Of a stretch of 55,013 bases of DNA, positions 1 through 55,013 are shown piece by piece. Each line of letters opens with the position of its first letter. Position 1 is the stretch's first letter. The stretch is from Deltaproteobacteria bacterium (GTDB lineage Bacteria; Myxococcota_A; UBA9042; DTJE01). The stretch is taken from contig JAKPTZ010000002.1 of the NCBI GenBank assembly GCA_029555025.1, forward strand, positions 1 to 55,013, written 5' to 3'. Below the pieces are notes generated by a model. It made no database searches. It was not told where the DNA came from and saw only the letters and a list, made by a program, of their open reading frames with translations. The position numbers and the translations under genes were made by a program.

Positions 1-1
1 G

Positions 2-163
2 AAGATCGCCGGCGGACTGGCCATGCTGGTCCAGGGCGCGCTGTTTTCCCGGTTCGGTTTCAGCGCCGAACAACCCTGGGGCATCGTGCTGACCGGCGCG
101 ACCGCCGGCGTCATGGCCCTGGTCGGCATAATTGCATTCACCCGATATCCCATCCAGAAGTAG
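2..163 (+). CDS. C-terminal end of a membrane transporter (5' truncated by window)
   Basis: The reading frame is open from the first bases and stops at TAG, giving the last 53 residues of a protein that starts outside the window. The segment has two hydrophobic stretches (around GGLAMLVQGALF and WGIVLTGATAGVMALVGIIAF) and ends in a short basic tail, TRYPIQK. This looks like the last two helices of a major-facilitator carrier, possibly of the sodium-galactoside symporter type, but the fragment is too short to name a substrate. Function is inferred from hydrophobicity and overall look only. Confidence 0.55.
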   Translation, partial: KIAGGLAMLVQGALFSRFGFSAEQPWGIVLTGATAGVMALVGIIAFTRYPIQK

Positions 164-289
164 TCCGGACAGCCGGTTTCGGCCCCGCGCCCCCCCGGGC
201 GGCGGCGCCCTCTGTTGAAGCCGCGGCGTGACGGTTCGCCGGTCAGAAATTATCCAGAATCTGGTTATTGCTTTAGGCATAGCCAAAGT

Positions 290-320
290 CATACCATGGT
301 GGCATCCAAAGTGTGGTATG
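290..320. repeat. Short inverted repeat just before the first lipoprotein gene
   Basis: CATACCA (290-296) and TGGTATG (314-320) are perfect 7-base inverted arms around a 17-base spacer, ending two bases before the ATG of the next gene. No good Shine-Dalgarno sequence is visible before that ATG. A hairpin here could affect translation, but arms this short can occur by chance. Confidence 0.3.
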
Positions 321-322
321 CC

Positions 323-1666
323 ATGAACACCCGCATATTATTCATTGTCTGCGTCCCGACCGCGCTTCTTGCCGCGTGCGGCAGCAACGCGCCGGCGCCG
401 GTTGATTCCAGTTCCGACGCACCAGGTGACGCTGTTGCCGATTATGGCGCTGATTTGGTGTCCGACCCCGGCCTTGATTCCGCGTCGAGCCCCGACCTGA
501 CCGATGAGCCACGACAAGACATTGTGCAGGGGGATGCACCGATCCCGACCGATACCGAACATACCGGCACCGACCTCGCCGGGGTTTCGTCCGACTCATT
601 TTCCTGTGCGGATTGCGGCAACGACGGGGACTGTCCTTCCGGATGGTCCTGCCTGTCAACCGATGGCACCGAACGGAAGTGTGCAAGACCATGTAACGAC
701 GGCGGCGACTGCCCGAACGGTTTTTTCTGCGGTTTCCTCGATGGCGATCTGTTCTGTATTCCGTCAACGTTTAACTGCGTTGCGTGCATGGGTGATGAAC
801 CCTGCGGCGAAGGGCTTTGCTGCGATTTCATGACCGGCGATTGTGCCGATTGTCGTGGCGATTGCCAGACCTGCACCGCCGACTACCAGTGTGAAGCCGG
901 ATCCCGCTGCTGGAAGGCCGGTGATTCGGATCTTGGGGTCTGCACGGTCGAGTGCGCTGCCGGCGGCTGTCCGAACCCGAATTTCCGTTGTTCCGTTCGC
1001 GCCGACGGCGTCGATGTCTGCGAGCCCGATATAGATTTCTGCTCGCCATGCCAGGGATTGTGCACGGCCGATTTCCCGGTATGCGCGATTGTCCGTGGCG
1101 TCGAGCAGTGCGTAAAATGCGCCACGAATGCCGATTGCGACGCGTTGTTCCCGGACGATGGCTGCACATGCAGCGGGGATCCCCTTTATGCCTGTATTGA
1201 TTTGGAAGGCAATCTCTGCGGGGTTTCCACGGACGGATGTATTTCCCCATGCAGCGTCGCCGGGGACTGCCCGCCCACCGCGGACGACAGCTTCCTGTCA
1301 TGTTATCTGCCCGATGGCGGGGGCGCCGGTACCTGCTATGACCCCGACGGTGGCTGCAATTCATTAACAGCATGCTGCGGGCCGGGCATGAAGTGCTTCG
1401 ACATGACGGTTTTCATGGAAATGATTTCGTCGGGCACGCTGCCACGCTTGATTCCCCACCCGGTCGTTGATCGGTCGTTCTGCGAATGCGACACAACCGC
1501 CGACTGCATCAACGGCAAGACGTGCACGGAACTGTCCGGATACTGCGATACCACGGAGTATCCACAGGAATTTGTTGACATGATGTGTCCCGGGGGCGTG
1601 TTGCATACCGCCCTGCCACCGCGCCTCTGCGGGGTACTGACCGAGTTCCTTGTCGGCCGGGAGTAA
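323..1666 (+). CDS. Cys-rich lipoprotein with Asp-rich linker (paralogue A)
   Basis: A 447-residue secreted lipoprotein of unknown function. The ATG at 323 is chosen because it begins a classic lipoprotein signal, MNTRILFIVCVPTALLAAC, with the lipidated Cys at residue 19. The frame is open further upstream, but that part is not signal-like. After the signal comes an Asp/Ser/Pro-rich linker of about 80 residues. A long Cys-rich domain follows, with repeated C-x2-C, NDGDCP and DxxC modules that resemble small disulfide-rich repeats. The next gene encodes a close paralogue: both share the CMGDEPC, CTxDFPVC and CSGDPLY segments in the same order. Proteins of this look are common among myxobacterial surface proteins. 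No enzymatic motif is visible. Confidence 0.8.
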   Translation: MNTRILFIVCVPTALLAACGSNAPAPVDSSSDAPGDAVADYGADLVSDPGLDSASSPDLTDEPRQDIVQGDAPIPTDTEHTGTDLAGVSSDSFSCADCGNDGDCPSGWSCLSTDGTERKCARPCNDGGDCPNGFFCGFLDGDLFCIPSTFNCVACMGDEPCGEGLCCDFMTGDCADCRGDCQTCTADYQCEAGSRCWKAGDSDLGVCTVECAAGGCPNPNFRCSVRADGVDVCEPDIDFCSPCQGLCTADFPVCAIVRGVEQCVKCATNADCDALFPDDGCTCSGDPLYACIDLEGNLCGVSTDGCISPCSVAGDCPPTADDSFLSCYLPDGGGAGTCYDPDGGCNSLTACCGPGMKCFDMTVFMEMISSGTLPRLIPHPVVDRSFCECDTTADCINGKTCTELSGYCDTTEYPQEFVDMMCPGGVLHTALPPRLCGVLTEFLVGRE

Positions 1667-1688
1667 TCCTTTGAATGGGGAATCCGCC

Positions 1689-2906
1689 ATGTCGAACAGA
1701 ATATCTGTATTGCTTCTTCTGTCCTGCCTGACGGCGCTGCCGGCCTGCGGCCCGACCACCGCCGCCGACATCCTCGACCTGCAACCTGACGCCATCGCCG
1801 ATGGTGTCGCCATTGACATCCTTCGTGATTCCGATCCGGACAACGCCCCCACCGACCCTGGCGTTCACGATGGTGCTGTTGATGTCAGTCCTTCCGATTC
1901 GTTTCCCGATCCCGAATTGGAACTGCCAGATGGCGGTGACGACGGCTCTTACACCGATGGCGAATCCGAAAACCCGGATTCCCGCGAAACGGACGTCCCC
2001 GACGATGACGGGCCTGATGCGTGGTTCTCATGCGACATCTGTGACAACGACGACGAGTGTGCCGACGGATGGGCCTGCAAGGCAGTCCGTGTTGAAAAAT
2101 TCTGCGTCAAGGGTTGCATGGACGACGGCGAATGCGACCCCGGATTCACGTGCGAAAAGCGTGACGACAGAAGTTTCTGCATCCCTGTAACGCAGAACTG
2201 TCATTCCTGCATGGCTGACGAACCGTGCCCGCCCGGAAAGTGTTGCGACTTCATTACCGGATATTGCATGCCGTGCGGTGGGGAGTGTGCCCCGTGCTGG
2301 TACGATTTTGACTGTCTCTCCGGTTACAGGTGTTTCAACAACGATGATGCCGGTGGTGGTGTCTGTGTACCCGACTGCGCTGGCGGCACCTGTGAAGATA
2401 CGTCAAAGTTCGAGTGCGTGATTCATGAAAATGGCGTTCGTCTGTGCGAGCCCTTCGTTCAGGACTGCGGGGGATGCCATGGTGACACGCCGTACCTGAT
2501 CGATGGGGAATGCTTCGAGTGCCTTGCCGACTCCGACTGCCTGCCAACGGAAGAGTGCCTTCAGTCCGGCCACGCATGCCGGAAAGTCAAATGTCCTGAA
2601 CCCCTTCAGTTCTGCGTCGATGACCGTCAGTGCCATCAATGCTGCGGACAAGATTCCCAGTGCGACTATGGGGACGGGTCAGCCGGCCAGTGTCTTCAAG
2701 ATCGTACATGTTCAAATTATCCTCCGTGCGGCGGTCTCTGCACCGTTGATTTCCCGGTATGCACGACGGTTCAGGGCGTCGAAAAGTGCGTTCAGTGCGC
2801 CACCGACAACGATTGCGCGATGATTGGCCCGGACTGCCACTGCTCGGGCGATCCCCTGTATTCCTGTGTGGATTCCGAAGGTCTGATTTGCACCTGCCTT
2901 CCATGA
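1689..2906 (+). CDS. Cys-rich lipoprotein with Asp-rich linker (paralogue B, shortened)
   Basis: A 405-residue lipoprotein starting 22 bases after paralogue A. The start at 1689 gives the signal MSNRISVLLLLSCLTALPAC, with the lipidated Cys at residue 20. It has the same plan as paralogue A: an Asp/Pro-rich linker, then Cys-rich repeats including CMADEPC, CTVDFPVC and CSGDPLY. Between these blocks it carries about 60 extra Cys-rich residues. It ends right after the DSEGLIC segment, whereas paralogue A goes on for about 110 more residues. The missing tail coincides with the edge of the toxin-antitoxin pair that follows, so the gene may have been cut by insertion or deletion there. Function unknown. 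Confidence 0.78.
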   Translation: MSNRISVLLLLSCLTALPACGPTTAADILDLQPDAIADGVAIDILRDSDPDNAPTDPGVHDGAVDVSPSDSFPDPELELPDGGDDGSYTDGESENPDSRETDVPDDDGPDAWFSCDICDNDDECADGWACKAVRVEKFCVKGCMDDGECDPGFTCEKRDDRSFCIPVTQNCHSCMADEPCPPGKCCDFITGYCMPCGGECAPCWYDFDCLSGYRCFNNDDAGGGVCVPDCAGGTCEDTSKFECVIHENGVRLCEPFVQDCGGCHGDTPYLIDGECFECLADSDCLPTEECLQSGHACRKVKCPEPLQFCVDDRQCHQCCGQDSQCDYGDGSAGQCLQDRTCSNYPPCGGLCTVDFPVCTTVQGVEKCVQCATDNDCAMIGPDCHCSGDPLYSCVDSEGLICTCLP

Positions 2907-2965
2907 TTGGGCTGCCCTGGCGGCAATTATCCGATGGCAACTTCCTGGCGCCGAGTTCAGCGGAA

Positions 2966-3280
2966 TCAGGTCGAATGCGTCTGCCTGCCGGGAGCCGTCG
3001 GTCTCTGTGCGCTGTGCCAGATCCCGACAATCCATACCGACTCCGATTCGACAGAGTAGAAGCAGCGATACGGCGGTACGGAGACTTCCCTGAAACGGAG
3101 TCGGGGAAATTCCGGTATTGTCCGACCGGAATCGGGAAAGTCCGCAAGCCGTCTTAATGTCGTCAGAAGTCGAGCATGAAACCTTGCCGCAGCGCCAGGC
3201 TTATCCCTGCCGATGAACTCGACCGCGGCCAGAAGCTGTCTTCTGGCCCCCGGAGTGAAAAACACATTCAAAGTCGTCAT
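2966..3280 (-). CDS. RelE/ParE-family toxin
   Basis: A 104-residue toxin of a type II toxin-antitoxin module. The start is the ATG at 3280, 13 bases after the antitoxin stop, followed by MTTLNVFFTPGARRQLLAAV. The ParE/RelE fold is recognisable from an opening beta strand, helices rich in Arg and Ala (ARRQLLAAVEFIG, ARFHARLLTTLRRLADFP), then FPDSGRTIPEF, LRFREV and YRCFYSVES strands. RelE relatives cut ribosome-bound mRNA and ParE relatives poison gyrase; the sequence alone does not say which applies. The last 15 or so residues (after WHSAQRP) are an extra tail not typical of the family. The gene follows its antitoxin in the usual order. Confidence 0.82.
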   Translation of the reverse strand: MTTLNVFFTPGARRQLLAAVEFIGRDKPGAAARFHARLLTTLRRLADFPDSGRTIPEFPRLRFREVSVPPYRCFYSVESESVWIVGIWHSAQRPTAPGRQTHST

Positions 3281-3293
3281 CACGGGATACAAG

Positions 3294-3569
3294 TTACAAC
3301 TTGTCGATAATGGCTTTTGCTTCGGCCAGGACATCTTCCATTGCGTATCCGCGGCCTGCGGCGATATCGGCTTCACCCTGGGCCAGCAGGCGAAGAAGCT
3401 CCAGGTCGTGCTGCTGTCTCTCGTAGTCGTCCATCTTCACCAGCACCGCCGCCGGCCGTCCACGCCTTGTAATCACGTAGGGTTCGCGCGAATCGCACAG
3501 CCTGTCCAGTATGCCTGCAGCGTCCTTGCGGAAGTCGCTGATTGGGATGATTTTTTCAATCCTGGGCAA
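3294..3569 (-). CDS. Phd/YefM-family antitoxin
   Basis: A 91-residue antitoxin starting at a TTG (3567-3569), with AAAGG placed nine bases upstream. The frame is open further upstream but that stretch is not protein-like and contains the operator. The N-terminal half has the Phd/YefM DNA-binding pattern: IIPISDFRKDAAGILDRL, then PYVITRRGRPAAVLVKMDDY. The C-terminal half is an acidic helical tail (LLAQGEADIAAGRGY) that would mask the toxin. By family knowledge it represses its own operon together with the toxin. The perfect palindrome just upstream (3586-3605) fits this role. Confidence 0.85.
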   Translation of the reverse strand: MPRIEKIIPISDFRKDAAGILDRLCDSREPYVITRRGRPAAVLVKMDDYERQQHDLELLRLLAQGEADIAAGRGYAMEDVLAEAKAIIDKL

Positions 3570-3585
3570 TTTAATGTACCTTTGG

Positions 3586-3605
3586 AAGTACAACAGAGTG
3601 TACTT
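3586..3605 (-). promoter_or_regulatory. Palindromic operator of the toxin-antitoxin operon
   Basis: AAGTACA (3586-3592) and TGTACTT (3599-3605) form perfect 7-base arms around a 6-base spacer, 17 bases upstream of the antitoxin start codon. An extra GTAC lies at 3576-3579. Size and position fit a binding site for a Phd/YefM dimer. Binding is inferred. Confidence 0.65.
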
Positions 3606-3760
3606 TATCGAACGATGGCCTGCAACTGTTTCGGCAGATAGTTGGGTCCAAAGCCAGAGCGAATAGAGCACTAAAGGCAAGGTAAGTGTGCAGTTCGAGT
3701 GATATCCGTTCTGACAGGGCGATGGCAACGGCGACGGCAACGCCGCGAAAATTAATGTGA

Positions 3761-4660
3761 TCAGATCAATGCGGTGCTGAAGTAGCGTTCGGCGCGGTCG
3801 GCCAGGATGGTGACCACGTTGCGGCGTCCGTCGGCGAAGTGGCTGGCCACCCACACATTCGCGCCGGACGAGGTTCCGACCAGGATTCCCTGCTCGCGGG
3901 CCAGGCGCCTTGCGGTTTCGATGGCGTCTTCGTCGGAAACGGTCATGACCATGTCGATATAGCTGCGATCGACAACACCGGGAACGAATCCGTCGCCGAT
4001 TCCCTGGATGGTGTGCAGCCCCGGTTCCTTGCCAAGCAGGGCCGAGTTGTTGCGCGGCTCGACCGCGATAATCTGGACGCGCGGGTTCTTTTCACGAAGA
4101 AACCGGCCAACTCCCATCAGGGTTCCGCCGCTGCCGACACCAGCGACGAACGCATCGACCTTGCCTTCCATCTGTGCCCAGATTTCCGGTCCGGTCGTCG
4201 TGTAGTGAGCGTCCGGGTTGTTGGGATTGGTGAACTGTCCGGGGACGAAGTGGTTTGGAATTTCAGCCTTCAGTTCTTCCAGCCGATCGTTACTTCCGCT
4301 GATGCTCGCCTCGGCCGAAGTCAGAACCAGTTCGCCGCCAAGCGCGCGGATGATTTTCTTTCGTTCGTCGCTCATGTTTTCCGGCATCACGATGATGACC
4401 CGGTAACCTTTCTGAACGCCGCACAGCGTAATACCGATCCCCGTGTTGCCGGACGTCGATTCGATGATGGTCATGCCGGGCTTCAACTTGCCTTCGGCCT
4501 CGGCACAATCCAGCATGTGTTTTGCGATACGATCCTTGACGCTGCCCCCGGCGTTAAGGAATTCGGCCTTGGCGAATACATCGCCCATCGCAAAACCCGG
4601 GATGCGAAGCATCGGTGTGTTGCCGATCAGATCAAGAATTCTTTCAGGTTTTTCGTGCAT
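3761..4660 (-). CDS. Cysteine synthase-family PLP enzyme
   Basis: A 299-residue fold-type II PLP enzyme, most likely O-acetylserine sulfhydrylase, which makes cysteine from O-acetylserine and sulfide. The early IGNTPMLRI segment, the PLP lysine in GGSVKDR (Lys42), the substrate loop STSGNTG (68-74), the phosphate-binding GSGGT loop and the late GTSSGAN loop are all present. The length is normal for CysK/CysM. It stands alone on the minus strand beside the toxin-antitoxin pair. A second enzyme of this family is encoded at 18069-19034. This copy diverges from typical CysK around the lysine (GGSVKDR rather than SVKCR), so a CysM-like or cystathionine beta-synthase-like role is possible. Confidence 0.85.
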   Translation of the reverse strand: MHEKPERILDLIGNTPMLRIPGFAMGDVFAKAEFLNAGGSVKDRIAKHMLDCAEAEGKLKPGMTIIESTSGNTGIGITLCGVQKGYRVIIVMPENMSDERKKIIRALGGELVLTSAEASISGSNDRLEELKAEIPNHFVPGQFTNPNNPDAHYTTTGPEIWAQMEGKVDAFVAGVGSGGTLMGVGRFLREKNPRVQIIAVEPRNNSALLGKEPGLHTIQGIGDGFVPGVVDRSYIDMVMTVSDEDAIETARRLAREQGILVGTSSGANVWVASHFADGRRNVVTILADRAERYFSTALI

Positions 4661-4694
4661 CGTGGCAAGTCCTGTCTTGGTGACGCGTAAAGTC

Positions 4695-6263
4695 TCAACG
4701 CGCGGGAATATCCGCCAAATCCGTCATAAAATCAAGCCGCCTGCCGCCCCATGGGACAATTTTCATCGAGTGCTCGGACAGGGAATCGTCAGTGCGCCAC
4801 ACGATGGTGTCGCTCTTTCCCGGCAGCCACTCGACGGTGCCGTCGGATACATCGACGGTGAAAGGCGGGGAGCCGTCACGATCCTGTTCGCCGTACATGT
4901 GGGCCACCGGCAGGCGAACCGTCGTTTCGGATCGAAGGCCCTCCCGAAGGGGTAAGGTCTGGAAGCGAAGACTGAACACATCAGTGGTTCCGGGTCCTTC
5001 CGCCATCTGTCCCGGTCCGTCAGGAAGGCGTAAACGATCGAACGTCCACGATGGCGCGATTCCCGATACCTGTTCCGGGCGTGGCCGCGCCATCAGGCGC
5101 CCAAACGGGTCGATACCGTCTTTCGCGAACCTGGCCGCCGAAACCCGATCCGTTATCGTCACCAGGAATGATCGCCCGCGCTCTTCAATCCCGGCCACAG
5201 TCGAAATGAAACCGGAAAAATCGATCACCGGAACATGCTTCAGACCAAAGACGCCATTCACGTCAGACAGGTACGGCCCAGGGTAGTCGTCGGCATTTGA
5301 CGGCACGATCTCGGTAAGAACGGCAATCGCGCGCCGATTGCCGGCGGTTTCATCGGGGCGGCCCCGGTCGTCCATGCCAGCGGATCCGATGAAGAATACG
5401 CTGGTATCGGCAACCGCCAGGACGCCTTGAACAAACCGATCCAGGAATTCCTGCCAAGCCCGGGTGCATCCGGCCGTCGCGTCACCGGGACACGGCGTTG
5501 TCGAGACAATCTGATATCCCAGCAATCCCGCGGATCTGCCGGCAACCTCGGCCAGCTTGGTCCATGAACGTATCAGGTGGTCCTGCAATGTCAGTCCGTC
5601 CGGAGTCCAGTCGGCATAAATAAAATCGCTGAAGAATCGATCCGCCCGGATCGACGCGGAAGCCTGTGTCCTGGCGGCATCATTGGCGTCAGCACCGTCA
5701 TCCTGGCATTGACCGTGTCTCGCCGGGTCGCCGGTGACAGGAACGCGGAAGGCCCAGTCCGGGCCGCCGGCGTTCAATTGGCATGCGCCGATGTCGGAAA
5801 AAGGAACCTGATTCTGAAGTATGACCGCGATACCGGCCGCCGCGGCACGGTCAATGAAACCACGGACAGCCAGCAGCGTTTCCGCCGATACGTTCATCGG
5901 CTCGGGCTCCAGATCCGACCACGGAACCGGTACCCGGATAACGTTGTAGCCGCTGGCCTTGAATTCCCTGAACGGCAGGGTCGGCGCGGACTCGGACCAG
6001 TCAATCGCGACGTCAAGGACTGCCCCGACAAAGTGCAGCGAGCGGCCGTCCGGATCCTTGAAACCCCCGCGGTTGCCCGGCTCCGTGTCGAAGCAGACTC
6101 GTCCGCACTTATGCTGGAACTGGCCGGGTGGCAATACCCAGTCAACCTTGCGGTCCGGCGGAATGGCCGGTCCGGATTGCGGCCGCAGGGCGAAGAAAAT
6201 GCCGAAACCGGCCAGGTGAAGCACGACCAGAACGATCGAAAAAATCCTTGTTCGCCGCTTCAT
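4695..6263 (-). CDS. GH5/endoglycoceramidase-like protein lacking catalytic glutamates
   Basis: A 522-residue protein with one N-terminal membrane anchor (FSIVLVVLHLAGFGIFFAL), probably exposed outside the cytoplasm. The ATG at 6263 has GGGGGA just upstream. The body follows the endoglycoceramidase branch of GH5: ASGYNVIRVPVPWSDLEPEP (residues 103-122) aligns with the strand-3 motif, and the Gly-Gly-Pro-Asp-Trp segment with GxPDW. However, the usual DMHQD appears as LQNQV, the acid/base NEP motif appears as TTP (in YQIVSTTPCPG, about 250-260), and the nucleophile position reads TITD (about 369-372). I therefore read it as a non-catalytic relative, perhaps a glycan-binding protein. A C-terminal beta domain follows. 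Confidence 0.65.
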   Translation of the reverse strand: MKRRTRIFSIVLVVLHLAGFGIFFALRPQSGPAIPPDRKVDWVLPPGQFQHKCGRVCFDTEPGNRGGFKDPDGRSLHFVGAVLDVAIDWSESAPTLPFREFKASGYNVIRVPVPWSDLEPEPMNVSAETLLAVRGFIDRAAAAGIAVILQNQVPFSDIGACQLNAGGPDWAFRVPVTGDPARHGQCQDDGADANDAARTQASASIRADRFFSDFIYADWTPDGLTLQDHLIRSWTKLAEVAGRSAGLLGYQIVSTTPCPGDATAGCTRAWQEFLDRFVQGVLAVADTSVFFIGSAGMDDRGRPDETAGNRRAIAVLTEIVPSNADDYPGPYLSDVNGVFGLKHVPVIDFSGFISTVAGIEERGRSFLVTITDRVSAARFAKDGIDPFGRLMARPRPEQVSGIAPSWTFDRLRLPDGPGQMAEGPGTTDVFSLRFQTLPLREGLRSETTVRLPVAHMYGEQDRDGSPPFTVDVSDGTVEWLPGKSDTIVWRTDDSLSEHSMKIVPWGGRRLDFMTDLADIPAR

Positions 6264-6514
6264 CCGATCCCCCACGAAACATCTTGCCCCGGCAGCACCT
6301 GTGTAGCATATCAGCGCATCGGCCCGCCATCCAATTACTATCGTCGTTGACGTGATGCGGGCGGGTCGCTATCTTCAAGGGGCGTCGGCGGTTTTGAAAC
6401 AGCCCGCGGACGCGCGGTCGGAAGCTTCCGCGCAGGCCCGCGCCGCAAGGGTGGATTCGTCGCAGTTTCCGCCGTTTCCCGACGATCCCGGAAATCGCGC
6501 GTTTGGGGGGTGTT

Positions 6515-7582
6515 GTGAATTCTGATTATTCCGCCGTCGATATTCAGGCCGAAACCGAACGGCTGCACGGATTTCTGAAGCATGTCGGGTGGTCCGTCCC
6601 CGAGTGTGCCGGAATTGCGCCAAAAACACTTCGAATTCGTGAACTTGCCCGGCAGAAGCGGGCCGTGATCCTGGGCCATTCCTACGTCGCTCCGGAGGTC
6701 ATCTTCGGGGTTGCCGATCATCGTGGTGATTCCCTTGGTCTGTCCGTGATAGCACGCGACACGGACGCCGACGTGATTGTGTTCTGCGGCGTTCGATTCA
6801 TGGGCGAAACGGCTAAAATCATTGCCCCGTCGCGTACGGTTCTTCTGCCGGCCCCGAATGCCGGATGTTCGTTAAGCGAATCCATAACCGCGGAAGACGT
6901 GCGCCGCTTCAGGCACGCAAACCCGGATCACAGCATCGTCTGCTATGTGAACACCTCTGCCGCGGTCAAGGCCGAATGCGATGCCTGCTGTACCTCCGCG
7001 AATGCGCTTGCCGTTGTCGAGGCTGCCCCGTCCTCCAGGATATTTTTCCTGCCGGACGGCAGGATGGCGGCCAACCTCGCGCCCATGACGGCCAAGACAA
7101 TCAAGGGGTACACCGGGAATTGCATCGTCCATGACTGCATACGCCCGGAGCATGTGGCCGCACTTCGCGAAAAGGCGGGGCCCGGCGCGTGTGTCATGGT
7201 TCACACGGAGTCGCCGCCCGAGATCGTCGCGATGGCCGATGTCGCCGGTGGAACCGGTGACATGATGAAGGCCGTCAAGTCGGGTCGATGGAACACGTTC
7301 GTTGTCATCACGGAAGACGGGATGACCGACAGGTTCAGGATTGAATTCCCCGAATATCGCATCTTCGCGCTTGGCACCGTTTGTCCGCACATGAAGATGA
7401 TCGGGCTTGACCAGGTTCTGCAGGTTCTTGAGTCACCAAGGCCGGATCAGGTGGTCGAGATCGACGAACAAGTCAGGCTGGGGGCGTTGAAAGCCATCGA
7501 ACGGATGTTCGAACTCACCGGCAAGGGAAAGGACGACTCAAAGCCGCATTCCAACACCGGGGACGTGGCGGCTTCAAACTGA
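6515..7582 (+). CDS. nadA: Quinolinate synthase NadA
   Basis: A 355-residue enzyme that condenses iminoaspartate with dihydroxyacetone phosphate to make quinolinate, a step of de novo NAD synthesis in the cytoplasm. The GTG at 6515 is preferred because GGGGGG lies just upstream. Family motifs are clear: ILGHSYVAPEV, VFCGVRFMGETAKI, AGCSLS, YVNTSAAVKAECD, CCTSANA and CPHMKMI. By alignment with E. coli NadA the three [4Fe-4S] ligands are Cys118, Cys203 and Cys290, all present. It is not next to nadB or nadC. It ends two bases before the stop of the oppositely oriented next gene. Confidence 0.95.
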   Translation: MNSDYSAVDIQAETERLHGFLKHVGWSVPECAGIAPKTLRIRELARQKRAVILGHSYVAPEVIFGVADHRGDSLGLSVIARDTDADVIVFCGVRFMGETAKIIAPSRTVLLPAPNAGCSLSESITAEDVRRFRHANPDHSIVCYVNTSAAVKAECDACCTSANALAVVEAAPSSRIFFLPDGRMAANLAPMTAKTIKGYTGNCIVHDCIRPEHVAALREKAGPGACVMVHTESPPEIVAMADVAGGTGDMMKAVKSGRWNTFVVITEDGMTDRFRIEFPEYRIFALGTVCPHMKMIGLDQVLQVLESPRPDQVVEIDEQVRLGALKAIERMFELTGKGKDDSKPHSNTGDVAASN

Positions 7583-7584
7583 CG

Positions 7585-7872
7585 TCACATCTTTTCGATT
7601 GCGGGACGCAGCTTCTGTTCAAGGGCCTCTTCAATCTTTCCGCGGAACATCATTTCCATCATCATGTTCATTTCGACCACGGCGGTGGCCTTGTTGTCCG
7701 CGATGTTGATTTCGGCCTGGACGCCGGTCGTCGAAAGCGTGTACTGCGTCGGGCTGGTCTGTTCCATGTCAAGCTTGTAGGCGCCACTCCACTTGCCAAG
7801 AAGCGGGCGAATCTTGTCCATGGCGGTCTGGGCGTCGTACGGGTGATTGAACTGGTATTCCTTTACTGCCAT
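7585..7872 (-). CDS. Polyhydroxyalkanoic acid system-like small protein
   Basis: A 95-residue protein resembling the PHA_gran_rgn family, found near polyhydroxyalkanoate genes in other bacteria and of unclear biochemical role. The pattern fits: an opening strand KEYQFNHPYD, a helix MDKIRPLLGKW, strands YTLSTTGVQAEINIADNKATAVVEM, and a C-terminal amphipathic helix KIEEALEQKLRPAIEKM. The ATG at 7872 is chosen for its GGAG sequence nine bases upstream. No PHA synthesis genes are in the window, so the family link is not backed by context. Met-rich stretch: MNMMMEMMF. Confidence 0.6.
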   Translation of the reverse strand: MAVKEYQFNHPYDAQTAMDKIRPLLGKWSGAYKLDMEQTSPTQYTLSTTGVQAEINIADNKATAVVEMNMMMEMMFRGKIEEALEQKLRPAIEKM

Positions 7873-8022
7873 TGCCAGAAACTCCATCAAGAGGCAGCCA
7901 AGGTTACCGCCGATACGTGGATCAATTCAAACAAATCGTGCGGCATGCAGGAGCAAGCTGAACTTTGCTGTCGAAATCGCCCCATTCGCGCAGGCGCGCC
8001 TTTAATAAAGAGCGAAGTTGAA

Positions 8023-8028
8023 TATAAT
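8023..8028 (+). promoter_or_regulatory. Candidate -10 element upstream of the aminomutase gene
   Basis: A perfect TATAAT lies 65 bases upstream of the start at 8093, in an otherwise GC-rich gap between divergent genes. The matching -35 is weak (TTTAAT at 8001-8006, 16-base spacer). Confidence 0.3.
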
Positions 8029-8092
8029 TGCACCCAACAACTTCCGGCCGCCTGGTTGATTGCCCGCGGCCCTTCTTTTTCAGGAGTTCCAG

Positions 8093-9262
8093 ATGTCTGG
8101 TTACAGTCCGGATTTCAAGGATGTGCCGAAGACGATCGCGGCAAGGTTCAAGCCCGTTGGAAAGGGCCCGTTCCACGATGTTCCCGATGCTCAGTGGTAT
8201 GACTGGAAATGGCAGTTGCAGCATCGCATCACCGATATCGCCGAACTCGGTCGATACATCAACCTGAGTCCGGAAGAAATCGCCGGTCATGAAGCCGGCC
8301 GGGACGTCTTCAAGATTGGGATCACCCCGTATTACGTGGCCCTGATGGATCGGGATGATCCGCTGTGCCCGGTTCGCATGCAGGCAACCCCGCATCCACA
8401 GGAAATGATTTCGCATCCATCCGACATGGAAGATCCGCTCGCGGAAGATCGCGACATGCCCGTCAAGGGTCTGACCCATCGGTATCCGGATCGCGTGCTT
8501 TTCTACATGACCCAGGATTGCGCGATGTTCTGCCGCCACTGCACCCGCAAGCGCAAGGTTGCCAACCCCCACACGGCCGCCGACGACGCCCAGGTTCAGG
8601 GGTGCATCGATTACATCCGGCGGACGCCGTCGGTTCGCGACGTCATCGTTTCCGGCGGGGATGCATTGGCGGTGTCGGACGATCGCCTGGAAAAGATCCT
8701 GGCCCAGATTCGGGATATCCCCCATGTGGAAATCATCCGCATAGCCACCAGGACGCCGTGCACGATGCCCATGCGCATCACGGATGAACTCGTCGCGATG
8801 CTGAAGAAGTACCACCCGATTTTCCTGAATACCCATTTCAATCACCCGAAGGAGGCGACCGCCGAGGCGTTTGCCGCACTTCGAAAGATTGCTGGCGCGG
8901 GCATTCCGATCGGCAACCAGATGGTTCTTCTGAAGGGCATCAACGACGACGCCGAAACCGTCATGAAGTTGAATCACGCGATGTTGATGATGCAGGTCAA
9001 GCCGTACTACATCTACCAGTGCGATCCGACTTTCGGCAACTATCATTTCCGTACGCCGGTTTCGAAGGGAATCGAGATAATCAAGTCGCTGCGCGGCTTT
9101 ACAAGTGGGCTGGCCGTTCCGTACTACGTCATCGACGCGCCGGGCGGCGGCGGCAAGGTTCCGATTCTTCCGGAGTACGTGAAGTCCTGGGAGAATGGCG
9201 TGATTGTCGTACGCAATTTCCGTGGCGATGAATACACGTACATCGAGCCGAACCAGGATTGA
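8093..9262 (+). CDS. kamA: L-lysine 2,3-aminomutase
   Basis: A 389-residue radical SAM enzyme that moves the alpha-amino group of lysine to carbon 3, giving L-beta-lysine. The ATG at 8093 has AGGAG seven bases upstream. The radical SAM cluster is C143-x3-C147-x2-C150 (CAMFCRHC). VIVSGGDALAVSD and THFNHPKEAT are signature segments of the family, and the PLP lysine lies in APGGGGKVP. The length is nearer to catabolic or osmolyte-related KamA than to the shorter EpmB, which modifies EF-P. No ablB acetyltransferase or efp gene is beside it, so the pathway is open. Confidence 0.93.
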   Translation: MSGYSPDFKDVPKTIAARFKPVGKGPFHDVPDAQWYDWKWQLQHRITDIAELGRYINLSPEEIAGHEAGRDVFKIGITPYYVALMDRDDPLCPVRMQATPHPQEMISHPSDMEDPLAEDRDMPVKGLTHRYPDRVLFYMTQDCAMFCRHCTRKRKVANPHTAADDAQVQGCIDYIRRTPSVRDVIVSGGDALAVSDDRLEKILAQIRDIPHVEIIRIATRTPCTMPMRITDELVAMLKKYHPIFLNTHFNHPKEATAEAFAALRKIAGAGIPIGNQMVLLKGINDDAETVMKLNHAMLMMQVKPYYIYQCDPTFGNYHFRTPVSKGIEIIKSLRGFTSGLAVPYYVIDAPGGGGKVPILPEYVKSWENGVIVVRNFRGDEYTYIEPNQD

Positions 9263-9305
9263 TTGCGGATGTTTCAACGGCCCCTTTCGGGCTGAAGAGG
9301 AAAAT

Positions 9306-10706
9306 ATGAAAGGTATCCGGATTTCAAGGGTTTTACTTTCGCTGGCGGTCGTGGTCGCGGTGATTTCGGTCGCCGGCGCGTGTCGCAGGCCGGCCAGGCT
9401 TGTACTTTCCAAGGATCAGCAGGCACGCATCCAGGAATCCATCCTGGACGCGGCCCCGACGCCCGAACATGTCGTCAACGCCAATTTCGGCGACAAGGTC
9501 GAGCTGATCGGCGTCGATATGAAGCCGGCCAATCCGGCTCCCGGTCAGGAAGTCACGGTTACCTGGTACTGGCATTGCACCCGCAAGGTTCAGGACGGCT
9601 GGAAGGTCTTCGTCCATCTCGAGCTTCCGAAGGGCAAGCGCATGGGCCTGGATCACGTCCCGGTGGGCGAACTGTTCCCGATGGACAGGTGGGAGCCCGG
9701 CCAGTACGTGAAGTACCAGATGAACTTCAAGATCGACGCCAAGCAGGAAGTGGGCAGGGCGGTCATGTGGGCCGGGCTGTTCAGCGTGGATCTTTACAAT
9801 TCACGCGGCACCGGCGAGCGCATGATTGTCGTCAATCGCGATCAAGTGAAGCACGACGGCGAAAATCGGGTCAATGTCGTCGAATTTCAGATGAACCGTT
9901 CGGCGACGCCCCCGGCCCCGGACACCAGACTTACGGTCAATCCCGTGATTGGCTCGGCGCCCGTTATCGATGGTGCGCTTGACGAGGAAGCCTGGAAGGG
10001 TGCGGCAAGGATCGTTCGGCTTGGCGACGCCTTCGGAAAGCCGATTTCCGGTGAGGAAGGTACTTCGGTCATGGTCATGAACGACAATGATTTCATTTAC
10101 TTCGGGATCTCCGCAACGGACTTGTCGATCGAGGCCACGCTGAAGAATCGCGACGATCAGCTTTGGACCGAGGACGTTTTCGAAATCTATCTGGACGCCC
10201 TTCTTGATGGCAAGAATTACCTGGAGATTCAGGTTTCGCCGGCCAACGTTGTTTTCGACGCGCTTTTCGAGTCGCACCGCTCGCCGAAGTGGGAAGACGC
10301 CGCGAAGCATACGGTTGAAGGACTGGTTTCGGCGGTCAAGCTCGACGGCACCATCAACAAGGTCGATGACATCGATCGCGGCTGGACGATGGAAGCGAAG
10401 ATTCCCGTCAAGTCGATCCCCGGCCTGGCGTCGATATCACCCGGCACCACGCTGCGCGCCAATTTCTTCCGCATGAACATGCATCAGGGCCGACTGGGCC
10501 GCGCACATGCGTGGGGTCCAGGCGGAAGGGATTTCCACGACCTGGAAAAGATGGGCGTGCTTGAGTTTTCGACCGTGGTCGCGGTGGCGGGCGACAAGCC
10601 GTTGACGGAACCCGCGAAGGCCGCCCCGGCAGCCCCAACCCCAGAAGCCCCGGCCCCTGCGGCCCCGGCGGCGCCGACAGCCCCGGTCGCACCCACGGCG
10701 CCGTAG
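9306..10706 (+). CDS. Lipoprotein with CBM9-like carbohydrate-binding domain
   Basis: A 466-residue lipoprotein. The ATG at 9306 gives a signal peptide ending in SVAGAC, with lipidated Cys26, and GAGGA lies upstream. Residues about 50-200 form a beta-rich domain (PAPGQEVTVTWYWH, then WKVFVHLELPKG) resembling immunoglobulin-like modules. Residues about 215-420 look like the CBM9-like DOMON fold: IDGALDEEAWKGA, DDQLWTEDVFEIYLDAL, GWTMEAKIPVKSI. Such domains bind sugars or haem; no ligand can be named. The last 40 residues are Ala-Pro repeats, probably a wall or periplasm spacer. Codirectional with kamA (43 bases upstream) and mazG. Confidence 0.75.
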   Translation: MKGIRISRVLLSLAVVVAVISVAGACRRPARLVLSKDQQARIQESILDAAPTPEHVVNANFGDKVELIGVDMKPANPAPGQEVTVTWYWHCTRKVQDGWKVFVHLELPKGKRMGLDHVPVGELFPMDRWEPGQYVKYQMNFKIDAKQEVGRAVMWAGLFSVDLYNSRGTGERMIVVNRDQVKHDGENRVNVVEFQMNRSATPPAPDTRLTVNPVIGSAPVIDGALDEEAWKGAARIVRLGDAFGKPISGEEGTSVMVMNDNDFIYFGISATDLSIEATLKNRDDQLWTEDVFEIYLDALLDGKNYLEIQVSPANVVFDALFESHRSPKWEDAAKHTVEGLVSAVKLDGTINKVDDIDRGWTMEAKIPVKSIPGLASISPGTTLRANFFRMNMHQGRLGRAHAWGPGGRDFHDLEKMGVLEFSTVVAVAGDKPLTEPAKAAPAAPTPEAPAPAAPAAPTAPVAPTAP

Positions 10707-10744
10707 ATCCGCCGCTTCATTTTTCGGAACAAGGATTATTCACA

Positions 10745-11545
10745 ATGAACGATAAAGACACTCGCACGGGACAGGCGTTCATCGATGCCGTCGGGATCAT
10801 GCGGCGCCTGCGCGCGCCGGACGGTTGCCCGTGGGATCGCGAACAGTCGCTGAAAACGCTGAAGGCGTATGTGATCGAGGAAGCCTTCGAGGTCGTCGAG
10901 GCCATTGACGACGGGCGCCCCGAACTTCTGCGCGAGGAACTTGGGGATCTGCTTCTTCAGGTGCTTTTCCAGGCCCAGATCATGGACGAGCAGGGGGTGT
11001 TTGATGCCGCCGACGTCTGCCGGGCGCTTGTCGACAAGCTGGTGGCACGCCATCCCCACGTTTTCGGGGATGTCGATAACAACGGCAGTACCGGCGATGT
11101 CCTGCGTCGATGGGAAAGCTTCAAGAAGAAGGCCGGACGCGGCTTGCTTGACGGCGTGCCAAGGAATCTTCCGGCGCTGCTGATGGCCATGAGGATTTCC
11201 GACAAGGCTGGCAACGTCGGGTTCGAATGGCCCGACCCGTCTGGCGCCCTGGACAAGCTTGAAGAGGAGATCGGCGAACTTCGGCGGGCATTCCTGGACG
11301 GCGATTCACAGGCTGTCGAGGATGAGTTGGGCGACGTGCTTTTTGCCGCCGCGAATTTCGCGCGGATGAAGAAGATTAATCCGGAAGACAGCCTGCGTCA
11401 GGCCCTGGCCAGGTTCCGTTCGCGATTCTCGTCGATGGAAGCCGCCCTTGCCGCCCAGGGACGCGGGCTGGCCGACGCCGACATGAAGCAGCTTGACCTT
11501 CTTTGGGAACAGGCCAAGGCCGCCGAGCGCTGCAAGGCGGAGTAA
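10745..11545 (+). CDS. mazG: Nucleoside triphosphate pyrophosphohydrolase MazG
   Basis: A 266-residue cytoplasmic enzyme that hydrolyses nucleoside triphosphates to monophosphates and pyrophosphate. It has two MazG repeats in tandem: CPWDREQSLKTLKAYVIEE followed by LREELGDLLLQVLFQAQI, then LDKLEEEIGELRRAF followed by VEDELGDVLFAAANFAR. The EExxE and ELGD motifs bind magnesium. VARHPHVFGDV and WESFKKK are typical of full-length bacterial MazG. AAGGA lies ten bases before the ATG. The gene lies between the CBM9-like lipoprotein and murJ on the same strand. Confidence 0.93.
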   Translation: MNDKDTRTGQAFIDAVGIMRRLRAPDGCPWDREQSLKTLKAYVIEEAFEVVEAIDDGRPELLREELGDLLLQVLFQAQIMDEQGVFDAADVCRALVDKLVARHPHVFGDVDNNGSTGDVLRRWESFKKKAGRGLLDGVPRNLPALLMAMRISDKAGNVGFEWPDPSGALDKLEEEIGELRRAFLDGDSQAVEDELGDVLFAAANFARMKKINPEDSLRQALARFRSRFSSMEAALAAQGRGLADADMKQLDLLWEQAKAAERCKAE

Positions 11546-11591
11546 TCTGGCGCGTCCGCATCATCCGGCGGATAATCGGCAGGTCAGTTGA

Positions 11592-13271
11592 ATGGTTCCC
11601 GGCGTGGCTGAAGAAACCGCAAATCAGGGCATCCCCAAGCCGTCCGGCGGCAACTCCAGGGCTTCAATACTCAAATCAAGCCTGCTGATGTCCGTGATGA
11701 CGGCCCTTTCCAGGCTTTTCGGGCTGCTGCGCGAGCAGGTCCAGGGCTACTTCCTTGGAACCGGAATGGGTGCCGATGCCTTCGCGATCGGTTCAACCAT
11801 CCCGAATCTTCTTCGCCGCCTTTTTGCGGAAGGCCAGATGACGGCAGCTTTCGTCCCGGTGCTGAAGGACGAGATGGTTTTCGGCGACAGGGAACGCCTG
11901 ACCCGGTTCTATTCCGGCTTCATGACCCTTTTCATCCTGTTGATGCTTGCCATCACGTTGCTTGGGATTGCCTTCGCCGAGCCGATTGTCAGGTACATCT
12001 TCGCCTCGAAATTCGCTGATGTCCCCGGAAAGATGGAGCTTACAATCGGCCTGACCAGGTTGATGTTTCCGTACCTGATGATCATTTCAGTGGCCGCGAT
12101 TGTCCAGGCGACCTTGAACGCGTTCAAGATTTTCGGGCCGTCCGCCTTCACGCCGGTTCTTCTTTCAATCGCCATAATCGCGGCCGTCGCGCTTTTCCAC
12201 GATTCCTTCCCGAATCCGGCCTGGGCGCTGGCCATCGGATTTGTCGTCGGCGGGATTTTTCAGCTCCTGTTCCAGATTCCCTTTCTGCGGAAGGCTGGCG
12301 TGCGGTTCAGGCCGACTCTGGCCGGTTTGAAGGACAGTTCGGTAAGGCTTGTCGGGCGCCAGTTTCTTCCCGGCATACTGGGGGCCGGCGTATATCAGAT
12401 CAACATCGCGGTTTCCCAGATAATCGCGACCACGCTGGCGCCGGGCACGGTTGCAAGTCTTCATTATTCCCTGCGGTTGCAGGAAGTGGTGCTCGGGATT
12501 TTCGCGGTGTCGGTTTCCCAGGTGATCCTGCCCACCATGTCCGAGCAATCGACGCTGGGCGACCGCAAGGGACTTGGGGACACGCTGGAGTTTTCGGTAA
12601 GGCTGATGGCGCTCGTAACGATTCCGGCAACGGCCGGCTTGATAATCCTGGGCGATCCGATTATCCGCCTGCTCTTCCAGTATGGCCGGTTCGGCGAGGA
12701 ATCGGTTCGGATGACGGTCTGGGCGCTGAATTTTCATGCCGCCGGAATCTTCTTCATTGCCCTTCATCGGAACGCGACCCAGGTCTTTTATGCCATGAAG
12801 GATATGAAGACACCGGTCATCGTCGCGGTGGTTTCGATGATCGTCAACGTCGGCTTGTGCCTCGCGCTGGCCGGCCCGATGCAGAACGGTGGAATCGCCC
12901 TTGCGGGATCCGTGGCGTCGCTTGCGAGTGCCGCCTTGACGCTGGTCATACTGCATGTTCGGGGCGGTTTCTTCAATCCTGGCCGCATGTTCGGTTCACT
13001 TCCAAAGGTACTGGCCGCCACCGGCGCGATGGCGGCATTGCTGCTTGTGCTTCGTTTCTACTTTGGTTTCTTCGATATCCAGGGGTACGGCGGGCTGGGG
13101 ATGTTCGAAAGGGTGCGACAGATGGGCCCCCGGGTAGCGATCTCAATTCCGGCGGCGATGCTTGTCTTTGTCGTGGCTGCCCGTTTTCTGCATGTTCGCG
13201 AAGTCGGCGAAATCTCGGCGATGGTGAAGCGACGCATCAATCGGCGCAAGGCCGGGCGGGACAGGATCTAG
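11592..13271 (+). CDS. murJ: Lipid II flippase MurJ
   Basis: A 559-residue inner-membrane protein of the MurJ/MviN family that moves lipid II across the membrane for peptidoglycan synthesis. The N-terminal SVMTALSRLFGLLREQV, GMGADAFAIGSTIPNLLRR and FAEGQMTAAFVPVL match the family signature (ASRxxGxxRE, then DAFxxAxxIPNxLRRLFAEG). Many hydrophobic segments follow, consistent with about 14 helices, and the C-terminus is basic. The first 30 residues before the conserved part are hydrophilic, so translation may start a little later. Its stop overlaps by four bases the stop of the convergent next gene. Confidence 0.94.
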   Translation: MVPGVAEETANQGIPKPSGGNSRASILKSSLLMSVMTALSRLFGLLREQVQGYFLGTGMGADAFAIGSTIPNLLRRLFAEGQMTAAFVPVLKDEMVFGDRERLTRFYSGFMTLFILLMLAITLLGIAFAEPIVRYIFASKFADVPGKMELTIGLTRLMFPYLMIISVAAIVQATLNAFKIFGPSAFTPVLLSIAIIAAVALFHDSFPNPAWALAIGFVVGGIFQLLFQIPFLRKAGVRFRPTLAGLKDSSVRLVGRQFLPGILGAGVYQINIAVSQIIATTLAPGTVASLHYSLRLQEVVLGIFAVSVSQVILPTMSEQSTLGDRKGLGDTLEFSVRLMALVTIPATAGLIILGDPIIRLLFQYGRFGEESVRMTVWALNFHAAGIFFIALHRNATQVFYAMKDMKTPVIVAVVSMIVNVGLCLALAGPMQNGGIALAGSVASLASAALTLVILHVRGGFFNPGRMFGSLPKVLAATGAMAALLLVLRFYFGFFDIQGYGGLGMFERVRQMGPRVAISIPAAMLVFVVAARFLHVREVGEISAMVKRRINRRKAGRDRI

Positions 13272-14602
13272 CGGGCGCACCTGAACCCGATTTCACCGTC
13301 AAGTCCCGAATCGATTACGATCAATTCGCGGTTAACCGAGCGCAGATCAACCGACGCGGCGCCGCCCAGTGGATCGTGCGAGTATCCGCCCCCGCGCACC
13401 AGGTGGTTCGTTCCGAACGAGGGTCCCTTCGGATCTTCCAACGGGCTGGATTTGTAGTAGTCGGCCTGATAATAATCGGCAACCCATTCCTTGACGTTGC
13501 CGGCCATGTCGCACAGACCGAACGGCGAGTCACCCTTTGGCGACCGGCTGCAGACATTTGCCGTCTTGCCGGTTCCGCATCCGTCCTTGTTGCCGTCATA
13601 CATGATGGCGTATTCGCACGAAGGCTCGGCCGTTCCCCATGGGTAAAGGGCGCCGGCAACCTTGCCGCGTGCCGCGAATTCCCATTCCGCCTCGGTTGGA
13701 AGCCTCTTCGACATCCATTCGCAGAATTTGGACGCATCACGCCACGAAACGCAGACGACCGGCTTGTTCGCGTTCGTGCCGGATTCGAAGCCGCACGTCG
13801 GCTTGTCGCATTCGCCAGCGTCGATGCATTTCTGGAACTGCATCTGGGTGACTTCGGTTTTGTCGATGTAGAAGGCTGAAAGCGTAACGGAATGTTCCGG
13901 CTTTTCGTCCACCTGGCAATTCGCGTTGCTGATCGATATGCCGCATCCCATCGTGAATGTGCCGCCGTCAATTTTGACCATTGCGTCCGAAGCCTGATCG
14001 ATGCACTTACCGGCCACGCAGACCTGGCCGTCGTTCGGGCAAGCCCCGAAAGACCCGCCACAACCGTTGTCGCCACAGACGCGATCCGGATAGGGTTCAC
14101 ATTCGCATTTTGTGCCAACGCATTTGTCCCTTCCCTCGCATTCCCCGCAACTGACGCCGCAAAGCGGGTCAAGGCCGCATTCCTGGTCGCCGCATTTCGG
14201 TATGCAGCCGGAGTCGGCTGCCGTATCCGTCGTGACGTTGTCGGTTTCCGTTGAATCGGTCGATGTCACATCGGCAGATGCATCCTGACCGGCGTCGGAT
14301 GTCCCGGGATCCTCGTTCGTATCGGTTTGATCCCCGGTATCCCTTTCGCCGGAATCGGGAACGCTGCCGTCGAAATAGACATTGGCGTCCGTTCCGGGCG
14401 GGATGCATTTGAAGCCGATACATGACCAGTCGTCATCGCACGTTCCGCAACTGTAATCGGAATTGTAGGCTGAAGATCCGCACTCGCGGTCTTCGCAGAT
14501 AATCATGCACGTTTCGTCGATGCACGAATTGACCGACGGACCGTCATTGGCGCAGCCCACAAAGATAACGGCGAAAATCGCGGCGGAAATTGACCTGCTC
14601 AT
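13268..14602 (-). CDS. Lipoprotein with Cys-rich region and SUMF1 domain
   Basis: A 444-residue lipoprotein (signal ending in VIFVGC, Cys17). It has an N-terminal Cys-rich part, an Asp/Thr-rich linker (about 70-130), a second Cys-rich part (CGDxxCG repeats) and a C-terminal SUMF1 domain (about 208-444). SUMF1 marks are VKIDGGTFTMG, FYIDKTEVTQMQF, RLPTEAEWEFAARG, YPWG, GLCDMAGNVKEWVADYY, LVRGGGY and IGFRCAR. True formylglycine-generating enzymes carry a Cys pair after the RGGS segment; here that stretch (SHDPLGGAASVDLRS) has no Cys, so it is unlikely to modify sulfatases. A ligand-binding role is more likely. Confidence 0.82.
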   Translation of the reverse strand: MSRSISAAIFAVIFVGCANDGPSVNSCIDETCMIICEDRECGSSAYNSDYSCGTCDDDWSCIGFKCIPPGTDANVYFDGSVPDSGERDTGDQTDTNEDPGTSDAGQDASADVTSTDSTETDNVTTDTAADSGCIPKCGDQECGLDPLCGVSCGECEGRDKCVGTKCECEPYPDRVCGDNGCGGSFGACPNDGQVCVAGKCIDQASDAMVKIDGGTFTMGCGISISNANCQVDEKPEHSVTLSAFYIDKTEVTQMQFQKCIDAGECDKPTCGFESGTNANKPVVCVSWRDASKFCEWMSKRLPTEAEWEFAARGKVAGALYPWGTAEPSCEYAIMYDGNKDGCGTGKTANVCSRSPKGDSPFGLCDMAGNVKEWVADYYQADYYKSSPLEDPKGPSFGTNHLVRGGGYSHDPLGGAASVDLRSVNRELIVIDSGLDGEIGFRCAR

Positions 14603-14675
14603 GGGATACCTCGGTTTGGACAGGCCGATTATAGTGGTTTTTGGGGGCTTTCGGTGAAGAAGGCGTTGAAGGCTG

Positions 14676-15689
14676 CTATTCCTGGTCCCATGGGAACGAA
14701 TACCCGGAACCCCAGTGAACCTTGTCCCAGTTCAGCATGCGCCACGTGCCGAGCTCGTTGTCGAGCTCGATGATCATCATGCAGTCGGCGTCCCACTGGG
14801 ACGTTCCGACGACCATGGACGGCACGCCGAAGTTGTCGGAAAGATTCATCCACGCGTGGGAATGCCCGGCCAGCATCAGCCGGACCTGATCCCTGTGGGC
14901 GCGCATGAACTGGGGCAGATCCTTGATGATATATGGGGGGAAGTGGCTCATGAGCACGGTCGGGCGGCCGCCCTGAAGCTGCTCTTCCATCCATTCAAGC
15001 TGTTCGGTGCCAAGCGATCCACTGTCGTAATCGTATCCAGGGTCGCCAACGACATGGGTTGGTCCCTTGAAGTTGTTCAGAGCCATGAAGCGCCAGCGTC
15101 CAATATCCACTGAGTAGTACGGATCAACCCCGAAGTGGTGCTTGAAAAGCTGGTCGCCGAGTTCCACAAGTGGGATCGGCCCGTTGTCGATGTCATGGTT
15201 ACCGATAAGCGGATAAACCGGAACAGGGTAGTTCTCAAAGATTTCCTGGGCGATGTCGAAGCGGTCGTTCGGGTCGTCCATGAACTCCTGGAAGGTCGTG
15301 TACGGCAGCAGGTAACAGACGTCGCCAAGAACGAAAACGGCCTCGATCGGCCAGGGCATTTTCTCGATTTCCTGACCAATCTTTGTGGCGTTGGCAACGG
15401 GAAGGCCGTCCGGCGTCTTGATATGCGTGTCCGCGATGACCACAACGTAAGAATAGCGGGGCAGAACCGAGACGTCCGCAATCGCGTCCGTGACGGTGAT
15501 TTCGCCAACAGAATCGGGAATTATGTCGGCTGGCCCCAAGACGTCCGAAGGCATGGAAATGTCTTCGATGATGATGACGTCCTCAAGTGGCGGAATAAGC
15601 GAAAGCGAGGACGAAAACTCGCCCGAAGGGTTGCACGCGGCAAGTCCGGTGGCGATTGCAAGAATGAATACCAGTGTCAGCTTTTTCAT
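14676..15689 (-). CDS. Metallophosphoesterase lipoprotein
   Basis: A 337-residue lipoprotein (signal ending in TGLAAC, Cys19) with a calcineurin-like phosphoesterase domain from about residue 80. Metal-binding motifs are all present and in order: IADTH, LGDVC, GNHD, MSHF and AGHSHAW. It should therefore be an active two-metal phosphohydrolase outside the cytoplasm; the substrate is unknown. A Pro/Asp/Ile-rich linker joins lipid anchor and domain. The start codon overlaps the stop of the upstream 700-residue lipoprotein gene (TGATG), so the two are probably translated together. Confidence 0.85.
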   Translation of the reverse strand: MKKLTLVFILAIATGLAACNPSGEFSSSLSLIPPLEDVIIIEDISMPSDVLGPADIIPDSVGEITVTDAIADVSVLPRYSYVVVIADTHIKTPDGLPVANATKIGQEIEKMPWPIEAVFVLGDVCYLLPYTTFQEFMDDPNDRFDIAQEIFENYPVPVYPLIGNHDIDNGPIPLVELGDQLFKHHFGVDPYYSVDIGRWRFMALNNFKGPTHVVGDPGYDYDSGSLGTEQLEWMEEQLQGGRPTVLMSHFPPYIIKDLPQFMRAHRDQVRLMLAGHSHAWMNLSDNFGVPSMVVGTSQWDADCMMIIELDNELGTWRMLNWDKVHWGSGYSFPWDQE

Positions 15690-17791
15690 CAGAAATCCTC
15701 CAGTGCCTTAAGGACGCCGGCGAAAATCCGGGCAAATGAAGCCTGGTCGGCGGCCGCAATCTGATCGCCGTCCTTCAGCCACAGAAGGCCGTTGAATGAT
15801 GGCGATTTGAAGGCCATGAAGCCGGTTCGCGACGTTTCGCCGTCGGCAGCGACCTCGCCAAGCGGTGTCGTCGTGCCGGGGGCCGTCACTTCGACTGCCG
15901 CCGCGAATTCGGTCTGCCAGAAGTGGGGCGCATCCCAGGCCGGATCGTCGTTGCCACATGCGGCGCCGTAATCCCACGGGGTGAAGCCGTCCGCCATGTT
16001 GCCTGTAACCGAAACCTTGTGCGCGGCGTCTGTCGGTGAAACGAATGTCGCGACAAGCTGGCCGCCGTCGGGAAGGACGATTCTGCCGTCGTCGGCCGGC
16101 CCAGCCTCGGCGCCGCCCATGATAACAATGGTTCCGGAAAAGAGCCCGTCGAATCCCGGAACCTTTTCAATGGTGATCGTTTCGGTTTCGAATGCCGCCG
16201 CGCTTGTGTCGGCAGTCGGGAAAGTCGAAACAGCGAGCTCGACCGTGTCGGCCTGGATCGTGGAGTCCATGAACCAGAACTGCATGGCGTCGCCTGAATC
16301 AATTCCGGTGACGGTGCAGCCGGCCTTCATGCACTCGAAGGATCTTGTGAAAGTCTTCCATTCAGTGCCCGGGTCATCGCCGTAATTCGGGAACAGATCC
16401 CGCAGGTTGAACGGATGGTCCAGGAAGCCGGCCACGTCCATATAGACGGTTCCAGCCGGGATGCCAAGCAGTGAAGTCAATGACGGAAGCAGCCCGGCAA
16501 GCTGTTCCGGGTCGTTCGGGTCAAGGCTGCCGATCAGGCCGGTGACGATATCGGGAAGCTCGAAGCCGAGCCCCGCCGCCAGGGTTTCGATCCCGACCGT
16601 GCGATGGACGATATCGACGAACACGGCAATCGCGACCAGTACGTCGGCGTCCAGGCTCAGTTGGGCCTGCCCGGTGCCGGCCAGGTGGGCTTCGGCCCTT
16701 GTCACGACATCCTTCATGCTGACGTTGATTCCGTCCCACAGGAATTCAACCTGGTCGCGGTCGCCCGGGAAGGAACCGTGCAGCACCAGGTATGGATGTT
16801 CGTCGTCGGACAGTGTCGCGACGTTCCTTGTCATGCCGTTGTCGATTGCCATCAGGCGGGCGGCCTCGAGGGCGTCGCGGCAGGCGGCCAGCAGGTAATC
16901 GCCGGTCTGCTGCCAGATCGTCGCGCCGTCTTCGGGAAGCAGGGCGAACAGATCCGGATAGTTGTCCATCACATGAACCAGGACGTTGCTGATTCCGGGC
17001 GCCAGATCCGCCGTTTCCTCGAAAACGGCCAGGCTGACGTCGGTCTCCTGGGAACCAAGGAAACTTACGAATGCCAGCATCAGGTTGTTGAACGACGAAA
17101 TGCCGTAAAGGTCGCTGATATCCCAGTCGCAGCACAGGTTCATCATCAGGTCGTCGCGGAAGTTCAGCGGCAGGCCGGTTTCAAGCGTGAAAGGTGCGCC
17201 ACCGGCAGCAACCAGCTCGGCGATGCGCTGCTGCTGGTCGATGGCGGCGTGATACAGCGCGTCGATGGACGTGCCGATCGTGCCTTCGTGAACAGGCCAC
17301 CCGGTGTCGTCGGTCCTTAACGATCTTGGGGCCAGCTCCGGTTCGGCGTCCGGGTCATCCCTGAAGCTGACAAGGCCGGTCAGGCCCGAGAACATGGCCA
17401 CGCTGGACTGGAAACGTGCCAGGACCATGCCCCAAAGGGCAGGCTGGTGTCCGGGCTGAAGCCGGAGGGCACCGGAAAACGCATCCATGGCCGACAGCGA
17501 TTCGCCGGCGGACAGACGTTCCATGCCGAGGGCAACAAGCTCGGTGGCCGATGGATTCACCACATCGTCCATGTTCGCGTCGTGATTGGCGTCAGGCTGG
17601 ACGGTATCGCTGGCGCCATTGTCCGGCGGAATGATCAGATCCACCTGGACATCCTGGGCGATGTCATCGCCGGCGTCGCCGATAACATCCTGAACATTTT
17701 CGCTGCCGCCTCCGCACGCGACCAGCATCCCGATTCCAAGCGCGAACATGCCCGCGGCGGCAATGCGCGCGATTCGATGAACCCGTTTCAT
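15689..17791 (-). CDS. Large lipoprotein of unknown function
   Basis: A 700-residue lipoprotein. The ATG at 17791 has GGAGG eight bases upstream and gives a signal ending in GMLVAC with lipidated Cys26; an in-frame extension upstream is not signal-like. An Asp/Val-rich linker follows. Residues about 75-120 look like a pair of TPR-type helices (ATELVALGMERLSAGESLSA, then FSGALRLQPGHQPALWGMV). The middle is helical and the last 200 residues are beta-rich. I recognise no family. Translational coupling with the metallophosphoesterase gene suggests shared work at the outer surface or in the periplasm. Confidence 0.75.
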   Translation of the reverse strand: MKRVHRIARIAAAGMFALGIGMLVACGGGSENVQDVIGDAGDDIAQDVQVDLIIPPDNGASDTVQPDANHDANMDDVVNPSATELVALGMERLSAGESLSAMDAFSGALRLQPGHQPALWGMVLARFQSSVAMFSGLTGLVSFRDDPDAEPELAPRSLRTDDTGWPVHEGTIGTSIDALYHAAIDQQQRIAELVAAGGAPFTLETGLPLNFRDDLMMNLCCDWDISDLYGISSFNNLMLAFVSFLGSQETDVSLAVFEETADLAPGISNVLVHVMDNYPDLFALLPEDGATIWQQTGDYLLAACRDALEAARLMAIDNGMTRNVATLSDDEHPYLVLHGSFPGDRDQVEFLWDGINVSMKDVVTRAEAHLAGTGQAQLSLDADVLVAIAVFVDIVHRTVGIETLAAGLGFELPDIVTGLIGSLDPNDPEQLAGLLPSLTSLLGIPAGTVYMDVAGFLDHPFNLRDLFPNYGDDPGTEWKTFTRSFECMKAGCTVTGIDSGDAMQFWFMDSTIQADTVELAVSTFPTADTSAAAFETETITIEKVPGFDGLFSGTIVIMGGAEAGPADDGRIVLPDGGQLVATFVSPTDAAHKVSVTGNMADGFTPWDYGAACGNDDPAWDAPHFWQTEFAAAVEVTAPGTTTPLGEVAADGETSRTGFMAFKSPSFNGLLWLKDGDQIAAADQASFARIFAGVLKALEDF

Positions 17792-17891
17792 TGATTTCCT
17801 CCAAAGCAGGGTTGGGCAAAGTTTCGGGTGGATCTTACTCATTAATGATATGTGATGCCAGCCCTTGAAGGCATCTTACAGGGCCGCGGCC

Positions 17892-17976
17892 GGCGGACGT
17901 AATCCGCCCGTACAAGGGCGAGGAAGCCGCTGTCGTCCGAGGTCGAGCCTGAGATCGGTGTAATCCGCCCGTATAA
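17892..17976. repeat. REP-like palindrome and direct repeat
   Basis: GGCGGA (17892-17897) and TCCGCC (17903-17908) form a palindrome. GTAATCCGCCCGTACAA (17899-17915) recurs with one change at 17960-17976. The GCCC-type arms recall the palindromes at 21753-21935 and 46534-46553. The repeats lie in the gap between divergent genes, upstream of the cysK promoter. Confidence 0.55.
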
Positions 17977-18000
17977 TCTCATTAATCTTGACCGAGATAC

Positions 18001-18029
18001 TTGACATTAATTTCAGGGGTCGCTATAAC
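18001..18029 (+). promoter_or_regulatory. Sigma-70 promoter of cysK-rrf2
   Basis: TTGACA (18001-18006) and TATAAC (18024-18029) are separated by 17 bases, close to consensus, about 40 bases before the GTG start of cysK. CATTAAT occurs at 17980-17986 and again at 18005-18011, overlapping the -35 box; it also occurs at 17840-17846. These copies could be operator half-sites for the downstream Rrf2 regulator, which is an inference. Confidence 0.7.
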
Positions 18030-18068
18030 TGCTTCTGTCGGGATGATAAATTCAAAACGAGGTGTATC

Positions 18069-19034
18069 GTGACAGCAATCTTCGAAGACAATTCAAGGTC
18101 GATTGGAAATACTCCACTTGTTCGCCTGAACCGGATTACACAGGGCGCCGCCGCCACGGTGGTCGCCAAGATCGAGGGGCGGAATCCAGGATACTCCGTC
18201 AAATGCAGGGTCGGCACGGCCATGATTGACGCCGCCGAGCGTGACGGGATCCTGAAGCGTGGCGATCGCTCCGTGACCATTGTCGAGCCGACCAGCGGCA
18301 ACACCGGGATCGCCCTTGCTTTTGTCTCGGCGGCCCGCGGATACCGCCTGATCCTTACCATGCCGGAAACGATGTCGATTGAACGACGCAAGATGCTGCA
18401 GGCCTTCGGGGCCGAACTGGTTCTGACCGAGGGCGCGAAGGGCATGAAGGGCGCGATATCGAAGGCGGAAGAAATCGTCGCTTCCGACCCCGACTCATTT
18501 TTTATGCCACAGCAGTTCCGGAATCCCGCGAACCCCGAGATTCACTTCAACACCACCGGCCCCGAAATCTGGCAGCAGACCGGCGGGGCCATCGACATAT
18601 TCGTTGCCGGGGTCGGCACCGGGGGCACCATTACCGGCGTAAGCCGTTATATCAAGGGTGTCGCGGGCAAGAAGATTGCCTCGGTCGCGGTCGAACCTGC
18701 CGCGTCGCCGGTACTGACCGCCCTTATGGCCGGACAGCAGCCTGTTCCGGGGCCGCATAAAATCCAGGGAATCGGTGCGGGGTTCAAGCCGGACATCATG
18801 GATCTGGGCATTGTGGATTCCGTCCAGGCCGTGACGAATGAAGAGGCCATCGAATATGGCCGACGCCTTCACCTGGAAGAGGGCATCACGGCCGGGATTT
18901 CAAGCGGCGCCGCCGTCGCCGCCGCGCACAGGATAGCCATGGATCCCGCAAATGCGGGAAAGTTGATCGTGGTCATCCTGCCGGATTCCGGCGAGCGTTA
19001 CCTGAGTACGGCATTGTTTGATTTCGGCTCATAA
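18069..19034 (+). CDS. cysK: Cysteine synthase A
   Basis: A 321-residue PLP enzyme forming L-cysteine from O-acetylserine and sulfide. It starts at the GTG at 18069, with GAGGTG five to six bases upstream. The motifs are [21 protein letters not shown] with PLP Lys45, [39 protein letters not shown] and GISSGAA, all as in CysK. It is followed after 14 bases by an Rrf2-family regulator gene, an arrangement also known for cysteine and Fe-S regulation, and is preceded by a strong promoter. It is closer to E. coli CysK than the other family member at 3761-4660. Confidence 0.94.
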
Positions 19035-19048
19035 TCGGGGGGTTACTG

Positions 19049-19492
19049 ATGGAAGGCCTTTCGACAAGGGGGCGTTACGCCACGCGGGTCATGCTTTACC
19101 TGGTCGGTCGCGGCCGGGGTGACCCGGTTCGGATATCCGAAATCTCGACCGCCGAGGCGATTCCCCAGAACTATCTCGAGCAGCTTCTTGTCAGACTGAA
19201 GGTCAACGGATTCGTGCGCAGCGTGCGTGGCGCCCGTGGCGGATATGTCATTTCGTGCGATCCGGCGTCGGTGACGGTCATGGACATCCTGGAAGCTGTG
19301 GAAGGCCCGATTCAGCTTGCACCATGCATCAGGGAAACCTGCACGCGTGGCGTCACCTGCGTGACCAGGGGCCTGTGGCGGGAAGCATCGGACGCGATGA
19401 ACGACGTGTTTCGTTCATATTCCTTGCAGTCACTGGCCGATAGAGTGAAGGAAATCGAGACCCAGTCCCGGGAACCGGACTACTCGATATGA
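19049..19492 (+). CDS. Rrf2-family regulator with IscR-like cysteines
   Basis: A 147-residue winged-helix repressor or activator. GGGGGG lies just before the ATG. The DNA-binding part is typical: STRGRYATRVMLYLV, ISTAEAIPQNYLEQLLVRL, then VRSVRGARGGYVIS. Three cysteines, Cys93, Cys98 and Cys104, sit in the loop that binds a [2Fe-2S] cluster in IscR, with nearly the same spacing (IscR 92/98/104). CymR, the cysteine regulator of Firmicutes, lacks them. It probably senses Fe-S or cysteine status and controls cysK from the promoter at 18001. The last 13 bases overlap the end of the convergent gene. Confidence 0.88.
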   Translation: MEGLSTRGRYATRVMLYLVGRGRGDPVRISEISTAEAIPQNYLEQLLVRLKVNGFVRSVRGARGGYVISCDPASVTVMDILEAVEGPIQLAPCIRETCTRGVTCVTRGLWREASDAMNDVFRSYSLQSLADRVKEIETQSREPDYSI

Positions 19493-21729
19493 CGTCGGCG
19501 TCGGACGGCCGCCAGGCACGCCAGTCCAATCGACAGAATCAGCGCCAGGGGTGAAGCGGAACCGTGACCCTGGCTGCAACCTCCACCGGACGAATGCTCC
19601 GTGTCGCCGGGGGTGACCGTGTCGGCGGGCGTGTCCCGGCCGGGGCTCGAATCCACGATGACGTCCGGCGCCAGGGTGTCGGCGAATGTGTCGCCGATCG
19701 ATTCCGGCTGGATTACGTCATCAAGCATCGCGTCGGGAACCGGCCCGCCGGTGTCGTCGGTATCAGGCGTTTCGACCGTGTCGGGAATTTCCGGGGCTTC
19801 CGGATCGGTGTATCGATCGGGATAAAGCGTGAAAAGCAGCTTCTTGATGATGAGTACACGAACTGTCTGCATTTTGTAATATTCAAGCGTCCACGGTTCG
19901 CCCTTGCGTGGGCAGTAATGATGTTCCTTGGTGCAGTCTTCCACGAAAAAGTCCCCGAAGCGCCTGTAAACCTTTCTCATTGTCGACCGCGTCCAGTCGC
20001 CCAGACCGGCCTTTTCGGCCATGATGAAAAGTTCCCAGTCCTCCAGGCCGTCCCGGATCTGCTTAATGCGATAGCTCATCACCGGCCCGTCGATCTTAAG
20101 GTAGGCGGGGATTCCGGTCGGCAGCGGGTTGCCTTCCGTGTCGAAGTGGATCCCGTCGTCGTTGCCGGGGTACATCAGCATGCCGTCGCCGTTGCGCGCG
20201 AACATGGCGCCGAACACGTCGCGTGACTGCCACTGGAGCCATGGTTCAACGTAGTACCAGATGTTCAGGCTCCAGTGCAGGAATCCAGTGGCCTTTTCGT
20301 ACCAGGATCCCCATTTCAGGATTCTGGGTTCGTACCCGATTGTCGTGTCGATATCGTACCCGGGGTAAGGCGGGAAGTTCCCGTTGCAGTTGTAAAACCA
20401 CAGTTCGCCGTTGTTGGCGATGTGTTCGTCGTAGTCGCCGCGGCCGGCGTAGTCCATGTCGAACCAGAACCATTTGTCGTACATCGGGTTGACCGGACAC
20501 CAGATATCGACGACTTCCTCGGCGCCCGGATACATCGGCCCGGTGACCAGGACATGGCCATCCCACAGCGGGGACGCCTCGTGCAGAAGGCCGGCCTCGC
20601 GAATAACGCGGTTCCAGGTTTCCTCGCCGCCGTTCAGCCACGGCTCGTCGGTCGAATACGTCCACATCATGTCCAGCCAGCCCTTGTCATCAAGGTGTTC
20701 GACGTACGCCCTGGCCGCCTGCTTGTACTGTTCGTCGGTCCATCCGTTGGTGCCATGGCCGGGGGCGAACATTCCCGCGTCGAACCTGGCGATGCCGACC
20801 GAGTCATCGAAATATGTCCCATCGATGCGTGGCTGCATGAACTCGTCGTACGCAGTCCAATCGACCGGAAGCAGGTTGCCGTCCTCGCCGAACTGGAACT
20901 GCACCGGTCCGCGCGTCGTTGTGACGTCCATGCGGTGTTCGTGCAGCACTTTGTAGTAATTGCGAACGATTTCGTCGTATTCCGGGCCGGTCGATTCCTG
21001 GCGCCCGCCATGATACCGGCGGATGCAGCCTTCACAGATGCCGTACGATGTGCCGATGTTTCGCTTTTTCGGCATGTCCAGTTCCCAGACGGTCAGTTTG
21101 ATCTCGACCATTCCGAGATAGGGAACTTCGTTGCTTACGAGCTTCATGTATCCCGTGTAATTTCCGGGCACGGCGTCGGCCGGAACCTGGATATCGACCC
21201 AGACGACCGCGAAATCCGGTTCCGTCCCGCCCAGGCCAAACGGAGCCGCGACAGGGACATCCCCGGGCTTGAAGGGATCCTTGAAGGGTATGAGCGGATC
21301 CGGGTACAGTCCCGGCTTGCGTTCGTGGTTCGTTACCGCCCATCCGTCGCCGGACGGTTCAACAACATTAAGGAACCATTCCCGGTAAAGCGTCAGGGCC
21401 TCGGCCGGAATTTCGACCCGTGGCTCGTGGTCATCCAGAACCAGGTTTTCCGGCAACAGGTTCACGCCCGTGACTTCGTCATTTGTCTGAAGAAGAACCT
21501 GAAACGAAACCCATTCACCCCGCATGCCTTCGACCTTGATACCGGGGATTTCCCCGAGGTGAACGACATTGGTCGGAACGTGCTTAACGTACGACGCCAG
21601 CGCGATGATATCGACGGACGCCTTTGGCTCATATAGATCGTTAAGTGGCAGTTCGGCCAGCGCGGGAAGGGCGATGGCGGTCAGGATGCCGAGCATCGCA
21701 AGTTGGATGGGAACAAGGGATCTTGTCAT
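19480..21729 (-). CDS. DUF4091 surface protein with MYXO-CTERM-like anchor
   Basis: A 749-residue exported protein. The signal peptide ends near LPALAELP and GAGG lies before the ATG. Residues about 45-225 are beta-rich, with the PADAVPGNYTG pattern that precedes glycoside hydrolase-like barrels. Residues about 225-620 match DUF4091, a barrel domain related to glycosidases; WTYSTDEPW and DGLEDWELF are typical. An Asp/Thr/Pro linker follows. The end, SSGGGCSQG plus a helix (LALILSIGLACLA) and RRRR, has the layout of MYXO-CTERM sorting signals, which are cleaved and lipid-anchored at the Cys. It probably works on polysaccharide at the cell surface; activity is not proven. Confidence 0.83.
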   Translation of the reverse strand: MTRSLVPIQLAMLGILTAIALPALAELPLNDLYEPKASVDIIALASYVKHVPTNVVHLGEIPGIKVEGMRGEWVSFQVLLQTNDEVTGVNLLPENLVLDDHEPRVEIPAEALTLYREWFLNVVEPSGDGWAVTNHERKPGLYPDPLIPFKDPFKPGDVPVAAPFGLGGTEPDFAVVWVDIQVPADAVPGNYTGYMKLVSNEVPYLGMVEIKLTVWELDMPKKRNIGTSYGICEGCIRRYHGGRQESTGPEYDEIVRNYYKVLHEHRMDVTTTRGPVQFQFGEDGNLLPVDWTAYDEFMQPRIDGTYFDDSVGIARFDAGMFAPGHGTNGWTDEQYKQAARAYVEHLDDKGWLDMMWTYSTDEPWLNGGEETWNRVIREAGLLHEASPLWDGHVLVTGPMYPGAEEVVDIWCPVNPMYDKWFWFDMDYAGRGDYDEHIANNGELWFYNCNGNFPPYPGYDIDTTIGYEPRILKWGSWYEKATGFLHWSLNIWYYVEPWLQWQSRDVFGAMFARNGDGMLMYPGNDDGIHFDTEGNPLPTGIPAYLKIDGPVMSYRIKQIRDGLEDWELFIMAEKAGLGDWTRSTMRKVYRRFGDFFVEDCTKEHHYCPRKGEPWTLEYYKMQTVRVLIIKKLLFTLYPDRYTDPEAPEIPDTVETPDTDDTGGPVPDAMLDDVIQPESIGDTFADTLAPDVIVDSSPGRDTPADTVTPGDTEHSSGGGCSQGHGSASPLALILSIGLACLAAVRRRRHIE

Positions 21730-21752
21730 GATGACCTCAAAAACGCGTCTGC

Positions 21753-21935
21753 GGGCGAATTTTCATTCGCCCTTACGCCGGGCGGAATGTCGTTCCCGCG
21801 GGCGAATTTTCATTCGCCCATACGGATCGAGTGCCCTGCCTTGTACGGGCGGACTACATCCGCCCGCTGCGGATCTGCAAGATGGCCCGGGCGAATTTTC
21901 ATTCGCCCTTACGTCGGGCGGAATGTCGTTCCCGC
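21753..21935. repeat. Cluster of REP-like palindromes
   Basis: GGGCGAATTTTCATTCGCCC occurs exactly at 21753-21772, 21800-21819 and 21889-21908. A related palindrome, GGGCGGA-N5-TCCGCCC, occupies 21847-21865. A 47-base unit (21753-21799) is repeated at 21889-21935 with one change. The same palindrome, in opposite orientation and with the same CGTAA flank, lies at 46534-46553. The cluster fills the gap between two same-strand genes, as REP elements spread by RAYT transposases do. No such transposase is in the window. Confidence 0.8.
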
Positions 21936-21952
21936 GGGCGGAATTCCTGTCC

Positions 21953-24900
21953 CTACCACGGTGGGCAGACGCCGGGGGTGGGGGTCGCCCTGATTGTCCA
22001 GACACCATCGTCCGTCATGGCAATCGAGCTGTTGGACGGTGCATCGCCGACATTGACTGGCGCGACGTTGCCGTCGGGTCCGACAAGTCCGTTAAGGTTG
22101 TCGTAACCATAAATGACCACGTCAACGGGGATCGACGCGGCGGTAATCGCGTCGGCCGTCACGTTGAACAGGGCCACGCCGTCGGCCGCCTCGCCGGACG
22201 GGCCGGAATTCTGCAGATCCGGGTTGAAGTCCAGCAAAAGGTCGTAACTCGGGTTGCCGTTCCCATCGTTTGCAAGCGGACCGCCGATAATCATGCAACC
22301 GCCCGCGGGGATGACACCGGACAGGGACCACTTCGCGACGGTCCATGAAGTGCCGCCGTTGGCAAGACTCCATCCCGTCAGATCCTGGTCGGCAGCGCCT
22401 GCGTTGTACAGCTTGACCCATTCATAACCGCTGTCGGTTCCCGACGGGTCGTAAAAGACTTCCGCGATCATGACGTTGCTTGTCTGCGGCTGGTCGGTGA
22501 CCTGGATAACGATGCTGGCGGTCGATTCGCCATACGCCAGGTTGATCGTGGTCTCGCCTTCGGCAAGGCCCTCGATCGTGAACGTGGTGAACAATTCCCC
22601 GACAACGACTTCGGCAAGGGCGGGGGCCGAAACGACTGCCGGATCCACGACATCAATCGTAACCGTCGTTCCCTCGGCCATAACCGGAACGTCCAGGTTG
22701 ACCTGAACTGTCATGGTTGATCCAACCGTCAGGCCGGCCGGACTTACAGGCTCGGTCGAAGTAATCGATGAAGTGAACGACGGCGGAACCAGTGTTACGA
22801 CGTTGCAGACCTCCTGCGAGCCCATTTCCGCACAGACATCCACATCCAGCAGTCCGGTTCGCGGCGTGCTGCTGCTGAAAATGACCTCGGCGCTCTTCTG
22901 GCCGACGGGAATCGTGACCGGCGATGCAAAGGCCCACAGATCATCCGGGATGCTGGTCGTGATCTCGATTTGCGGGGTCTCGCCTTCCAGAACCTTCCGG
23001 TTCAGTTGAACGTTGAACGCCGGGAATGTCGCCTGTTCCGGGTCACCCCAGGGAATCCATGCCTGAAGCGGGGAAACGCCTGTCAGCATCAGATCCGGGG
23101 TAACCGCGTTGATGTCGTCGCCGCTTCGCGGCTCGATCTTGAAGTTGTCGTTTGCAAGGCGCAGCACGCCAACGATTGACGTGAACTGATCATCAACGGC
23201 GGGGAAGGGCTGGATCAGGTGAATGAAGTCGTTGACCCGGACGCCGTTATCAACGACGAATTCATTGGTCGGGGCCTTGTCGCCACCGCCAACAGGCGGG
23301 GTGATGCTGGTAACCGTCACGTCCTGGACTTCCACAAGGACGCCTTCCAGTTGCTCGGCGCGCGCACCGCCGGTCATCACCTGATCCGGTTCGACCAGTT
23401 CAGGCTCAGGAAGCATGGTCGTTGCGCCAATCACCATGCCGCTTATCGAAGTCATCTGAATCTGGCCGAAATAAACGGTCACGGTTCCAGTGAAGGAAAC
23501 GACGGCCCCGACCGCCGGAATCGGGGTCAGGGACGGCGCATAAACGTAAATACCAGACTGGTCGATTCCCTGGTATCCCGGCGATGCCGGGTCTTCCTGG
23601 GCGAAGAAGCCGGTCAGTTTCGTGCCGTTCATGGCGACGGCGGTAACAATCAGGTTCGACAGAGCGACCTTGCTTCCGGTCTGAACCACGCCGGACTTGA
23701 CATCCCACACGGTGGCGGGACATGCGGCCGTGCCGAAATTGGCGTCGTCCGGACATTCGTCGCAGATGTCGCCCTTGTCGTCAAAGTCCCTGTTTTCCTG
23801 GTTCTCGTTCGAATCCCTGGGGCAGTTGTCGATATCGTTCGGAATGCCGTCGCCATCGACGTCATCGGCGTTGAATCCGGTGCATTCCGTTGTGTCGGCA
23901 TCGAACGGGCAGGGGTCGCAGACATCGCCGACACCGTCGTCGTCCACGTCGGGCTGCCTGCCGCCATCCATCGGCCTTATGGGGTTGAATACCAACGGGC
24001 AGTTGTCCACCCCGTCCGCGACCCCGTCGCCGTCGTCGTCGTCCGAAGTCACCCCGTTGTATTCACCGGGTCGGCTCGGCAGGCAACTGGGTTCGTTGTC
24101 CGGCACCCCGCAGAAGAACAGGGCGTATCCGCCGGCGGCCTGGAGCGTGGCGAAGGCGGTTCCTGTCTCGCGCTTGGCGCAGACCTTTTTCGAAATGCCG
24201 CACACCGAAAGAGCCTCGCAACCGGCGTCACCCGGCAGCAGCCCGTCAACAAGGTTGGCATCCCCGTAAAGCGGAATGCCGCTGCGCATCGTCATGATTA
24301 CATCGCCCGGATTCCCGTCGATGATGGCACGCTCGGCAGGGTGGCTGGCGGTCGAAAATATCGCGATGTCCGCCAGCAGGCCGGGCTTCAACTGTCCAAT
24401 CTTGTCCAGCAGGTTGAAGACGCGCGCGTTCCCGGCGGTCGCCATCTCGACGATGCGCCAGTCGCTGAAGTGACCATTGAAGTGGTTCCGGTTCAGGTAA
24501 TCGACGCAGTTCAGTTCGCGCATCATGTTCATGGAACCGGAAGCGGTCCAGTCCGGCCCGATGCCGATATCGACGCCGAGCTTGTCAAACAGCGTAATCG
24601 ACGCCGTGTTTCCGTAAAGGTCGATGTTGGTGCGCACCGACCATATAAGGCCGGTTCCATCGATCGCCATCTGCGCGATGTCGCCGGCGGTCAGGCCGAT
24701 TCCGTGGATGATGCCGCTGTTTTCGCGAACCAGGTCCTGGCCGCCGCCGGAACCATCTGACAGGCACTTAAATTCGTTGTTCGCCGCAAGGTTGATGCCT
24801 TCGGAAATGTGCGGAACGTAGGACTTAAACGATGAAACCGAACTCCAGGTCGTGATGCCGGGGTACTGGCATCCCGAAGTAAGCATTGTTCCATCGGTAT

Positions 24901-25918
24901 CGTCCAGCGGGAACGTGTCGTACTTTGCCTGGTACGTGCTTGGGATATCCATCAGTTCCCTGTCCAGGTTCCGCAGCAGTCCCTGGGCCGAGCCGGAACC
25001 GAACATGGATGTCGCGCCGCCGACTATGTGCCGCAATTCGGTCCACGGTTCCGCGCCGCTGGTGCTTGGAACAGAAATCTTCGGCTTGCCCGGTACCTTT
25101 CCGGTCCGCCATTCGTGACGGTGGTCGTATTTGACGGTATGCGGCTTGGGCGCGTTGCCGCCAAAGGTCACGTGGTCGTGGCCGTTGATGAGCCCGGGGG
25201 TTATCAGGGCATCCGGGCAGGCGATGACCGTCGCGCCGGCATAACCGGTGGCGCCGGTGCAGTCGCAGGCGGCGCAGGTAATGAAACCGGTCGGGTCAAT
25301 CAGCACCATCGCGTTCTTCAGGATGTTTTCCCGACCAAAGACGTCGCCGCGAAGAAGCAGGTAGTTCGAACCCTCGGTGAACGAACAGTTGCCGGACGCG
25401 ACGTCCGGAATCGGCGGGTTTCCGCATTCGGTCGGCTCGACGGTCGTGTCCCCGCCGGTGTCGCCACCGCCGTTATCGGGATTGACCACGTCCGGATGGT
25501 TGGCGTCGGGATCAACGGCATCCGGGTCGGTCGCGTCGGGATCATTAACATCCGGATTCTGGCCGTCGGGGTCGATGGCGTCCGGATCGACTCCGTCAGG
25601 TTCCGTGCCATCGGGATCCCCGATATCGGTGCCATCCTGGTCAACATTCGTATCCTTGTCGGGAAGCTCGAAATCCCCAAGGTCAACCCCGTTAAGGTCA
25701 TACCCCGCAAGGTCGATGCCGTTCAGATCGGCCCCGTTAAGATCCGGCCTGTTCGCATCGAATGGCTGGTCAATATCGGGATCAACGGTGTCCGGGTACT
25801 GAACATCCGCCGTACTCGAGTCAAGTACGTCAAACACCCCTTCGTCCGAACCGCATCCCGGGATTGCGGCAATCATCGCCGCCGCCGCAAGAATAGCCAG
25901 CCACTTGCTCTTTCTCAT
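21953..25918 (-). CDS. Giant amidohydrolase-like lipoprotein with TSP3 and lamin-tail domains
   Basis: A 1321-residue lipoprotein (signal ending in IPGC, Cys22). In order: DLNG-type pentapeptide-like repeats (59-80) and PDxxDPD repeats (to about 150); an amidohydrolase domain (about 180-560) with ITPGLINGHDHVTF carrying the H-x-H metal pair (His247, His249), later GPDWTASGS and KPGLLADIAIF; thrombospondin type 3 calcium-binding repeats (DDDGDGVADGVDNCP and similar); an OB-like domain; immunoglobulin-like stretches; and a C-terminal lamin-tail domain (IAEVFYDPSGTDSGYEWVKL). It is probably a surface hydrolase of a cyclic amide or a related substrate. The domain mix, with a lipid anchor, is unusual for an amidohydrolase. 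Confidence 0.82.
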   Translation of the reverse strand: MRKSKWLAILAAAAMIAAIPGCGSDEGVFDVLDSSTADVQYPDTVDPDIDQPFDANRPDLNGADLNGIDLAGYDLNGVDLGDFELPDKDTNVDQDGTDIGDPDGTEPDGVDPDAIDPDGQNPDVNDPDATDPDAVDPDANHPDVVNPDNGGGDTGGDTTVEPTECGNPPIPDVASGNCSFTEGSNYLLLRGDVFGRENILKNAMVLIDPTGFITCAACDCTGATGYAGATVIACPDALITPGLINGHDHVTFGGNAPKPHTVKYDHRHEWRTGKVPGKPKISVPSTSGAEPWTELRHIVGGATSMFGSGSAQGLLRNLDRELMDIPSTYQAKYDTFPLDDTDGTMLTSGCQYPGITTWSSVSSFKSYVPHISEGINLAANNEFKCLSDGSGGGQDLVRENSGIIHGIGLTAGDIAQMAIDGTGLIWSVRTNIDLYGNTASITLFDKLGVDIGIGPDWTASGSMNMMRELNCVDYLNRNHFNGHFSDWRIVEMATAGNARVFNLLDKIGQLKPGLLADIAIFSTASHPAERAIIDGNPGDVIMTMRSGIPLYGDANLVDGLLPGDAGCEALSVCGISKKVCAKRETGTAFATLQAAGGYALFFCGVPDNEPSCLPSRPGEYNGVTSDDDDGDGVADGVDNCPLVFNPIRPMDGGRQPDVDDDGVGDVCDPCPFDADTTECTGFNADDVDGDGIPNDIDNCPRDSNENQENRDFDDKGDICDECPDDANFGTAACPATVWDVKSGVVQTGSKVALSNLIVTAVAMNGTKLTGFFAQEDPASPGYQGIDQSGIYVYAPSLTPIPAVGAVVSFTGTVTVYFGQIQMTSISGMVIGATTMLPEPELVEPDQVMTGGARAEQLEGVLVEVQDVTVTSITPPVGGGDKAPTNEFVVDNGVRVNDFIHLIQPFPAVDDQFTSIVGVLRLANDNFKIEPRSGDDINAVTPDLMLTGVSPLQAWIPWGDPEQATFPAFNVQLNRKVLEGETPQIEITTSIPDDLWAFASPVTIPVGQKSAEVIFSSSTPRTGLLDVDVCAEMGSQEVCNVVTLVPPSFTSSITSTEPVSPAGLTVGSTMTVQVNLDVPVMAEGTTVTIDVVDPAVVSAPALAEVVVGELFTTFTIEGLAEGETTINLAYGESTASIVIQVTDQPQTSNVMIAEVFYDPSGTDSGYEWVKLYNAGAADQDLTGWSLANGGTSWTVAKWSLSGVIPAGGCMIIGGPLANDGNGNPSYDLLLDFNPDLQNSGPSGEAADGVALFNVTADAITAASIPVDVVIYGYDNLNGLVGPDGNVAPVNVGDAPSNSSIAMTDDGVWTIRATPTPGVCPPW

Positions 25919-26185
25919 GTCATGCCCCCAATAATCATGGCGTCCTTCAAAACCCGGCGTCCGGAAGGACGCGGATTACCGACAAGGTTATCCCTTTTTC
26001 CACGCAACCGGAACACATCCCGCCCAAATCCTTGATTTTATGGTCGGGAACCACGCATGCCGCCAGAAATATGAAGAAAATTGCGATTCTTTCTTGATCC
26101 TGAATTTTCATCCCGTAGAATTGCATTCGCGAAGTCCAAGGCGGATCAGTTGTCCGTTCTTTTCCCGCGAATTCCGGTGACGCCT

Positions 26186-27079
26186 TTGAAGACCATCTTC
26201 CTTTTTCTGTTTGTCCTGCTTGTCTTGCTGCCGACGACCGCGCTTGCCTTCGGGCCGGTCGCGCACGTCGATATGGCGCTTGAAATCCTGTCGTGGGCGG
26301 GTATGGTCGGCGGGTCGCTTGGCGGCCTGATTGCCCGCTACCGTCGCCATTTCATCCTTGGCACGCTGGATCCGGATCGCACTCTTGCAAAGAATCTTGC
26401 GACCTATGAAGACCATTCCCACAACTGGGACACCGCCATCGACCAGTTCCGGTCCGCCCAGTCGGATCAAGAACGGGCCCGCTCGCTTGGGCGCATCTGT
26501 CACCTGGCGGCCGATGTCGTGGCGCACAATTACTTCGTTCCCAAGAAGATTGTCGATTCCGTCGAGTCAAGGGGTGCCGGCCACTTCTTCTGGGAAGTTC
26601 GCTTTGATGCCAGGCTTCGCGAAATCCGCGGGCAGGATGAACTGGAAAGTCTTTCCTTCAATGACAGGGAGGAAATCCGTTACCTTTCGACGATGATTCG
26701 CCCAACGGTCGCGACGAAGAATCTTAACGCCCGTCTTACCGGCGTCGCCATGAAGCTTCAGAAGGCCGGCCCTTACATGGCAGCGACGCGCACGCTTGAC
26801 CGCCGTTCGAACCTGGATTTCACCGACGCCGAAGTAATGGATATCCGTGAGATGGCGATGCAGGCCCAGGTTGTCGCGATCGGTTCCCTTACCGAATCGG
26901 ACGCGATCCCCAGCCCGATTTTTGAACTGGATCCGCGTGGAATTTCCTGTATCCGTCAGTCGCAGAAGGTGCGCGCCGAATTGCGCAGATCCGTTGGCGT
27001 CGGGGACTTAATCGTCGGGCGGCAGCTTCGTCAGCACGAGTTCTTCCGAAATCTGGTCACCTCGAAGCTTCAGTCGTAA
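26186..27079 (+). CDS. Zinc-dependent phospholipase C-like secreted protein
   Basis: About 297 residues with a signal peptide (IFLFLFVLLVLLPTTALA) followed directly by FGPVAH. The TTG at 26186 is preferred because GGTGA lies five bases upstream; a GTG at 26177 is also possible. The histidine-rich helical pattern of the zinc phospholipase C family is visible: AHVDMA, EDHSHNWD, HLAADVVAHNY and HFFWEVRFD. These His and Asp residues would bind zinc. The C-terminal third is basic and poorly defined. Whether it cleaves phospholipids is unknown; many relatives in environmental genomes are uncharacterised. The next gene begins five bases after its stop. Confidence 0.7.
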   Translation: MKTIFLFLFVLLVLLPTTALAFGPVAHVDMALEILSWAGMVGGSLGGLIARYRRHFILGTLDPDRTLAKNLATYEDHSHNWDTAIDQFRSAQSDQERARSLGRICHLAADVVAHNYFVPKKIVDSVESRGAGHFFWEVRFDARLREIRGQDELESLSFNDREEIRYLSTMIRPTVATKNLNARLTGVAMKLQKAGPYMAATRTLDRRSNLDFTDAEVMDIREMAMQAQVVAIGSLTESDAIPSPIFELDPRGISCIRQSQKVRAELRRSVGVGDLIVGRQLRQHEFFRNLVTSKLQS

Positions 27080-27083
27080 CATC

Positions 27084-28388
27084 TTGCCGGGTATTTCAAC
27101 TGGTTCCGATTTGAAGAAGGTTGTCTTTTCCGCAGTCGATTCAAGGATGGCGTATTCATCGCTGGGTTACGGCGCGGTTTTTTCCGGCATGCAGCCGTGC
27201 GACCACGCGTGGCTTGACGGCAGCGGGGCCGACGCCAGGCCGTTCGTGGTCGAGTCCGGGGCGTCATTGTGGTCGTATGACGTCATCTTCGTCAGCATCG
27301 CGTGGGAACTGGAGCTTCCGTCGCTGGTCAAGGCCCTGCGGTCTTCCGGAATCGAGCCTTTTGCGGCGCGCCGTCCCGCCAGCCAGCCTCTTCTGGTCGG
27401 TGGCGGCCCGCTTACCCTGTCAAATCCCAACCTGCCCGGCGCCGTGTGCGATGCCGTTTTCATCGGCGAGGCCGATGGCGCCTTTGCCGATCTGAATCGT
27501 GCGCTTCATGTGGCAACCGGTCGTGAAGATCTTCTTTCGCGTCTTGCCGCGATTCCAGGAATGTGGGTTCCGTCGTCCGGTGCCGCTTGTCCCGATCCCG
27601 TGGTGGCTAAGCTTCCGGAAATACCCCTGTTTTCGGCCTTCCCGGGCAGGGACAATATGTTTTCCGGATCCTTCATCGTGGAAGTCGGCCGTGGCTGTCC
27701 CCGCGGATGCGCCTTCTGTGTCGCCTTCGGTGGCCGTCGCGCAAGGTTCTATCCGTCTGAAGCCATTACCGCCCAGGTGCCCGATGGAACTTCCCGTGTC
27801 GGCCTGCTGGGCGCGGCGGTTTCCGATCATCCCGATTTGAAGGGGATTGTTTCCACCCTTCGGGATCGCGGCATCGGGGTCACGCTTGGATCCCTTCGGG
27901 CGGATCGCGTCGAGCCGGACCTGGTTTCAATGCTGGCGGCCGGTGGCCTTCGCACGTTGACCGTTGCCGCCGACGGGGCATCCGAATCGCTTCGAAAGTC
28001 GATCCACAAGGGCGTCACCGCCGACCACCTTATTCAGGCCGCCCGTGTTGCCCGGGAAACCGGGATCGAAAAAGTGCGCGTCTATGTCATGCTCGGGCTG
28101 CCCGGGGAACAGTCGGGCGACGTCGCGGAATTCGCCGGATTGGTCAATGCCATGGCCGCAATCACAAATGTCGTTGTTTCGGTTTCGCCGTTCGTTCCGA
28201 AGCGCTTCACACCACTTTCGGATGCCGGCTTTGCCGGTGTTGGCACCATCCGCCGGCGGATTTCCGAACTGAAGCGCATGGTGCGGCCCGCGGTTCAAAT
28301 CAGGGCAGGTTCGGTCAAGGAAGCCGAGTTCGAACACCGGCTTTCGCACGCGGAAATGCGCGAAATTCCAGACTTGACTCTTTCCTGA
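27084..28388 (+). CDS. Radical SAM protein with B12-binding-like N-terminus
   Basis: A 434-residue radical SAM protein of the type with a cobalamin-binding-like N-terminal domain. The SAM cluster motif is C205-x3-C209-x2-C212 (CPRGCAFC). Before it, VGGGPLTLSNPN and FIGEADGAF match the B12-type domain of methylthiotransferase- and tetrapyrrole-related proteins. After it come GLLGAAVSDHP, LRADRV and VYVMLGLPGEQ, as in the elongator-like barrel. The start is uncertain: TTG at 27084 or TTG at 27111, neither with a clear ribosome site. The substrate is unknown. It probably shares a transcript with the preceding gene. Confidence 0.8.
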   Translation: MPGISTGSDLKKVVFSAVDSRMAYSSLGYGAVFSGMQPCDHAWLDGSGADARPFVVESGASLWSYDVIFVSIAWELELPSLVKALRSSGIEPFAARRPASQPLLVGGGPLTLSNPNLPGAVCDAVFIGEADGAFADLNRALHVATGREDLLSRLAAIPGMWVPSSGAACPDPVVAKLPEIPLFSAFPGRDNMFSGSFIVEVGRGCPRGCAFCVAFGGRRARFYPSEAITAQVPDGTSRVGLLGAAVSDHPDLKGIVSTLRDRGIGVTLGSLRADRVEPDLVSMLAAGGLRTLTVAADGASESLRKSIHKGVTADHLIQAARVARETGIEKVRVYVMLGLPGEQSGDVAEFAGLVNAMAAITNVVVSVSPFVPKRFTPLSDAGFAGVGTIRRRISELKRMVRPAVQIRAGSVKEAEFEHRLSHAEMREIPDLTLS

Positions 28389-28401
28389 CACCGGATAAAC
28401 T
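28374..28401 (+). promoter_or_regulatory. Possible promoter for the VWA/ABC/kinase/caspase cluster
   Basis: TTGACT (28374-28379) and TAAACT (28396-28401) are spaced by 16 bases, overlapping the end of the radical SAM gene and about 50 bases before the VWA gene start. The match is moderate. Confidence 0.35.
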
Positions 28402-28449
28402 TCAACCAGCTTGAAAAACCGCACTGTATCTGGAGGTTGTGTATCAATC

Positions 28450-30108
28450 ATGCGCCAGTTTTGTACCGTATTTGCTGTATGTCTGGTTTCCTGCCTGATT
28501 TCGGCGTCTTCCGCCGGTCAGACGCTTACGGATACATGGAACAGCCAGGTTGTTTATAAGCCGGTCGAGCAGGCAAACAAGGCTGCCCCGGCCCCGGCCC
28601 CCGCACCCACGCCGGCTGCCCAGCAGACCAGGCCGGCCGAGCCGCCGAAGCCGGCCCCCAAGCCCGCCCAGGTCGATGCCACCGGCCCGATGCGCTTTGG
28701 TATCGCGCTGGTTCAGGGCTTGAAGGCATTTGCCGAGCCCGGCGTCGAGATGAAAGGTACCGGATGGGTTTTCCCGATTCTTCATCCGATGAAGATTGTT
28801 GAAAGCGTTTGCGTTGCCAGGGATGGCAGCAGGCTGGAACCGAACCGCGAAAAGGTCGATGGAACCGTCAAGGAAAAGTGTCCCAATCCGACGTCGTATT
28901 CCCTGTGGTACAAGCTTGAACGTGATCAGGGGCGTTTCGGCTGGGCACGCGCCAGCCACGTCGCCGTCTGGAACAGCCGCCATGCGCTGCGTCCATCCAC
29001 CCAGGCAGGCGCCGAACTCGTCCCCGGATACTGCGACGAGCGCGAGGCCGAAAATTCGGCCCGCGGCAAGAGCGACCCCTGCATGACCTTCAATCGCACC
29101 ATTCTGCAGGCCCAGGGCGAAAGGGCCCCGTTCCCGGTCATCGACGTGAAGGAATTCGGCGACGGCGTTGAATTCGACATGCGCAAGTATTTCAAGGTTC
29201 TGGTTCCCACGCTTTACAGCATGCTTCCCCCTGTCAGGGGAAATGCGGCAATGGATAAGGTTTTCAAGGCCGAATTCATCATCCTGGTCGATGCGACCAA
29301 ATCGATGGAACAGGAAATCGAAGGCACCAAGAACGCCCTGGTTCAACTTGTGCGCGATCTGAAAACCAAGTACCGGGTCGATGCGAAGTTCGTTGTCCTG
29401 GGCTTCCGCGACACCGACGGCTCTTCGGCCGAATGCCCCCCGATGGAAGGCACCACCAACGCCCAAGGGCGGCTGGACTTCGTTTCCGGAGAGGAAGCGA
29501 TTGAATTCCTGTCCAGCCTGTCGGCCGACTGTGGCGGCGATCCGCGCGAGGCAATCTGGGACGCGTTTTACCTGTTGCGCGACCTGGTGGTCGAGCCCGG
29601 TGCCCAGCGAATCCTTTTCCTGATTGGCGACACACCCAGTGTTGAAGTGACCCGCGGCATGACCTTCGGCGGCGTCACTGTGCCGCGCGGCCTGCGTTCG
29701 GAACAGGTTCTTTCAAAGCTGGCGGACGTGTTCGGCGAATCGACCAGGTTTAACGCCCTGCTTGTCAAGAGCGGGCTTATGAAGAAGACGGTTAACGAAA
29801 TCATGAAGGGAAGCCGCTTCTTTGCCAACAACATGCAGCGCGTTGATCAGGTAAGCGCCAAGATCATCCAGGCAAAGGTCAGTGATCTTTTCAACGTGGC
29901 TGCCGGCTCGTCCGGCGCCGACGTCCAGGCGGTCAGCGACTGCAACAACAAGTTCCTTTCCGACGACACTTCCGGTGCGTTCGGCTTCTTCTGTTCAAGG
30001 AAGGGAAACAATCTCGACAGCCGAATCAAGGACCTTCTGTCTGAGGAAGGCCGGACCGGCGATGTCGTCGTCATCCGTGAACTGTGGGTTCCCGCGACAC
30101 AGGCATAG
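28450..30108 (+). CDS. Secreted VWA-domain protein, ended by an in-frame TAG
   Basis: A 552-residue exported protein. The ATG at 28450 has GGAGG 12 bases upstream and is followed by a signal peptide (FAVCLVSCLISASSAG). Next come an Ala/Pro linker (about 45-75), an SH3-like region (about 80-180, with GWVFPILHP and RFGWARASHVAVW), and a von Willebrand A domain (about 275-440). The metal-binding motif DATKS begins at Asp281 and is followed by VVLGFRDTDGSS and LFLIGDTPS. The protein stops at TAG (30106-30108) after VIRELWVPATQA. The same frame continues after the stop in the next feature, so this is probably the first part of one longer gene. It opens the cluster that continues to 41486. Confidence 0.78.
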   Translation: MRQFCTVFAVCLVSCLISASSAGQTLTDTWNSQVVYKPVEQANKAAPAPAPAPTPAAQQTRPAEPPKPAPKPAQVDATGPMRFGIALVQGLKAFAEPGVEMKGTGWVFPILHPMKIVESVCVARDGSRLEPNREKVDGTVKEKCPNPTSYSLWYKLERDQGRFGWARASHVAVWNSRHALRPSTQAGAELVPGYCDEREAENSARGKSDPCMTFNRTILQAQGERAPFPVIDVKEFGDGVEFDMRKYFKVLVPTLYSMLPPVRGNAAMDKVFKAEFIILVDATKSMEQEIEGTKNALVQLVRDLKTKYRVDAKFVVLGFRDTDGSSAECPPMEGTTNAQGRLDFVSGEEAIEFLSSLSADCGGDPREAIWDAFYLLRDLVVEPGAQRILFLIGDTPSVEVTRGMTFGGVTVPRGLRSEQVLSKLADVFGESTRFNALLVKSGLMKKTVNEIMKGSRFFANNMQRVDQVSAKIIQAKVSDLFNVAAGSSGADVQAVSDCNNKFLSDDTSGAFGFFCSRKGNNLDSRIKDLLSEEGRTGDVVVIRELWVPATQA

Positions 30109-30114
30109 CAGGAC

Positions 30115-30510
30115 GTGGCCCTTCTGACAATCGACGAGGCCAGGACGATGGGCCAGAACCTTGCCCAGCTTTCCGTCCAGATCGGCGAGGACGGCTCCGG
30201 CTGCCGCAAGCACGGCGTATCGATCTGGACCGAGACCGTCAAGGCGCTTGTGCCTGTCGAGGACAGCAAGGGCAGCACCACTTCCGCGGTCGTTGGCAAA
30301 AGGCTTCATGACTACTGGCGTCTGAGCGTTGGCGGTGGAAGCGAAGGGTCAATCATTAATTACAGCCCGGATCAGATTGCGTCGCTCGACTCCGACCGTT
30401 GCTTTGCCGTCAGGAACCGTCTTTACAAGGCAAGCCAGCGCATCGAGCAGACGCTTCAGATGCAGAAGAAGAATCAGTATATCTGGTTGAATTTCCAGAA
30501 TATTCCGTGA
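30115..30510 (+). CDS. In-frame continuation of the VWA protein after a TAG
   Basis: A 131-codon frame that lies in exactly the same reading frame as the VWA gene, two codons after its TAG. The only upstream start is a GTG at 30115, and no properly spaced ribosome site precedes it. The sequence joins naturally to the preceding domain: LWVPATQA, stop, then QDVALLTIDEARTMG. The helical C-terminus includes VKALVPVE and RIEQTLQMQKKNQYIWLNF. It may be the separated tail of the VWA protein (a CAG-to-TAG change would do this), a product of stop readthrough, or a reinitiated separate protein. Other genes here end in TAG, so TAG is not a general sense codon. Confidence 0.6.
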   Translation: MALLTIDEARTMGQNLAQLSVQIGEDGSGCRKHGVSIWTETVKALVPVEDSKGSTTSAVVGKRLHDYWRLSVGGGSEGSIINYSPDQIASLDSDRCFAVRNRLYKASQRIEQTLQMQKKNQYIWLNFQNIP

Positions 30511-30544
30511 CCGGTTTGACAATTTCCGCTTGAAGGTGATTGCT

Positions 30545-33010
30545 TTGAGTGAATCAAACAGGCTGTTCGCGCGCTGGTCGGCTTTGAAAAAGGAAGTAAC
30601 CGTCAAGGACGGTTGCGGAATGCGTGTCCTTGATCTGGGGCCGGGGGCGATTCCCCGTGGTCGTCTTGTGTGCGTCCTGGGACCAAGCGGATGCGGCAAG
30701 ACGAGTCTTCTTTCGATTCTTGGGCTTGTTGACCACGAGTTTGAAGGCGACCTTGGCGTCGAACTTGGCGGCAGGTTCCAGCCGATCGGCCAGTGGCGCG
30801 GCAGAAAGCGTCAGCGCGAGTCAGCCCGTCTTCGTCGTCATATCGGGTTCGTATTCCAGGAGATGCGGCTTCGCGCCGGTGCGTCGGCCGTTGAAAACGT
30901 CATGGATCCGATGCTTTACCTGGGATTCGGAACGCCCCGGACCAGGTATTCGCACGCGAAGTCGATGCTGGGGCTGTTTGGCCTTCAGGATCGCGATATC
31001 GAACGTCCAATCTCGTGTTTTTCCGGCGGCATGCAGCAGCGCACCGGCCTGGCCCGCGCGCTGTCGATCGGACCCGACCTGATTATCGCCGACGAGCCGA
31101 CCGCGCACGTCGATGACAAGATGGCCAATGCCATTTACGAAGATTTGAAGCGGCGTTCGGCGGAAAGGGGAATCACCGTCGTTGTGGCGACCCACAACGA
31201 GGAAATGGCCGACAAGCATGCCGACCATATCATCCGCTTCAAGCCGAAGTTCCAGGACGAGGAAGAAGTCCGTCGTGCCAAGGATCTGGGCGAGTGGCCG
31301 TATGACCTTATCGTCGAGCGCGAGGCCGAGGGCATCGAGCCCGCCGATGCAAAGGGCGAGACCCCGAAGCGCGCCTCGACTCTTGGAAGTTTCAAGGATA
31401 TGGCCGTAGTCGCGCTTGGCGAGGGCTATCCCCTTGTAAGGGTTACCGGTCGCGGGATTCGCGCCCTTGGCTGGGGGTGGGCGGCCGCCCTGGTGAACAG
31501 GCTGCGCAAGAAACCGTCGGTCAGACGCGAAAGAATCGCGCCGCACCGGTATCTTCCGTTACTGGTGTCAATCGTGACCTTCGGTCTGCTGGCCGGAATG
31601 GGATTTTCACTTTACGGCATCAAGTCGGCGATCCTTGCGTACCAGCAGTCCAAGTTGGAGTCGCTCGAATCCCTGCGTCGCGTAAGGGTGTTCGATCCAG
31701 GCGACCTTGAAGGCGGCGCGATACGCCTTGATGTGGCCGACGTTGAAAAATTCGCGGCCGAACACGGCGTTAAGATTACCGAAAGCGTGCCGGTGCACGA
31801 TCTGGGCGGCGAGGCCCTGATCCCGTCCGAAATGGCGCACCTGGCAAGCGAGGGTCAGTGGGCGCCGGTTCAGTCGTCGGCGTTGCTGGATCCAAGCTCG
31901 ATTGACGATCGCGAACGGAATGCCAACCGGATCTTCTTCACGATTCTTGGCACTTTCCCGAACGAGCCACAGGCCAGGGACCAGGGCTTGCCGGCCGAGC
32001 CGAGCGGGTTCGCTCCAAAGGACGATACTGCACCGGCCGTCTGGATTCCGCGGAACGAGTGGGAATGGCTTTACGGCAATTTCGAGGCGCTTCCCGAGCC
32101 GGGAGATTCGGTCGGCGTCATGTTCATGGGCATCGCCCGCATGGAACGCACCCCGGAAGCCCAGGGTGATGTCATCCCTCCCGCGGTGTGCGTGCGTTTC
32201 AATATCGGCGGCTACCTGAATCCGCCGCGCCTGCCGTCCGGATTCGTGTCCGAGGTTCAGGCCAAGTATTACAAGGCCGTTGTATCAAAGGATGTCGTGA
32301 AGCGCATTCTTGAATGGCAGAACGATCCCCTGAATCCTGCGAAGGCTCTGCCGGATGCCTGGCGGTGCGAAGGCTCGCCGTCGATTTATCCCGACTGGCA
32401 ATACACAGTCAAGGACGAGGTCAGGGCCCCGGCGGCGACCCAGTTCGATTTCTTCGCCCCGACGCCGTCGGACGCGCTGAAACTGGAAAGGATCCTGGAA
32501 GACTACTCTTCCGATCGCGGCCTGACGTTCGGCAGGGTTTCTTCCGAACGCGGGTTCATCCAGCAGGTTTCACGCCTGATCAAGCTGGCAGAATATGTCG
32601 GGCTTGTGCTTCACGTCCTGCCGATCGCCGTCGGCGGCGTCATTCTGTGGCTGGTCGTTCACGAGATCCTGTTCCGCCGGCGCGAGGATCTTCTTCTTTT
32701 CCACGTGATGGGCGCTCCGACCATCAACCTTCATGTCCAGTCGCTGGTTCTTTCAATGCTGGTCGTGCTGCCAGGCATCCTTATTGGTTACATCATCGGC
32801 AGCGCGGGGCCGGGTCTTATGGTCGGCGTGATGTCCAACGAAACCCTTCCGCCCGACCTGCTTGAGCACCTGGCCAAGGTCGGAATCGGCTGGGTCGGGC
32901 TTCTGCAAACGACCGTCGCGGCGGTCATTTGCGCGGTTTTTGCTTCGTTCACGGTCGTGAAGTCGATCCTTTCGTCGAATCCGGCTTCTGCTTTCAGGGG
33001 TATGCAATGA
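30545..33010 (+). CDS. MacB-type ABC transporter, ATPase and permease fused
   Basis: An 821-residue inner-membrane ABC protein. The TTG at 30545 has AAGGTGA upstream. The N-terminal ATPase is complete: Walker A GPSGCGKTS, Q-loop VFQEMRL, signature CFSGGMQQR, Walker B LIIADEP and switch histidine in ATHN. A linker leads to one membrane helix (YLPLLVSIVTFGLLAGMGF), a large extracytoplasmic domain of roughly 300 residues, and three C-terminal helices. This is the layout of MacB and of Lol-type mechanotransmission transporters, which pull substrates or signals across the envelope rather than through the membrane. No MacA-type partner is present; the flanking secreted proteins may be partners. Its end overlaps the next gene by four bases. 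Confidence 0.87.
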   Translation: MSESNRLFARWSALKKEVTVKDGCGMRVLDLGPGAIPRGRLVCVLGPSGCGKTSLLSILGLVDHEFEGDLGVELGGRFQPIGQWRGRKRQRESARLRRHIGFVFQEMRLRAGASAVENVMDPMLYLGFGTPRTRYSHAKSMLGLFGLQDRDIERPISCFSGGMQQRTGLARALSIGPDLIIADEPTAHVDDKMANAIYEDLKRRSAERGITVVVATHNEEMADKHADHIIRFKPKFQDEEEVRRAKDLGEWPYDLIVEREAEGIEPADAKGETPKRASTLGSFKDMAVVALGEGYPLVRVTGRGIRALGWGWAAALVNRLRKKPSVRRERIAPHRYLPLLVSIVTFGLLAGMGFSLYGIKSAILAYQQSKLESLESLRRVRVFDPGDLEGGAIRLDVADVEKFAAEHGVKITESVPVHDLGGEALIPSEMAHLASEGQWAPVQSSALLDPSSIDDRERNANRIFFTILGTFPNEPQARDQGLPAEPSGFAPKDDTAPAVWIPRNEWEWLYGNFEALPEPGDSVGVMFMGIARMERTPEAQGDVIPPAVCVRFNIGGYLNPPRLPSGFVSEVQAKYYKAVVSKDVVKRILEWQNDPLNPAKALPDAWRCEGSPSIYPDWQYTVKDEVRAPAATQFDFFAPTPSDALKLERILEDYSSDRGLTFGRVSSERGFIQQVSRLIKLAEYVGLVLHVLPIAVGGVILWLVVHEILFRRREDLLLFHVMGAPTINLHVQSLVLSMLVVLPGILIGYIIGSAGPGLMVGVMSNETLPPDLLEHLAKVGIGWVGLLQTTVAAVICAVFASFTVVKSILSSNPASAFRGMQ

Positions 33011-34971
33011 AGTCATCAAACAACAAGGTTGTAAAAACGATGAAGTGTGCAGTGAATGTGGGGACCCTGACGGTTTTCCTGTTACTGGGCCTGCTGCTGG
33101 CGCCGGTTGTGGCTTCCGCGGACGGCGCGGCCGAGTTCCGACTGGTTTCGGGCTTCAAGCCGACGCTGCAGAAGTGTCCGGCCAGCGATGCTTGCGAAGT
33201 CACGCTGGTGAAGGAATACGGCGCATGGATGTGGCAGGCAAGTTGCACCGCCAAGCTGGGCGAGGACGTTTTCCGCAGGCTGGACCTGTTGAAGCGCCGT
33301 GAAGCCGACGTGGTGGCCATTGTCGTTTCCAAGGCAAAGCGTGCCGTCGCCGCCGACATCCTTGACTACATCGATGAAAGGCGCCAGGGGCACCTGCTGG
33401 ATTCGGGGCGGCTTCGCCTGGTTCGTCTGGAGGAAGTCCAGAGGCACAAGGTTGATGAAAAGCTGCTTGAACTGTGCGCCCCCGCGGTGGCTTTGCCGGA
33501 TGGGATGTCCTTCCCGCCGAACACCGCGATCGTCTTCGTCGGTGACAAGGGCGAGGCACCGAAGAGCAATCCATGCAAGGACGAGCGCTGGCGCGATGGC
33601 GTGACAGTTCTTTCGAATATGGATGATATCGACCAGATCGTCGGACGCAAGCTGGACGACTTGATCAGTACGAAAAGCCAGATCGAGGACATCAAGCGGC
33701 ACGAGCGCAAGGCGTGCGAGGAAACCGGTGACGCCAGCGCTTTCATCGAGCTTGTTTTCGACCCGGTCGTGAAGGACTCCGCCGGTGACAGCCCGAACCT
33801 GTCGGCGTCCGACCTGGGCCTGGACAACGCCGAGATCGTTACGCAGTTGCGCAAGATGGGCGTCGAGATTTCGTCACAGCTTTCAAGCCTTTTCCCGGCC
33901 GATGTTGAAAGATCCGCGATGAAGCGTGAAGACGGCAAGTGGGCCTTGAACGCACAGAAGCTGCGATCGTTGATGGCACTGGCCGACAGCAGGGCCGGCG
34001 AAAAGATGCTGAAGCAGGCCAGCGCCAAGTTGATTGCCCAGATTCAATCGGCGATGACGCGCGTCGAGCGTTTCACTTCAACTTACAGTGGCGGCAAGGG
34101 ACCGGATCTGACGATCGATGCGATGAAGGCCCGGAACGAACTGGTCACGCGCAAGTACGGCCAGGTTTGCGGGGGTTCGGGCATCACCGCCGAGTGCTCG
34201 TCGGCGCGTGCCAGGATTGATGAACTGGAGGCCAGGCTGGAATCCTTTGAAAAGGAGCCGGCACCCATCGCGGCATCCCCGGTTGCCCAGGCCGCCCCGG
34301 CAAAGCCAATCGACGAGTGGAGTCGTGAAGCCACGGCGTCCCTGCAGACGCTGCAGGGCAACGTGGTTTTGTGCAAGACCAGGGAATGCCTGGATGGCCA
34401 GGCGATTGAATACGCCCGTCTTAACGGCTCGATCGAAAGGTACCAAAGGGAATACGGCGCCAGCGTCGCCGCGGGGAAGGGGGTTGACCCCAGGATTGTG
34501 GAGCTTGAGAACCTGATGGCTTCGGCCGAGGCCGACCTTGGCGCAGCCCGCGGCACGCCGGCCAGTTGGTCGAAGATGAAGATTGGTGGCGTTGCCGCGC
34601 TTTCCGCCGGCGGCCTGATAATGATCGCCGCCATCGTTCCGCTGCTGATGGCGAATTCCGAAATGAAGAAGATTGAAGACGCGACCAACGGCGGGATTGT
34701 GCCAAGAGCATGGTTAAGTATTGATGGTTTTGGGGATCAGTGGTGGTACAGGATCAACAAATTTGATGTCGACGACATTGGAGCAATGGTGACCCGCCAG
34801 CGCATGAAGGCCATTATCGGATGGTCCGTTCTTGGCGCCGGCGCACTGGCCGCGATTGCCGGCGGCGTGCTGCTTGGCGTCGATGCGATGAAGGAAGGCA
34901 GGAACAAGCCCACCGTAACGGTCGCCCCGGTTGAATCCGGCGCCGTCGTCGGTGTCAACATGTCATTCTAG
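33007..34971 (+). CDS. Secreted or membrane-anchored coiled-coil protein
   Basis: A 654-residue protein starting at an ATG that overlaps the transporter stop (ATGA), with AGGGG upstream, so coupled translation is likely. It has a signal peptide (VFLLLGLLLAPVVASA). An alpha/beta domain (about 45-210), with CPASDAC and IVFVGDKGEAP, is followed by a long helical part with Glu/Arg-rich segments such as CSSARARIDELEARLE. Near the end are two membrane helices (AALSAGGLIMIAAIVPLLM and WSVLGAGALAAIAGGVLLG). I recognise no family. Overlap with the ABC gene suggests that it is a partner of the transporter. Confidence 0.75.
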   Translation: MKSSNNKVVKTMKCAVNVGTLTVFLLLGLLLAPVVASADGAAEFRLVSGFKPTLQKCPASDACEVTLVKEYGAWMWQASCTAKLGEDVFRRLDLLKRREADVVAIVVSKAKRAVAADILDYIDERRQGHLLDSGRLRLVRLEEVQRHKVDEKLLELCAPAVALPDGMSFPPNTAIVFVGDKGEAPKSNPCKDERWRDGVTVLSNMDDIDQIVGRKLDDLISTKSQIEDIKRHERKACEETGDASAFIELVFDPVVKDSAGDSPNLSASDLGLDNAEIVTQLRKMGVEISSQLSSLFPADVERSAMKREDGKWALNAQKLRSLMALADSRAGEKMLKQASAKLIAQIQSAMTRVERFTSTYSGGKGPDLTIDAMKARNELVTRKYGQVCGGSGITAECSSARARIDELEARLESFEKEPAPIAASPVAQAAPAKPIDEWSREATASLQTLQGNVVLCKTRECLDGQAIEYARLNGSIERYQREYGASVAAGKGVDPRIVELENLMASAEADLGAARGTPASWSKMKIGGVAALSAGGLIMIAAIVPLLMANSEMKKIEDATNGGIVPRAWLSIDGFGDQWWYRINKFDVDDIGAMVTRQRMKAIIGWSVLGAGALAAIAGGVLLGVDAMKEGRNKPTVTVAPVESGAVVGVNMSF

Positions 34972-34982
34972 GAGGCTGTCAG

Positions 34983-35726
34983 ATGAAACATACAGATTCA
35001 ATGTTTGACAAGGTTGCCGCCGCCGCATGTATCGTCGTTCTTGGCGCCGTCGGTTGCGTGGCCGAGCAGTTCGAATGTGATGACAATAAACCGTGCAGCG
35101 AATCCGGTGAGGTGTGCGTTTATTATCTTGACTCGTCAGATAAGATTGCGGCAACAGCCTGTGTCAAGCAGTTCGAGGTGTTCGGGGTTAAGGACACGGC
35201 ATTCAACTTCCAGGACAAGGTTCCTATCAAGTTTGCCAATAGCTTCGCATTTGGTTTGAACCCCGTTTCGATTGTGGAATACGAGTACTGCGTTGATAAG
35301 AAAGAATGTAAAGCCATCCCGCAGGAAGGGATTGACCCAGAATGCAACGCTTACAACGCCAACGCGGATCCTGAACAGGCGATTAACTGCATCACCTGGG
35401 CCGAGGCCAACAAATACTGTGAATTCGCCCAGGGCCGCCTGTGTTCGGAAGTGGAATGGGAATACGCGATGGGCCAGTTGCAGGAACCGGCCGGGACGGT
35501 GCTGGAGTGGGTTGAGGATGACTGGGATGAAGACATTTCATCCATGCCCAAGGACGGAACGGCCAGGACGGATGGATCAGCTTCGAATGGCGTGGTTCGT
35601 GGTGTGATTAACATGGCCAATGGCGCAGCCGGCGATCCGTGGATGCAAAGGAACAGCAAGGCCCGTCATGCCAGGGACACTGTTGTCGGATTCCGTTGCT
35701 GCAGTGATGTACCGATTACCAAGTAA
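34983..35726 (+). CDS. Small SUMF1-like lipoprotein
   Basis: A 247-residue lipoprotein (signal ending in GAVGC, Cys25) with AGGAGG before the ATG, 11 bases after the preceding stop. A Cys-rich stretch follows, then a short version of the SUMF1 fold: NPVSIVEYEYCVDKKEC, AINCITWAEANKYCEF, GRLCSEVEWEYAMG, VLEWVEDDWDED and VVGFRCC. The middle part that normally carries YPWG and DMAGN is missing, so the fold is pared down. It has no catalytic Cys pair of formylglycine-generating enzymes. A binding role is more likely than catalysis. It lies between the transporter-linked protein and the kinase gene. Confidence 0.75.
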   Translation: MKHTDSMFDKVAAAACIVVLGAVGCVAEQFECDDNKPCSESGEVCVYYLDSSDKIAATACVKQFEVFGVKDTAFNFQDKVPIKFANSFAFGLNPVSIVEYEYCVDKKECKAIPQEGIDPECNAYNANADPEQAINCITWAEANKYCEFAQGRLCSEVEWEYAMGQLQEPAGTVLEWVEDDWDEDISSMPKDGTARTDGSASNGVVRGVINMANGAAGDPWMQRNSKARHARDTVVGFRCCSDVPITK

Positions 35727-35764
35727 GGTTGAGTGATGACGATGCATCCAAGGGGCATTAACAG

Positions 35765-37774
35765 ATGAAGGCAATCTGCCCGCATTGCAGGACCCCGCAC
35801 GCGGTCGTCGGCGTAAGGTGCACGACCGAAAGCTGCCAGGCTGCCGGTTATCATTCGATTCCGGCCGGCTGGATGAAGACGGCCGAGGAACACTTTGCAA
35901 GGAAGGGTGTCACGACAGATCCCCTTCTTGGCCGCATGCTTTCGAATGAGTACCTTCTTGCCGGTTACCTTGGCGAAGGCGGAATGGGGTCGGTTTATCT
36001 GGCGCTTCAGTATCCGCTTGAACGCGAAGTCGCAATCAAGACGGTCCTGAACCAGGCTTTCGGGGACGTCGCGCTGAAGCGTTTCATGCGTGAAGCGAAG
36101 TCGCTGGGCGATCTGGATCACCCGGGTATCGTGAAGCTGTTCCATTTTGGCATTGAAAAGCTTGAATTTTCAATGCCTTTCATGGTTATGGAGTACGTCC
36201 GTGGCGGGAAGTGGCTTGACCGGTTTTTCCAGTCCGAGCGCCAGGAAGGCCGTCCGGTTTCCCCGGAACTGGTCTGCCGGATGTTCGAGCAGGTTCTTGA
36301 AGCCCTGGATGCCGCGCATTCCATCAATATCGTTCACCGCGACATCAAGCCGGCCAATATCCTGGTGACCGGAAGCGGGATGGACGCCAGGGCCAAAATC
36401 CTGGACTTCGGGCTTGCCAAGCCGATTCACGAGGAAGCCAATTCCGACAACCTGACGAAGTCGCTGGAAACGATCGGGACACCGATGTACATGGCGCCGG
36501 AACAGGCGAAGTCGTCGTTGATGTCCCGCGTTGACGGAAGGACCGACCTGTACTCGGTCGGCGTGATGATGTTCCATGTCCTGACCGGCGTTCTGCCGTT
36601 CCGTGGCGGCACCCCGATTGAAATCCTGATGCAGAAGGCGGATCCGACCTATGACCCGCTTTCGTTGCCCCAGGCCGCGGATTTGTCGCCAGGTTTCCGC
36701 GATTTCTTCCGTCGAGTTCTTGCTTCGTCACCGACCAGGCGTCCCGAAACCGCAAAGAAGATGGCGGCCGAATTCAAGTACCTGATGACTTCGGATCAGA
36801 CGGTCACGACCATCCTGAACACGGGACCCCACGAGGCGGCAAGGCAGCGATTCGATTCGCCGCTTTATTACAACCGGCCCGACAGTTCGTCGTATTCGGA
36901 TTCATCCCATCCTTCCGACCGGAACGATCCGTCGATCGATCAGGGAACAAGGCGGCGGCGGGGTGGGGGCGGCACTGGCGACGGTTTGTGGAAGTGGCTC
37001 CTGTTTTCGGGGGTCGTCCTTTGCGCCGCCGCGATGGGGCTGCTGGTATATCTGCTGTTTGCGGGCGAGTCGGGAAGCGTCCCGACAGGTCCGGCCCCGG
37101 GCGTGATTGCCGGTGCCGTGACAGAGCAGGGCCAGCCGCCCGGTCAGGGCGCGTATCCGGCCGCCGGTCAGCAGGTTCAGAATCCCGTGGTGCCGCAGGG
37201 GCAGCCCGTCCAGAATCAGCAGGCCGGCGTGGTTCCCGCCCAGCCTGGCGGGGTGCCAGGGCAGCCGGCAACTTTGCAGGGTGCGCCTTTGCAGGGGGCG
37301 CCTTTGCAGCCGGTTCCGGGACAGGCGGTCGCCGTCGGGCAGCAGGCACCACAGGGGCAGGTGGCTGGCCAGCCCGGCATGATTGCCGATACGGCGGGCG
37401 CAGCCCCGGTGGATCCGCAGCCGACGCAGCCGACGGAAACCGCGGATCAGGCGGCCCAGGCCGATAGTCCGGCCCAGGCCGATAAGCCGGCCGAAACCGC
37501 CGAAAAGGTCGAACCGGTAAACGAATCGGAACTGGAACCGTTCGAGGTGGAGTTCAAGATTTTTCCCCCTCGGGCCGGCGTGTTCATGAACGGCAAGAAG
37601 ATTGGGACCGGCAGCTTCAAGAAGGTGCTGCGGGGGCTGGAGCCGGAATCAAAGGTTCGGGTCAGTGTCGATGGCGGGGAGGACTGCGAGCCGTCCTCCC
37701 GTTCGTATCAGGCGATTGACCTGTATAGTGCCGGGTTTGTCTCGATCAGGCTCGAGTGTCTTCGCGACAACTAG
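35765..37774 (+). CDS. Transmembrane Ser/Thr protein kinase with zinc ribbon and PEGA end
   Basis: A 669-residue eukaryotic-type kinase. The N-terminus has a short zinc ribbon (Cys5, Cys8, Cys19, Cys24). The kinase domain (about 62-345) is complete: GEGGMGSVY loop, VAIK Lys92, HRDIKPAN with Asp193, DFG with Asp214, and APEQAK. A basic stretch (TRRRRGGGG) and a membrane helix (about 411-433) follow, then a Gln/Pro/Gly-rich region of about 150 residues and a PEGA-like beta domain at the end (PPRAGVFMNGKKIGTG). The kinase thus sits in the cytoplasm and the PEGA end outside. The FHA protein encoded next is the obvious partner for phosphothreonine reading. Confidence 0.93.
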   Translation: MKAICPHCRTPHAVVGVRCTTESCQAAGYHSIPAGWMKTAEEHFARKGVTTDPLLGRMLSNEYLLAGYLGEGGMGSVYLALQYPLEREVAIKTVLNQAFGDVALKRFMREAKSLGDLDHPGIVKLFHFGIEKLEFSMPFMVMEYVRGGKWLDRFFQSERQEGRPVSPELVCRMFEQVLEALDAAHSINIVHRDIKPANILVTGSGMDARAKILDFGLAKPIHEEANSDNLTKSLETIGTPMYMAPEQAKSSLMSRVDGRTDLYSVGVMMFHVLTGVLPFRGGTPIEILMQKADPTYDPLSLPQAADLSPGFRDFFRRVLASSPTRRPETAKKMAAEFKYLMTSDQTVTTILNTGPHEAARQRFDSPLYYNRPDSSSYSDSSHPSDRNDPSIDQGTRRRRGGGGTGDGLWKWLLFSGVVLCAAAMGLLVYLLFAGESGSVPTGPAPGVIAGAVTEQGQPPGQGAYPAAGQQVQNPVVPQGQPVQNQQAGVVPAQPGGVPGQPATLQGAPLQGAPLQPVPGQAVAVGQQAPQGQVAGQPGMIADTAGAAPVDPQPTQPTETADQAAQADSPAQADKPAETAEKVEPVNESELEPFEVEFKIFPPRAGVFMNGKKIGTGSFKKVLRGLEPESKVRVSVDGGEDCEPSSRSYQAIDLYSAGFVSIRLECLRDN

Positions 37775-37845
37775 CTGTGACGGTTTCGTGGTCTTGCCGA
37801 ATTCGTCGGCTTCCCGAATGAACTGAGTTTCAGGCTTTTAACTTT

Positions 37846-38346
37846 ATGAATCCGATGGTTGCAAAACTGATCGTTCTCGCGCTGCTTCTGGCGGGATTGA
37901 TACTTGTGCTGGCGGCCATCCTGCGAAGGCGGCAGAGGGTGCTTTCCGTCGGCGGTTGCCAGGGGCAGGCAGGACGGTATCAACGCCAGTCCGATGTGTG
38001 GCGCCTTATTCCAACGTCAAAAAATCATTGGACCCGGCATGAAATCGTCCTGTCACGCGGCAACTACCGGGTCGGAAGGGCCCAGGGCAACGACATCGTT
38101 CTGGATTGCAGGTTCGTTTCCCGCGAGCACGCGGTCTTCCGGGTCGCATCCGGCTGGCTTGTGTTGCTTGGCAGCGAACTTCATTCACCGATTTTCGTGC
38201 GGTGTTCCGGGGCGTCGAAGTTCAGGAAGCTTGGCGCCAGCGAGGAGTTCCGCTTTGATACGGGGGACCTTCTTTCGTTCAATTCGCCCGACGGCGGCAT
38301 GGTTTTCCAGGTTGTTCCCGGCGGTCGTGAAGAAGGTCGATGGTAA
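37846..38346 (+). CDS. Membrane-anchored FHA-domain protein
   Basis: A 166-residue protein with one N-terminal membrane helix (about 6-26) followed by RRRQR, which places the rest in the cytoplasm. The FHA domain (about 65-160) shows the binding residues: YRVGR (Gly77, Arg78), then FVSREHAVF (Ser92, Arg93, His95), and a late DTGDLLSF strand. FHA domains bind phosphothreonine, so this protein should read marks made by the kinase encoded just upstream. It is followed after 51 bases by the caspase gene. There is no clear ribosome site before the ATG at 37846. Confidence 0.85.
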   Translation: MNPMVAKLIVLALLLAGLILVLAAILRRRQRVLSVGGCQGQAGRYQRQSDVWRLIPTSKNHWTRHEIVLSRGNYRVGRAQGNDIVLDCRFVSREHAVFRVASGWLVLLGSELHSPIFVRCSGASKFRKLGASEEFRFDTGDLLSFNSPDGGMVFQVVPGGREEGRW

Positions 38347-38397
38347 TGTGTATAATGGCGCATCCAATTTCGCCATTTCGTTTTCCGGAGGTTTGCG

Positions 38398-40509
38398 ATG
38401 ATTGACAACGGATGCAGGCTGGCTCGCATATTCGGTTCAGTGCTGATATTTGTGGCATCCGTCCTGACCATGGCGGCCGTTTCCGCATCGGCCGCGGAAT
38501 CATCGGTCGGGTGGCCCGACCTGACCAAGCCGGCAAGGACCGTGGGCGGCGGTCGTGACGACGTCGCACTGCTTATCGGAATCGAGGACTACGTCCTGGT
38601 CCCACGCGTCGAGGGCGCGCGCGAAAACGTCGAGTCCTGGTACCGCTGGATGCTTCAGTCCCGCGGAGTCCCGATCGGCAATATCCGCCTGGTGCTGGAT
38701 CAGGACGCGTCCGTCGAAGGCATGCGCAACGCCTTGCAGGAAGTCGTCGCCAAGGCGAATCCGGCCGGAACCCTGTGGATTGTGTTCGTCGGGCACGGTG
38801 CACCCAGTTCCGACGGACATGACGGCCTTCTTATCGGCATGGACGCCCGCCAGACGGTCGCAAGCCTTCAGGATCGATCGTTTTCCCGCAATGAACTGAT
38901 GCGGATTGCCCAGTCATCGTCCGCCGGTCAGGTTCGCATTATCATCGACGCATGCTTTTCCGGCCTGGGCACGTCCGGAAAGCCAATCGTCCAGGGCTTG
39001 CAGCCAATCGTCCTTGCCGCCGATTCCGCTGTGGCCGATCCCCGGTTCGTCGTAATGACCGCCGCCAAGGAAGATCAGTACGCCGGCCCGCTTCCCGGGG
39101 CGACGCGTCCGGCCTTCAGTTACCTGGTTCTTGGCGCCTTGCGCGGCTGGGCCGATTCGAATCTTGACGGCATGGTCACGGCCGCGGAAGCGCATGGTTA
39201 TGTCGAACAGGTCTTTTCGTCCATAATTCGTGACCGCAAACAGCAACCGACACTTGTGGGCGAAAAGGACTCGATGCTTTCACCGGCAACCGGCGAGCCG
39301 GCGCCCGATCTTGGCGAACTGATCCTGAAGCTGAACAAGGGCTTTGCCGTTGAGACCCAGCTTCCAACGGTTCCCAAGGTCAGTACCGTCCGCGCGCTGG
39401 ACGCCGACGCCCTTAAGTTCGACCTGAACGACGTTGAGAATCTTCAGGAATACGACCGCGTCATTCGCGCCGACAGAAGTGGCCTGACCCCGATGGAAAA
39501 GGCCCGCGCGTGGCGCGATCTGGCGATCAAGGCCCCGAAGTACGAAAAGCTTGCGATTTCCCGCGCCCAGGAATGGGAAAAGTACCAGGCGGAAATGGAT
39601 CAGGCCGAGCAGATTCGCCGCCAGCGCGCGGAAAGCCGTGATCGCGACTGGGAAAAGCTGCGCAAGGCGCTTCCGCTTGAAGTCGTACCTGAAGATGACA
39701 AGCGTCAGTGGGCCAAAATGTTCGTGGATGCCTATGGGACATCGCTTTCCGACAACCCGTACGCTTCGCTGCTTGCCCCGTACCTGCCGCGGGGAACCGT
39801 TCCTGTCCTGGTGGAATTCGCGATGCTCGGCGGCGGCGCCTTCTCGATGGGTTCCGTCAGCGGGATGCCGAACGAACGTCCGGTCAGGCGGATGAGTGTC
39901 GCGGATTTTGAATTGAGCGTCACGGAAGTCACCGTCGCCCAGTACAGGCGATGCGTGGAAATCGGCGTTTGTACTGAACCGGGGCCTGGTCGCGACTGCA
40001 ACTGGAACCGTGAGGGCGTCGATGACCATCCGATTAACTGCGTCGATTACGAACAGGCCACCGCTTTCGCGAAGTGGGCGGGTGGCCGCCTTCCGACCGA
40101 AGTCGAGTGGGAATACGCAGCCAAGAGCGGCGGCCAGGATTCCGCGTACCCGTGGGGCAACGATTCGGCGACCTGTCAGCGCGCCATCATGGACGATCCG
40201 GCAAGCGGTTCCGGCTGCGGAAAGGGGTCGACCCTTCCCGTGTGTTCCAAGCCGGCCGGTAATTCCGTCCAGGGCCTTTGCGACATGGCCGGCAACGTCC
40301 GCGAGTGGACCAGTTCCGAATACGTCCCGCCGGCGACCGAATCCACCCCCGGTTTCGACAGTTATGGCGATGCGACGGTGAAGATGGTCGTACGCGGCGG
40401 GTCGTGGTTCAACGGACCGAAGTTCGTGCGCGCGTCAAGTCGCGGTGGGGTGCTTCCCACCGAGCGATCGGTATATACCGGCTTCAGGGTTGCCAGGGAC
40501 GCGCCGTAG
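38398..40509 (+). CDS. Secreted caspase-like protease fused to a SUMF1 domain
   Basis: A 703-residue exported protein with GGAGG before the ATG. A signal peptide (VLIFVASVLTMAAVSASAA) leads to a C14 caspase/metacaspase domain (about 52-290). The catalytic His133 is in VFVGHGAPS and Cys186 in IIIDACFSG, both with their usual surroundings, so it should be active. A charged helical linker (about 355-450, rich in Glu and Arg) follows. The C-terminal SUMF1 domain (about 475-703) has GGGAFSMGS, SVTEVTVAQYRRC, RLPTEVEWEYAAKSG, CDMAGNVREW and VVRGGSW, but lacks the catalytic cysteines of formylglycine-generating enzymes. Export of a caspase is notable; most bacterial caspases in defence systems are cytoplasmic. 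Confidence 0.9.
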   Translation: MIDNGCRLARIFGSVLIFVASVLTMAAVSASAAESSVGWPDLTKPARTVGGGRDDVALLIGIEDYVLVPRVEGARENVESWYRWMLQSRGVPIGNIRLVLDQDASVEGMRNALQEVVAKANPAGTLWIVFVGHGAPSSDGHDGLLIGMDARQTVASLQDRSFSRNELMRIAQSSSAGQVRIIIDACFSGLGTSGKPIVQGLQPIVLAADSAVADPRFVVMTAAKEDQYAGPLPGATRPAFSYLVLGALRGWADSNLDGMVTAAEAHGYVEQVFSSIIRDRKQQPTLVGEKDSMLSPATGEPAPDLGELILKLNKGFAVETQLPTVPKVSTVRALDADALKFDLNDVENLQEYDRVIRADRSGLTPMEKARAWRDLAIKAPKYEKLAISRAQEWEKYQAEMDQAEQIRRQRAESRDRDWEKLRKALPLEVVPEDDKRQWAKMFVDAYGTSLSDNPYASLLAPYLPRGTVPVLVEFAMLGGGAFSMGSVSGMPNERPVRRMSVADFELSVTEVTVAQYRRCVEIGVCTEPGPGRDCNWNREGVDDHPINCVDYEQATAFAKWAGGRLPTEVEWEYAAKSGGQDSAYPWGNDSATCQRAIMDDPASGSGCGKGSTLPVCSKPAGNSVQGLCDMAGNVREWTSSEYVPPATESTPGFDSYGDATVKMVVRGGSWFNGPKFVRASSRGGVLPTERSVYTGFRVARDAP

Positions 40510-40538
40510 TCGCGCGGGTTTTGTGAAAAGGGGTATGA

Positions 40539-41486
40539 ATGAACCGTAACTTCACGACAGTTATTGCGGTCGTCTGTTCCGTGGCAACGATATCCGCGGT
40601 TGTCGGGTGTGCGTCCGGCCGCCCCGCGACGACGGTGACGAAGCCAGTTTCCCAGGCCCCCGAACTGCCCGCCCCGGTCGTCACCAAACTGCCGGATCGC
40701 GGCTGGGTGGATGTGCGGGTCAGCGTCATCGGAACCGACGCCGAATCCAAGGCGACCGTCGTTAACCGGGCCCTTGCCGCGGCCAGGCGCGAGGCGATTG
40801 AAAGCGTGGGCGGCGTTGCCGTGACTTCGGGCCTTATGTCGTTTAACAGTACCGGTGGCGCCGGCGACCAGGGGTTGGTCCAGTCAATCGATGTTAACCG
40901 CACGACCGCGCTGATCGTCGAGGAAAGGCGGGGGCCCGACAAGGTCGTACCTTTCCAGGGTGGTTTCAGGCTGGACGTGCAGTTGCAGGCCCGTGTCATC
41001 GATTTGCGGGAAGTCGCCGGGACCGGGTTCAAGCTGGATGTCGATCTGGGCGACCGCCGCTTTATCGACGGCGAGGACATCGCCATTTCAATCGCTTCGT
41101 CACGCGATGCCTGGATTTCGATTTTCAGCGTTTCCGACGAGGGCGTAAGCATGCTGGCGCCGAATTCGATCACCCCCAGGGTGGGCGTCGAGGCCGGCGT
41201 CAGGACCGTGTTTCCCGGACCGGAACTGACGTCGCGTGGCGTTCACATCCGCGCAAAGGTTCCGTCCGGCATGACCCAGGTGACTGAATCCATCCTGGTC
41301 ATCGCGGTCAGTTCACTGCGTCCGTCGCCGATGTGGCTTGATGATTCGAAGCTGACCAATCCGTATTCGGCCGGCAGCCAGGTCGGGCCCCTTGAAATCC
41401 TGTCCGCCGCATTGCTGCCGCTGGCCGAGTTGCCCCCGACCGACTGGACCATCACCCAGATTCCGTACCAGGTCATTGCCCACTGA
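40539..41486 (+). CDS. DUF4384 lipoprotein
   Basis: A 315-residue lipoprotein (signal ending in AVVGC, Cys24). The middle (about 55-160) resembles LPP20/FlgT-like modules that start with a strand and the helix VVNRALAAARREAIESVGG. The second half (about 165-275) matches DUF4384: RFIDGEDIAISIASSRDAWI, then FSVSDEGVSMLAPN. DUF4384 is often found with caspases, kinases and TPR proteins in bacteria, and its function is not known. It follows the caspase gene by 29 bases and closes the cluster. Its stop lies two bases before the stop of the opposing TPR gene. Confidence 0.8.
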   Translation: MNRNFTTVIAVVCSVATISAVVGCASGRPATTVTKPVSQAPELPAPVVTKLPDRGWVDVRVSVIGTDAESKATVVNRALAAARREAIESVGGVAVTSGLMSFNSTGGAGDQGLVQSIDVNRTTALIVEERRGPDKVVPFQGGFRLDVQLQARVIDLREVAGTGFKLDVDLGDRRFIDGEDIAISIASSRDAWISIFSVSDEGVSMLAPNSITPRVGVEAGVRTVFPGPELTSRGVHIRAKVPSGMTQVTESILVIAVSSLRPSPMWLDDSKLTNPYSAGSQVGPLEILSAALLPLAELPPTDWTITQIPYQVIAH

Positions 41487-41488
41487 AT

Positions 41489-42292
41489 TCAGTGAAGATC
41501 TTCCGTGTCGTGCTGATTCGCCGCGCTTGGCGCGCTGGGAGCATATCCGTCGGCGTATTCGAAATCACCGCCCAGGACCGCATCGATCTCAATCTCGATG
41601 TCGTCAATGTTGCGGGAAACGCGTTCGATGTTCCTTCGGAAGAACAGATATGGCGGGTTGGGGTTCTTTTCGTCGGGCTCGGCCCGGTAGAACGTTATCA
41701 AGGGCGAAAGGCCGGTTTCGGCGCAGAAGACGACCGACGGCAGTTCGTGCACGCTGAATTTGATTGCACGGCCCTTACCGGCCGGCACTTTCAGCTTCCC
41801 AATCACCTTCAGGACAAGCCTTTCGAAATCAACGGCCGTCGCGGTTCTGAACGGGATGATGAAGTGCTCGCCGTCGATCATGGCGGCCTGGGCGAATTCG
41901 TGCCTGGCCTGGACTTCATCGTTATCGAATTCAGCCAGGATGCCAATGCAGTAATGGGCTTCCGGGTTGGCCGGATCAAGCGCGATGGCGTGTTCCAGGT
42001 CGGCCCTGGCGGTCTCGAATTCGCACATCTCCAGCCGGCAGCGCGCCCTGGCGGACCACGCCTCGGACCAAACCGGCTCCAGCTCGATCACACGGTCAAA
42101 CATTTCGTATGCGAATTCGAAGTCCCCGACCTTCAGCGCCGCATCGCCCATCGTGGCGATGATTTCGGGTGAATCGGGATACGCCGAGTCCAGGCGGTTC
42201 AGTACGATCCACGCGTCCTCCAGAAGGTTCGCGTTCAGCATTTCCTGGGCCGCGTCAAGCTGGGCCTGCAACGAGTCGTTGTATCGTGCCAT
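41489..42292 (-). CDS. TPR protein with degenerate zincin-like domain
   Basis: A 267-residue cytoplasmic protein. Residues 1-135 are tetratricopeptide repeats (LLEDAWIVLNRLDSAYPDSP, DFEFAYEMFDRVIELEPVW, CEFETARADLEHAIALDP). The second half resembles the possible metallopeptidase family DUF1025: VDFERLVLKVIGKL, HELPSV, then PYLFFRRNIERVSRNIDDIE. In that family the last helix is followed by the zinc motif HExxH. Here the matching place reads IEIDAVLGGDFEYADG, so the metal site is absent and the domain is probably non-catalytic. It is transcribed towards the kinase/caspase cluster, ending two bases from it. Confidence 0.7.
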   Translation of the reverse strand: MARYNDSLQAQLDAAQEMLNANLLEDAWIVLNRLDSAYPDSPEIIATMGDAALKVGDFEFAYEMFDRVIELEPVWSEAWSARARCRLEMCEFETARADLEHAIALDPANPEAHYCIGILAEFDNDEVQARHEFAQAAMIDGEHFIIPFRTATAVDFERLVLKVIGKLKVPAGKGRAIKFSVHELPSVVFCAETGLSPLITFYRAEPDEKNPNPPYLFFRRNIERVSRNIDDIEIEIDAVLGGDFEYADGYAPSAPSAANQHDTEDLH

Positions 42293-42310
42293 TCGTGAAT
42301 ATCCATTGGA

Positions 42311-43603
42311 TCAGCCCAGGCGGGCCAGATCCCTTATAACCGTTTCAACCTGGGTGATAAGTCCGGTGTCCCCGAAAATCCGGATGCTGCGCCGCGGCCT
42401 GGCCTGGCGTTCGTACATGTCGCTGTACTGCTCGACCGGAAGTATCCTGGAAAGCCCGCCGGGCGTCACCTGGCGCACCCGAAGGGTCGGGGCGTCGCTT
42501 GTCCGCTGGCCACGGCTGAAGTACCTGGAAAAGGCCAGGTTGCTGTCCTGCACCATCACGCCTTCCGGCAATGCGGCCTCGATGCGCCCCTGCATCGACG
42601 CAAGGCGGTCGGCCTCGTCCCCCCACGCCTCGAAAATCAGCCTTGGCACGTCGTGATGGCAGATGCGTATCGCGTCCGGGTGATTCGATTTCCGCAGCTC
42701 CCCCATCAGCCACGCATCGTCGAAAGCGGCCAGGCCCTGAAGGGATGACGGCAGCCGCAGGCCGGTTGCGTCCAGGAATCGCGAAAGCAGCCGGTGGTAC
42801 GTCTGGGTCCGTGGGTGGCTGTAAACCATCAGGAACATGTGGTGCCTGGAAAGCAGGAAATCTTCCAGGGTGAAGACCGCGTTGGCTTCAAGCGTCATGA
42901 AGGCGCGGCCGTCCTCGACCGTTGCCCCGATGTGGGAAAGCAGCCAGTCCTTGTCGAACCGGCCGTACGCGACGCCGGTGAAGTAACTGTCGCGCAGCAG
43001 GTAGTCCATCCGGTCAACGTCCAGTTCGCCGGAAATCAGTTGCCGCAGCGCCGTCAGAACATTGACGCCGCCGAAGCAGAAGGGCGCGGCATCGACGTCC
43101 TCATCAACGGGACTCAGGACGGCCTCGACGTGTTCGGCAAGGACGCCGTTGTCCGCAAACCAATCCCGGACAAGCCCGCGGATGTCTGAATTAAGCAGCA
43201 GGTACCGGGTCAGGGTTTCATGGTCGGTGTGCCCGCAGCAGCATGCGTTTCCAATCTGGCGACCCGACAGATCCGGCAGCAGCCTTTCACCGGTATGCGA
43301 CATCGGCGGGTGGCCAAGGTCGTGAAGCAGCCCGGCCAGGCGCACCGTCTGGCGCAGGCGCGGCATCTCGACCGCCGGGACGAACTGGCCAAGATCCCGG
43401 GCCATCATGTCGAATGCAAGGCCCGCAAGGTGCATTGTCCCAAGCGAATGGATGTACCTGGTGTGCGTCGCCCCGGGGAACGTGTATTCGGAAAAGTCGA
43501 GTTGCCTGATGCCGCGCAGCCTTTCGAAAAGCGGGTGTGCGATCAGATCCATTTCCGCCTGGGACGTCGTTATCGGGCCATGAATGGGATCACGGATTTC
43601 CAT
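42311..43603 (-). CDS. HD-domain phosphohydrolase (SAMHD1/dGTPase-like)
   Basis: A 430-residue enzyme starting at the ATG at 43603 with GGAGG ten bases upstream. MEIRDPIHGPI is the usual beginning of this family. Metal ligands of the HD fold are present: THTRYIHSLGT (first His), AGLLHDLGH (His-Asp, about 94-95) and LDVDRMDYLLRD (last Asp). SHTGERLL follows the HD pair as in dNTP triphosphohydrolases. The usual role is hydrolysing dNTPs or related nucleotides in the cytoplasm. Lying between the TPR gene and the pyrimidine operon on the same strand, it may join nucleotide metabolism, though the substrate is unknown. Confidence 0.87.
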   Translation of the reverse strand: MEIRDPIHGPITTSQAEMDLIAHPLFERLRGIRQLDFSEYTFPGATHTRYIHSLGTMHLAGLAFDMMARDLGQFVPAVEMPRLRQTVRLAGLLHDLGHPPMSHTGERLLPDLSGRQIGNACCCGHTDHETLTRYLLLNSDIRGLVRDWFADNGVLAEHVEAVLSPVDEDVDAAPFCFGGVNVLTALRQLISGELDVDRMDYLLRDSYFTGVAYGRFDKDWLLSHIGATVEDGRAFMTLEANAVFTLEDFLLSRHHMFLMVYSHPRTQTYHRLLSRFLDATGLRLPSSLQGLAAFDDAWLMGELRKSNHPDAIRICHHDVPRLIFEAWGDEADRLASMQGRIEAALPEGVMVQDSNLAFSRYFSRGQRTSDAPTLRVRQVTPGGLSRILPVEQYSDMYERQARPRRSIRIFGDTGLITQVETVIRDLARLG

Positions 43604-43640
43604 GGGCCAGATACCTCCGGGGCAGGGGGGCCGAGCCGGG

Positions 43641-44942
43641 TCAAGCCGCAAAAGTCATGCGTCCGCGGCGGAAGGTCATGACGGGGCAACCCGCAAGGTC
43701 GGTTCCGTCAAACGGCGTGTTGACGCCCTGGGACACCAGTTCGGCGCCGCAGACCTTGCGCACGGCCTTGCGATCCAGAAGGACAAGGTCGGCCGGCATG
43801 CCGGCGGAAATCACGCCGCCGTCCAGGTGCATTATCTTCCTGGGGGCCGTCGCCAGTGCCCGGATAACCGTCGCGAACTTAAGCTCGCCGCGTTCGACCA
43901 GCGTGTTCAGCACGCCGAAGGTCAGCTCGATGCTGCTGGCGCCGACGGTGGCCAGGTCGAATTCGACTTCCTTGCCCTCGATGACGTGCGGGTCGTGGTC
44001 GGACACGACGATGTCGATCGTGCCGTCTTCCAGCGCGGCCAGCAGCGCCAGGCGGTCTTCCTCGGCGCGCAGTGGCGGCCATACCTTGGTCATCGCGTCG
44101 TAACCGGCGTTGGCGTCTTCGTTCAGGGCCAGGTTGTGTATCGACACGGACGCGGTGATGTTTATGCCGCGGGCGCGTGCATCGCGGATCAGGCGGACGC
44201 CGGCGGCGCTGCTGATTTTAACCAGGTGGGTCGGCGTGCCGGTCAGTTCCGCCAGGGCGATGTGGCGGGCGACCGCGATTTCCTCGGCCTGGACCGGGGT
44301 GCACTTCAGGCCGCGGGACGTGGACATGAAGCCTTCGTGACAGGGGCCTTCGGCAAGTGAAGGGTCCTCGTTCGTCAACATCACGACCAGCCCGAAGTTC
44401 CCGGCGTATTCCATGCAGCGGCGCAGGAATCCGGTCCGCTTCACGAACGTGTTGCCTTCGCCGACCAGGCGTGCGCCGGCCGCGGCCATTTCGCCGATTT
44501 CGGCCATGGTCTGGCCTTCCATGTTCATGGAAAGGGCGCCGATGGGGAATATATCGACCATGTTCGCGAATACGCCGCGTTCAAGCAGGAACCGGACGAC
44601 GTCGCTACGCTGGATGATCGGGTCGGTGTCCGGGCGCAGGCAGACTGCGGTGTAACCGCCCGATGCCGCGGCGCGTGAACCGGAAGCAACCGTTTCACGG
44701 TATTCGTAACCGGGCTCACAGAAATTGGCATACATATCGACGAACGACGGGGCCAGGGTAAATCCCTGACCGTCGATGTCGGTGATTTCGGCTCCGGCGG
44801 ACGGGGCAGGGGCCTGGCCCTTGCCGACGGCCGTGATGACGCCGTTTTCGAACTCGACCCAGCCGGGGAAGGCGTCGCCGCCGGTCGCTGGATCGAAAAT
44901 CTGACAATTCACAATACGCGTACGCATAACCGTCACCATCAT
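43641..44942 (-). CDS. Dihydroorotase homologue PyrC', probably inactive
   Basis: A 433-residue member of the dihydroorotase family. The overall course is conserved (FTLAPSFVDMY, SGSRAAASGGYTAV, VWPPLRAEED, DIVVSDHDPH), but zinc ligands are missing. The H-x-H pair that normally follows GF(I/V)D is Tyr71-Ala-Asn73. The HAED segment reads TNED. The later His in the xHxST strand is a Lys (HLVKISS). This is the state known for PyrC' of Pseudomonas, which does not act as a dihydroorotase but assembles with PyrB into the aspartate carbamoyltransferase. Gene order pyrR-pyrB-pyrC' is the same as there. Its ATG overlaps the pyrB stop. A working dihydroorotase should be encoded elsewhere. Confidence 0.85.
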   Translation of the reverse strand: MMVTVMRTRIVNCQIFDPATGGDAFPGWVEFENGVITAVGKGQAPAPSAGAEITDIDGQGFTLAPSFVDMYANFCEPGYEYRETVASGSRAAASGGYTAVCLRPDTDPIIQRSDVVRFLLERGVFANMVDIFPIGALSMNMEGQTMAEIGEMAAAGARLVGEGNTFVKRTGFLRRCMEYAGNFGLVVMLTNEDPSLAEGPCHEGFMSTSRGLKCTPVQAEEIAVARHIALAELTGTPTHLVKISSAAGVRLIRDARARGINITASVSIHNLALNEDANAGYDAMTKVWPPLRAEEDRLALLAALEDGTIDIVVSDHDPHVIEGKEVEFDLATVGASSIELTFGVLNTLVERGELKFATVIRALATAPRKIMHLDGGVISAGMPADLVLLDRKAVRKVCGAELVSQGVNTPFDGTDLAGCPVMTFRRGRMTFAA

Positions 44943-45880
44943 TCTTCCGACACGCCAAGGTGTCTGGCAACCATGAAAAGGACCGCCATGCGGACGGCCA
45001 CGCCGTTTTCGACCTGTTCCAGGATCACGGATTGGGTCGAATCGGCCACTTCGGGCGTAATTTCGACGCCGCGGTTCATCGGGCCCGGGTGCATCACCAG
45101 GCAGTCCGGCTTCGCCAGCTTCAGCTTCTGGGAATCCAGGCCGAAGACGCGGGCGTATTCGCGGTCGGACGGGAACAGGTCCTTGCCCATGCGTTCTTTC
45201 TGGATGCGCAGCATCATGACGACGTCGGCGCCCTCGATGGCGGGCTCGATGCGGTCATGGACGCTGACCGGGAAGCGGTCGATCATCGTGGGCAGCATGG
45301 TGCGCGGGCCGGCCAGGCGGACCTTGGCGCCCATCGTCAGCAGTCCGTGGATGTTGGAACGGGCCACGCGGCTGTGGGCGATGTCGCCGACGATGGCGAC
45401 TTCCAGGCCTTCCAGGCGACCCTTCCTTTCACGCATCGTGTACATGTCCAGCAGGGCCTGGGTCGGGTGCGCGTGGGGTCCGTCACCGGCGTTGACGATG
45501 CCGGCCGGGATGCGTTCCGACAGGAACTTGGCCGCGCCGGGGGCGAAGTGCCGCATGACGATGATGTCGGGCTGCATCGCCATCAGGTTTTTGGCGGTAT
45601 CCAGCAGGGTTTCGCCCTTGGACAGCGACGACGTCGATGCGCTGAAGTTCAGCGTGTCGGCCGACAGGCGCTTGGCCGCGACTTCAAAGCTGATGCGGGT
45701 GCGCGTCGAGTTTTCGATGAAGAAAAGCACGACGGTAACGCCACGCAGCGGCGGGACCTTCTTGATCCGGCGCTTGCTGACTTCCTTGAAGCCGACGGCA
45801 TGGTCCAGGATCGAGGTCACGGTTTCCTTTGACAGGCCCTCGAGGGCCAGCAGGTGATTCAGCGTGTTGGGATTTTCCAT
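44939..45880 (-). CDS. pyrB: Aspartate carbamoyltransferase catalytic subunit
   Basis: A 313-residue enzyme that joins carbamoyl phosphate and aspartate, the first committed step of pyrimidine synthesis. The carbamoyl-phosphate loop is STRTR (58-62) in FIENSTRTRISFE. HPTQALLD, VGDIAHSRVARS and HPGPMNRGVE are family signatures. It starts where the pyrR stop ends (TGATG) and ends overlapping pyrC', so the three are one operon with coupled translation. No pyrI regulatory gene is present. In the Pseudomonas type the PyrC' protein takes part in the PyrB holoenzyme. Confidence 0.95.
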   Translation of the reverse strand: MENPNTLNHLLALEGLSKETVTSILDHAVGFKEVSKRRIKKVPPLRGVTVVLFFIENSTRTRISFEVAAKRLSADTLNFSASTSSLSKGETLLDTAKNLMAMQPDIIVMRHFAPGAAKFLSERIPAGIVNAGDGPHAHPTQALLDMYTMRERKGRLEGLEVAIVGDIAHSRVARSNIHGLLTMGAKVRLAGPRTMLPTMIDRFPVSVHDRIEPAIEGADVVMMLRIQKERMGKDLFPSDREYARVFGLDSQKLKLAKPDCLVMHPGPMNRGVEITPEVADSTQSVILEQVENGVAVRMAVLFMVARHLGVSEE

Positions 45881-46437
45881 CAGGACTGTCTCTCATAGAC
45901 GACCACGCGGTCGCGTTCAAAGCCCATTTCCACAAGTTCGACCTGGACGGTTTCGTTGGCGTCCGTGTTGACGGTCCTGCCGGCGAAGTCCGCCTGAATC
46001 GGGTATTCCCGCAGTCCGCGGTCAACCAGGACGGCCAGGCGCACCCGCCGCGGGCGACCGAAATCGACCAGTGCGTCCAGCGCCGCGCGGATCGTCCGGC
46101 CGGTGTAAAGCACGTCATCGACCAGGATGACGTTCTTGCCCGTCAGGTCGAACCTGATGTCGGTACTGCGGACGACCGGCTGCTGCAGCGCGGTGAAGAT
46201 GTCGTCGCGGTAAAGTGTGATGTCCAGCCTGCCGAAGCAGATGTCCTTGAAGCCGACCGCCTCCATCGCCTTGTGCAGGCGCTGCGCGACATACACGCCG
46301 CCGGTCTGGATGCCAATCAGGCACACCTGGTCCTCGTCGCTTGCGGCCCGAATCCGGCCCGCCAGGTCCGACACGGCCAGTTCCACGGCCCGCGCATCCA
46401 TGATCACGCGCTTTTCGATCTTGTTGGTTTCGCCCAT
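45880..46437 (-). CDS. pyrR: Pyrimidine regulator/uracil phosphoribosyltransferase PyrR
   Basis: A 185-residue protein of the type I phosphoribosyltransferase fold. The PRPP-binding motif is VILVDDVLYTGRT, with CLIGIQTGGVYVAQRL before it and RRVRLAVLVDRGLREYPIQ after it, as in PyrR. Relatives are uracil phosphoribosyltransferases and, in many bacteria, RNA-binding regulators of the pyr operon. The ATG at 46437 is preceded by GGGGAG. The inverted repeat just upstream (46446-46484) overlaps this ribosome site and the promoter and could be a control element. Confidence 0.93.
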   Translation of the reverse strand: MGETNKIEKRVIMDARAVELAVSDLAGRIRAASDEDQVCLIGIQTGGVYVAQRLHKAMEAVGFKDICFGRLDITLYRDDIFTALQQPVVRSTDIRFDLTGKNVILVDDVLYTGRTIRAALDALVDFGRPRRVRLAVLVDRGLREYPIQADFAGRTVNTDANETVQVELVEMGFERDRVVVYERQS

Positions 46438-46445
46438 CCCGGACT

Positions 46446-46494
46446 CCCCGATTCAGTTCGCGCGTATCTTAATTGGAATCGGGGTTGGTCACAA
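46446..46494 (-). promoter_or_regulatory. Promoter and inverted repeat of the pyrR operon
   Basis: Read on the minus strand, TTGTGA (46494-46489) and TAAGAT (46471-46466) are 17 bases apart. CCCCGATTC (46446-46454) and GAATCGGGG (46476-46484) form perfect 9-base arms with a 21-base spacer that contains the -10 box; the proximal arm also contains part of the pyrR ribosome site GGGGAG. If transcription begins at this promoter, only one arm is transcribed, so the repeat would act on DNA. If it begins further up, the repeat would form an RNA hairpin hiding the ribosome site. Confidence 0.5.
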
Positions 46495-46533
46495 TAGGAA
46501 CAGGAGCGCGCCGCTTTGCCCCTCGCTCCGTAA

Positions 46534-46553
46534 GGGCGAATGAAAATTCGCCC
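46534..46553. repeat. REP-like palindrome, isolated copy
   Basis: GGGCGAATGAAAATTCGCCC is the reverse complement of the palindrome found three times at 21753-21908. The flanking CGTAA is shared as well. Confidence 0.8.
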
Positions 46554-46615
46554 GTGGGGCCATCCGCTTCGCTTCGGGGGGCGAGGAGCTGACGTCCGCC
46601 CGTCGTTGTGTGCTA

Positions 46616-46771
46616 AGGGGCCTGCGGGGGTAACCCGTCCCGGACACGAAGTCGCCCGCGGGGCCCGCCCCACGGGCGCTTCTCGTGCTCTCGGCGCGCG
46701 ACGGTCATTAAGGCCCCGCAAGGTGTCGCGCGCCTCCGAGGCGTTCCGTTACGGGTACCCCCGCGGCCCCT
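46616..46771. other. Nested inverted-repeat element able to form a three-way junction
   Basis: The ends pair over 21 base pairs: AGGGGCCtGCGGGGGTAaCC and the following CGT (46616-46638) with 46751-46771, interrupted only by two single-base bulges on the left arm (lower case). Inside are two hairpins. The first, 46645-46687, has stems CACGA/TCGTG, CGCCCG/CGGGCG and GGGG/CCCC with a 4-base loop. The second, 46693-46734, has perfect 10-base arms GGCGCGCGAC/GTCGCGCGCC around 22 bases. No credible gene covers it. It could be a structured RNA or a miniature mobile element with terminal inverted repeats. Which strand is transcribed, if any, is not visible. Confidence 0.65.
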
Positions 46772-46915
46772 CCGGGCACTACGCCCCTGGCTTCTGTCGT
46801 GTCTGGCGTTCTTTCCAAGGCTGCCTCCGCTCTGGTATATCAAACACAACTGATGCCGGCGTCCGATTCCTTGCGGCCGCCTCGATATCTTGGGGGGCCT
46901 GATCGCTGCGGTGTC

Positions 46916-47001
46916 AAAATCACCCTTAGTTTTAACATAAGTCTTATTAAATCACCCTTGATTTTAGCGTCAAGTCTGTCAAAATTACCCTTGATTTTAG
47001 C
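46916..47001. repeat. Three tandem AT-rich palindromes before an AAA_14 ATPase gene
   Basis: Three copies of a 21-base unit, AAAATCACCCTTGATTTTA with GC or AC at the end, start at 46916, 46948 and 46981, that is 32 and 33 bases apart, about three helical turns. Each has AAATCA-CCCT-TGATTT dyad symmetry or a near version. The last ends three bases before the ATG of the ATPase gene. The AT content stands out in this GC-rich region. They look like binding sites for a repressor. Three copies with unlike spacers and no cas genes do not make a CRISPR. Confidence 0.75.
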
Positions 47002-47004
47002 AGA

Positions 47005-48390
47005 ATGGTGTCTGCGATGCATCGAAACGCCCTGAACGACCTGATTGAATGGAAGGATAAACCCCTGCGAAAACCTTTGGTTATCCGCGGCGCGCGGCAG
47101 GTCGGCAAGTCCCATCTTGTCAGGATGTTCGCGGCGGCCCATTTCGACAACCTGGTCGAAGTCAACCTGGAAACCGCTTCAAACCTGGCCGATCTGTTCA
47201 CGTCAAACGATCCCCGGTTGATTGTTGACCGCCTGGAATTACAGTTCAACACCACTATTACCCCTGGCAGGACGCTTGTCTTCCTGGACGAAATCCGGGC
47301 TGCTCCGGCTGTTTTTGCGTCACTCCGATATTTTTATGAACAGATGCCGAGCCTGCACATCATCGCCGCCGGTTCATTGCTTGAATTCGCGCCTGGCTCC
47401 CAGGGGTTTGCCGTACCGGTCGGCAGGATTGAGTATCTTCACCTGGGACCGATGCAGTTCGATGAGTTCCTGCTGGCCGTCGGCGAGCAACGCCTGGCCG
47501 CTTTCCTTGATGAATGGATTCCAGGCCGTGACCTTCCCGATTCGATTCATCAACGTCTGACGGATCTGTTCCGACGGTTCATCGCCGTCGGGGGCATGCC
47601 AGGTGTGGTGGCCGCCCATGTCCAGGCCCCGACGCATCGTCAGGTGGAAGAGGTCAAGCACTCGATACTTGCCACATACCAGGACGATTTTGGAAAGTAC
47701 GGCGCCAGGGTCAATCATCGCAATGTCCGGACGGTCTTTGGCGCGATTCCGGCCCAGGTTGGAAACCGGCTGAAGTATGCCAATATCGACCGGGATACCA
47801 GGTCCGCCGAGCTGTCTGCCGCCCTGGACCTGCTGTGCCGCGCACGTGTCTGCACAAAGGTGCGGCGGACGCCGGCAAACGGGGTGCCACTGGCTTACCA
47901 GGCCGACGATACGAACTTCAAGGCGCTTTTTCTGGACGTCGGGTTGATGAATACCAGGCTGGGCCTGTCAATGCTTGACTTCATGCGCTCGCCTGACCTG
48001 ATGGCCGTGAACCAGGGGGCGGTCTGCGAGCAGGTCGTCGGCCAGCACCTGCTGTACTCGGCCCCGTCCTGTCAGGAACCCGAGTTGTATTTCTGGTCCC
48101 GGGACAAGGCCAGTTCGGCCGCCGAGGTCGATTACGTAATTGCAGTCGGTCCCAGGGTCGTTCCGGTCGAGGTCAAGGCCGGCGCCACGGGCCGCCTGAA
48201 ATCGCTGCACATGTTCCTGCGTGAAAAGAAGGCCAGTTTTGCGGTCCGCCTGAACAGCGATCTTCCGTCCCTGCTTGAAGCCCGCACCTCGATCGCCGAC
48301 GGCGACAACACCACATTCCGCCTTTTGTCCCTTCCACTGTACATGGTCACGCAGGTACGCCGGTTGATCGGGCAGGCACAGGGCTCTTGA
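47005..48390 (+). CDS. AAA_14 / DUF4143 ATPase, copy 1
   Basis: A 461-residue protein of the AAA_14 plus DUF4143 family. Walker A is GARQVGKSH (29-37) and Walker B is LVFLDEIRAAP. The C-terminal DUF4143 part has the nuclease-like core AEVDYVIAVG then VVPVEVKAG, with acidic residues and Lys in the PD-(D/E)xK arrangement. Family members are abundant in anaerobic and environmental bacteria, often in many copies with mobile-element-like spread; their job is not established. Translation may start at 47005 or at the ATG at 47017. The upstream region carries three palindromes. A second family member lies at 50397-51557. Confidence 0.87.
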   Translation: MVSAMHRNALNDLIEWKDKPLRKPLVIRGARQVGKSHLVRMFAAAHFDNLVEVNLETASNLADLFTSNDPRLIVDRLELQFNTTITPGRTLVFLDEIRAAPAVFASLRYFYEQMPSLHIIAAGSLLEFAPGSQGFAVPVGRIEYLHLGPMQFDEFLLAVGEQRLAAFLDEWIPGRDLPDSIHQRLTDLFRRFIAVGGMPGVVAAHVQAPTHRQVEEVKHSILATYQDDFGKYGARVNHRNVRTVFGAIPAQVGNRLKYANIDRDTRSAELSAALDLLCRARVCTKVRRTPANGVPLAYQADDTNFKALFLDVGLMNTRLGLSMLDFMRSPDLMAVNQGAVCEQVVGQHLLYSAPSCQEPELYFWSRDKASSAAEVDYVIAVGPRVVPVEVKAGATGRLKSLHMFLREKKASFAVRLNSDLPSLLEARTSIADGDNTTFRLLSLPLYMVTQVRRLIGQAQGS

Positions 48391-48477
48391 TTCCGCCCGT
48401 GAATCTGAAACAATGCGGTATCACTGGTCGATAGAAGCCTTCGAATCAACGCCGAATTCGTTCGGCTGGAGGTAGAT

Positions 48478-49413
48478 ATGTCGACAAAAATGTCCAGCGT
48501 CAGCCACTCGTTCGGGGGTGACTGGACACTGACCAAGTTGCAGATTCTTTCAAAGTACTTGAAGGCATACAACGTCGCGCTTGACGGCAAGCCTTCCCTG
48601 GACAGGCCGTTCCGCAGGGCCTTCATCGATGCGTTCGCGGGAACCGGGTATCGTTCTGTCGGCGCAGATTTGCCGGAAGACACGTTTCGTCCATCAATCC
48701 CTGAACTGGAAATCGTTGATACCGTGCGGTTACTGGACGGTTCCGCTCGAATGGCACTAATGGTTGAGCCCAGATTCGACAAGTACATATTTATCGAGAA
48801 GAATCGCGACCGTTGTAACGAACTGTCAGCCCTTCGAACGGAATTTCCCGACCGCGCCGCAAGCATTCAGATTTATGAAGGCGACGCAAACGAAGAAATT
48901 CAGAAGCTGTGCCGGGCGAATTGGGCCCACCATCGGGCTGTCATGTTCCTTGACCCCTACGGTCTGCAGGTTGATTGGAAAACAATTGAGGCTATTGCGG
49001 CAACCAAGGCGATCGATCTGTGGATTCTGTTTCCCCTTGGTATTGGAGTCAACAGGTTGCTGGTGCGCGATGGCAATATCCCACTCGCATGGCGTCGTCG
49101 CCTTGATTCTCTTCTGGGAACCACCGAGTGGTTCGACGAGTTCTACAAGTTGGAAACGCGGAACGATCTGCTTGGCACCGACATAACGCAGATTACAAAG
49201 CAGGGTATCGATTGCATCGGTCAGTTCTTTATCAATCGCCTAAGCCAGATTTTTCCAGGGGTTTCCAGAAATCCGGCAATCCTGCGCAACTCAACAAATT
49301 GTCCGATGTACATGTTTTGCTTTGCAGTCGCGAATCCAAACGGGGTAAAACCAGCGATGAAGATTGCTGGCGACCTTCTTAAAAAGGTGGAAAGGAATGG
49401 CACTCGGAAGTGA
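48478..49413 (+). CDS. tcmP: Three-Cys-motif partner protein TcmP
   Basis: A 311-residue protein with GGAGG five bases before the ATG. It matches TcmP, named for its constant neighbour, a protein with a three-Cys motif, which is indeed the next gene. The sequence has a methyltransferase-like Rossmann course: FIDAFAGTGYR (49-59), an acidic strand end FIEKN (Glu107), a GDANEE segment and FLDPYGLQVDW with DPYG at 159-162. This suggests SAM binding and perhaps nucleic-acid modification, but no activity is known to me. The gene overlaps the next by 17 bases, so the two are expressed together. Confidence 0.85.
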   Translation: MSTKMSSVSHSFGGDWTLTKLQILSKYLKAYNVALDGKPSLDRPFRRAFIDAFAGTGYRSVGADLPEDTFRPSIPELEIVDTVRLLDGSARMALMVEPRFDKYIFIEKNRDRCNELSALRTEFPDRAASIQIYEGDANEEIQKLCRANWAHHRAVMFLDPYGLQVDWKTIEAIAATKAIDLWILFPLGIGVNRLLVRDGNIPLAWRRRLDSLLGTTEWFDEFYKLETRNDLLGTDITQITKQGIDCIGQFFINRLSQIFPGVSRNPAILRNSTNCPMYMFCFAVANPNGVKPAMKIAGDLLKKVERNGTRK

Positions 49414-50134
49414 TATCGAGTGGACCGAATCGACCTGGAACCCGGTTACGGGGTGTACCAAGGTCAGTCCCGGGTGCGCGCACTGTTACGCCGAGCGGAT
49501 GGCCCGTCGGCTGTGCGCCATGGGCCAGCCGAATTATCGTAACGGTTTCGCTGTCACCACCCATCCGCACGCCCTGGCTTTGCCACTTGGCTGGAGGGCG
49601 CCGCAGGTCATTTTCGTAAATTCCATGAGTGACCTTTTCCATCCCGAGGTTCCCGACGAATTCATCCATCAGGTCTTCAATATTATGCGGCGCGCCGACT
49701 GGCACACGTTCCAGGTGCTGACAAAACGCGCCGACCGTCTTGCCGCGATGGCGCCGCAGCTTCCCTGGCCACCCAACGTCTGGGTCGGTGTCAGCGTCGA
49801 GAACGAGGCCTTCTGTGGTCGAATCGACCATCTTCGCCAAGTGCCGGCTGCCGTGCGCTTCGTATCGTTCGAGCCGCTGCTTGGTTCGGTCGGTATCCTG
49901 AACCTGGTCGGCATCAACTGGGCCATCGTCGGCGGCGAGTCGGGCCCCGGCGCTCGTCCGATGTCCCCCGAGTGGGCGATCGCAATCCGCGACCAGTGCG
50001 TCGATGCTGGTATCCCGTTCTTTTTCAAGCAGTGGGGCGGGGTGCGCAAGCGCCAGGCAGGTCGTCACCTTGACGGCCGTCTGTGGAACCAGTGGCCGGT
50101 TATCCCCTGTGCTTCATCGTCTTCTTCTTTGTAA
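49397..50134 (+). CDS. DUF5131 (phage Gp37/Gp68) three-Cys-motif protein
   Basis: A 245-residue protein of the DUF5131 family, known from mycobacteriophage Gp37/Gp68 and from bacterial islands. The ATG at 49397 has AAAGGA just before it, inside the tcmP end. The start MALGSDIEWTESTWNPVTGC is typical, and the cluster-binding motif is C20-x6-C27-x2-C30 (CTKVSPGCAHC). VNSMSDLFHPEVP, FQVLTKRADRL and VGVSVENE are further signatures. The fold is related to radical SAM enzymes such as spore photoproduct lyase. With TcmP it may form a nucleic-acid modifying pair, which is inference. Confidence 0.88.
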   Translation: MALGSDIEWTESTWNPVTGCTKVSPGCAHCYAERMARRLCAMGQPNYRNGFAVTTHPHALALPLGWRAPQVIFVNSMSDLFHPEVPDEFIHQVFNIMRRADWHTFQVLTKRADRLAAMAPQLPWPPNVWVGVSVENEAFCGRIDHLRQVPAAVRFVSFEPLLGSVGILNLVGINWAIVGGESGPGARPMSPEWAIAIRDQCVDAGIPFFFKQWGGVRKRQAGRHLDGRLWNQWPVIPCASSSSSL

Positions 50135-50396
50135 TTTCTTGCTGATGCGTGCGGCGATAGCAGCTATTTGCTATTCGGGCTGGAAAATGTCGAGGTCGGG
50201 CCGTTGGGGGTTTCGGTGACGACCGGTTCCTGGTGCTGGCGGGTTCGGCCTGGCGGCGCGCGACGGTGATTACGCCCCGGCATTATTCGCAGTGTAAGGT
50301 TCTGGGTCGGGATTTTCACTTTACCGCTGTTATTCTGAAAGTTGATTTTAAGTTTAACGCGGGTAAAATGAAAAAGTCAGTTACCCTGGTGACAAG
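50135..50396. other. Non-coding gap with motif shared with 46693-46718
   Basis: No credible gene. GGCGCGCGACGGTGATTA followed by CGCCCCG (50255-50279) nearly repeats the left half of the second hairpin at 46693-46718, which differs by a few bases. The right half of that hairpin is missing here. Both copies lie upstream of an AAA_14/DUF4143 gene. A small hairpin (ATAGCA-GCTATT-TGCTAT) follows the DUF5131 gene near 50157-50174. Confidence 0.45.
50313..50374. repeat. AT-rich inverted repeat before the second AAA_14 ATPase gene
   Basis: TTTTCACTTTACC (50313-50325) and GGTAAAATGAAAA (50362-50374) pair over 13 bases with one mismatch. Between them lies TTGATTTTAAG, close to the TTGATTTTAGC of the palindromes before the first ATPase gene. 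The right arm is 22 bases before the ATG at 50397. Confidence 0.55.
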
Positions 50397-51557
50397 ATGT
50401 TTACACGATGGATGACCCTGAATCCCGAAAGGTCTGTGCTGCTCATCGGTCCCAGGCGCAGCGGAAAGACAACTTTCCTGCGGGCCGCATTTCCCAATTA
50501 CCGCTATGCAACCCTGGACGATCTGGACCTTCTGGAATGGGCAAGGCGCGATCCAAAAGGTTTCATTACCAGCCTTGGCGACCGCGGAATCGTGGATGAA
50601 ATCCAGCGCGAGCCGCTGCTGACCGTGGCTGTCAAATACGCCATCGACAACCAGGGCGCCCGGATCCTGATGACGGGGTCCAGTTCCATTGGTCTTCTGG
50701 ACGCGTCGGCCGACACGCTGGCCGGCCGGGTCGATATGTTGTCGATGCCGACGGCCTGCTGGGGCGAGGAATTTGGCGATCCGACCCATTCGATATTCAA
50801 TGGAGAACCACCTTTTCCTGTTCTGCAGGCCGGCCAGCGCAGCCTGAACGCGGCTCTGTCGTTCGGCGGTTTTCCCGAAGTTGTCGCAGTTTCCGACCCC
50901 GACCAGAAGTTGCAGATTCTGCGCAATTATCGGGACACCTATTTCGTGCGGGATCTGATGCAAATGGCCAACCTTGGAAGCATGTCGGGGTTGCAGGGGA
51001 TACTGGCAAACGTCGGCCGTTCAATCGGATCGCATCTGGAAACCAGTTCGTTCGCGCGTGAGTCCGGCCTTTCGGTTCCCACGACGAAGAAGTACCTGGA
51101 CACATTGTTCCAGTCGCACCTTGCCTTTCAGTTGCACGGATATCAGTACGGCCCCGCCAAGCGATTCGTCAAGGCGGCCAAGGCGTACTTCGCCGACAAC
51201 GGCATCATTTCGGGCCTGGGACTGCAACTCAGCCAGGGCCAGATCCTGGAAAACTTCGTGATTTCCGAATTGGAAAAGCGCCGCAAGCTGGGGCTGTTCC
51301 GGGCTGACGGCCTCTTTTACTACAAAAGTCAGACAGGGCGCGAAGTCGATATTGTTTTCGAATCAGGTGGCGTCGTCCATGCGATTGAAATCAAGGCGAC
51401 CAGGCGTCCGACGCCCCACGACGCCACAGCGTTAAGGGCGTTCATGACCGGGCTGCAGACCCCGTCCAGGGGCTTCGTTTTTCACATGGGCGATGACGTC
51501 TTTGACGACGCCGGCGTCCGATTCCTTCCGGTCGCCTCGATCTTCCGGGGTGCGTAA
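50397..51557 (+). CDS. AAA_14 / DUF4143 ATPase, copy 2
   Basis: A 386-residue member of the same family as 47005-48390 but clearly diverged and about 75 residues shorter. Walker A is GPRRSGKTTF; the matching acidic strand reads GIVDEIQREP; MTGSSS is the sensor segment. The C-terminal nuclease-like part is GREVDIVFESGGVVHAIEIK. In between, FARESGLSVPTTKKYLDTL is a winged-helix-like stretch common in these proteins. GGTGA lies just before the ATG. An AT-rich inverted repeat upstream resembles that of copy 1, so both may answer to the same regulator. Confidence 0.87.
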   Translation: MFTRWMTLNPERSVLLIGPRRSGKTTFLRAAFPNYRYATLDDLDLLEWARRDPKGFITSLGDRGIVDEIQREPLLTVAVKYAIDNQGARILMTGSSSIGLLDASADTLAGRVDMLSMPTACWGEEFGDPTHSIFNGEPPFPVLQAGQRSLNAALSFGGFPEVVAVSDPDQKLQILRNYRDTYFVRDLMQMANLGSMSGLQGILANVGRSIGSHLETSSFARESGLSVPTTKKYLDTLFQSHLAFQLHGYQYGPAKRFVKAAKAYFADNGIISGLGLQLSQGQILENFVISELEKRRKLGLFRADGLFYYKSQTGREVDIVFESGGVVHAIEIKATRRPTPHDATALRAFMTGLQTPSRGFVFHMGDDVFDDAGVRFLPVASIFRGA

Positions 51558-51845
51558 TCAACCTGGCGAGGTTCAGCATTCTTATTCCGACCTGATGAAA
51601 TCCCAGGACGCCATCTTTACTCGACTTCACGAACGTCCAAAAACGTCGCCGCCCGGTCCCGTACCGCGATTCGACACTGCTGATAGAAAATTACCCATTC
51701 CAATCAATTTTTTGAAACGTTCATTCGCCAGCGTTCGAAACACGCCTTCGTGTACGGGAAGCTTAGTGGCGTCCAGCACGTTCACGCGGGCGGTTGATTT
51801 GTCGGCGGCCGATGTAATAAAATTCGGCCACCCGGAGGTTCCCTG
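51558..51845. other. Gap without a convincing gene
   Basis: A frame from an ATG at 51595 is open to the TGA at 51846 (83 codons) and touches the next start as TGATG, but no ribosome site or recognisable sequence supports it. The DNA is less GC-rich than its surroundings (runs such as AAAATTACCC and AATTTTTTG), as in the palindromic regions before the two ATPase genes. Confidence 0.4.
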
Positions 51846-52055
51846 ATGAACGATGACATCCGAACCGACTATCTGACCGCGCGTTCAAGTTTTCTGACGG
51901 GGTTTGGTTCTGCCATCAATCTGGCTGGAAATTATTACCTTTACAACACCAGTCCAACCCCTGCAGAAGCTGACGAACTGGCCATCCGCGCCGACTGGGC
52001 CCGCGTCGGTCAGGACATCCGCGACGCCATGTCCGATCTGTTCCCGTCCAAGTAG
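51846..52055 (+). CDS. Small protein of unknown function
   Basis: A 69-residue protein with GGAGG seven bases before the ATG, 26 bases upstream of the DUF2335 gene. It has a central weakly hydrophobic stretch (FLTGFGSAINLAGNYYLY) and an acidic helical end with RADWARVGQDIRDAMSDLF. I do not recognise a family. Its good ribosome site and close spacing to the DUF2335 membrane protein suggest that the two belong together. Confidence 0.6.
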   Translation: MNDDIRTDYLTARSSFLTGFGSAINLAGNYYLYNTSPTPAEADELAIRADWARVGQDIRDAMSDLFPSK

Positions 52056-52081
52056 CAAATCAACCTTTCAGAGGTGCTCAG

Positions 52082-52567
52082 ATGGGAAAAGCTCGAGATC
52101 CCCAGGGGCCGGTTTATCCCGGCTCGTCGAGACCCGTTCAGTCGAGAGCCGCTGATTCGCCTGCTGTTTCTGGCCAGATCAGCGTTTTATCCCACCAGGG
52201 CCCGCTGCCGGTGCCCGATCAGCTTGAGGCGTATGACAGACTGATTCCAAATGGCGCCGACAGAATCATGGCGATGGCAGAGAAGCAGATACAACATCGT
52301 ATCGACATGGAACGCATGATCATCGCCAGTCAACAGAAGCAGAGTGCCCGCGGACAAGCTTTCGGTCTGGCCATAGGTGTTCTGGGGATCGCGTCCGGCA
52401 CCTTGCTGGGCATGTTCGGTCGGGAATTGGTAGGGGGCCTTGTGGCCGGCTCGACCGTTGTCACGCTGGTTTCCGTGTTCGTTCTTGGTCGCCGTATCCA
52501 GCGTCGTCAGTTGGATTCAAATCGTTATGCCATCGCAAAGGATGCTGATGCCGGGCGGTGTTCTTAG
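52082..52567 (+). CDS. DUF2335 membrane protein
   Basis: A 161-residue predicted inner-membrane protein of the DUF2335 family. The signature is GPLPVPDQLEAYDRLIPNGA followed by DRIMAMAEKQIQHRIDME, then GQAFGLAIGVLGIASGTLLG and a second helix GGLVAGSTVVTLVSVFVLG ending in RRIQRRQ. The long charged helix before the membrane part is probably cytoplasmic. GAGGTG lies before the ATG. The function of the family is unknown; members are common in prophages and genomic islands, in keeping with this region. Confidence 0.83.
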   Translation: MGKARDPQGPVYPGSSRPVQSRAADSPAVSGQISVLSHQGPLPVPDQLEAYDRLIPNGADRIMAMAEKQIQHRIDMERMIIASQQKQSARGQAFGLAIGVLGIASGTLLGMFGRELVGGLVAGSTVVTLVSVFVLGRRIQRRQLDSNRYAIAKDADAGRCS

Positions 52568-52739
52568 GTCGAAATGGTCTTTTTTCCCCGAACCCGGCCA
52601 CAGCACCAGAACGTCCCACCTTTTCCATGACATCACCAGTTGTTCAACCGTGCCCGTGTATCGGTGGGGATCGGCGCGTGTTTCATGGGTGCGAAAGATG
52701 TGACTTGGTTACAATATGCCGCCAGCGGAGGGTCTGAAG

Positions 52740-54116
52740 ATGAAGACAGGACGGAATGATCCCTGCCCATGCGGCAGCGGCAGGAAATTCAAGCATTGTT
52801 GCCTTGCAGGGTCATCCAGGCCTGAAACGGACTCCCCACCGCAGGCAGATGATGTCCTGTCGATAGAGAGCCAGCAGTATTGCGGGCTGGTCGAAAAGCT
52901 GGTGGACTTCATGGATCGCCCGGGCAACAGGCAGGACCTTAAAAAGGCCCTGATGGACTTTCTGCCGGATCCACCATACAGCGAACTCGAGCTGGACTGG
53001 GCCGGGCAGGTGTTTCATCTCTGGTATATGCACTTCCGGCCGGATAAGAATTTTGAAACCCTGAACGAGCGTTTCCTGCGCACCCACCGACACTCGCTGT
53101 CGCCCGCAGAGCGCGCCTTCCTGGACGAGATGGGCCGGGAGCGGTTCCGGCTGATGGAGGTTCGGGAAGTGCGTCCATCGGTCGGTCTGACGCTGACGGA
53201 TCTGCACTCCGGGGAAGCATTTGAAGTCCGCGAGCGCAGCGCATCGCAAAGCCTGGTTCCGTGGGACATCATTCTGACCAGGTTGCGCCGATTTTCGACA
53301 CACAACGAGTTGGACATGGCGGTTCCGCTGGTAAGAGGGGCCAAGATGCCGATGTTGAATCTTCTTGCCGAAATCCTTCAGACGGCCCCACCGGATGTCC
53401 CCGATGCGGCGATTCAGTATCTGATGACATTCGGGATGGCGTATGTCTTTTCGTATGTCGTCATGCTCAATCGGCAGGCATCCATGCCCCCTGAAATGCG
53501 CAACTCGGATGGCGACGAACTTGTGATTTGTACCGCCCGTTACTCGGTTATGGATATCGATGCGGTCAGGGATGTCTTTTGCAGGCACAGAAGCTTCAGG
53601 GGGAACGACAGCGGCGATGGATTTGTCTGGATTTCCGGTTCGCGCAAGATGCCGGGAGGGCGCACAGACAGGGTCAGCCTGGGAACTGTCCAATTTGATG
53701 GTCGGGATCTGATTCTGGAAACCAATTCGGAACCGCGGCTGAAAAAAGGCAAAGCTTTGCTTGAAAAGGTTGCCGGCGAGTGGATCACGCACAGGGGCGA
53801 TTCGTTCGAGGACTTTGATCAGATTATGGCTTCCGCCCAAATGGCCAAGAGTCAGAACACGGAACCAGAGATCCCGCCGGAAGTGGAAACGCAGATTCTG
53901 GCGCAGTTCTTCGAGCAGTACTATCTGGAACAATGGCCCAACGCCCCGGTACCGGCATTGAATGGGCTGACACCAATTCAGGCCGCCGCCGACCCCCGCT
54001 GGAAGAATCAGGTGGTGGAACTGGTCAAGGGCATCGAAAACGGCATGGCCCGCGACCCGAAGGCAAACTTCGACATCAATCGGCTTTGGAATCTGCTTCG
54101 ACTGGAACGAAGCTGA
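52740..54116 (+). CDS. SEC-C motif protein
   Basis: A 458-residue protein. The ATG at 52740 has GGAGGG seven bases upstream, which decides against an ATG 24 bases earlier. Right at the N-terminus is a SEC-C zinc motif, NDPCPCGSGRKFKHCC (Cys9, Cys11, Cys20 and Cys21), as at the end of SecA. The rest is mixed alpha/beta with no family I can name. The last 60 residues (PALNGLTPIQAAADPRWKNQ) match a short C-terminal segment found in other SEC-C proteins and resemble DUF2384-type domains. Its 3' end overlaps the broken AbiEii frame on the other strand by about 109 bases. Confidence 0.78.
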   Translation: MKTGRNDPCPCGSGRKFKHCCLAGSSRPETDSPPQADDVLSIESQQYCGLVEKLVDFMDRPGNRQDLKKALMDFLPDPPYSELELDWAGQVFHLWYMHFRPDKNFETLNERFLRTHRHSLSPAERAFLDEMGRERFRLMEVREVRPSVGLTLTDLHSGEAFEVRERSASQSLVPWDIILTRLRRFSTHNELDMAVPLVRGAKMPMLNLLAEILQTAPPDVPDAAIQYLMTFGMAYVFSYVVMLNRQASMPPEMRNSDGDELVICTARYSVMDIDAVRDVFCRHRSFRGNDSGDGFVWISGSRKMPGGRTDRVSLGTVQFDGRDLILETNSEPRLKKGKALLEKVAGEWITHRGDSFEDFDQIMASAQMAKSQNTEPEIPPEVETQILAQFFEQYYLEQWPNAPVPALNGLTPIQAAADPRWKNQVVELVKGIENGMARDPKANFDINRLWNLLRLERS

Positions 54117-54409
54117 CGAACGTGCGCCCCGACGATATCAACTTCTGGCAGCCCAGTGGCCGCCCGCCAGTCCAGTATCAGGTCGATATCTTCGGAAAAT
54201 CGTTCAATCAGCTTGTACGCCTTTGAAAGCGATGTACCGCCCTTGAACAGAAGTCGCTTCGACAGGCCTGCATTTCCAAATATCCTTCCAAGGATCCAGC
54301 ACACCCAAAAGTCTTTTTCAATGGTCGCTGGAGACATCTGTTTCAGTCTGGAAGCTTCGATGAATATGTCAGCCCGCTGGTGGTCCGGAAGCAACGCGAT
54401 CCTGTCCAT
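54008..54409 (-). pseudogene. AbiEii-type nucleotidyltransferase toxin, 3' truncated
   Basis: The start at 54409 gives MDRIALLPDHQRADIFIEAS, then MSPATIEKDFWVCWIL, LLFKGGTSLSKAYKLIERFS and EDIDLILDW. GGTSLSK and SEDIDL are the nucleotide-binding and metal-binding motifs of AbiEii/type IV toxins. After about 85 recognisable residues the frame runs on into the antisense of the SEC-C gene and stops at 54008, giving a tail of Arg/Ser-rich residues that does not look like the family, whose members are usually 250 residues or longer. The gene therefore seems to have lost its 3' part at a junction near 54120-54190. It overlaps the antitoxin gene by 41 bases. Confidence 0.75.
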
Positions 54410-55013
54410 TGTTGTCACCGCTGCAGATGGATGCGATTGCGATCCGGACCCAGCCAGTGACCGATATGGTATCGGTGGCGACCTTGTGACGGAGTTCCGG
54501 TGCAAGCCACCGCTTTATCGCAGCCAGCGCGACCGGTGTTGCATGAGTTTCGCCAAGGGCCTTCAGCGCCTGCACGATCAGCGCGCTTTCGCGAAGCCTG
54601 AATCCAGCATCCTTCATGGCAACATGCCTGAATTGAATCGTTTGCCCGTCGATGATAAAGGCGCGCGATGGTCCGCTTGACAGGTAGATCAGCCGCCCAG
54701 GAACCTGTGTTGTCAGTCCAAGCATGTTAAGTGCAGTTTCGCCGTCCGTCATGATTCGCCACGCGAACTTGCGGGCGATGGCGGCCGCGACAACTTCCGG
54801 ATCCGGTGAAACCGCCCGTCCAAGGAGGCTGCTGAACCGGGGCAGGGTGTAAAGCCCGCAGCCAATTCGTTTGATGGTCCCGGCTGCTGCCATGCGGTGC
54901 AGAGTCGTGTCGATGGCCGACCTGGTCCCAAGCAAACAGAAGTCCTTTGCAAAGAACACACAACCGGCGCCCTTCGCCCGAACCCTTCTTACTATCTGAT
55001 GTTCAAGGCTTTC
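54369..55013 (-). CDS. AbiEi/DUF6088-type antitoxin (5' end outside window)
   Basis: The frame is open to the window edge, so the start is not seen. At least 214 residues are present. The N-terminal winged-helix pattern is clear: SLEHQIVRRVRAKGAGCVFF, KDFCLLGTRSAIDTTLHRMA, then IKRIGCGLYTLP. The middle has IMTDGETALNMLGLTTQVPG and IYLSSGPSRAF. In type IV systems this protein represses the operon and counters the AbiEii toxin, which is encoded next with a 41-base overlap, the usual order. Because the toxin gene is truncated, the antitoxin may now be an orphan. Confidence 0.82.
   Translation of the reverse strand, partial: ESLEHQIVRRVRAKGAGCVFFAKDFCLLGTRSAIDTTLHRMAAAGTIKRIGCGLYTLPRFSSLLGRAVSPDPEVVAAAIARKFAWRIMTDGETALNMLGLTTQVPGRLIYLSSGPSRAFIIDGQTIQFRHVAMKDAGFRLRESALIVQALKALGETHATPVALAAIKRWLAPELRHKVATDTISVTGWVRIAIASICSGDNNGQDRVASGPPAG

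Follow-up and report, generated by a model that had tools for sequence, protein, structure and literature searches.

The window, that is, the whole 55,013-nucleotide stretch of DNA that was analyzed, is a contig of a 3.49-Mb genome (97.6% complete). Between positions 28450 and 41486 it carries eight open reading frames, all on the forward strand, in the order VWA protein, ABC transporter, coiled-coil membrane protein, FGE lipoprotein, Ser/Thr kinase, FHA protein, caspase-FGE protein and DUF4384 lipoprotein (Table 1). The same-strand run with short gaps or overlaps described in the original prediction was recovered, with intergenic distances of -4, 11, 38, 71, 51 and 29 bp from the ABC gene to the DUF4384 gene. 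This spacing makes operon organization of the eight genes plausible; promoter and terminator scans of the locus returned no more sites than were found in shuffled sequences. The catalytic residues of the kinase, the ATPase and the caspase were all intact.

Table 1. Coordinates and properties of the features at the locus
Feature	Position	Strand	Properties
VWA gene	28450..30510	+	Signal peptide, N-terminal region, VWA domain, conserved C-terminal region
In-frame amber codon (TAG) inside VWA gene	30106..30108	+	One internal TAG by profile search
ABC transporter, NBD fused to FtsX-type permease	30530..33010	+	ABC_tran and FtsX C-terminus; MacB layout
Coiled-coil membrane protein	33007..34971	+	Signal sequence; two TM helices near C-terminus
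FGE/SUMF1-fold lipoprotein	34983..35726	+	PF03781, 2.3e-13; lipobox AVGC
Transmembrane Ser/Thr kinase	35765..37774	+	Pkinase, 2.6e-47; single TM 412-430
FHA protein	37846..38346	+	Partial FHA match; N-terminal TM anchor, residues 8-26
Exported caspase fused to C-terminal FGE-fold domain	38398..40509	+	Signal peptide; His133, Cys186
DUF4384 lipoprotein	40539..41486	+	Lipobox VVGC; conserved partner of caspase gene

Analysis of the VWA gene revealed that it is longer than originally predicted. Its end had been placed at 30108, the last base of an in-frame amber codon that splits the gene into 552 amino acids and a conserved remainder of 133 codons; past the TAG the frame is open and conserved as far as 30510. 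The apparent 421-bp gap before the ABC gene arises because the VWA gene really runs to this point. Its relatives in two other genomes, G008 and G005, are single open reading frames of about 650 codons, with CTG (Leu) and ATG (Met), respectively, at the TAG site, and the part of the protein after the TAG is 60% identical to G008 and 41% identical to G005. The TAG is thus either a recent nonsense mutation or an error in the assembled sequence, both of which would leave a single lesion followed by a conserved remainder that has no stop or frameshift. The claim of an exported VWA protein stood as regards the signal peptide; for the domain itself the Pfam match was weak (VWA_4, E = 1.8e-4, below cut-off), the protein has a MIDAS-like DATKS motif at residue 281, and a profile of the window's VWA family picks out VWA-type segments in other proteins (columns ~188-330).

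The ABC protein has intact Walker A (GPSGCGKT), signature (FSGG), Walker B (ADEPT) and H-loop (ATH) motifs and matches PF00005 (7.6e-23) and PF02687 (3.1e-7); candidate start codons are TTG at 30530, GTG at 30536 and TTG at 30545. The NBD is followed by a TM helix (344-362), a large periplasmic domain and three further TM helices (692-710, 739-757 and 796-814). This 1+3 arrangement with a large periplasmic insert, the NBD motifs and the FtsX C-terminal domain are shared with the MacB/LolCDE/FtsEX type VII ABCs. In contrast to MacB, there is no Pfam MacB_PCD match and no HlyD/MacA-type adaptor or TolC in the gene run; the partner is instead a coiled-coil protein with two TM helices, and only three of the 379 Myxococcota genomes sampled carry the permease family. 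The coiled-coil protein has a periplasmic part of ~490 amino acids with helical segments, and the start of its gene shares 4 bp (ATGA) with the end of the ABC gene. The same overlap is present in G005 and G008, which argues that the two proteins are partners made in step. A MacB-layout transporter coupled to a coiled-coil membrane protein, as originally described, was thus confirmed by the order NBD-TM-periplasm-3TM and the conserved overlap. Structure predictions for the permease (mean pLDDT 41.7) and the coiled-coil protein (pLDDT 54.1) were poor because alignment depth was lacking, and a Foldseek search with the latter, low-confidence model gave no match below E = 0.1.

To place the locus in a wider context, we examined its conservation across genomes, with MAGs and their contig breaks as a limit. 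The permease family was present in 3 of 110 relatives, and its carriers, G000 (the window), G008 and G005, represent three genera of one family. All three have the VWA, ABC and coiled-coil genes (hereafter the triad) in the same order; the triad is the conserved core of the locus, as known from these three genomes. The permease part of the ABC orthologs was 65% (G008) and 50% (G005) identical to that of the window. A scan of genome contigs with the ABC protein matched only the G008 contig. Among named relatives, the nearest to carry this locus is a Myxococcota MAG (JARKOL010000355.1). At the position of the window's FGE lipoprotein, G008 also encodes an FGE lipoprotein, after which its contig ends, and G005 encodes a short Cys-rich lipoprotein that was called related.

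The kinase has intact VAIK, HRDIKP and DFG motifs and an N-terminal Cys motif (CPHC...CTTESC). Of the transmembrane kinase with a PEGA end originally proposed, the kinase domain and the single TM helix held up; Pfam reported no PEGA domain, and a PEGA-like motif is visible at the periplasmic end. The 12 other family genomes contain 14-40 kinase matches each, hundreds in all, and the best of these was the gene beside the triad in G005 (E = 4.3e-114, 51% over 350 amino acids; next best 2.1e-91). This G005 kinase is a full-length relative that includes the N-terminal Cys motif, and it is the next gene after the lipoprotein, on the opposite strand. The FHA protein had been described as cytoplasmic. 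A strong TM helix at its N-terminus, with RRR after it, shows that it is anchored in the membrane and not soluble, with its FHA part probably in the cytosol. Searches of the relatives for an FHA ortholog returned generic matches only.

Pfam PF00656 matched neither the window's caspase nor any other protein of the genome. Taking this as absence of a caspase was rejected, since the dyad motifs and other libraries show one (NCBIfam caspase_w_EACC1, 3.8e-17, below its cut-off; PADLOC caspase, 3.3e-12). The motifs GHGAP (His133) and DACFSG (Cys186) were both invariant in a 29-sequence alignment. The protein carries the His-Cys dyad by which orthocaspases (C14-like) are recognized and is predicted to be a protease. 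An exported caspase with intact His and Cys was therefore correctly anticipated, as was the neighboring DUF4384 lipoprotein, for which both the domain and the lipobox were found. The suggestion that an exported caspase would be new did not survive. The profile of the caspase part matched 203 of 379 Myxococcota genomes, and among the best 30 of the matched loci a simple hydrophobicity rule called a signal-peptide-like N-terminus in 27 of the 28 that were readable. As early as 2012, 46 prokaryotic caspases with a single N-terminal helix, maybe a signal peptide, had been reported (PMC3501461). Together, these data indicate that exported caspases are ordinary in Myxococcota. An FGE domain was present in 10 of the 29 aligned members, and FGE-sulfatase has been reported in 4.9% of prokaryotic caspase sequences (PMC3501461). 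The window's caspase thus resembles prokaryotic orthocaspases (PMC3501461) in its GHG/DACFSG dyad, C-terminal FGE fusion and N-terminal signal peptide, and differs in belonging to a subfamily poorly matched by PF00656, in its pairing with a DUF4384 lipoprotein and in its place beside a kinase and an ABC transporter.

The SUMF1 lipoprotein of the original prediction was likewise found, with its FGE domain and lipobox. Active formylglycine-generating enzymes carry an active-site cysteine pair. This pair is absent from both FGE domains at the locus, where the C-terminal motif is GGSWFNGPKFVRASSRGG in the caspase-FGE protein and RGVINMANGAAGDPWMQRNSKARHA in the SUMF1 lipoprotein; both are therefore likely to be binding or structural domains. 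Membership of these domains in GldJ/GldK gliding or T9SS systems was considered and rejected, as the matches were only to the shared fold and far below cut-offs.

The DUF4384 gene adjoins a caspase gene in the window, in G005 (contig C68) and at loci L073 (G306) and L075 (G127). The genomes G306 and G127 are more distant and gave no match to the triad permease, and the caspase-DUF4384 pair is therefore a separate two-gene module. The caspases of G005 lie on other contigs, away from the triad, and that of G008 lies at a contig edge. The sole link found between triad and caspase was that both occur in one and the same set of three genomes: among the 13 genomes of the family, the full-length caspase-FGE protein occurs in exactly the three with the triad (3/3 versus 0/10), with a chance of 1/286 if the two were independent, a value that ignores shared history and the few genes tested. 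The gene neighborhood put forward in the original prediction was thus conserved in part. The triad is kept in three genomes and the kinase adjoins it in G005; the FHA protein is not conserved, and the caspase-DUF4384 pair is separate and, in G005, unlinked.

The combination of parts had been thought rare, but it is that of the known T6SS threonine-phosphorylation pathway (TPP), in which TagQRST-PpkA-Fha1 acts as a post-translational switch of the Pseudomonas aeruginosa H1-T6SS (PMC7253367, PMC6657622, PMC3224232) and the TagQRST-PpkA-Fha pathway responds to outer-membrane damage (PMC11881912). In this system TagR (TagR1) is an FGE-sulfatase-domain protein (PMC7253367), TagS/TagT form an ABC transporter, TagQ is an outer-membrane lipoprotein (PMC6657622), and the PpkA kinase bears a periplasmic VWA domain (PMC3224232). 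Like TagQRST-PpkA-PppA-Fha1, the window combines in one cluster an FGE-domain protein, an ABC transporter and a lipoprotein with a transmembrane Ser/Thr kinase that has a periplasmic part, a VWA domain and an FHA protein; this likeness rests on the kinds of parts and not on sequence homology. The VWA domain of the window is on a separate exported protein, whereas that of PpkA is fused to the kinase. The window further differs in its fused NBD and permease, its extra coiled-coil membrane protein, its membrane-anchored FHA protein and its appended caspase-DUF4384 pair. No PP2C phosphatase (PppA) was present among the eight genes, and a search of the 97.6%-complete genome for two T6SS families, the sheath protein VipB/TssC and the baseplate protein TssF, found neither. 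Among the 110 relatives, 11 have VipB and 3 have the permease, with no overlap, and the T6SS loci of Myxococcota relatives contained no VWA, ABC or coiled-coil homolog within 20-40 kb. A tblastn search of a plasmid collection holding 437 TssC-bearing records gave no match to the VWA protein or the permease, and TagQRST was annotated in none of four T6SS-bearing plasmid regions, one of which is unannotated. As the genome gave no VipB/TssC or TssF and the cluster no kinase-VWA fusion or PppA, we did not class the locus as a TPP member.

The same kinds of parts, found with no sheath or baseplate genes, lead us to propose that the triad and lipoprotein, with the neighboring kinase, form a sensor of envelope state that follows TPP logic without a T6SS; this is a tentative reading that we put at somewhat below an even chance. 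The lipoprotein and VWA protein would report outer-envelope disturbance, and the ABC/coiled-coil complex might use ATP to set or relay this state across the periplasm, as suggested by MacB/LolCDE/FtsEX-type ABCs. Engagement of the kinase's periplasmic end would then lead it to phosphorylate cytosolic targets, here probably the membrane-anchored FHA protein, a step specific to the window genome. The caspase-FGE/DUF4384 pair would be a second, separable module of the periplasm and outer membrane that may serve as an output in the window genome. We infer all of these functional steps from an observed gene set, order, topology, residues and conservation. The original idea that the kinase/FHA pair reports envelope state gained ground, as the kinase adjoins the triad in G005 and the arrangement fits the TagQRST-PpkA-Fha precedent. 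Counting against a TPP-like sensor are the missing PP2C gene, the VWA domain being separate from the kinase, the fused NBD and permease and the lack of plasmid matches, and also the non-conservation of the FHA protein, the stop in the VWA gene of this genome, and the situation in G005, where the kinase gene is reversed in strand and the caspases lie elsewhere. If the reading is correct, a TPP-type envelope-damage switch can exist apart from type VI secretion and be connected to different outputs, and the locus would offer a system for studying the TPP signal and ABC component without a weapon.

It is quite possible, although we incline against it, that the locus sets two unrelated modules side by side and has no integrated signaling. 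One would be a MacB/LolCDE-like envelope machine, the triad, serving mechanotransmission or export; the other would be the exported caspase-DUF4384 pair, which is widespread; and the kinase, of a generic myxobacterial sort, and the FHA protein would simply lie between the two. The caspase-DUF4384 pairs of G306 and G127, the separation of pair and triad in G005, the commonness of exported caspases in Myxococcota, the FHA protein without an ortholog and the many kinase matches per genome are all consistent with this. However, the kinase ortholog adjoins the triad in G005, the genes are tightly spaced in the window, and the caspase-FGE protein has the triad's patchy distribution within the family. 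Decay of the locus in the window genome, with the amber codon truncating the VWA protein and the system no longer functional, is unlikely. The in-frame TAG and the conserved sequence that runs on beyond it would be expected of such decay, but the lesion is single, the seven other genes are intact, and the 133 codons after the TAG are still 60% identical to G008 and free of any second stop or frameshift.

Control of the FtsEX-EnvC type, in which the ABC ATPase would reshape the coiled-coil protein to activate an enzyme of the envelope (the exported caspase, perhaps, or one acting on the cell wall), is quite improbable. It would suit the FtsX C-terminal domain of the permease, the conserved ATGA coupling, the exported protease in the same gene run and the best NCBIfam match of the NBD, which is to FtsE (E = 1.9e-34). 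That match reaches only 119 of 265 bits, far below the equivalog cut-off, and LolD, DevA and MacB score nearly equally; moreover, the coiled-coil protein has two C-terminal TM helices, unlike EnvC, its low-confidence model gave no structural match, and the caspase is unlinked in G005. Equally doubtful is a T6SS-independent damage sensor whose ABC/VWA/coiled-coil complex signals to kinase and FHA protein and controls the periplasmic caspase in a regulated protease cascade. No direct support was found for the original claim of a caspase module driven or gated by the transporter, the G005 caspase-DUF4384 pair being on a different contig from the triad.

A role in anti-phage defense was considered and rejected, as the PADLOC matches were to generic kinase and ATPase models and a weak caspase model, and the caspase has a signal peptide, unlike the cytosolic caspases of such systems; besides the generic kinase/ATPase matches, PADLOC recognized no defense partner genes in the run. 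Neighboring caspase and DUF4384 genes near an envelope system are also known from Roseobacters (P. marina pW43D, L103); in contrast to the window, they are linked there to a T6SS and ExbB/ExbD, and no VWA-ABC triad is annotated in that stretch. The recurrence of an exported caspase with a DUF4384 lipoprotein in Myxococcota draws attention to what bacterial caspases may do in the envelope, as opposed to a part in cell death in the cytosol.

The VWA family extends beyond the triad of VWA, ABC transporter and coiled-coil membrane protein genes. In G008, one of two same-family relatives with the triad, a second family member is encoded immediately upstream of it; this protein has lost the VWA domain itself and retains the N- and C-terminal parts. 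The window's own genome carries an intact paralogue (30% identical), whose neighbours include no ABC or coiled-coil genes. The VWA gene of the window is preceded on the same strand, across a gap of 61 bp, by genes for a zinc-dependent phospholipase C-like protein and a radical SAM protein, for which no matches were seen in the loci of G008 and the other relative, G005.

In G005, a kinase-FGE fusion gene adjoins the kinase of the triad locus; the FGE/SUMF1-fold domain and the kinase are therefore associated once more. The window also holds an additional FGE lipoprotein gene, and its product is related to the FGE part of the caspase (35%) and to the FGE lipoprotein that follows the triad in G008.

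Coordinates of features related to the locus
Location	Coordinates	Strand	Feature
G008, L013	8021-9274	-	second VWA-family protein
Own genome, contig C77, L044	3287-5281		VWA-family paralogue
Window	26081-28388	+	phospholipase C-like and radical SAM genes preceding the VWA gene
G005, L015	2537-4918		kinase-FGE fusion gene
Window	13268-14602		additional FGE lipoprotein gene
P. marina plasmid pW43D, L103	9821-15117		caspase, DUF4384, two ExbD, one TolQ/ExbB

On the Roseobacter plasmid pW43D, the caspase, DUF4384, ExbD and TolQ/ExbB genes directly adjoin a T6SS gene cluster. Exported-type caspase genes gave about five matches per contig on C354 of genome G253 and C574 of genome G268, as if they formed local arrays.
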